Below, one piece after another: positions 1 to 64,000 of a stretch of 64,000 bases of DNA. The notes under the pieces were generated by a model that was given only the letters and a program-made list of their open reading frames with translations, did not search any database and was not told the DNA's origin. The position numbers and the translations under genes are program-made. Source of the DNA: Microglena sp. YARC (Eukaryota; Chlorophyta; Chlorophyceae; Chlamydomonadales; Chlamydomonadaceae). The stretch is taken from NCBI GenBank assembly GCA_022414725.1, contig CM039462.1, positions 128,190,455-128,254,454 of the forward strand. Reading direction: 5' to 3'. Position 1 is the stretch's first letter; every line of letters begins with the position of its first letter.

Positions 1-560
1 ATCGCCAGCGCATTACCCTGAGCAGAGAATCCTGGAGCTGACAACTAACTAACGGCAACCAACCAATTCCCTAGGTCATGGTTTGTCACATAGACATCGA
101 TCGCCAGCGCATTGCATTACCCTGAGCACCAGAATCCTGGAGCTGACTAACTAACTAACCAACCAACCAATTCCCTAGGTCATGGTTCGTCACATAGACA
201 TCGATCGCCAGCGCATTAACCTGAGCACCAGAATCCTGGAGCTGACTAACTAACTAACCAACCAACCAATTCCCTAGGTCATGGTTTGTCACATAGACAT
301 CGATCGCCAGCGCATTACCCTGAGCACCAGAATCCTGGAGCTGACTAACTAACTAACCAACCAACCAATTCCCTAGGTCATGGTTTGTCACATAGACATC
401 GATCGCCAGCGCATTAACCTGAGCACCAGAATCCTGGAGCTGACTAACTAACTAACTAACCAACCAACCAACCAATTCCCTAGGTCATGGTTTGTCACAT
501 AGACATTGATCGCCAGCGCATTATTCTGGGCACCAGAATCCTGGAGCTAACGAACGAACG
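1..560. repeat. Minisatellite, ~100-107 bp unit, about 5.5 copies
   Basis: Each unit begins ATCGCCAGCGCATTA and ends GTTTGTCACATAGACATCG. Units start near 1, 99, 203, 302, 401 and 508. Inside each is a variable run of CTAA/CCAA tetranucleotides that explains the length differences. The last copy decays into a CGAA run at 548-575. No coding potential; the array probably continues to the left of the window. Confidence 0.93.
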
Positions 561-827
561 AACGAACTAACGAACTAGGATACGATACAAGACAGCCGGA
601 TCTGTGCCCATCGAACCCTGACTAGACCCTAACTCCTATTCCTTCCGCCAGAGTGGCACTTCTTCGAATTCTGGTCAACGGTGGACTTAGCAGTTCAGCT
701 CAGGCGATTGGGCAAATTATTCAAAAATTCTCATTGGACATCTCCTCATTGGCCTGTTCGTAAATTGATGTGTGATGTTGACTGAAATTCAAAAGAGCTG
801 GCGGGGGGTGGTGTTGGTGTGATTGAC
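561..827. other. Unassigned spacer
   Basis: Low-copy sequence with no convincing ORF, RNA gene or repeat that I recognise. Confidence 0.5.
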
Positions 828-849
828 CTACTGGTCACCCTAGGGCTAT

Positions 850-932
850 TGAAATTGAAATTGTTACATCCGTGTAATACCGTTATTCACAGGACGTTAA
901 GTTAAGGACACCATAGCGTAAGCCGGAGCTAG
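850..932 (+). mobile_element. Dispersed ~85-105 bp retroposon-like element J, copy 1
   Basis: The element carries GTTACATCCGTGTAATAC and GACACCATAGCG and recurs at 59567-59665 and, inverted, at 61684-61782. This copy is flanked by an exact 22-bp direct repeat (828-849 and 933-954). The inverted copy is flanked by a 16-bp near-perfect repeat. One end consists of TTGAAA repeats, like a LINE/SINE tail. Long variable target duplications plus a simple-repeat tail suggest target-primed reverse transcription, but I see no Pol III boxes. Confidence 0.6.
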
Positions 933-971
933 CTACTGGTCACCCTAGGGCTATCTCGGTATGGAGGCAGC

Positions 972-1197
972 GGGATCTCCCGTTTCGACGATTGGCTCAA
1001 TGGCTTAGCTCGTTGAAATCAGGCAGAGGGTGCGGGGTTCGAATCCCTGCGTGTGCGCCTCTAGTGTTTCGCATGTATGGTCGCTGTCAACTCGCCATGG
1101 TAGCTTTGTCCAGGAAAGTAGCAGCCCGTTCCTAAATACCGCCGTAAGACAGGGCTCCTTTAATACCACTCCCCACCAGGTGTTATCATTACCTTTT
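972..1197 (+). mobile_element. SINE A, tRNA-derived
   Basis: The head resembles a tRNA: A-box-like TGGCTCAATGGCTTAGC and B box GGTTCGAATCC. It is followed by the body shared by all SINEs here (CCATGGTAGCTTTGTCC, then ACCAGGTGTTATCATTACC). Flanked by a 12-bp duplication with one mismatch (960-971 and 1198-1209). The tRNA-like part is a SINE promoter, not a tRNA gene. Confidence 0.85.
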
Positions 1198-1209
1198 TAT
1201 GGAGGGAGC

Positions 1210-1513
1210 AATATGGGTTTAAGCAAGCGAGCTGCTCGAATGCGCTTTCAACAGATGACGAGCCCTCACCTCCAGAGTATTGAGAAACTCTATGTAAGCT
1301 GTTTCCTGTGCTCACTAGCGCAGCTCAACTTTAAGAAGTCATTCGCAGCTTTGGGCCCAGACTACATCTAGCTCTCTTCCGGCGAATAAGTTGGTAGACT
1401 TAGCTGTATATGCTGCCAGATGTGCTGGAAAGCGAGGAGACTCGTCCCGAAAGACCCCCATACCTTGATCTCTTAGACCATGTGGTACTTGTGTCCACAG
1501 AGGATACAGAAAA
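1210..1513. other. Unassigned spacer
   Basis: No repeat partner elsewhere in the window and no convincing ORF. Confidence 0.4.
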
Positions 1514-1735
1514 AGATAACGCCTGAGGGGCTTGGTGTTTATAGCAATTCAGGGATGAACTGGACAATTGTCGAGAAATTCCAGGCCAAATTGTCAGAGA
1601 ATTCTCGGATTTCCAGGTCCAAAATTTCTCAACGAAGTACGAAGTACAAGTTCTCTCGGAAATGTTTTGTCCAGTTCATCCCCTGAATTGCTATAAGGGG
1701 GCCCTTCCATACGCCGCAGCTGGGGAGAGTCACTA
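1514..1735 (-). mobile_element. SINE C, split by a nested MITE
   Basis: On the minus strand this matches the 3' body of the family C SINEs at 17441 and 50030. On the plus strand GATAACGCCTG starts the element and resumes as CGCCGCAGCTGGGG after an insertion at 1540-1694. The copy is truncated near 1735, where the target duplication of the next SINE begins. Confidence 0.75.
1540..1694. mobile_element. ~155 bp MITE with ~28 bp terminal inverted repeats
   Basis: Left end TATAGCAATTCAGGGATGAA and right end, its inverse with one extra base, bracket about 100 bp of AT-rich sequence. It interrupts a SINE C at a TTA/TA site, consistent with a TA target duplication of the Tc1/mariner type; the exact duplication is blurred by one extra T. 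No other copy seen here. Confidence 0.72.
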
Positions 1736-1748
1736 TACAGAGGATCAA

Positions 1749-1966
1749 GGTAATGATAACGCCTGGTGGGGAGCGTGGTATTAAGGGGAGCCCGTTGTAC
1801 GCGGGTTAGGGAGCGGTCTTCTACCTCAACTGGACAAGCTACCATCGGGTTGACGAAGACCTGCAACGCCAGAGGGCGCGACTGAAGGGGGAGTCGAACC
1901 CCCGACTCTTCATCCCCAGAGTGATTTAGTCTACCACTAGACCAATGTATATCACTGTAAGGGGCT
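1749..1966 (-). mobile_element. SINE B, tRNA-derived
   Basis: Read on the minus strand: head with A-box-like TGGTCTAGTGGTAGAC and B box GGTTCGACTCC, then the common body ending in ACCAGGCGTTATCATTACC. Flanked by an exact 13-bp target duplication TACAGAGGATCAA (1736-1748 and 1967-1979), which shows a genuine retroposition event. Confidence 0.9.
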
Positions 1967-1979
1967 ACAGAGGATCAAA

Positions 1980-2279
1980 GCTACCAAGCTACAACGTCCT
2001 CTTATCAGAAGTTACAACATGGCTGGTTGCTATGTGGGTCGGGGAAACGCTAATTCACAATCATTGTCAGGTGGCTTGCGACCAATGCCTCTAGGTGACG
2101 CGAACCCTTTGGGGCTAAGTGGCACCGCACGCCAGTGTTGACCGGTGTAAAGCCGTCGAGTCCTCCTACATGAGGGCGGTTTAAGAGTCTTGGTCAACAT
2201 GAACATTAAAAGAGGGCACCCACTACAATGTTGGACGCCAAAATGTTTTACGAGGGACCCATTCCACACAAGGGAGTAC
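1980..2279. other. Unassigned spacer
   Basis: No repeat or convincing coding signal seen. Confidence 0.4.
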
Positions 2280-3014
2280 AAACTGCCCCACCCCACGCAC
2301 CCATCTCCATCCTCCCCCTGCCCCCCCCACCCACCCCCGCACGCATCCCACCCAACGCGCAACCAACCCAACGCCAACCCAACAACCACCACAACCCAAC
2401 CCAACCAACCCAACCCACACCAACCCAAACCCAACCAATCCAAACCCAATCCCAACCCACCCAACCACCCAACCCATCCAATCCAACCCAACCAACCCAT
2501 CCAACCCGATGCCTAGTGTGTTGCCCTTATAATACCAACCCCACCTACACAACGGCCATACCCAAACACCAAGACCAAATGCAACCCAGGAGCACCCCAA
2601 ACCCAACCAAACCAACCCATCGCCACAAGCTGCACAAATCGTGCGGACAATGCGCCTAAACAGTGTGCGCTCGGAACCCTAATCGTCGCATGCCTAAAAC
2701 TACCCACCTCACAAGAGCGCCAAAAACGCAGCAACAGAAACGCCCCAAGCACAGCCCAACCACAGCTCCAGACACAGTGCCAGCCCCAAATGCTACGTGC
2801 CAACCTATGACTCCCGGATGTCCTGCATATCTACCCAATACAGGAATCACGAGCCAAAGCCCAACCCACGCCCACAGCCACGCACCAGCGCTGCACACAT
2901 GTGCCGATCGCTGACGAATCGCAGGACCCAACGCCAACCCACCCAACCAACAGCGCGACCAACCAACGCCAACCCGAACCTCGTTGAATCGCTTGCGCCT
3001 AGACTCCTCAAGCT
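2280..3014. repeat. C/A-rich simple-sequence region left of the gap
   Basis: The plus strand is dominated by CCAACCC, CCCACC and similar runs with almost no G. The long reading frames on both strands come from this bias. It runs directly into the assembly gap and similar sequence resumes at 4048, so the gap probably lies within this low-complexity tract. Confidence 0.8.
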
Positions 3015-4014
3015 NNNNNNNNNNNNNNNNNNNNNNNNNNNNNNNNNNNNNNNNNNNNNNNNNNNNNNNNNNNNNNNNNNNNNNNNNNNNNNNNNNNNNN
3101 NNNNNNNNNNNNNNNNNNNNNNNNNNNNNNNNNNNNNNNNNNNNNNNNNNNNNNNNNNNNNNNNNNNNNNNNNNNNNNNNNNNNNNNNNNNNNNNNNNNN
3201 NNNNNNNNNNNNNNNNNNNNNNNNNNNNNNNNNNNNNNNNNNNNNNNNNNNNNNNNNNNNNNNNNNNNNNNNNNNNNNNNNNNNNNNNNNNNNNNNNNNN
3301 NNNNNNNNNNNNNNNNNNNNNNNNNNNNNNNNNNNNNNNNNNNNNNNNNNNNNNNNNNNNNNNNNNNNNNNNNNNNNNNNNNNNNNNNNNNNNNNNNNNN
3401 NNNNNNNNNNNNNNNNNNNNNNNNNNNNNNNNNNNNNNNNNNNNNNNNNNNNNNNNNNNNNNNNNNNNNNNNNNNNNNNNNNNNNNNNNNNNNNNNNNNN
3501 NNNNNNNNNNNNNNNNNNNNNNNNNNNNNNNNNNNNNNNNNNNNNNNNNNNNNNNNNNNNNNNNNNNNNNNNNNNNNNNNNNNNNNNNNNNNNNNNNNNN
3601 NNNNNNNNNNNNNNNNNNNNNNNNNNNNNNNNNNNNNNNNNNNNNNNNNNNNNNNNNNNNNNNNNNNNNNNNNNNNNNNNNNNNNNNNNNNNNNNNNNNN
3701 NNNNNNNNNNNNNNNNNNNNNNNNNNNNNNNNNNNNNNNNNNNNNNNNNNNNNNNNNNNNNNNNNNNNNNNNNNNNNNNNNNNNNNNNNNNNNNNNNNNN
3801 NNNNNNNNNNNNNNNNNNNNNNNNNNNNNNNNNNNNNNNNNNNNNNNNNNNNNNNNNNNNNNNNNNNNNNNNNNNNNNNNNNNNNNNNNNNNNNNNNNNN
3901 NNNNNNNNNNNNNNNNNNNNNNNNNNNNNNNNNNNNNNNNNNNNNNNNNNNNNNNNNNNNNNNNNNNNNNNNNNNNNNNNNNNNNNNNNNNNNNNNNNNN
4001 NNNNNNNNNNNNNN
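3015..4014. other. Assembly gap, 1000 N
   Basis: Exactly 1000 N, so a scaffold gap of placeholder length. Reading frames that cross it are meaningless. Confidence 0.99.
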
Positions 4015-4123
4015 ACCAAGGAAGAGAGATTGACAGGCTACGGCTGTCCCCAACCTACCCAACCCAACCCCAAAATTAGCATGATATAGGCAGCTGGCCA
4101 TGCCTCGGCAACTGGTAATCGTA

Positions 4124-4325
4124 CCCGGGATAATTCAGCGCGCGCTTATTAGGCGCTTTTGAGCGCTGTATTTGACCCCTCATGCGCTTGAGAGCAATTT
4201 CTGCCAACCCCCTGTGAAGCGCGCAAGCAATATTTTTTGCCACTTAGAATGCAGCTACAGAGCGACAGTTATTTTTAATTTTCAAGCACGTAAAGACGCT
4301 CCCAATTGGCATTTGTGAGTCCCTC
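4124..4325 (-). mobile_element. Degenerate hAT-type MITE, family D
   Basis: Inverted relative to 21054. It keeps the GCGC-rich body, the AACCCCCTGTG core and AAGCAAT. Its outer ends (CCGGGATAATTC and GAGTCCCTCG) are decayed forms of the CAGGGTA termini. No target duplication recognised. Confidence 0.6.
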
Positions 4326-4669
4326 GGTGTGAAAGTAAGTCAGTTCTGCCGCAAGTACCCACTTACGCCAAGTACTGGACCTTGTATGTCACCTTCACCT
4401 TTGCAGGGGGGCGGCAAAACAAACTGGAGTTCTCATTATTAAAAAAAAAACGGCACAAAATGGTCAACAATTAAGTCTGAGGAGGGCTGCCCCCGCCCCC
4501 CCACCCCCCCCCCTAAATGAGGTGCTTAGGAAATGACCTGAAACAGTGCCTAAAAAACATAGCCATTTGATGCATGGGGGGCCCCCAATTTAAAAAGTCT
4601 CAGACAAATTAAGATCGGCTGACTGAAAATTTGGAAGGCCTGGGTACTTCCCGATCGAAGAGGCAGAAT
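4326..4669. other. Unassigned spacer with poly-C tract
   Basis: A poly-A run at 4441-4450 and C runs at 4493-4512. Nothing else assigned. Confidence 0.4.
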
Positions 4670-5029
4670 TCAATCAATAAAGGCGCTCGAGGAAACTGGA
4701 GCCTGGATGCATCTACTGGATTGAACCAGGCCCGCTGGAATTGGAAAGGATCGACGGTCGTGCGAGGAGGGGAAACCTGCGGTAAAAACTTTGGCAAGGC
4801 CGTCTTCAAACGGCTCTTCGCTATTCGGCAACTTCGCCATAGCCGCCTCTGTTCCTCCGTCGGAGTCTGGCTGGACCATCGCAATGACCATAAGCCCGGC
4901 TGAAGGATTTACGTCGTGAATGTACCGCCGCTTGGCATGTGGGTTCCAGGGCAGTTCCTTCCAGGCCAGGGGGTTCCACGTTTGGGTCTCGACGACAACC
5001 AGGTCTGCGAGTCCACGCCACCACTCCAA
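4670..5029 (-). CDS. Unrecognised minus-strand ORF, 119 aa, possibly a transposon relic or exon
   Basis: This frame has mixed, protein-like composition, unlike the low-complexity frames around it. It includes a Trp-rich start, KRRYIHDVNPSAG, QPDSDGGTE and a C-terminal Ser/Pro-rich part. I do not recognise a domain. Neighbouring minus-strand frames upstream (to about 5170) are also open, as in a frameshifted relic. It could be an exon, a retroelement fragment or chance. Confidence 0.3.
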   Translation of the reverse strand: MEWWRGLADLVVVETQTWNPLAWKELPWNPHAKRRYIHDVNPSAGLMVIAMVQPDSDGGTEAAMAKLPNSEEPFEDGLAKVFTAGFPSSHDRRSFPIPAGLVQSSRCIQAPVSSSAFID

Positions 5030-5629
5030 TCGACAAATGGCCCACGCCCGCCGCCGATTACATTTCGCTTATCGCTTCCCACTCCTTGCGTCCCACGCCA
5101 CCCAACGATTCCTGCACGTAACCGACCTCCCGACTCCCAAGTCCTCAACACACACCATACACGGGCGGACAACTCGATATTTTCAAACCTATGCTTCTTG
5201 CCCGCACCCTAGAGAGTGGGCAACTCTGAAACTCTGTGGCGATGCAGGCGTGCTGTCGTCCTCATGAATACTATTTCGTGCATACCAACCTATGATGCAT
5301 TATGGCAGCTATTTCCATGATCCGACTATGGATGATTGTAATAGCAGCATCTTACCTCACAAAGCAAGATGAATTATGATGATGATTACAACATTGTGGG
5401 CTCTAATACGTTTATGCATGTTTCCCCAATCCGAGATAAATGGGTGGGAACAGTGAGAAACTATCAATTGGAGCAACTTGAGCTCTCCAAGAGCTGGCGG
5501 GGGGTTAGTCTCTCAACAGCAACTTACGCACACACCAGCGGAGGCTGCTAAAGGCAGTAGCAGGTACGGGTTTCGTCTTCGCACATGCATGCATGTTCCA
5601 TGGGTATCCAAATAGACATGTAGAGGGTG
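5030..5629. other. Unassigned spacer
   Basis: Continues the open minus-strand frames to about 5170, then AT-richer sequence without assigned features. Confidence 0.4.
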
Positions 5630-5800
5630 TTTCCCTTGTAGTGCAAAAAATGCGCTGTATAGTGCAAAAGCGGCAAAAAATTCTTGCTGGCGCCCAACAG
5701 GGGGGTTCAAAAAAACTGACGGAACAGACAAATGGGTAACCCTGCGACCCCCCCCCTCCCCCCCAGAAGGGGGGGCTCCACCCAAAAACAAAATACTGAG
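5630..5800. repeat. Fragments of dispersed families D and F
   Basis: 5630-5720 carries AGTGCAAAAAATGCGC and a CAACAGGGGGGTT core like family D. 5735-5800 carries GGGTAACC and GGGGGGCTCC like the family F repeats at 37745 and 40695. Both are partial and abut. Confidence 0.5.
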
Positions 5801-5835
5801 GTTACCCAGCATAGCTTATGATATAAAACGTTGAC

Positions 5836-5999
5836 TAGGGAGTGGTATCATGTCATCATATGATATCATATGATTGTCGGCAGTCTGACTAGGGCTAAAT
5901 TTACGCATTTCATACAATATAATATGATGCGATTCGTATGATGTATATATGAATCATCATACTCGCTTTGGTCAACATCATATGATATGCCGGTCCCTA
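5836..5999 (+). mobile_element. hAT-type MITE, family H
   Basis: Starts TAGGGAGTGG and ends GCCGGTCCCTA. The interior is built of CATATGATATCATATG palindromes and shares GTCTGACTAGG and TTGGTCAACATCATATGAT with copies at 9057 and 35588. An 8-mer GATATAAA lies at 6000-6007 and again at 5820-5827, eight bases before the apparent left end; this may be a displaced target duplication. Confidence 0.72.
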
Positions 6000-6059
6000 G
6001 ATATAAAGCTGTCAACTTTTATAGCACAACCCATTCCATAACTAAGGCGGGTGGTCGAG

Positions 6060-6450
6060 AGGGTGGGACAAAGTGGTCTTATGGGAATTATGGTGAAATT
6101 ATGAATTCTGGTGGGATGAAGTGGTCTCATGGGAATTATGGTGAAATTATGATTTTTGATGGGACAAAGTGGTCTTGTGGAAATTATGGTGAAATTATGA
6201 ATTATGGTGGGATGAAGTGGTTTTATGGGAATTATGGTGATTTTATGAATTATGGTGGGATGAAGTGCTCTTTGGAAATTATGGTGAGATGAAGTGACTC
6301 CTTTTGGAAATTATGGTGAACTTATCGAATTATGGTGGGATGAAGTGGCTTCTGAATTATTGGTGATTTTATGAATTAATGGTGGATGAAGTGCTCTTAT
6401 GGAAATTATGGTGAACTTATGAATTATGGTGGATGAAGTGGTCTTATGGG
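6060..6450 (+). repeat. ~48 bp minisatellite, about 8 copies
   Basis: Unit around GGGATGAAGTGGTCTTATGG plus GAATTATGGTGAAATTATG. 48 bp is 16 codons, so the first five units stay open in one frame (repeat core NYGEIMN) before indels break it. I treat it as a minisatellite, not a protein. Confidence 0.85.
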
Positions 6451-6479
6451 CTCTGCCATCTAACAGCTCTCCTTTGTGC

Positions 6480-7285
6480 ATGGCTGCCCACAAAAAACTC
6501 TGGGGTCACAACCAGCTTTGGGGCCACAACAACTGCACACCAACTCTGCACCACCGACTGCTAGGGCCACACCAACTGCACACACAACTTTGCCACAAAA
6601 AACTCTGGGGTCACAACCAGCTCTGCCACAACCAACTCAGGGGCCAAAACCAACTCTGGGGCACCACCAACTCTGGGAGCGACACAACCAACTGCCACAA
6701 TAACTCAGGGGTCACAACAACTCTAGGGGGGCCACAACCAATGCCACAACCAACTCTGCCACACGACTCTGGGGCGCAAACCAACCGCACAACCAACTTT
6801 GCACAACTAATCTGGGTCCACACCACTCATGCCACCACTCTGGACACCAATCGGGGCACAACCACTACAACCAACAACTCTGGGCACACCGCCCCACTAC
6901 CGCACAACAACGCTGCAAACCACCTGCCACAACCAACTTGCCACAGACATGGGCCACAGACCAACTCTGGGCCAACACCCTGCACACACAACCCTTGGGC
7001 ACAAACCAACTGCCACAACCAATCTGCCACCTGAAACCGACTCTGGGGCACCCAACTGCCACAACCAACTCTGCACACCGAGCTCTGGGGCCAACCAACT
7101 GCACACTCTGCCACCACAATCTGGGGCCAATATTTGAAACATTGTGCACACTTTACCCCTGGGGCCAATATTTGAAAACATTGTGCACACTTTACCCCTG
7201 GGGCCAATATTTGAAAACATTGGTGCACACATTTACCCCTGGGGCAATATTTTGACAAACATTGTACACACTTTACCACACTCAA
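6480..7285. repeat. Degenerate CCACAACCAACTCTGGGG repeat passing into a 39 bp tandem
   Basis: 6480-7130 is a loose array of ACAACCAACTCTGGGGCCA variants. 7118-7285 holds four cleaner units of about 39 bp (TTTACCCCTGGGGCCAATAT then TTGAAAACATTGTGCACAC). The clean units appear to grow out of the degenerate array. Confidence 0.85.
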
Positions 7286-7634
7286 CAAACCATCCAGCCC
7301 CTATCAAGCCAAACTGTTACTCGTCCGTAGACGTACCTGTACAGATATAAAACCTACATTTTTTTAAAAGCTTTTGTTTTGTTTTGGCTCACCAGCCTAA
7401 ATATTTATTTTCAAGGCCTCTCTCCCAAAAAAGGTTGTTATAAAACTACAAATTTATATGCCATAACATCAAATCACCATCAACGCTGATGCTTACCCAA
7501 ACTCCGTTAACTAAACTACCTTGCACCAGGGCTTTTTTTTACCGCTATCGCACCACACCACACTTTCACACACACACATTCTGACTCACACACACACACA
7601 CCACACCACACGCGCAAAGCGAAATACTGAGCGA
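7286..7634. other. Unassigned spacer with CA-rich tract
   Basis: AT-rich sequence and a CACACA/CCACAC tract at 7555-7615; no gene recognised. Confidence 0.4.
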
Positions 7635-7933
7635 CGGGGCTGTTATTTTTAGCCTATATATAGCTAAAAGCTATAGATTTGACCCTGTTTTGGCGAAACA
7701 AATAGCTATATGAGATGCCGATTTGAGAATTCAGCGTCTCAGACCAAATCGCTATACAAGACCTGCAGTTCGACACAAATCGCTACAGAGCAACACCAAT
7801 TTTTACCCCACCACCCAGGTGAGCTCTTCTGGGCCGCCAGAAATAGCTACATGACGTGGATATCCCTTGGAGGGAGGGCCTTAAACAGGAAGCTGAGGAA
7901 AAAAAACCTTTCAGATTTGAAATAATAGCCCTG
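7635..7933 (+). mobile_element. hAT-type MITE, family G, 299 bp
   Basis: Near full-length sister of the element at 47357-47643. It ends GGGGCTGTTATTTTTAGC and AAATAATAGCCCTG, inverted repeats of each other. Flanking 8-mers CTGAGCGA (7627-7634) and CTGAACGG (7934-7941) match at 6 of 8, as expected for an older insertion. Confidence 0.82.
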
Positions 7934-8034
7934 CTGAACGGGCGTATTTTTGTTTAAAAAACGCAATAAGCCCAACTGGCTGAATTCATGGGCCGCTTTT
8001 TTTTTTCGCTTTTTCACTTTTTTTTACAGCTTAT

Positions 8035-8265
8035 TTCAAGGGCGATCGCTAGTTTAACCCCGTTTTAGCAAAAAGTATCGCTATAAAAGCAAGCAAAAAA
8101 AGTTTGTTGTGTTTTGCCGCTAAATGGCTCTAAAAGCACTACAAAGGTACAAAGCTTTGGAAGCCATAAAAAGCACTAAAACGCTTTCCCTGGAGGAGGC
8201 CTCAAACATCAAGCTAGAAAAAAACACCCACTCTCAGATTTGAAAAAAAGCCCTGACCTGCACTG
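8035..8265 (+). mobile_element. Family G relative, partial
   Basis: Carries AACCCCGTTTTAGCAAAAAG, TCCCTGGAGGAGGCCTCAAA and ends CTCAGATTTGAAAAAAAGCCCTG, matching the right half of family G. The left end is not defined. Confidence 0.6.
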
Positions 8266-8339
8266 CCCGTAACTAAAATGCCATCAAACGTTATGGGTGC
8301 CAGACTGCCTAATTAAGAGCTCTCCATCGTACAGGGCTC

Positions 8340-8580
8340 CCACAACTGATTGTGAGGCACATCCACCGCACCCACCCACCCACACACTCACACGGTCCAC
8401 ATTCCAGCCAGCCACCTACCCACAGACCTGCCAGCCAGGCAGCCCTCATCAACGCCTACCTACCTGCACAGCTCACTACAATGTCAGGATTATTGTTTTC
8501 AAATCAAGAAGAGGAAATCTTGTTCCTTCTCCCCCCCCCCCCCCCCCCCACCGCCCTCCCCCCCCCCCCCCCCCCCCTTG
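8340..8580. repeat. CA/CCAGC-rich tract ending in poly-C
   Basis: Cytosine runs at 8530-8549 and 8559-8577 interrupted by ACCGCCCT. No gene. Confidence 0.6.
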
Positions 8581-9056
8581 TTTCCTCCCAAAACAGGATC
8601 CTTACTTCCGATTTGGTCGATTTGGGTCATTTTAGTCAATTTCAGAAAGAAAACCTTTTTTTTCAGGTTTTTTTCGGCGATTTGCCAAAACGGGGACTCT
8701 TATTCCAATCGGAATATATTCCGGAAAAACATATCCCTGACAAATGTCATCAAACTTATCAGCGCCAGACTACCTAACTAACCCATGGCATGGCATCATG
8801 TAGTCTGACTAGGCTAAAGCTGACTAGGCTAAAGCTGCTCTTTTATAACATTTCAAATGATATGCCGGTCCGGACATATAACCATACACACATAAAAGCC
8901 TAAGCATGATTAACCTACCATGGATGTGCAAAGGAAGTACAGCCCTACACACAACCACACAAAGGAAGTACAGCCCTACACACAACCACACACGATCATC
9001 AAACTTGACGGCGCTAGACTGCCTAACCAAGGATATCCAGCCTGTTGGATGGGGTG

Positions 9057-9255
9057 CAGGGATCAGCAATATGATATCATATGATATCATGTCATCATAT
9101 GATATCATATGATATCATATGATGCCGGCGGTCTGACTAGGTAACTTTGGCCTAGGGCATCATATCATATGATATTAAATCATATGATTTTTGAATGATT
9201 TCATATGATATTGTGCTTCATACTCGCCTTTGGTCAACATCATATGATTTGCCAT
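9057..9255 (+). mobile_element. hAT-type MITE, family H, right end decayed
   Basis: Starts CAGGGATCAGCAATATGAT and carries GCCGGCGGTCTGACTAGG and TTGGTCAACATCATATGAT, as in the intact copy at 35588. The right terminus is lost. Confidence 0.7.
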
Positions 9256-9439
9256 GATTTTGCATTTGATAATGGGGTGTGCCACATGATTTTGATGGTT
9301 TAATGGTAATCTGATAATGGGGGGTGTGGATGGGGATGTGGGTTGGGTTTGGGTTGGGGTAACCCGTCCTCACGGCTTATTTGTTCAAATCACGGAAAGT
9401 GGGTTTCTTCTAGCTTTAAAGTTTTACGGGCCTCCTGCC

Positions 9440-9638
9440 ACGGGTACTTCAAATGGCCAAATTGGCCAGCGCTTTTAGCGCACTTGAAAACAAAAAAACT
9501 GCGCTTTGTGGTGCAAAAAGCGCAAAAATTGCTTGCAGCGCCCACAAGGGTTGCAAAAAACTGCGCTTAAAGCGCAGAGGGGGTCAAAAAAGTCCAGCGC
9601 TCAAAAGCGCAAAAGCGGGCGCGCTTTTAATTACCCTG
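9440..9638 (+). mobile_element. hAT-type MITE, family D, nested in a family G relic
   Basis: Begins CACGGGTACTTCAAATGG and ends TTTTAATTACCCTG, matching the complete copy at 21054 over its length. It interrupts the family G relic (9405-9439 and 9639-9720) at a CTCCTCC-containing site. The flanks are similar but not an exact 8-bp duplication. Confidence 0.72.
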
Positions 9639-9739
9639 CTCCTCCAGGGACAGCGTTCTAGCTTTGTAGTTTTAGGTCTCCTCCAGGGACAGTGCTGTAG
9701 TGCTTTTTATAGCTTTTTGTAGCTTTTTAGGTCCATTTA

Positions 9740-9781
<42 letters not shown>

Positions 9782-9879
9782 ACTTTTTTGTTTACTTTTT
9801 TATAGCGATACTTTTTCGATCCAAATCGGGTCAAACTAGCGATCCCTTTATAGGTAAAGCTGTATAAAAAAAACTTGTA
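9639..9879 (-). mobile_element. Family G relic with a 39-base G run
   Basis: Minus-strand similarity to family G (CTCCAGGGACAG, GTGCTTTTTATAGC). A homopolymer of 39 G occupies 9742-9780. Confidence 0.55.
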
Positions 9880-12800
9880 CTGTGATGTACTGTAATGTAA
9901 TAGTAGCTGAGTTCTCACCATGATTACACTAATTGATGCCCACAAATAAACAATCCAATTTTGTGTTCTGCTTGCAAGGATTTTGTACAAGCTGGGACTG
10001 GGACTGGGACTATACTGCACTGTGATGCACTGTACTGTACTGCACAGTACTATACTTTAATGTAATAGTAGCTCAGTTCTCACCATGATCACACTAATTG
10101 GTGCCCACGAATAAACAATCAAATTTTGTGTTCTGCTTGCAAGGATTTTGTACAACCTGGTACTGGTACTGCACTGTACTGTACTGCACTGTACTGTACT
10201 GTACTGTGATGTAATGTAATGTGATATTAGCTCAGTTCTCTCCATGATTACAGTAATTGATGCCCACAAATCAACAATCGAATTGTGTATTCTGCTTGCA
10301 AGGATTTTGTACAAGCTGGGACTGGGACTGGGACTGTACCGGACTGGATTGTAATGTAATGTGATGTACTGTACTGTACAGTACTGTGATGTACTGTGCT
10401 AGTAGCTCAGTTCTCACTCACGATTACAATAATTGATGCCCACAAATCAACAATCTAATTTTGTGTTCTGCTTAAAAGGATTTTGTACAAGCTGGGACTG
10501 GTACTGGTACTTTACTGTACTGAACTGTACTGTAATGTACAGTACTGTGATGTACTGTACTAGTAGCTCAGTTTTCACCCACGATTACAATAATTGATGC
10601 CCACAAATCAACAATCGAATTGTGTGTTCTGCTTGCAAGGATTTTGTACAAGCTGGTACTGGGACTGTACTGTACTGTACTGTGATGTAATGTAATGTAA
10701 TATTAGCTCAGTTCTATCCATGATTACAGTAATTGATGCCCACAAATCAACAATCGAATTGTGTGTTCTGCTTGCAAGGATTTTGTACAACTTGGTACTG
10801 GTACTGCACTGTACTGTACTGCACTGTACTTTAATGTACTGTGATGTAATGTAATGTAATATTAACTCAGTTCTCTCCATGATTACAGTAATTGATGCCC
10901 ACAAATCAGCAATCGAATTGTGTGTTCTGCTTGCAAAGATTTTATACAAGCTGGGACTGGTACTGTACTGTACTGTACTGAATTGTACTGTACTGTGATG
11001 TACTGTAATAGTAGCTCACTTCTCACCATGATTACACTAATTGACGCCCACAAAACAACAATCCAATTTTGTGTTCTGCTTGCAAGGATTTTATACAACA
11101 CTACTGTACTGTACTGTACTCTACTGTACTGTGATGTACACTCAGTTCTCTCCATGATGACAGAATTGACGCCCACAAAACATCAATCCAATTTGTGTGT
11201 TCTGCTTGCAAGATTTTATACAAGCTGGCTGGGACTGGTTACTGTACTGAATTGTACTGTACTGTGATGTACTGTAATAGTAGCTCAGTTCTCACCATGA
11301 TTACACTAATTGACGCCCACAAAACATCAATCCAATTTTGTGTTCTGCTTGCAAGGATTTTATACAAGCTGGGGGTACACTGTACTGTACTGTGATGTAC
11401 TGTAATAGTAGCTCAGTTCTCAACATGATGACACTAATTGACGCCCACAAAACATCAATCCAATTTTGTGTTCTGCTTGCAAGGATTTTATACAAGCTGG
11501 GACTGGACTGTACTGTACTGTGATGTACTGTAATAGTAGCTCAGCTCTCAACATGATTTACACTAATTGACGCCCACAAAACATCAATCCAATTTTGTGT
11601 TCTGCTTGCAAGGATTTTATACAAGCTGGGAACTGGGACTGTACTGTACTGTGATGTACTGTAATAGTAGCTCAGTTCTCAACATGATTACACTAATTGA
11701 CGCCCACAAAACATCAATCCAATTTTGTGTTCTGCTTGCAAGGATTTTATACAAGCTGGGACTGGGACTGTACTGTACTGTGATGTACTGTAATAGTAGC
11801 TCAGTTTCTCAACATGACTTACACTAATTGACGCCACAAAACATCAATCCAATTTTGTGTTCTGCTTGCAAGGATTTTATACAAGCTGGGACTGGGGACT
11901 GTACTGTACTGTGATGTACTGTAATAGTAGCTCAGTTCTCAACATGATTACACTAATTGACGCCCACAAAACATCAATCCAATTTTGTGTTCTGCTTGCA
12001 AGGATTTTATACAAGCTGGGACTGGGACTGTACTGTACTGTGATGTACTGTAATAGTAGCTCAGTTCTCAACATGATTACACTAATTGACGCCCACAAAA
12101 CATCAATCCAATTTTGTGTTCTGCTTGCAAGGATTTTTATACAAGCTGGGACTGGGACTGTACTGTACTGTGATGTACTGTAATAGTAGCTCAGTTCTCA
12201 ACATGATTACACTAATTGACGCCCACAAAACATCAATCCAATTTTGTGTTCTGCTTGCAAGGATTTTATACAAGCTGGGACTGGGACTGTACTGTACTGT
12301 GATGTACTGTAATAGTAGCTCAGTTCTCAACATGATTACACTAATTGACGCCCACAAAACATCAATCCAATTTTGTGTTCTGCTTGCAAGGATTTTATAC
12401 AAGCTGGGACTGGGACTGTACTGTACTGTGATGTACTGTAATAGTAGCTCAGTTCTCAACATGATTACACTAATTGACGCCCACAAAACATCAATCCAAT
12501 TTTGTGTTCTGCTTGCAAGGATTTTATACAAGCTGGGACTGGACTGTACTGTACTGTGATGTACTGTAATAGTAGCTCAGTTCTCAAACATGATTACACT
12601 AATTGACGCCCACAAAACATCAATCCAATTTTGTGTTCTGCTTGCAAGGATTTTATACAAGCTGGGACTGGGACTGTACTGTACTGTGATGTACTGTAAT
12701 AGTAGCTCAGTTCTCAACATGATTACACTAATTGACGCCCACAAAACATCAATCCAATTTTGTGTTCTGCTTGCAAGGATTTTATACAAGCTGGGACTGG

Positions 12801-14595
12801 GACTGTACTGTACTGTGATGTACTGTAATAGTAGCTCAGTTCTCAACATGATTACACTAATTGACGCCCACAAAACATCAATCCAATTTTGTGTTCTGCT
12901 TGCAAGGATTTTATACAAGCTGGGACTGGGACTGTACTGTACTGTGATGTACTGTAATAGTAGCTCAGTTCTCAACATGATTACACTAATTGACGCCCAC
13001 AAAACATCAATCCAATTTTGTGTTCTGCTTGCAAGGATTTTATACAAGCTGGGACTGGGACTGTACTGTACTGTGATGTACTGTAATAGTAGCTCAGTTC
13101 TCAACATGATTACACTAATTGACGCCCACAAAACATCAATCCAATTTTGTGTTCTGCTTGCAAGGATTTTATACAAGCTGGGACTGGGACTGTACTGTAC
13201 TGTGATGTACTGTAATAGTAGCTCAGTTCTCAACATGATTACACTAATTGACGCCCACAAAACATCAATCCAATTTTGTGTTCTGCTTGCAAGGATTTTA
13301 TACAAGCTGGGACTGGGACTGTACTGTACTGTGATGTACTGTAATAGTAGCTCAGTTCTCAACATGATTACACTAATTGACGCCCACAAAACATCAATCC
13401 AATTTTGTGTTCTGCTTGCAAGGATTTTATACAAGCTGGGACTGGGACTGTACTGTACTGTGATGTACTGTAATAGTAGCTCAGTTCTCAACATGATTAC
13501 ACTAATTGACGCCCACAAAACATCAATCCAATTTTTGTGTTCTGCTTGCAAGGATTTTATACAAGCTGGGACTGGGACTGTACTGTACTGTGATGTACTG
13601 TAATAGTAGCTCAGTTCTCAACATGATTACACTAATTGACGCCCACAAAACATCAATCCAATTTTGTGTTCTGCTTGCAAGGATTTTATACAAGCTGGGA
13701 CTGGGACTGTACTGTACTGTGATGTACTGTAATAGTAGCTCAGTTCTCAACATGATTACACTAATTGACGCCCACAAAACATCAATCCAATTTTGTGTTC
13801 TGCTTGCAAGGATTTTATACAAGCTGGGACTGGGACTGTACTGTACTGTGATGTACTGTAATAGTAGCTCAGTTCTCAACATGATTACACTAATTGACGC
13901 CCACAAAACATCAATCCAATTTTGTGTTCTGCTTGCAAGGATTTTATACAAGCTGGGACTGGGACTGTACTGTACTGTGATGTACTGTAATAGTAGCTCA
14001 GTTCTCAACATGATTACACTAATTGACGCCACAAAACATCAATCCAATTTTGTGTTCTGCTTGCAAGGATTTTATACAAGCTGGACTGGGACTGTACTGT
14101 ACTGTGATGTACTGTAATAGTAGCTCAGTTCTCAACATGATTACACTAATTGACGCCCACAAAACATCAATCCAATTTTGTGTTCTGCTTGCAAGGATTT
14201 TATACAAGCTGGGACTGGGACTGTACTGTACTGTGATGTACTGTAATAGTAGCTCAGTTCTCAACATGATTACACTAATTGACGCCCACAAAACATCAAT
14301 CCAATTTTGTGTTCTGCTTGCAAGGATTTTATACCTGCTGGGACTGGGACTGTACTGTACTGTGATGTACTGTAATAGTAGCTCAGTTCTCAACATGATT
14401 ACACTAATTGACGCCCACAAAACATCAATCCAATTTTGTGTTCTGCTTGCAAGGATTTTATACAAGCTGGGACTGGGACTGTACTGTACTGTGATGTACT
14501 GTAATAGTAGCTCAGTTCTCAACATGATTACACTAATTGACGCCCACAAAACATCAATCCAATTTTGTGTTCTGCTTGCAAGGATTTTATACCTG
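9880..14595 (+). repeat. 129 bp minisatellite array, about 35 copies, seeded from the 5' edge of the AP2 exon
   Basis: The unit contains TAGTAGCTCAGTTCTCAACA, GACGCCCACAAAACATC and TGTTCTGCTTGCAAGG. Left copies (9.9-11.2 kb) are diverged and about 130-170 bp long, with variable TACTG runs. Copies from about 11.9 to 14.55 kb are nearly identical at 129 bp. Because 129 is 43 codons, one frame on each strand stays open for hundreds of residues; this is a side effect. The segment TTCTGCTTGCAAGGATTTTR plus what follows recurs at 14722-14790, immediately before and across the first AP2 coding exon. The copy at 14563-14640 already carries the exon start. Confidence 0.93.
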
Positions 14596-14770
14596 CTGGG
14601 TCTTCATTCAAAAATGAACTTCAGCTTATCTAAGGAGGCCCAACCCACCCCACACCCCACACCCCACACCCGCCGCCACCCACACCTGCCACCCACCCCA
14701 CACCCACCACCCACCACAACCCTGTGTTCTGCTTGCAAGGATTTTGTACAAGCTGGGACTTCATTTAAAA

Positions 14771-14883
14771 ATGAACTTCAGCTTGTCTACGGAGGAGAAA
14801 CATGAGTTGGACAATATGGGACTGGCAGATGTAATGGCCCAATTCAGAGCTGTCGCCAGGTCTAAAGACTCAAGTGCATACAG
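14771..14883 (+). CDS. AP2 gene exon a
   Basis: Starts ATGAACTTCAGC and ends at ACAG before GTGATTGG (phase 2). Encodes MNFSLSTEEKHEL, then GLADVMAQFRAV up to SSAYR. If the TTGCAAG at 14733-14739 is a splice acceptor, the exon begins at 14740 and the frame is open through it, so 14771 may not be the true start. The array to the left repeats this putative acceptor, which favours that reading. Confidence 0.8.
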
Positions 14884-15106
14884 GTGATTGGCCATATGCA
14901 AGAGAGAGTGGCAAGAATGGGGGGGCTACGGTCAGAGAGGGGGGGGGGGGGGGAGGGGGGTAAGGGGAAGAAGGCTACGGTGGCTAAGGCTATTCAGAGC
15001 TGTCGCCAGGTCTGAAGATTCAAGTGCATACAGGTGATAGGTATATATCATATTCGATAAAGGGTGGTAAGAAAGGGGGGGGGGAAGGCTACGGTCGGAG
15101 GGGGGG

Positions 15107-15157
<51 letters not shown>

Positions 15158-15181
15158 ACCACCACCATCATCACCACACCA

Positions 15182-15214
<33 letters not shown>

Positions 15215-15802
15215 TATCATCATCATCATCATCAAGTGCATACAGGTGATTGGTATAGGGTGCTGGGTACTGGGTGGGGGTGGGGATACACACTCACCCA
15301 GCACTGCCACTGAAACACTCCTATCCCTCCTGTGTTTGGCAAGATGGGCCAGCCCCTCATGTCTGGAGGTGGGGATTTTACACTGGTCAAGGTGGGGTGG
15401 GGGTGGCGATGCTGTGTGGTGGTGGGTGTGGTGGTGGAACTGGGTACTGGGGTGGGGGTAGGGGAAGAAGGCTACGGTAAGAAAGGGAGGGTGGGAGGCA
15501 GGGAAGTGGCAGACTGGCAGTACAGGAAGGATCGTGGTGCAATAGCTTAAGCTAGCTTTGGTAGAAAGCCAGACAGGGGATCTGCCTCAAAATTTGTATT
15601 TGCCAACAATGCAGAGGGGAGAGCGAGTCTATGCATGCAAGTGCATACAGGTGATTGGCCATATTCAAGAGAGGGTGGTATGAAAGGGGGGGAAGGCTAC
15701 AGTCGGAGGGGGTTTAGGGTTTAGGGTTTAGAACCCCTGAACCCTAAACCCTAAGAGAGGGTGGTAAGAAATTGGGGGGGAAGGCTACGGTCGGAGGAGG
15801 GT

Positions 15803-15834
<32 letters not shown>

Positions 15835-15884
15835 CGAAGGCTACGGTTGGAGGGTGGGTGGGTGGGGGGTGGGGGGGCTACGGT

Positions 15885-15915
<31 letters not shown>

Positions 15916-16072
15916 AAGAAGTCTACGGTCGGAAGGGAGGAGAGAAAGGGTGGTGAGTCCGAAGCGTTTGCAAATGAAAACAAGGCGGATGTGAGAGGGA
16001 TTCTCAACTTTCATGTGCACACATTTGATGGGCCATATTCAAGAGAGGGTGGTAACAAGGGGGGGGGGGGAT

Positions 16073-16112
<40 letters not shown>

Positions 16113-16375
16113 TTATAGAAAGGCAAGTACGTACAGGTGATTGGCCACATTCAAAACATCACATGTCTGCCATTGTTTTGAACCAGGGCTATCGCCAAAT
16201 CTATTCTAGAAAGGCAAGTGCGTACAGGTGATTGGCCACATCCAACACATCACATGGCCGCCATTGTTTTGAAACCTGTATCTTAACTGGAATCACATTC
16301 TCTGGCCTGTGTATCCAACACACATACACACACACACACACATGCAAGTACACACACACACGCGCATGCGCATGC

Positions 16376-16416
<41 letters not shown>

Positions 16417-16546
16417 AGCGCATGCGCATGCCAGCAAACACACACATACCTGCGCATGCACATGCTAGCACACACATGCACGTACACACACGCGCTTATG
16501 CACACACACACACACACACACACCACAGACACACACACACACCACA

Positions 16547-16588
<42 letters not shown>

Positions 16589-19500
16589 ACACACCACCCC
16601 ACCACATCACGTTGCAGGGGAGTTTGCTTCGACCCAAGGCACGCCAACGGGTGGCCTGTGAGAATATCCTTGACGTCATGCAAAATATACCTTGGCAAAT
16701 TCCAAAGTGAAGTTGAGGCAGCTTTGTGCTATGATCGTGCTGCTATAGCTCTTGGGTAAGTCTCTCTTACTTTAATTGTATTTTAATTGAATTCAATTAA
16801 TTTAATTTAATTGCGTTACAATGTAGCCCTAGTTGCTCTTGGGTAAGTCTCTTCAATTGAGTTAATTTAATTTTAATTGGATTTCATTTAATTTTAATTT
16901 AATTGCGTTACAATGTAGCTCTGAGGCAGCGTTGTAGTATGATAGTGCTGCTGCTGCCCTTGGGTAAGTCTCTCATACTTCAATTGTATTTTAATTTAAT
17001 TGTAATGGAATTAATTTAATTTAATTGCGTTGCAATGTAGTCCTCGTTGCTTGTTGGGTAAGTCTCTCGTACGTTAATTGTATTTTAATTTAATTGTTAT
17101 GGAATTCATTTTATTTAATTGCGTTACGATGTTGGTTGCCCTTGTTGCTTGTTGGGCAAGTCTCTCATACCGATCCCTAGCAGGGTCCTTCCAAGTGCGC
17201 GCTTATGCGCGCTGGCGCGCTGCCTTTTTGAACCCCACTGCGCGTTTCGCACAGTTTTTGCAACCCCCTGTGGGCGCAGCAAGCAATTTGTGCGCTTTTT
17301 GCACTACAAAGCGCAGTTTTTTGTTTTTCAAGTCCGCTAAAGTGCTGGCCAATTTGGTCAATGGAAGTACCCTGATCCCTATTTGGTATGATAGGGCTGC
17401 CGTTGCCATTGGGTAGGTCTCATCTCTCATAAAAAAAAAAGATAACGCCTGGAGGGGCGTGGTGTTAAGGGGACCCTCACGTACGCCGCAGCTGGGGAAA
17501 GTCACCATGGCAGACATAGTAAGTGTCACCCTCCAGGCGGGAGGGACTCCTTCATGCGACGTGTGGCAAGAATGCTGGTACATGAGGCGATAGACCTGGT
17601 GCAGCTAAGAGATGAGTTTGTCTACGTGTTCGCGACTGATCCCGAAGATGGAGAGATTGGTAATTGTTGTGATTGGTATGGTACCAGAGGTACCTACGGT
17701 GAAGACTAGGTAGTGGACAAGGAATCCTTGTTGTTGAAGGATACCGTGGAGCTCCTTATGCTGAACGCTCTTTTTCTGGAATCTCTCATAACTTACTCAA
17801 GACTGTTGTTTAAACATGTTCAATCCAGTTTAGGGTTTAGGATTTAGGGTTTAGAGACTGTTGTTGAAACATGTACCATTCAGTTTAGGGTTTAAGGTTT
17901 AGAGACTACTGTTGAAACATGTACCATCCAGTTTAGGGTTCAGGGTTTAGGTTTAGAGACTGTTGTTGAAACATGTACCATCCAGTTTAGAGTTTAGGGT
18001 TTAGGGTTTAGAGACTGTTGTTGAAACATGTACCATCCAGTTTAGGGTTTAGGGTTTAGAGACTGTTGTTGAAACATGTTCAATCCAGTTTAGGGTTTAG
18101 GTTTAGAGACTGTTGTTGAAACATGTACCATCCAGTTTAGGGTTTGGGGTTTAGAGACTGTTGAAACATGTACCATCCAGTTTAGGGTTTGGGGTTTAGA
18201 GACTGTTGTTGAAACATGTACCATCCAGTTTAGGGTTTAGGGTTTAGAGACTGTTGTTGAAACATGTACCATCCAGTACACATGAACATACAATACTCCC
18301 ATCCCTTGAGTTTTTTGGCGGAGCCCCCCCTTCTGGGACAAACATGTCCCATCCAGTACAACAGTGCTTTAAGATCTGTGACTACAGCATCCTGTCGCAA
18401 ATTTCGCCTTATTATTTTCCACAGACGCAGAGGCTGTGTCGCTTTCTGATTGACTCCGTGTGTACAGCATCCCGTTGCAAAGTTTGCCTTGGTAATTTCC
18501 ACATAGAAGCTGAGGCAGGGTTGTGTTATGATGCAGTCCGTGACTACAGCATCCCGTCGCAAAGTTTGACTTGGTAATTTCTACAGAGAAGCAGAGGCAG
18601 GTTTGCGTTATGACTGATTGAATCCTTGACAACAGCATCCCGTTGCAAAGTTTGCCTTGGTCATTTCTACATGTAAGCCGAGGCAGGGTTGCGTTATGAA
18701 ATAGTACGTGTGTACAGCATCCTGTCGCAAAGTTCGCCTTGGTAATTTCCACATAGAAGCTGAGGCAGGGTTGCGTTATGAAACAGTCTGTGACTGCAGC
18801 ATCCTGTCGCAAAGTTTGCCTTGGTAATTTCTACCTCGACGCAGAGGCAGGGTTGCGTTATGATAGAGTCTGTGTGTACAGCATCCTGTCGCAAAGTATG
18901 CCTTGGTAATTTCTACAGAGAAGCAGAGGCAGGTTTGCGTTATGACTTATTGAATCCTTGACAACAGCATCCCGTTGCAAAGTTTGCCTTGATAATTTCT
19001 ACATATAAGCAGAGGCAGGGTTGCGTTATGAAATAGTCCGTGTGTACAGCATCCTGTCGCAAAGTATGCCTTGGTAATTTCTACACAGACGCTGAGGCAG
19101 GGTTGCGTTATGACTTATGATTGAATCCTTGACAACAGCATCCCGTTGCAAAGTTAGCCTTGGTCATTTCCACATAGGAGCAGAGGCAGGGTTGCGTTAT
19201 GATACAGTCCGTGACTACAGCATCCTGTCACAAAGTTTGACTTGGTAATTTACATATAGGAGCAGAGGCAGCTTTGCGTTATGACTTTTTGAATCCCTGA
19301 CAACAGCATCCCGTTACAAAGTTTGCCTTGGTTATTTCCACATAGAAGCTGAGGCAGGTTTGCGTTATGAAATAGTCTGTGGCTGCAGCATCCTGTCGCA
19401 AAGTTTGCCTTGGTAATTTCCACATAGACGCAGAGGCAGGGTTTCGTTATGATAGACTCCTTGTGTACAGCATCCCGTCGCAAAGTTTGACTTGGTAATT

Positions 19501-22500
19501 TACACATATAAGCCGAGGCAGGGTTGCATAATGATACGAGTCCGTGACTGCAACATCCAGTCGCAAAGTTCGCCTTGGTTATTTCCACATATAAGCCGAG
19601 GCAGGGTTGCATAATGATACGAGTCCGTGACTGCAACATCCAGTCGCAAAATTCGCCTTGGTTATTTCCACATATAAGCCGAGGCAGGGTTGCATAATGA
19701 TAGAGTCCGTGACTGCAGCATCCAGTCGCAAAGTTCGCCTTGGTTATTTCCACATAAAAGCTCAGGCAGGTTTGCTTTATGATAGAGCTGTTGTTTTCCG
19801 TTGGGTAGGTCTCTCTCATAATTTGCTCCAGACTGTTGTTGAAGCATGTTCAATCTAGTTTAGGGTTTAGGCTGTAGGGTTTAGGATTTATAGACTGTTG
19901 TTACAACATGTACCATCCAGTTTAGGGTTTAGGTTGCCCATAACTTGCTCCAGACTGTTGTTGAAACATGTTCCATCCAGTTTGGGGTTTAGGGTTTAGG
20001 GTGCTCATAACTTGCTCCAGACTGTTGTTGAAACATGTTCCATCCAGTTTGGGGTTTGGGGTTTAGGGTGCTCATAACTTGCTCCAGACTGTTGTTGAAA
20101 CATGTTCCATCCAGTTTGGGGTTTAGGGTTTAGGGTGCTCATAACTTGCTCCAGACTGCTGTTGAAACATGTTCCATCCAGTCCAATAGATCATGAGAGC
20201 ACATAGCTTTATTCTGATGGGTTTGAGCAGTGAGCCTCCAGGGAGCATACTAAGCGGATCGAAGGCTCGGGTATGAAGATATTTAGGGAACGGCAACTAA
20301 TATTAGTGTTTGAAAAACTAATATTAACTAATATTATTATAGTGTCACAATAATATTAGTTTTTCAAATAAATTCGAAATTCTGGTGAGACGGCTCGTCC
20401 GACTAATATTATATAATATTATTTATTCACTAATATATATAACATAGCCAACCCCTAAAGATATTGGTTAAAGTATACCACGCACAGCCCCTTTCAGTGA
20501 TATACATTGGTCTAGTGGTAGACCAAATCACTCTGAGGATGAAGAGTCGGGGGTTCGATTCCCCCTTCGGTCGCTCTTGGCGTTGCAGGTCGTTGTCAAC
20601 CGCGATGGTAGCTTGTCCAGTTGAGGTAGAAGACCGCTCCCTACCCGCGTACGACGGGTGCCCTTAACACCACGCCCCACCAGGCGTTATCATTACTTTT
20701 TTAGATCATGCATATCCCTGTTCCGACGAATGGCTCAATGGTTGAGCTCCTAGAAAGAACGAAGAAGTTACCGGGTTCGAATCCCCACGGGTGCGATTTA
20801 GTGTTAGCAGTCGCTGTTCAACTGCCATGGCAGCTTTGTCTATGTAAAGTAGCAGCCCGTTCCCTACCGCCGTAAGACGGGGCTCCCTTAATACCACGCC
20901 CCACCAGGTGTTATCATTACATTTTGTTTAGATCATGCATATATCGAGCCCGGGCTGTATGATTCACTAGAACCCAGCATCTGACATGTCTGCAGTTCGA
21001 GCCCTTGCCAGGTTCCCCAATTCTAGGCCTGCCGCCTCGGAAGAGGTAGAGAACAGGGTACTTCAAATGGCCAAATTGGCCAGCGCTTTAGCGCACTTGA
21101 AAACAAAATAACTGCGCTCTGTAGTGCAAAAAGCGCAAAAATTGCTTGCAGCGCTCACAAGGGGTTGCAAAAAACTGCGCGTAAAGCGCAGAGGGGGTCG
21201 AAAAGTCAGCGCTCAAAAGCGAAAAAGCGCGCGCTTTGAATTACCCTGGTAGAGAACTCTCCTCCGTGCTGTCTCGCGGTAGTCCATGCTCAGGCGCAGT
21301 AGCGGTCTGCGAAACCCAAACCCAAAACAGTAGCCATTCTCCAGAACGTGCGGTGCATGCAAATGGGAGGGTTCCTTCAACCTCACGCCTCGTGGCAGGG
21401 CGTATGGATTTTCCAATTTTCGTTTAGGGTTTAGGGCTTAGGTAGGTAGGTACTTGCAACTCTTGAGTTTTGTACTTGCATCTTTTCAAGTTTGCATTTT
21501 TCAAGTACTTGCATCTTTTTTATTGTGTATCATTTATGTACTTGCATCTCTTGAGCTTTGTACTTTCATCTTTTCAATTTTGAATCATTTATGTACTTGC
21601 ATCTCTTAAGTTGTGTACTTGCATCTTGCCAACTTTGCATTTTTCATGTACTTGCATCTCTTGCGTTGTGTACTTATATCTTATCAAGTTTTTTTATTAT
21701 TTATGTATTTGCATCTACTGAGTTTTGTATTTGCATCTTTTCAATTGTGTGTCATTTATGTACTTGCATTTATGAGTTTTGTACTTGCATCTTTTCAATT
21801 TTGTATCATTCGTGTACTTGCATCTCGTGCGTTTTGTACTCGCATATTTTTCTTTGATTTTATCAGTCTCTCATTATGACGACAGGAGGTCAGATGAGGA
21901 GCTAAACTTTCCGGACAGAAGGGCTGAATCTGAATCCCTTGTTGACGACAAGCTGCTGTTGAAATTATTTGGCACCCTTGACAAGAACATGATCCAAGAC
22001 CTTGTCTTGCACATTCAACGGAATCGATCGAGAAACTCTGTAGTACAAGCTAAAGCTCTGGACTGTTGCCTGCAACGGGCTGCGGGCAACAGTCCAGGCC
22101 CCCTGATGGAGCCGGCCAGTCTGGTGAAACCAGGGAGCCAGACAAGACCCAGCGATGGGGGCAGACCCGGCCTATGCAGCCAGACAGGCCAGGCTGGAGG
22201 CAGCATTTTGAGCCCATTGATAGAGCCCAAGAAGGAAGCTATACCAGTCCCGGTGAGCCAGACAGGCCCGGCTGCAGGCAACAGGTTAGGCTCCCTCAAG
22301 GCTTGGCCTTTGATAGCGCCAGGCCATCCCCCTTCAGCCGGCCACACACTGCCCCAAAAGGGCGCTATACCAGTACCGCTGAGCCAAACAGGCCAGGCTG
22401 CAGGCAACAGGTTAGGCTCCCTCAAGGCTTGGCCTTTGAAAGCGCCAGGCCATGTCCCTTCAGCAACACCCGGCCCAAAAGGAAGCTATACCTGTTCTAC

Positions 22501-23399
22501 GGAGCCAGACAGGCCAGGCTGCAGGCAGCAGGTTAGGCTCCGTCAAGGCTTGGCCATTGAAAGAGCCACGCCATGTCCCTTCAGCCGGCCACACCCGGCC
22601 TTGGAAGGGAGCTATACCTGTTCCACTAAACCTGACAGGCCAGGCTGCAGGAAGCCCCTCTGGGCAATGCGGACGTGGGCTGGAGTCTGTGGTAGTAAAG
22701 CATGAGGAGGAGGAGGAGGAGGAGCCCATGAATGATGATTACAAAGCGGATAATGTGGGCAGTGGTGTCTATGATGACAGTGAGGAAGCTATCCAGGCGG
22801 ATGAGGGCACTCACGATGTGCATGGCCAGGGTCCAGCTACTGCTCGCAATCACTTGGATGGTGCAGTGCTTAGGAGGAGGAGGAAGAGGGCGAGGAGGGG
22901 TGAAGAGGATGCCGAGCCCCCTGATGAAGTACATGCTCCGAGTATGGGTTTTGCTGGGTTTGGCGGCCCCCTAATGAATGGCGATCAGCGGCAGCAGAGA
23001 CTTTATACTAGTGGGCTGATGGCTCTTGCAGATCTGCAAAGCGCTGTGGTAATAAAGAAGGAGCCAGACTATCTGGAGCAAGCTGGTGGGGCTCTTCCTA
23101 TCCTCGTTTTCCCTGCCCAGGCATCCATGTTCCCCTCTCCGGCTCCTGCATTATCTGCCCTGGAGCTCGCCTTAGTCGTCCCTGCAAGCATGGACACTCA
23201 GCATGGCCCCAACATGCCGGACACATCAGCCTTTGAGAGCATCAGTGGCTGGATCCCACTGGAGGTTGGTGACGGTGGACCTGAGAGTCAGCCTCATGCT
23301 CATCCGCCTCCTCCTCAGCTACTGCATCCTCAGCTACTTCAAGTGGTGATCAAACCTGATCCCGATTTAGCTGACATTTTACCACATGCGCTAGGATAG
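14771..23399 (+). CDS. AP2-domain protein gene, three recognised exons (14771-14883, 16618-16755, 21886-23399), frame-broken
   Basis: Joined exons give an N-terminal acidic/amphipathic segment (1-35), one AP2 DNA-binding domain (about 36-93) and a long C-terminal region. AP2 hallmarks are AYRGV at 36-40, WPVRI, YLGKF, EVEAALCYDRAA and the closing LNFP. The domain is split by introns after AYR and after ALG, both GT-AG and in matching phases. The C-terminal region has a ~42-residue tandem repeat, an RRRRKRARR basic stretch likely to be a nuclear localisation signal, and three related motifs (VVKHEE, VIKKEPD, VIKPDPD) resembling SUMO-attachment sites. Known AP2 proteins bind DNA and regulate transcription; the target here is unknown. 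The third repeat interval lacks 5 bp and shifts the frame, so the gene is broken, mis-sequenced, or has an unseen small intron. Start choice: first ATG in frame; an upstream coding exon is possible. Confidence 0.85.
14884..16617 (+). repeat. AP2 intron 1: donor-edge copies, poly-G, CA tracts
   Basis: The exon end plus donor (AGTGCATACAGGTGATTGG) recurs in decayed form ending near 15043, 15246, 15650, 16137 and 16228; the first copy includes about 45 bases of exon. A second unit with GAAGGCTACGGTCGGAGG repeats about ten times between runs of up to roughly 40 G. TTTAGGG and CCCTAAA meet head to head at 15714-15755. CATC/ATC repeats lie at 15165-15235 and CA repeats at 16318-16590. Confidence 0.85.
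16618..16755 (+). CDS. AP2 gene exon b (core of AP2 domain)
   Basis: Acceptor TTGCAG, donor GG/GTAAGTC. Encodes GVCFDPRHANGWPVRI, then YLGKFQSEVEAALCYDRAA and the end IALG. These are the strongest family-defining residues in the gene. The C residues flanking the YD motif are unusual but do not affect the signature positions. Confidence 0.92.
16756..17180 (+). repeat. Tandem copies of AP2 exon b 3' end plus splice donor
   Basis: After the real donor, four further units of about 100-110 bp end in forms of TTGGGTAAGTCTCTCATAC followed by TTAATT-rich intron. The unit near 16918 still contains GAGGCAGCGTTGTAGTATGA from the exon. Later echoes lie at 17388-17430 and 19770-19810. Confidence 0.88.
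17181..17374 (-). mobile_element. hAT-type MITE, family D, with 8-bp target duplication
   Basis: Inverted copy with termini CAGGGTCCTTCCAA and GGAAGTACCCTG. Flanks ATCCCTAG (17173-17180) and ATCCCTAT (17375-17382) match 7 of 8, consistent with the 8-bp duplications of hAT transposons. Confidence 0.85.
17431..17780 (-). mobile_element. SINE C, longest copy, with oligo-A/T tail
   Basis: On the minus strand the 3' part is the common SINE body (ACCACGCCCCTCCAGGCG, TTATC) followed by ten T. The 5' part (17590-17780) is not tRNA-like and carries, on the plus strand, a 51-codon open frame from 17554. Flanking ATCTCTCATAA lies at 17422-17432 and near 17781-17791. A related but shorter copy is at 50030. 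The head source is unknown. Confidence 0.7.
17810..18295 (+). repeat. Telomere-like minisatellite, ~50 bp, about 9 copies
   Basis: Unit: GACTGTTGTTGAAACATG, TACCATCCAG, then one to three TTTAGGG. Telomere motif and unique sequence amplify together, so this is a composite unit and not a plain telomere tract. Confidence 0.9.
18360..19800 (+). repeat. 17-copy array derived from an internal segment of AP2 exon b
   Basis: The ~83 bp unit reads CAAAGTTTGCCTTGGTAATT, TCCACATAGAAGC, TGAGGCAGGGTTGCGTTATG. Exon b has TGCAAAATATACCTTGGCAA, ATTCCAAAGTGAAG, TTGAGGCAGCTTTGTGCTATG in the same order and spacing. The array is therefore a diverged tandem amplification of coding sequence inside the gene's own intron. 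All copies carry frame-disrupting changes. Confidence 0.88.
19840..20190 (+). repeat. Second telomere-like minisatellite, ~66 bp, about 5 copies
   Basis: Unit: GCTCATAACTTGCTCCAGAC, TGTTGTTGAAACATGTTCCA, then GGGGTTTAGGG. Shares TGTTGTTGAAACATG with the array at 17810. Confidence 0.9.
20283..20440. repeat. AT-rich inverted-repeat element starting TAGGGAACGGCAA
   Basis: A perfect 17-bp inverted repeat, TTTGAAAAACTAATATT at 20309-20325 with its complement at 20352-20368. The first bases match the terminus of family H, suggesting a different MITE with hAT-like ends; the right end was not found. Confidence 0.55.
20485..20699 (+). mobile_element. SINE B
   Basis: AGCCCCTTTCAGTGATATAC start, A-box-like TGGTCTAGTGGTAGAC, B box GGTTCGATTCC, and body ending GCGTTATCATTAC. 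No own target duplication found; its 3' end is the target site of the next SINE. Confidence 0.85.
20716..20926 (+). mobile_element. SINE A with exact 16-bp target duplication
   Basis: A-box-like TGGCTCAATGGTTGAGC, B box GGTTCGAATCC, body ending CAGGTGTTATCATTAC. Flanked by TTTAGATCATGCATAT at 20700-20715 and 20927-20942, identical, so a recent insertion directly behind a SINE B. Confidence 0.92.
21054..21248 (+). mobile_element. hAT-type MITE, family D, reference copy, exact 8-bp target duplication
   Basis: Termini CAGGGTACTTCAAA and TTTGAATTACCCTG are inverted repeats. Flanked by GTAGAGAA at 21046-21053 and 21249-21256, exact. CAGGG ends with 8-bp duplications are typical of hAT elements. 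195 bp and no coding capacity. Confidence 0.93.
21886..23399 (+). CDS. AP2 gene exon c (end of AP2 domain and C-terminal region), frame-broken
   Basis: The acceptor at ACGACAG (21885) joins GG from exon b to give G-R-S-D-E-E-L-N-F-P, the expected end of an AP2 domain. An earlier AG at 21866 would give a stop at once. From about 22110 to 22680 a ~126 bp (42-codon) unit repeats with core QAAGNRLGSLKAWPLKAPGH. The interval between equivalent points is 126, 121 and 126 bp; the 121 interval (22364-22485) causes the frame change. After it the frame continues through acidic EEEEEEEP, RRRRKRARR, IKKEPDY and ends DILPHALG, TAG. Confidence 0.8.
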
Positions 23400-24390
23400 C
23401 ATCTATTTGGCTACCCCTAGACTGTAACCACATGCATGCATATATGCATGCATAACCACTAATATACCACACTCTTGAGGACATAATGTAATTAGTTGTA
23501 TCTCCCAACACCCCTAAGTGCGCCTGCTCTTTTGTAGACTGAATCCTCGGGGTCGCTGGTTTGTGTCGGGAGACCTTTCACAACTTAAAAAAAAAGTTGC
23601 CTTGGATCATCAACGATTATATAAATTCCATCAAATCCTCCCAGCATTGGACTTGTTCCCCCAAAATGGGCCCATTATCTTCCCATGGATTTCCCCCACT
23701 AGGTTTTTCACTTAGGCATTTTTGATTTTGTCTTATGACTCTCCTAATCCCGGACCTCTAACAATCCAGAATCCTTTATGCACAATGATGCATATTGCTT
23801 TGGAACTTATGATTAGGTACGCGGGATGGCTTGTTGGAGAAAAAGCTAACGCATCCAGGCAGGTGCCAATCTTGGCTGTATGTCATGCATGCTGTCAAGT
23901 GCAAGTACTCAAAGAGCGTTTTGAAGGACCCCTTTAAATCCTAGGAACTCTGGCAGCGCAAAGTACCAGTAATTGGAGGGGATGTTATGGTACGACTTAT
24001 ACGTCGTACCATGTGACATTTGATGTCGCGTGTCGTGTTGACTAGAGGCTACTATTCATTGTGCCCACGCCAATCAGTTGCAATGTTGGCATGTACTGCT
24101 CCCGATGTCTGATTACTTACCTCTTGAGCATCGGCTTCCAAGCCATCTTATCGCTTGTAACCACAGTGAGCATCTGTTTGTATGTTACAATCCAGGGGTA
24201 GGCCAAAATAAATAGGCTAAGGGGACTTGCCCAACCGTATATGAAGGGCTTAAAAATAAGTGAGCATCGAATGTACCGTGATCGTGCAGTCCCTCGAGTC
24301 GCAAAAAACAAAACCGAATCCTAGGAACTCTGACAACGCTTATTACTTGTGTAATGAGTTAATTGTAATGAGTCCCCTCACTCCACTCCC
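23400..24390. other. Intergenic; possible solo-LTR-like segment
   Basis: No gene recognised. ATCCTAGGAACTCTG occurs at 23939 and again near 24319, bracketing about 380 bp that begins GGAGGGGATGTTATGG, a sequence resembling a polypurine tract before an LTR. 24185-24262 recurs inverted at 59178-59241. I cannot define LTR ends. Confidence 0.35.
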
Positions 24391-24410
24391 AAGGGACGCC
24401 TTGGTCGATT

Positions 24411-24460
24411 CCATCTCGTTGATGAAGGTTGACAACTGTCAACCTTCATCAACGAGATGG
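24411..24460. repeat. Perfect 24-bp-arm hairpin, 2-base loop
   Basis: Arms 24411-24434 (CCATCTCGTTGATGAAGG, TTGACA) and 24437-24460 are exact inverse complements around AC. Imperfect pairing extends to 24398-24410 with 24461-24473. Might be a MITE core, a cruciform or a foldback artefact. Confidence 0.85.
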
Positions 24461-24473
24461 ACTCGACTAAGGG

Positions 24474-24784
24474 TACGGAAATGTAATCTAGTGATTTCAA
24501 CATGAAAAGAATTGTGACTAATTAACATACGACCAAATAATGTGTTTCTGATGCGCAATCCAGAAGTGGAAGGTAGTGCAAAGCTGCTATGTTAATTCAT
24601 GAATGCATGAAAATATTGGATGTATAAGAAAGTTTAGCTTTACTATTTTGATAGATATAAACGATTAAATTTTCTTGGTAATTTGCTGTACTGTTACTTA
24701 GACAGCAAGCAACCAAGGTGCTCGCCGGAGCCATGTAATTAAATTCCAAGTTTGTACACTTGGGGTCAAGTAGGGTTTGAGTGA
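24474..24784. other. Unassigned intergenic spacer
   Basis: AT-rich, no feature seen. Confidence 0.4.
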
Positions 24785-24975
24785 TGATAACGCCTGGTGG
24801 AGCGTGGTATCGTCACTCGTCTTACGGCATTAGGGAACGGGCTGCTACTTTACATGGACAAAGGTACCATGGCGGTTGACAGCGACTGCAGACACTAAGG
24901 CGCACCCGTGGGGATTCGAACCCAGCACCTTCATCGTTCAGAGAGCTCTGCCACTGAGCCATTCCTTGAACGGGG
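24785..24975 (-). mobile_element. SINE A
   Basis: Minus-strand copy: head with GGTTCGAATCC equivalent, CCATGGTACC region and GATAACGCCTGGTGGAGCG at the plus-strand left end. Some internal loss in the body. Flanks not resolved. Confidence 0.8.
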
Positions 24976-25059
24976 ATATTAAGGGTCGAGCTTGATCACA
25001 CTCTTGCATTGACTCAAGCTTGAGTGCCGAGAACAATGTTGAGAAGATGAAAATGATAA

Positions 25060-25255
25060 TGATATGGTGGGGCGTAGTATTTAGGCGCCATACGCGGGCG
25101 AAGAACGGTCTACCACCTCAACTGGACAAGCGACCATCCCGGTTGACAACGACCAGCAACGCTTAGGGTGACCGTAGAGGGAATCAAACTCCGGAACCCG
25201 CTTCGTTTCAGCGATTTGGTGTACCACTAGACCAATCGTATCACTGCCACGGGCT
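25060..25255 (-). mobile_element. SINE B, diverged
   Basis: Minus-strand copy with TACCACTAGACCAAT (A box region) and GATAATGATATGGTGGGGCG at the body end. More substitutions than other SINE B copies, hence older. Confidence 0.8.
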
Positions 25256-25732
25256 TTGAAAAGATTTATTACATAGACTAAGCGTCAATATCCTTTCCGC
25301 TGTTCTTTCCGTCTCTAGTTTATTTCCTCTTTTGGAATTGACCTAAGTTGTTTTTTAGGGTTGTTGGGGTACCTTAAACCCCCTCGTGCTTCCGCTTATA
25401 CAATTGGATGGTCGGCAGGCTGTGTTGTCGTCCAGTCTCGGCAGTGATTTACTAAGTTGACAAATCTTCTATGTAAATATGGATATGTTTAAAGGGAAGG
25501 GGGGGGATTCTTGTGCAGAGCAAGGCACCAGGTAAGTGGAAGGTATACAAGCAAATGTCTGGTTTGATGAATGGCTAAGATAAATAAAATAAAAAGTACG
25601 CCTTGTTACAAGGCGAGAGGTTGGGGGGCCCGTTTGCTTTCTCTGGGCCAACCACCCGAATGGCTAAGATGGTATCGGCACAGAAGAAGAAGAAGAAGAA
25701 GAGAAGAAGGAAGAAGAAGAACGAGGAAGAAG

Positions 25733-25763
<31 letters not shown>

Positions 25764-26280
25764 TTAGGAGTGGTGCATCGTTTGTCAGCCACACCCGGGC
25801 CACTCCTCGTGAGGGTTGTTCAAGGGTGCTTCAAAATCTTCGTTTTGAATTTGAATTCAGACATTCATAACAGGGTTGTTCAAGGGTCCTTCCAAATCTA
25901 CGCTTTGAGACGAACAGTTTAGAAAGTCAACGTTTCATGAGTCTAACGGAGGGCTACTCCCTAGCCCCGCCTGGTCACTGATTAGGCTATTACCCACGCA
26001 CCATTCCACAATCACAATCCGCTGTGAAATCGATCGTCCACACCAGGACCCCCCCGACCCCGACCCCCCCCCCACCCGCCCGCCCGCCCCCTGGTGCGAC
26101 GTCTCAGCCACAGGCCCTCTGCCCACAGGATACGCGACTCGACCCGAATTCATCCACTCGCTTTGATGAGGTGGCGAACCATCCATACCACATCTACCTC
26201 TCTCTATTTGTTAGACCACCTTTGACCCGTATACGCATCCCATACACCAACCACATGGCCATGCACTCTCTCTTTCTCAG
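25256..26280. other. Intergenic / 5' region of the FtsH-like gene, with a GAA repeat
   Basis: A GAA/AAG trinucleotide tract at 25683-25762 and a C-rich tract at 26046-26092. ATGGCCATGCACTCTC at 26254 opens a 28-codon frame that looks like the start of a transit peptide but is out of frame with the downstream exon. Confidence 0.45.
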
Positions 26281-26750
26281 CACGCAACCCTGCGCGCGAG
26301 CCATCTGTGCTGGGAGCTCGCGGCTTCAAATGCAATCGTGAAGCAAGCAATCCTAGACACTTTTCCTCCCCTTGCGGTCTCAATTTTATCGCTCCTAGAT
26401 TTAGAGCCTCGGGACGAAGCTTCCAGACCGACCATGCGCTGCCAAATCGCTCTGGGGGGGACAACAATCAGGGTGGGCCATCGCCAAGCGGGCGAGCTCC
26501 TAGCCCTCCTGGATCGAATGAGCAGGCTGGTGATTCGTCCCCGCAGCAAACAGCAGCATCCCAAGCAGGGTCCCAGGCGTCAGAACCTGCTGGTGTGGCA
26601 AGCGCTCCCTGCCCCCCCTCAGCCGGGGGCCTGACCCAGGCCCCAGGAGCCCCCGCGCGCTTCCCTGAACTTAGCCTTTGGACTCATTGCCAAGCTGTTC
26701 AGTTGGTTGGGGCAGTCGTTAACCAAGGCATCCAAAACCCAACATGTTGA
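26281..26750 (+). CDS. Putative 5' exon of the FtsH-like gene (3' end uncertain)
   Basis: A pyrimidine-rich acceptor (CTCTCTTTCTCAG) precedes an open frame CA-CGC-AAC running to TGA at 26748-26750. The peptide is rich in Ser, Pro, Ala, Gly and Gln, with stretches such as SGGDNNQGGPSPSGRAPS, then FPELSLWTHCQAVQLVG. This fits a transit peptide or linker before a membrane ATPase, but no domain identifies it. The next recognised exon starts in phase 0; TTG/GTTGGG near 26707 could be a donor. No ATG is in frame upstream, so another exon or a sequence error is needed. Confidence 0.42.
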
Positions 26751-29038
26751 CTGTCATGGAGGCTGTTTGCAATCACAGCTGGGATGCTTTCTCATGGCCT
26801 CGTCAGAGGCCTGTGTTGTAGAAGAGGCCAAGCCGCACACCCAAGAGGGTAGACACGAGTAGACATGGAAACATGCACAGCACAGAGGCACGCAACATGG
26901 CATGCACGCAAACACATGCACGCATGCACACACATGCACATGCACATGCATGCGCATTCACGCACTTGCATGCATGCACGCACGCACACACATACACACA
27001 CACACATACACAAACACATACACATACACATACATGGATGCACATCCACTCATACACATCCCCGCCAAATACAAACACACGCATACCCCCCCCCCCCCCC
27101 CCCCCCCCCCGCACACAACCACCACCACCACCATCACCCACCCTCACCACTACAACTCCACCCACATTCCCCAACCATAGCACCTCCCCCACCCACCCAC
27201 CTACCAACCCAGCCCATCCACACCCATCCACCGCACACCTTGTCCCCCCGCTGGTAGGTCCTATCCTCAATCTCACCTCCACCTCACCTCCACCTCGCTC
27301 CACCTTCGTCACACTTCAAAATGAGAGAAGCACATTTGCACACACATGTGGCACATGACCGCCCCCCCCCCCCCCCCCCCACAACACACACACACACCCA
27401 ACTCCTCCCACACCCATCCATCCCCTCCCCCCCCCCCCACCCCCCCCCCCCCCCACACACACACACCCATCCACTCCCCACCTCGTCCCTGCTGTAGGTC
27501 CTATACAGACACATTCGTCACACTTCTAGATGACGAGAAACACATTCGCACACACGTGTGCAACATGACCCCCCCCACCCCCCCCCACCCCCCACCCCCC
27601 ACACACACCCACACAAGACTCAATGCTGTCAATGCTGTCAATGCTGTAGGTCCTTTACCCCGAACCTGTGTGTCCTTTGTCACACTTATAGATGATAAGA
27701 ACACATTCGCACACACGTGTGTACATGACCCCCCACGTCCACCACCGTACCACACCACCACCACCACAACACACACAACACACACACACACACACACACA
27801 CACATCCCCCACACGAGGTCCGCGTCACACACACACTAGCACACACCAAACACTCACCACACCTCCCCATCCCCACCCAACCCCACCTCACGTAAGGATC
27901 ACACCACACACCTCGTCCTGCTGTCCTACACAAACAACGAAACACGAGGAACACACACACACACAACCTCCCCATCGCCCCTCGACCCGTATTCCCCCCC
28001 CCCCCACACACACACACCCATCCCCCCACACACACACAATGACACTCACACTACACACTCCCATGCCCCCTGGCCCACGCGCACCCCACCCACTCCCCCA
28101 ACCTACACCCACCCACCCACTTGTCCTGTATACATCTGTCCTATTACCTGCATACCTCCCATCACGTGCACCCGCCACCTACCACCCCACACACAACCCA
28201 TCCCCCCCCACCACCCCCATGTGCCCACACCCCACTCCAACCTGTGATTAACACCCACACACATACCTCGTGCCCGCGGGTTGGGGCTGGTAGGTGGGCC
28301 GGGTTGTTGCTGTCCCTACATGCGACGCACGTGCGAGTAATGGGCCACGGTGGTAAACACTGCCACTCATCAAACACACGCAACACCCACCCCCCCATCT
28401 AAATATACCCCCCCCCAACCTACACCCACCCTCAACCCGTCCCTGCTGTCCCCTACATAGCGTGCCAACCTACACCCACCCACACACCTCCCATACCCCC
28501 CCCCCCCCAACCTACACCCACCCACACACCTTCGTCCTGCTGTCCCTACACACGTGCAACCTACACACACACACACACCTCTCCATCCCCCCCCCACACA
28601 CCCACACCACACACACCACACACACACTCCAACCTACACACACCACACACCTCGTCCCTGCTGTAGGTACTATACACCACATGTGTCACACTTCTAGATG
28701 ACGAAAAACACATTCGCACACACGTGTGCACATGACCCCCCCCAACCCCATCCCCCCCACCCCACCCCCACCCGCTCCCCCCTCCCACACACACACGCAC
28801 ACACCCTAACCCCCACCTACACCCATCCACCCCACCAACACACACACACGACACCTCCCATCCCCCCCCCCCCCCCCCCCCACATACACACACCCACACA
28901 CCCTCGTCCCTGCTGTCCCTACACACGTGCAACCTACACACACACACACATAACACCTCCCATCCCCCCCCACACCCACACCCAACCCACACCCACACTC
29001 CAACCTACACCCACCCACCCACCGCGTCCCTGCTGTAG
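26751..29038 (+). repeat. Intron with acceptor-edge copies of exon 2 among CA and poly-C tracts
   Basis: Before the true exon start at 29039, forms of CTGTAGGTCCTATAC, CACATTTGTCACACTTCTAG, ATGACGAGAAA occur near 27252, 27495, 27648 and 28667. Each copy is followed by ACACATTCGCACACACGTGT and then C runs. Shorter CTGCTGTCC echoes occur between them. The first 50 or so bases of exon 2 have thus been copied at least four times into the intron. Confidence 0.88.
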
Positions 29039-57221
<28,183 letters not shown>

Positions 57222-57770
57222 GGAAGGCGGCAATCGTTACAGCAGTATATTAGCCAGGCTGCTGCCTCGGGTTTGACCACATGTTTGACCACAGATTAGT
57301 CAGGCTGCTGCCTCGGGTTCAACCACAGATTAGTCAGGCGGCTGCTTCGGGTTTGACCACAGGTTTGACCACAGATGCAACCCCAAAGGTGGTATGAGGA
57401 AGGCGGCAATTGTTACAGCGGTATATTAGTCAGGCAGCTGCCTCGGGTTGGACCACAGGTTGGACCACAGATGCAACCCCCAAGGTGGTTCGAGGATGGC
57501 GGCAATCGTAACAGCAGTAAATTAGTCAGGCTGCTGCTTGGCCACGGGTTTGACCTCAGTTGCAAGCAACAAGGTGGTGTGAGGAATGCGTCGCCACCTC
57601 TAGCTTCTACTCACCTACTCCTGGCTTCTGCCAACCTGCCTCTCGATCGACCACAGATGCTAACCCCAAGGTTGTTTGAGGAAGGCACCAATCGACGCCA
57701 CCTCTAGCTTCTACTCACCTACTCCTGGCTTCTATCCACCTGCCTCTCGATGAACCACAGTTGTAAACCA
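57222..57770 (+). repeat. Tandem copies of the exon 11 3' end
   Basis: About five units of TTACAGCAGTATATTAGTCA, GGCTGCCTCGGGTTTGACCA, CAGATGCAACCCC, AAGGTGGTATGAGG, increasingly decayed to the right. The junction CCCCAAG/GTGGTNTGAGG is the best-conserved part. Confidence 0.9.
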
Positions 57771-57789
57771 GGGTGCTTCAGGAGGACCC

Positions 57790-57960
57790 CCAGCTCTGCT
57801 GCCTGAGACACAACCAATTGTATAGCCTGCGTCCTGCGACGCAACGGACCCTTCCTTCTGGTCAACGGACCCTCACAGCGTTGCGTCCTGCGACGCAATG
57901 GACTCATCGACGTTGCATCTAAGACAGAGGACACAGCGTCCTGGACAACCATGCTGTGAA
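57790..57960 (+). repeat. Dispersed repeat with GCGTCCTGCGACGCAAC
   Basis: Similar to 49500-49680 inside the 3.5 kb insertion, in the same orientation. GCGTC-N-GACGC units form small hairpins. Nature unknown. Confidence 0.65.
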
Positions 57961-58034
57961 CCCCAAGTGAGCGTGGTGTGAGGTTGACGCCAATCGATGC
58001 CATTACAAGTCCTATGCAGCGTCGCAAGCGTCAT

Positions 58035-58215
58035 GGAAAATTGGCTGGGTGTCAAGGCTACGGAACGAAAGGTGGCAACACTGGAGCTGACCGAAGAGAG
58101 TTAGTTACGCGACCGTTGGCTGACATGTCGGGCTTCAAGTTTTTCGTTTTTCGGGCTGACAGACAAATGGGTAAACATGGGAGCTCCCGCCCCCTTGAAG
58201 AGGGGGCTCGGCCAA
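58035..58215 (-). repeat. Dispersed repeat F
   Basis: Inverse of 40695-40910: GGAACGAAAGGTGGCAAC, GAGTTAGTTACGCGACCGTT, CGCCCCCTTGAAGAGGGGGC equivalents. Confidence 0.75.
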
Positions 58216-58398
58216 TAATATATTATATATATTGAGGAAGGGGCTAAGCGATGCTATTATATGTTACTGGGCTCCAAATGTGCCCGCGGCTTACCAGAGT
58301 TGTATTGCTTTATATACAATGAATTTCACCTCCCGTACTGCTTCCATTTGTTGACTTCTTACTGGGAATAAATTTTGACTCTAGGGTAACTGCCCCCC

Positions 58399-58441
<43 letters not shown>

Positions 58442-59344
58442 CTATTGAATCACAGGAATTGTGGTGAAACCGGTAACCAAGGAATTGTGGTGATACCGGT
58501 AAACAAGGAATCGGTATTACAACTATAATGTATGCGAATTACATGATGTCAGAGGATAGAAACCATAGTTCCACATACACGAACTTCAATGATAGGGGAT
58601 GATATTAAATGCATAGCAAGACTACGCCTTCGAGCTCATGACTTACATATTGAATCAGAAAGGAGTATCTCTCGTTCCAGCAGAATTTGCAGGAGCTGTG
58701 GTATGGTAGTTGACGGTAGAAGAGTGGTCTAAGATAAAATTCATTTCATATAAGAATGTCTGTTACGAGCTGAGGATTTAAAATATGTGTTTGAGAAAAT
58801 GAAAATAGAACCTGAATTGGTGGATAAAAACTATAGAACCTGAATTATTATTATATAGAACCTGAATTATTATTATATAGAACCTGAATTATTATTATAT
58901 AGAACCTGAATTACTATTATATAGAACCTGAATTATTATTATATAGAACCTGAATTGGTGGATAAAGACTCCAGCATGTAGCTGTTTCTTCGAAGGATGT
59001 AAATACTTAATACAATTTAATTTATAAGTTGTAAGAATCGCAAAATTAAATTATCACCCCAAACGAGATGATGATTTAATTAAATTGTAGAATTCAATGA
59101 TCATTGTAGCACGAAATCAGGGCCGCCATCGTTGAAACGACTGTCTGGGGTCCAGTTCATCAATGCTTTTTCTTTTAAGCCCTTCCTGACACGGTTGGGC
59201 AAGTCCCTTTAGCCTATTTGACCTACCCCTGGACTGTAACATACCTAAAATGATGATATCATGTATGATTACCCATGACCCCCCCCCCCCCTCCCCCCCA
59301 GTCCCCCACCCCCCCAGCTCAAGGCGCTGCCCCCTGGGGCAGCC
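58216..59344. other. Spacer with CA and AT-rich tandem repeats
   Basis: A CA repeat at 58400-58440; a ~25 bp unit ATATAGAACCTGAATTATT repeated six times at 58830-58975. 59178-59241 is the inverse of 24185-24262. No gene. Confidence 0.6.
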
Positions 59345-59448
59345 CTTTGGGCCGCCCAGAAATAGCTATATGGAGGCTGTTCTGGGAGGAGGACTAAAAC
59401 CAAAAAGCTAGCAAAAAGTCACTTTCAGATTTGAAAAAAAAATCCCTG
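59345..59448 (+). mobile_element. Family G relic, right half
   Basis: TTGGGCCGCCCAGAAATAGC, then GGGAGGAGGACTAAAAC and TTTCAGATTTGAAAAAAAAA ending TCCCTG. Confidence 0.65.
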
Positions 59449-59566
59449 AAATGATCAGTACCGTTATGCAACGGTTTCCTTAATCTTTCAAAAATTGCAG
59501 GATGTATATTGTTGACTTCTGTCAGGTAAATTTATATCTTATAATTGCTATATGAATAGACATTGA

Positions 59567-59775
59567 AATCGAAATTGTTACATCCGTGTAATACAGTTAC
59601 TCACAGGACGTGAAGTTATGGACACCATAGCTTAAGCCGGAGCTAGTTTAAGTCACCGTGCTATATGAATATAAATAATAAGTTTCCCGGTTCGGCGAAT
59701 GGTTCATTGGTTGATCATAAGGCTAGACCGAATAAGGCGCTGGGATCGGATCCCCAAGGGTGCTATGTTGAGTTC
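59567..59775 (+). mobile_element. Element J followed by a SINE A head
   Basis: 59567-59665 is element J. 59690-59762 is a tRNA-like SINE A head (GGTTCATTGGTTGATC and GGATCGGATCC) without the body. The pair is bracketed by forms of TTACAATTGCTATATTAATA at about 59538 and 59777, so it may have inserted as one unit or in two steps at one site. Confidence 0.55.
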
Positions 59776-59776
59776 G

Positions 59777-60600
59777 CATCTTACAATTGCTATATTAATA
59801 TAACCCCCCCTTGACTCTGTCAAGCCGAGGGCACACTTTGAGTCCAGTAGGGAACCAGGAATAATAAAATCATCATTATCATCATAAATACCTAGTCTGG
59901 GTAGGCTAGGTGAGGTCAAATTAGACTATAAATTGCTCAAACATGTACTGGTAATGAAATTAAGAATATACCTAGGATTACATAGAACTAAGATTCCATA
60001 GCACATGGAATCTTAATTTGGGTTTAGTTAGGGAACGACGCGTCCGTTTTCGGCTGTATTGTATCGCACCTTTGAAACTACAGATACGATACAGTGCCGA
60101 GGCAGGGCCAGCTGCGTAATCAGCTATTATTTGGGGGGTTGGGGTTGGGGTTGGGACAGCGTAGCTGTCTCAAACCCTTTTAAAATGGGTACCCGGGGGC
60201 AATCCTACGTTTTCTTCTACTTTCTTCTTGTGTTAGCCGTAGCTGTCGCTAGTCTCTAGCGCTCCAGACCCTCCAGTGTCCGTGTTAACGCGCAAGCTGA
60301 CGTTGTTTTGTCGCTAGCCTCCGAGATTCGAGAAGCTTTGTGATCAAGGATTGGAGTCCCATGGTCCAAGGTCTGAGGTCCGAAAATCCAAGATCCCAAG
60401 GTATAATGCCACAAGTGTACAAGGCGCAATCATTTCCGTGCAGAAGTAGTGCGTTAGCAAGACAGCCCAAGTTGAATGAGCTAGAAATGCGTTCCGTTAA
60501 GTCTAATGCAACGGTCTGCAGTTTGAAGTCCACAACCACGCGATGATCTCCGCACAGTCCAGAACACGCATTGATGCCCGCACAGCACACAGTCGTAGCT
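59777..60600. other. Unassigned spacer
   Basis: GGGGTTGGGGTTGGGG at 60133-60152 and otherwise low-copy sequence without a supported gene. Confidence 0.4.
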
Positions 60601-60604
60601 GTAG

Positions 60605-60785
60605 CAGACGGTAACCGATTTGGGGATGAAAGCAACAGATGGTAACCGATATGGGGATGAAAGCGACAGATGCTAACATATCTGGGAATGAAAGCAACAG
60701 ATGGTAACATATCTGGGAATGAAAGCAACAGATGGTAACATATCTGGGAATGAAAGCAACAGATGGTAACAGATCTACAAGTGGG
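60605..60785 (+). repeat. ~30 bp minisatellite, about 6 copies
   Basis: Unit GATGGTAACATATCTGGGAA, TGAAAGCAACA. Confidence 0.9.
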
Positions 60786-60857
60786 GGCAGATCTACAGCG
60801 GGGTTTGAACCGGCCTAGAGGCTTGTGGCTAACCCCAAACCCTAAACCCTAAATCTT

Positions 60858-60901
60858 GGCCTCAAATTTCAAGTGATCCAAGCCTCTTGAAATTTGAGGC
60901 C
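60858..60901. repeat. Perfect 16-bp-arm hairpin next to telomere-like CCCTAAA
   Basis: GGCCTCAAATTTCAAG at 60858-60873 pairs with 60886-60901 over a 12-base loop; CCCTAAACCCTAAA lies just to the left. Confidence 0.85.
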
Positions 60902-60979
60902 AGCAATTCAGTTTGGACTTCCTGAACAACCCTGGTTCACTCCACCTGCGGATGTTCAGCAGCCTGGAGGCTGATAGAC

Positions 60980-61205
60980 CATGTAATCAAATCAAAACTA
61001 CCGTGCAGTGGTAGGGCCAGTTGTGTAACCAAATCAAAACTATCGTGCAGTGGTAGGGCCAGTTGTGTAACCAAATCAAAGCTACCGTGCAGTGGTAGGG
61101 CCAGTTGTGTAACCAAATCAAAACTACCGTGCAGTGGTAGGGCCAGTTGTGTAATCAAATCAAAACTACCGTGCAGTGGTAGGGCCAGTTGTGTAATCAG
61201 AGTTA
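60980..61205 (+). repeat. ~42 bp minisatellite, 5 copies
   Basis: Unit AATCAAAACTACCGTGCAGT, GGTAGGGCCAGTTGTGTAAC, C. Confidence 0.93.
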
Positions 61206-61452
61206 CAAGATCTAGTCACAGTCTTGCTGTTGCTTTCTGCGCTCGGGAGTCGGGAGAGTAGTGTAGCACAGCAATACAAACGACCCATGTCCAATCCGCC
61301 ATTCCGCCCTCTGTCGTACTTTGAGCAGCCTGAACCCCGAAGTGCCTAATTATATCAAGAGAGACCTACCTCACAAGGTGGTGTGTAAGACGTACAGATT
61401 TATAACTTCCTCCCACTATGGTACCTGAAGGTTCAAACTGATAGATGGAAAC

Positions 61453-61674
61453 CAGGGTACTACTTATGGCCGAATTGACCAGCGCTTAAGCGCACAGGCA
61501 AAAAATAAAACTACGCGGTGAGCGCACAGCCCAAAAATAAAACTGTGCGGTTAAAAAAAGCGCTCCTCAAAATGAAAAAATGCGCTTTCTTCACTCTTCT
61601 GGTAAAAACAAATCTGCGCTTTTCTGCGCTTTTTGTGCGCTATCCATTGGAAACGTCCCATTGTATGTGCCCTG
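61453..61674 (+). mobile_element. hAT-type MITE, family D
   Basis: Begins CAGGGTACTACTTATGG and ends TATGTGCCCTG; GCGC-rich body. Element J is inserted at its right edge. No clean target duplication. Confidence 0.65.
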
Positions 61675-61683
61675 GAAAGTCGG

Positions 61684-61782
61684 TGACTATAGCTAGCTCC
61701 GGCTTACGCTATGGTGTCCTTAACTTCCCGTCCTGTGAGTAACGGTTTTACACGGATGTAACAATTTCAATTTCAATTTCAA
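61684..61782 (-). mobile_element. Element J with 16-bp target duplication
   Basis: Inverse of 850-932, ending in TTTCAATTTCAATTTCAA. Flanked by TGCCCTGGAAAGTCGG (61668-61683) and TGCCTTGGAAAGTTGG (61783-61798), 14 of 16 identical. Confidence 0.72.
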
Positions 61783-61897
61783 TGCCTTGGAAAGTTGGAA
61801 GGATCGAGAGTATCACCTAAGTGATTCTGTAACCGTTTAAAATGAACACCATGTGGTCGTTGAATATACTGACGAAGCCTTATTGAATTCGAAAAGA

Positions 61898-61915
61898 AAG
61901 TATCAGAACCTGATT
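61898..61915 (+). other. Possible primer-binding site of the Copia element
   Basis: GTATCAGAACCTG resembles the initiator-tRNA-Met complement used by many Copia elements (TATCAGAGCC core) with one mismatch. It lies about 240 bases upstream of the ORF. The LTR to its left could not be delimited, and MITE D and element J occupy that region. Confidence 0.35.
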
Positions 61916-62133
61916 TTGCTATAGACCGGTTCTCCCGGTCCAGCTAGAGTGTCTTGGTGCGCCAGGCCTTCTGCCTGGAAGCTTCCATAGTAGTGCCTCT
62001 GCCCGTTAGGGCCGGCACCTACCAGCGGCAGTACCCTGAGGTACTGTCGCCTTTCCCTTCTTATACCTGCCATGTCGCCTGACATGCTATATTGCTATCA
62101 CGATTGTAAAGCCCACGCTCTAGTCCCTTCCCT
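61916..62133. other. Spacer before the Copia ORF
   Basis: GC-richer than the surroundings, with CCAGGCCTTCTGCCTGG and GTACCCTGAGGTAC hairpins; may be the element's untranslated leader. Confidence 0.4.
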
Positions 62134-63993
62134 GTGAGAGGGCTCAAGACATATTACTCCGGAAAGCTAAAGGTTATCGCTCATCAACGCCGCAACGTGT
62201 TCCACTGCAACAGACTTGAGCGCATCAAGCCTGTTACCCTGTCCGTAGATCCCGAGCTCCCGCGCACCAAGCCTGTTACCCTGTCCGTAGATCCCGAGCT
62301 CCCGCGCACCTGCAGTGCCTTCTACAGTTGCCGCCGCAACAACCGAAGGAAAAGGATCTCAGGTGCAGAATCTCCTCTGATTGCTAGGCACCCGCTGGAA
62401 CACCAGCCCTCCCCCCCCCCCCCACTGCGTCTACCCATCGTCCCCCTCTCCTCCCTTCCGCCAACTCCTTACCCCGTCGGCCCCGCAAGCCAAACTGCCC
62501 CCCCCCCCCCCCCCCCCTTTCCTATCCTGGACTATCCCAGCCCTTCTCAAATGGATGCACCGTCGGCATCCAACGCTACGGCATTCCACCAATGGCTGCA
62601 GGACATCTCTCAGGATATTAACGTGATGGAGGAAGAGAGTATAGATCTGCCCTTACCTAAAATACACTACAGATCTAAGATCTACATCTTGCACCACATG
62701 TCCCCAGCATTCAGATTACAGTACGGTCGTACCAAAATGTCTACAGACCTCATGTACTGGCTCAAAGATGTTAATGCAGACTGGTACTTTCAGAACGCCA
62801 AGGACCCTTACACAGATCCTTGGCCATTCCCATGGCTAAACAAAGACCACTACCACAAGCCCAAGGATGAGGACTCACTACAGCCTCTTGAAAACCCCTG
62901 CACAAGTCCTCAACAACAAACACCACAGCCAGACAACACACCCAGTACTCACTATGCTCTGAATGCAACCAAACACACCCGTAGCATATACAAAAACTGG
63001 ATCATGGACACAGGTGCCACGTCACACGTGACTGGAGACCCCAGCCTTCTCTATGACATCAAAGACATAATCCCTATAAAAGTCCTAACTGCCTCTGGCC
63101 ATACCTACATCACAAAGTCTGGCACAGCCCTCATCAGAGGAGAAAATGGTAAACTTCACAAACTCCTCAATGTCCACCTGAACTCAGATCAGAACACTCC
63201 CAACTTGTTCTCAATGGCATCAGCTATCAAAAATGTACCCAACATGGAAATCCAATTCAACTCTCACGAAGGCACCATGACCATCAACAACAAAGTCATC
63301 ATCTCAGGGCCAAAGAAACGTAACATCTACCTAGTCCCTGTAGTCAAACATGATCCTACACTGATCAGAGGATCAGAGTACACTACAGCTGTAGCCCTAG
63401 CAGCCGTCTCTAGAAAAAACCCTATGACAGCTGAACTCCAACACATCAGATTAGGACATCTAGCCTACAGTTATTTAGCAAGAATGGCCTCAGAAGATAT
63501 GGTCATTGGAAACGGCATCACCCCATCTGCATTCAATAAAATGAGTAAGCAAACCTGTGAGATCTGCATTCTCTCTAAAATGGACAAAAAACCCTATCCC
63601 ACATCTCACACCAGAGCTACCAGACCCATGGGTATCATTCACATTGACATGAGTGGAAAGATGAAAATCCCTAGCCTGAATGGAAGTCTCTACTTCCAAG
63701 GCATTCTAGATGATTACTCCAAATACTCCATTGTTACATTCCACAAAACTAAGGATGCAGTAGCCAGTGCAACAATCACTAAGCTCGAACGGTATGAAGT
63801 CCTCACCCAGAACAAAATTGGAACAATTTTCTGTGACAATGGATCAGAATACATTTGCAACAGATTCAAAAATTGGTGCAAAAAGAAAGAAATCACCCTC
63901 AACTTCACAGTTCCAGGCAACCCATCCACCAATGGTGCAGCAGAGCGCATGAACAGAACCCTGCATGACAGATCCACAGCCCTCCTCCTCTGA
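62134..63993 (+). CDS. Ty1/Copia polyprotein fragment: protease, GAG-pre-integrase, integrase (stop at 63991)
   Basis: Aspartic protease motif DTGATSH starts at 63007. The GAG-pre-integrase zinc motif follows (HIRLGH near 63442, C-x2-C at about 63557-63568). The integrase core has Asp at 63646 and 63835 and Glu at 63943; the last two are separated by 35 residues, the classic DD35E spacing. Domain order protease-integrase without reverse transcriptase before it is Copia-type. No CCHC knuckle is seen in the N-terminal part, which is Pro-rich with C runs and a duplicated 14-residue stretch (KPVTLSVDPELPRT). TGA at 63991-63993 interrupts the frame just after LHDRSTALLL, where family members continue, so the copy is probably defective. 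The rest lies beyond the window. Confidence 0.92.
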   Translation: MRGLKTYYSGKLKVIAHQRRNVFHCNRLERIKPVTLSVDPELPRTKPVTLSVDPELPRTCSAFYSCRRNNRRKRISGAESPLIARHPLEHQPSPPPPLRLPIVPLSSLPPTPYPVGPASQTAPPPPPPFPILDYPSPSQMDAPSASNATAFHQWLQDISQDINVMEEESIDLPLPKIHYRSKIYILHHMSPAFRLQYGRTKMSTDLMYWLKDVNADWYFQNAKDPYTDPWPFPWLNKDHYHKPKDEDSLQPLENPCTSPQQQTPQPDNTPSTHYALNATKHTRSIYKNWIMDTGATSHVTGDPSLLYDIKDIIPIKVLTASGHTYITKSGTALIRGENGKLHKLLNVHLNSDQNTPNLFSMASAIKNVPNMEIQFNSHEGTMTINNKVIISGPKKRNIYLVPVVKHDPTLIRGSEYTTAVALAAVSRKNPMTAELQHIRLGHLAYSYLARMASEDMVIGNGITPSAFNKMSKQTCEICILSKMDKKPYPTSHTRATRPMGIIHIDMSGKMKIPSLNGSLYFQGILDDYSKYSIVTFHKTKDAVASATITKLERYEVLTQNKIGTIFCDNGSEYICNRFKNWCKKKEITLNFTVPGNPSTNGAAERMNRTLHDRSTALLL

Positions 63994-64000
63994 TCCAAAT

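Follow-up and report, generated by a model that had tools for sequence, protein, structure and literature searches.

Long introns sampled in Microglena sp. YARC are built largely of repeats that often straddle exon edges

The long introns sampled in the genome of Microglena sp. YARC are built largely of repeats, the units of which often straddle the edge of the adjoining exon. The introns examined are those of a 64,000-nucleotide stretch (G000:C1:128190455-128254454, hereafter the window) of an assembly of 568 Mb in 2,390 contigs, and those of 22 further genes. The introns probably grew from a few hundred bases by tandem duplication that was blind to exon boundaries, with splicing that would discard the resulting half-exons.

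Ten FTSHi-like exons, located between positions 29,039 and 57,221 on the plus strand of the window, combine into a single open frame of 434 codons in which all introns are bounded by GT-AG. The model matched Pfam AAA (2.4e-45) and AAA_lid_3 (2.5e-11) with no peptidase domain among the 22 Pfam families listed, an AAA core and lid without a protease domain in the model as is typical of FTSHi-type AAA proteins. The closest named relatives are chlorophycean, with 61% identity for C. eustigma and 73% identity over 70% of the query for Dunaliella salina; one relative is annotated as an inactive (chloroplast) metalloprotease, hence the label FTSHi-like. Alignment of the exon junctions to six relatives revealed no insertions at the junctions. 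Use of the exons is predicted from the open frames, the conserved borders and a paralogue. The features are listed in Table 1.

Table 1. Modelled exons and exon-edge copies in the window (window coordinates).
Feature	Position	Strand	Basis or remark
35 edge-spanning copies of putative 5'-UTR acceptor, AP2 exon 1	9962..14638	+	129-bp array included
AP2-like exon 1	14740..14883	+	putative 5'-UTR acceptor 14740, ATG 14771
6 donor-edge copies, AP2 exon 1	14992..16245	+	
AP2-like exon 2, most of AP2-like domain	16618..16755	+	edge search, paralogue matches
1 edge-spanning donor copy, AP2 exon 2	16922..17120	+	
82-bp x 17 array holding 6 matches to AP2 exon-2 tail	18378..19787	+	
AP2-like exon 3 region	21886..23399	+	one frame open to 22705, a second to 23399
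4 copies of FTSHi exon-1 head, 2 of them across acceptor	27298..28708	+	exon blast
FTSHi exon 1 of model	29039..29239	+	open-frame model and alignment to relatives; model starts here, further upstream exons possible
5 acceptor-edge copies, exon 2	29704..31468	+	edge search
FTSHi exon 2	34555..34638	+	open frame, relatives, paralogue
2 donor-edge copies, exon 2	34813..35207	+	edge search
2 acceptor-edge copies, exon 3	36052..36524	+	edge search
FTSHi exon 3	36677..36780	+	open frame, relatives, paralogue
1 donor-edge copy, exon 3	36806..37022	+	edge search
8 acceptor-edge copies, exon 4	38304..39572	+	edge search
FTSHi exon 4	39695..39788	+	open frame, relatives, paralogue
~45-bp repeats from exon-4 donor, few exon bases	39839..40470	+	extent by eye; 3 window matches
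FTSHi exon 5	42108..42216	+	open frame, relatives, paralogue
17 acceptor-edge copies, exon 6	42320..44601	+	edge search
FTSHi exon 6	44710..44831	+	open frame, relatives, paralogue
23 donor-edge copies, exon 6	44936..48397	+	edge search
1 acceptor-edge copy, exon 7	52640..52759	+	edge search
FTSHi exon 7	52831..52963	+	open frame, relatives, paralogue
1 donor-edge copy, exon 7	53245..53302	+	edge search
5 acceptor-edge copies, exon 8, 125-bp period	53423..54054	+	edge search
FTSHi exon 8	54155..54361	+	open frame, relatives, paralogue
2 donor-edge copies, exon 8	54426..54570	+	edge search; one identical to real site over 24 bases
FTSHi exon 9	55357..55471	+	open frame, relatives, paralogue
2 donor-edge copies, exon 9	55531..55825	+	edge search
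9 acceptor-edge copies, exon 10	55863..56966	+	edge search
FTSHi exon 10, with stop codon	57086..57221	+	open frame, relatives

BLAST searches of the window with the ten modelled exons (E≤1e-3, both strands) returned 82 matches comprising 10 self-matches and 72 copies. All 72 copies were on the plus strand adjoining their own exon, 66 of them in the flanking introns or 5' of exon 1 and six behind the stop codon. No exon copies were found in other introns of the window at this threshold, and two short non-local matches (58817 and 20237) appeared at E≤0.05. These results confirm the original prediction that the introns harbor arrays of their own exon edges, which the further genes described below harbor as well. 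With 60-bp windows centered on the edge and low complexity masked, at least one local copy was detected at 15 of 19 FTSHi splice edges, the exceptions being two acceptors (exons 5 and 9) and two donors (exons 1 and 5), and each of the nine introns had at least one copied edge. Edge-spanning copies, counted from 10 exon bases up, numbered 2, 5, 2, 8, 0, 17, 1, 5, 0 and 9 for the acceptors of exons 1-10 and 0, 2, 1, 0, 0, 23, 1, 2 and 2 for the donors of exons 1-9. Copied FTSHi edges carry 1 to 25 copies reaching approximately 12 to 94 exon bases, ranges wider than the 2 to about 18 copies and 20-60 exon bases first claimed. The exon part of the copies was 75-97% identical to the FTSHi exon (3-25% different), which argues against simple assembly stutter.

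Repeats identified by TRF account for 55% of the 26,878 bp of FTSHi intron and all self-repeats for 77%, the TRF coverage elsewhere being 2.7% of positions 23,420-26,400, 14% of 57,800-64,000, 19% of 1-9,800 and 8% of exons. Units matching an edge together with its 150-bp intron flank cover 42% of the FTSHi intron, native flanks included. In intronic minisatellites, units follow one another head to tail, share variants and vary in copy number. The arrays described here, composed head to tail of similar units with shared variants, belong to this class; they are distinguished by units that carry exon bases (~12-94) together with the adjoining exon's splice site. The copies in FTSHi and in the other genes also agree with tandem duplication crossing the exon-intron boundary. 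Units with TTTAGGG-like motifs were observed inside the intronic arrays at 17800-18277, 19815-20182 and 53110-53240. Repeat modules that by eye look SINE-like and tRNA-derived are present near 20500, 20740, 24800, 25100, 41300 and 54850, in which ARAGORN identified no tRNA gene. A Copia-like open frame (integrase, gag pre-integrase) occupies 62110-63993, with a JGI protein 89% identical over 68% of the part searched.

A second gene in the window, of three exons, reads like that of an AP2-domain protein. Exon 2 matched Pfam AP2 with E=0.0092 and 16.7 bits, below the curated cut-off of 33.3 bits, and the 145-residue model matched no Pfam family at E≤1e-3. The search of the genome returned at least 149 AP2-like matches (150 of 446 candidates scored), largely in the same three blocks; the matches break near residues 38 and 85, supporting the AP2-like exon borders. 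Genes with these exon blocks form a large genome-wide family of at least 149, many of them located at C1:41.5-44.0 Mb. Both internal donors are copied, with 6 and 3 window matches and with 6 and 1 edge-spanning copies, and neither of the two internal acceptors is. The claim that almost every exon edge is copied needs correction in that some edges, four FTSHi edges and both AP2 internal acceptors among them, lack a copy. Within AP2-like exon 3, at 22238-22736, units recur at spacings of 126, 121 and 126 bp, and CAG/GTTAGG is present in three of them. The 121-bp unit breaks the frame, which would be restored by its removal at AG/GT; in all, 58 GT..AG pairs restore it, and this unit is a candidate for the birth of an intron of the AGGT type.

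A panel of other genes was obtained by spliced alignment with three protein queries: the FTSHi protein, aligned to 19 further loci; E. coli CarB, to two algal CarB genes; and the AP2-like protein, to four paralogues. The confidence rule was passed by 72 of 134 modelled introns, in 22 genes besides the window FTSHi. Locus L010 was excluded as a near copy of L009, and L017, L024 and L027 yielded no confident intron. The panel consists mostly of AAA relatives of the FTSHi query, only CarB and AP2 being unrelated to it. A copied edge was present in 0 of 14 introns below 400 bp, 11 of 19 of 400-800 bp, 12 of 17 of 800-1,500 bp and 20 of 22 above 1,500 bp. For introns of at least 800 bp the proportion was 32 of 39, in 18 of 19 genes, and at least one copied edge was present in 19 of the 22 genes, which are spread over several large contigs. 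The content of tandem repeats increases with intron length (Spearman 0.50, window introns included). A 6,742-bp intron of L020 has 47 donor-edge copies, and in a 5,627-bp intron of L018 no edge copy was found. CarB, an unrelated enzyme gene, behaved like FTSHi; it also forms a compact and expanded pair (L033-L039), of ~14 kb on C6 and ~42 kb on C5. Four minus-strand exon matches were observed in the other genes at E≤0.01. The results from the 22 genes, CarB and AP2 included, support the view advanced originally that a general process of repeated tandem duplication across boundaries operates in unrelated genes.

The same prediction had centered the process on splice junctions. In such a scheme, breaks or slippage at splice sites, for example at AGGT or at R-loops, would make exon edges hot spots. 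The rate expected for edges was taken as the random-window rate of each intron itself. In 50 introns of at least 800 bp from 21 genes, 65 of 100 edges were copied versus 59.4 expected (P=0.11), the outcome named beforehand as speaking against a junction-centered process. The other genes alone gave 49 versus 45.1 expected of 78 edges in introns of at least 800 bp (P=0.18) and 32 versus 27.0 of 44 edges in introns above 1,500 bp (P=0.057), the latter value leaning toward edges. At E≤1e-5, with 44 introns and the AP2 genes left aside, copies were found for 53 of 88 edges (0.60), for 1283 of 2200 windows placed at random in introns (0.58), for 566 of 880 located 31-300 bp away from an edge (0.64) and for 10 of 168 in exon interiors; with masking off, the random (0.69) and near-edge (0.75) intron rates in this test exceeded the edge rate of 0.60. 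In FTSHi, with matches behind the stop codon left out, local copies were found for 15 of the 19 edges, for 145 of 174 windows drawn at random 60-300 bp from an edge and for 610 of 1,000 drawn at random from the introns as a whole. That copied windows were densest near the edges, compared with 307 of 611 beyond 600 bp, is also as expected for junction-centered amplification. None of the 113 FTSHi exon bases at least 80 bp from an edge was covered by copies. The results indicate that edges are not significantly preferred, as far as tested, although there may be a weak preference since edge copies are slightly above expectation. Amplification centered on junctions is therefore considered unlikely.

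The content of the copies was evaluated for 43 internal exons, each 60 bp or longer and confident at both borders, from the window FTSHi, the AAA genes and CarB, with AP2 left aside. The 127 local copies comprised 64 with only the 5' edge, 41 with only the 3' edge, 21 with neither and one with both, a 70-bp exon at 71% identity. None of the 127 was on the minus strand and none of the 105 edge copies was on the wrong side, so that the side rule of the prediction, with acceptor and exon head upstream and exon tail and donor downstream, was borne out. One further match was located outside the adjacent introns. Tandem or mutually exclusive exon duplication, characterized by both splice sites and coding constraint, does not describe these copies.

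A compact FTSHi paralogue (L009, C3:14831500-14840500) has eight introns, all at positions common with the window gene, and exons of 94, 109, 122, 133, 207 and 115 bp are identical in length in the two genes. The introns of the paralogue are 334, 287, 217, 243, 318, 920, 1,523 and 503 bp and the matching window introns 5,315, 2,914, 2,319, 2,493, 7,999, 1,191, 995 and 1,614 bp, seven of eight being longer in the window gene and one shorter. Since positions are shared, old introns were lengthened, and the AGGT route of intron gain offered originally is not the source of most arrays; the eight shared introns of the nine in the window gene are not new gains, nor is AGGT-type duplication the form of the edge arrays. 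The 188-bp exon of the paralogue corresponds to 84 + 104 bp, leaving window intron 2 (34639-36676, 2,038 bp) without a counterpart, which could be a gain or a loss relative to the paralogue. The longest intron of the paralogue has its own donor-edge array (63 bp x 14.7) that starts in the exon tail, and no copied edge was found in the other seven, the 920-bp intron included. Nucleotide differences between the paralogues by codon position were 91/58/237, with a pS of 0.76 (synonymous differences saturated) and a dN of 0.18, indicating that both genes are old and constrained. The short introns of the paralogue make ancestral introns of a few hundred bases likely, in agreement with medians of 198-343 bp given for six core-Reinhardtinia species in the available part of a published survey (PMC8226300). 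Locus L010 (C140:10500-18500) is a near repeat of the C3 paralogue with intron lengths within ~1 base, perhaps the other haplotype.

Tandem repeats are error-prone in assemblies and the window contains 1,000 N, features that would suit an assembly artefact, yet the divergence of the copies from their exons and the copied edges in other genes on several large contigs argue otherwise. A dead gene in decay is at variance with the 434 open codons over ten exons and with the coding constraint in the paralogue comparison. Either origin for the arrays is considered highly improbable.

Growth by boundary-blind tandem duplication would proceed as follows. A duplication over an acceptor would place an intron tail and exon head upstream, and one over a donor would place an exon tail and intron head downstream, so that the observed sidedness would follow with no special mechanism. 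Where a duplication fell inside an exon or took in all of it, the protein would be altered and selection would presumably remove the change. Duplication of a single edge would leave an orphan splice site, an acceptor on the upstream side or a donor on the downstream side, which could persist if splicing is by exon definition; that half-exons are spliced away thus predicts exon definition. In the exon-8 acceptor array, two bases differ from the real exon in all five copies, and such shared variants absent from the exon suggest that arrays likely also expand among their own copies. The scheme was simulated with random placement of duplications and splicing as the only filter, the target being the observed 14 of 18 internal FTSHi edges. 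Starting from introns of 80-400 bp, the target was reached in 74-98% of runs with one extra copy per event and in 2-28% with 1-3 extra copies; it was reached in no run with up to 8 or 15 extra copies or with ancestral introns of 1,500 bp. Given this sensitivity to step size, the reading is backed by the simulation only where steps were small or founding events came early. The 46 clean two-copy pairs identified in 293,622 bases had a median of 5 extra matching bases at the breakpoints with 12 of 46 below 0; many of the pairs seem to lie inside larger arrays. The duplications may have been caused by slippage, unequal exchange or break repair.

Retention of splice sites speaks in favor of copies kept for a regulatory function in splicing, whether as decoy sites, as alternative exons or as points of recursive splicing. 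The tabulation of retention proposed with the prediction, performed with exon-only queries and with the two non-local matches dropped, showed both splice-site bases kept in 39 of the 44 FTSHi acceptor copies and in 18 of the 20 donor copies. Several decoys equal the real core splice site, including five extra AAGGTGAGC donors in the exon-6 intron, and there the site sequence alone cannot separate the real site from the copy; pairing across the exon would do so. Conservation of the splice bases as a sign of function was rejected: an earlier ungapped profile from a hand-picked list gave 0.97 at the splice bases, and with all local copies in gapped alignment the splice pair ranked only third and second among 19 adjacent pairs, ties included, its retention not clearly exceeding that of its neighbors. 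A functional role is further at odds with the single copy of 127 that has both edges, with the different sets of copied edges in the two FTSHi paralogues and with the spread of changes across codon positions. Differences from the exon by codon position, with matches behind the FTSHi stop left out, were 54/43/70 for distinct changes and 85/65/148 for all instances, suggesting that the copies are under much less coding constraint than the two paralogues. The sequences give no sign that the copies are used in splicing, and retention for function is judged very unlikely. The idea that copies are fossils of older exon states was also rejected, the paralogue agreeing with the copies at 3 and with the exon at 7 of 16 shared differences.

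Introners occur in green algae among other organisms. In the available part of the report on these elements (PMC9860276) they are present in 5% of the eukaryote species searched, and they resemble the arrays in producing bulk intron sequence by amplification. Introner-like or reverse-spliced elements as a source would entail dispersed copies, each a whole intron, a pattern that was not found within the window, where each copy lies beside the exon from which it derives and on that exon's strand, the unit is not a whole intron, and other introns contain no copy at E≤1e-3 (two short non-local matches at E≤0.05). Such a source has next to no probability.

Zhuo et al. in 2007 reportedly described human introns from tandem arrays with repeats that include splice sites; the arrays described here differ in that they flank conserved exons and look like filler, with no evidence that the copies are used. 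Tandem duplication has been reviewed as a demonstrated route of intron gain (PMC3443670, part available), and in the RdRp gene of potato a boundary-crossing tandem duplication produced a new intron (PMC4974935). As far as the available part of the latter report describes, the potato duplication likewise crosses the intron-exon boundary with the native splice site, the extra exonic piece becoming intron; there one event gave one new intron, whereas here existing introns have gained length through arrays that reach tens of copies, on a scale that takes in most of the long introns sampled. Searches of the freely accessible literature on intron gain by tandem duplication turned up single cases and no account of exon-edge arrays as general intron filler, and the available parts of papers on Limnomonas, Haematococcus and Raphidocelis contain no mention of such arrays. 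The scale of boundary-crossing duplication found here is new as far as searches show.

Lengthening of introns is usually ascribed to transposons. In the introns sampled, tandem duplication over exon borders appears to be a main route of growth, and two paralogues with the same introns show this growth at different stages. The chances are evenly balanced that runaway, border-ignoring duplication sets intron length genome-wide, with long introns as fossil beds and genes kept readable by exon definition. Splicing in relatives such as Volvox and Chlamydomonas is believed to proceed by intron definition on account of their short introns, as stated in the available part of a published study (PMC4378016). 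If the reading is true, the genome of Microglena sp. YARC is a natural collection of decoy splice sites, thousands in number and some with the same core as the real site, which the cell must separate from real sites through exon context alone, and these natural decoys would permit a direct test of a switch to exon definition.
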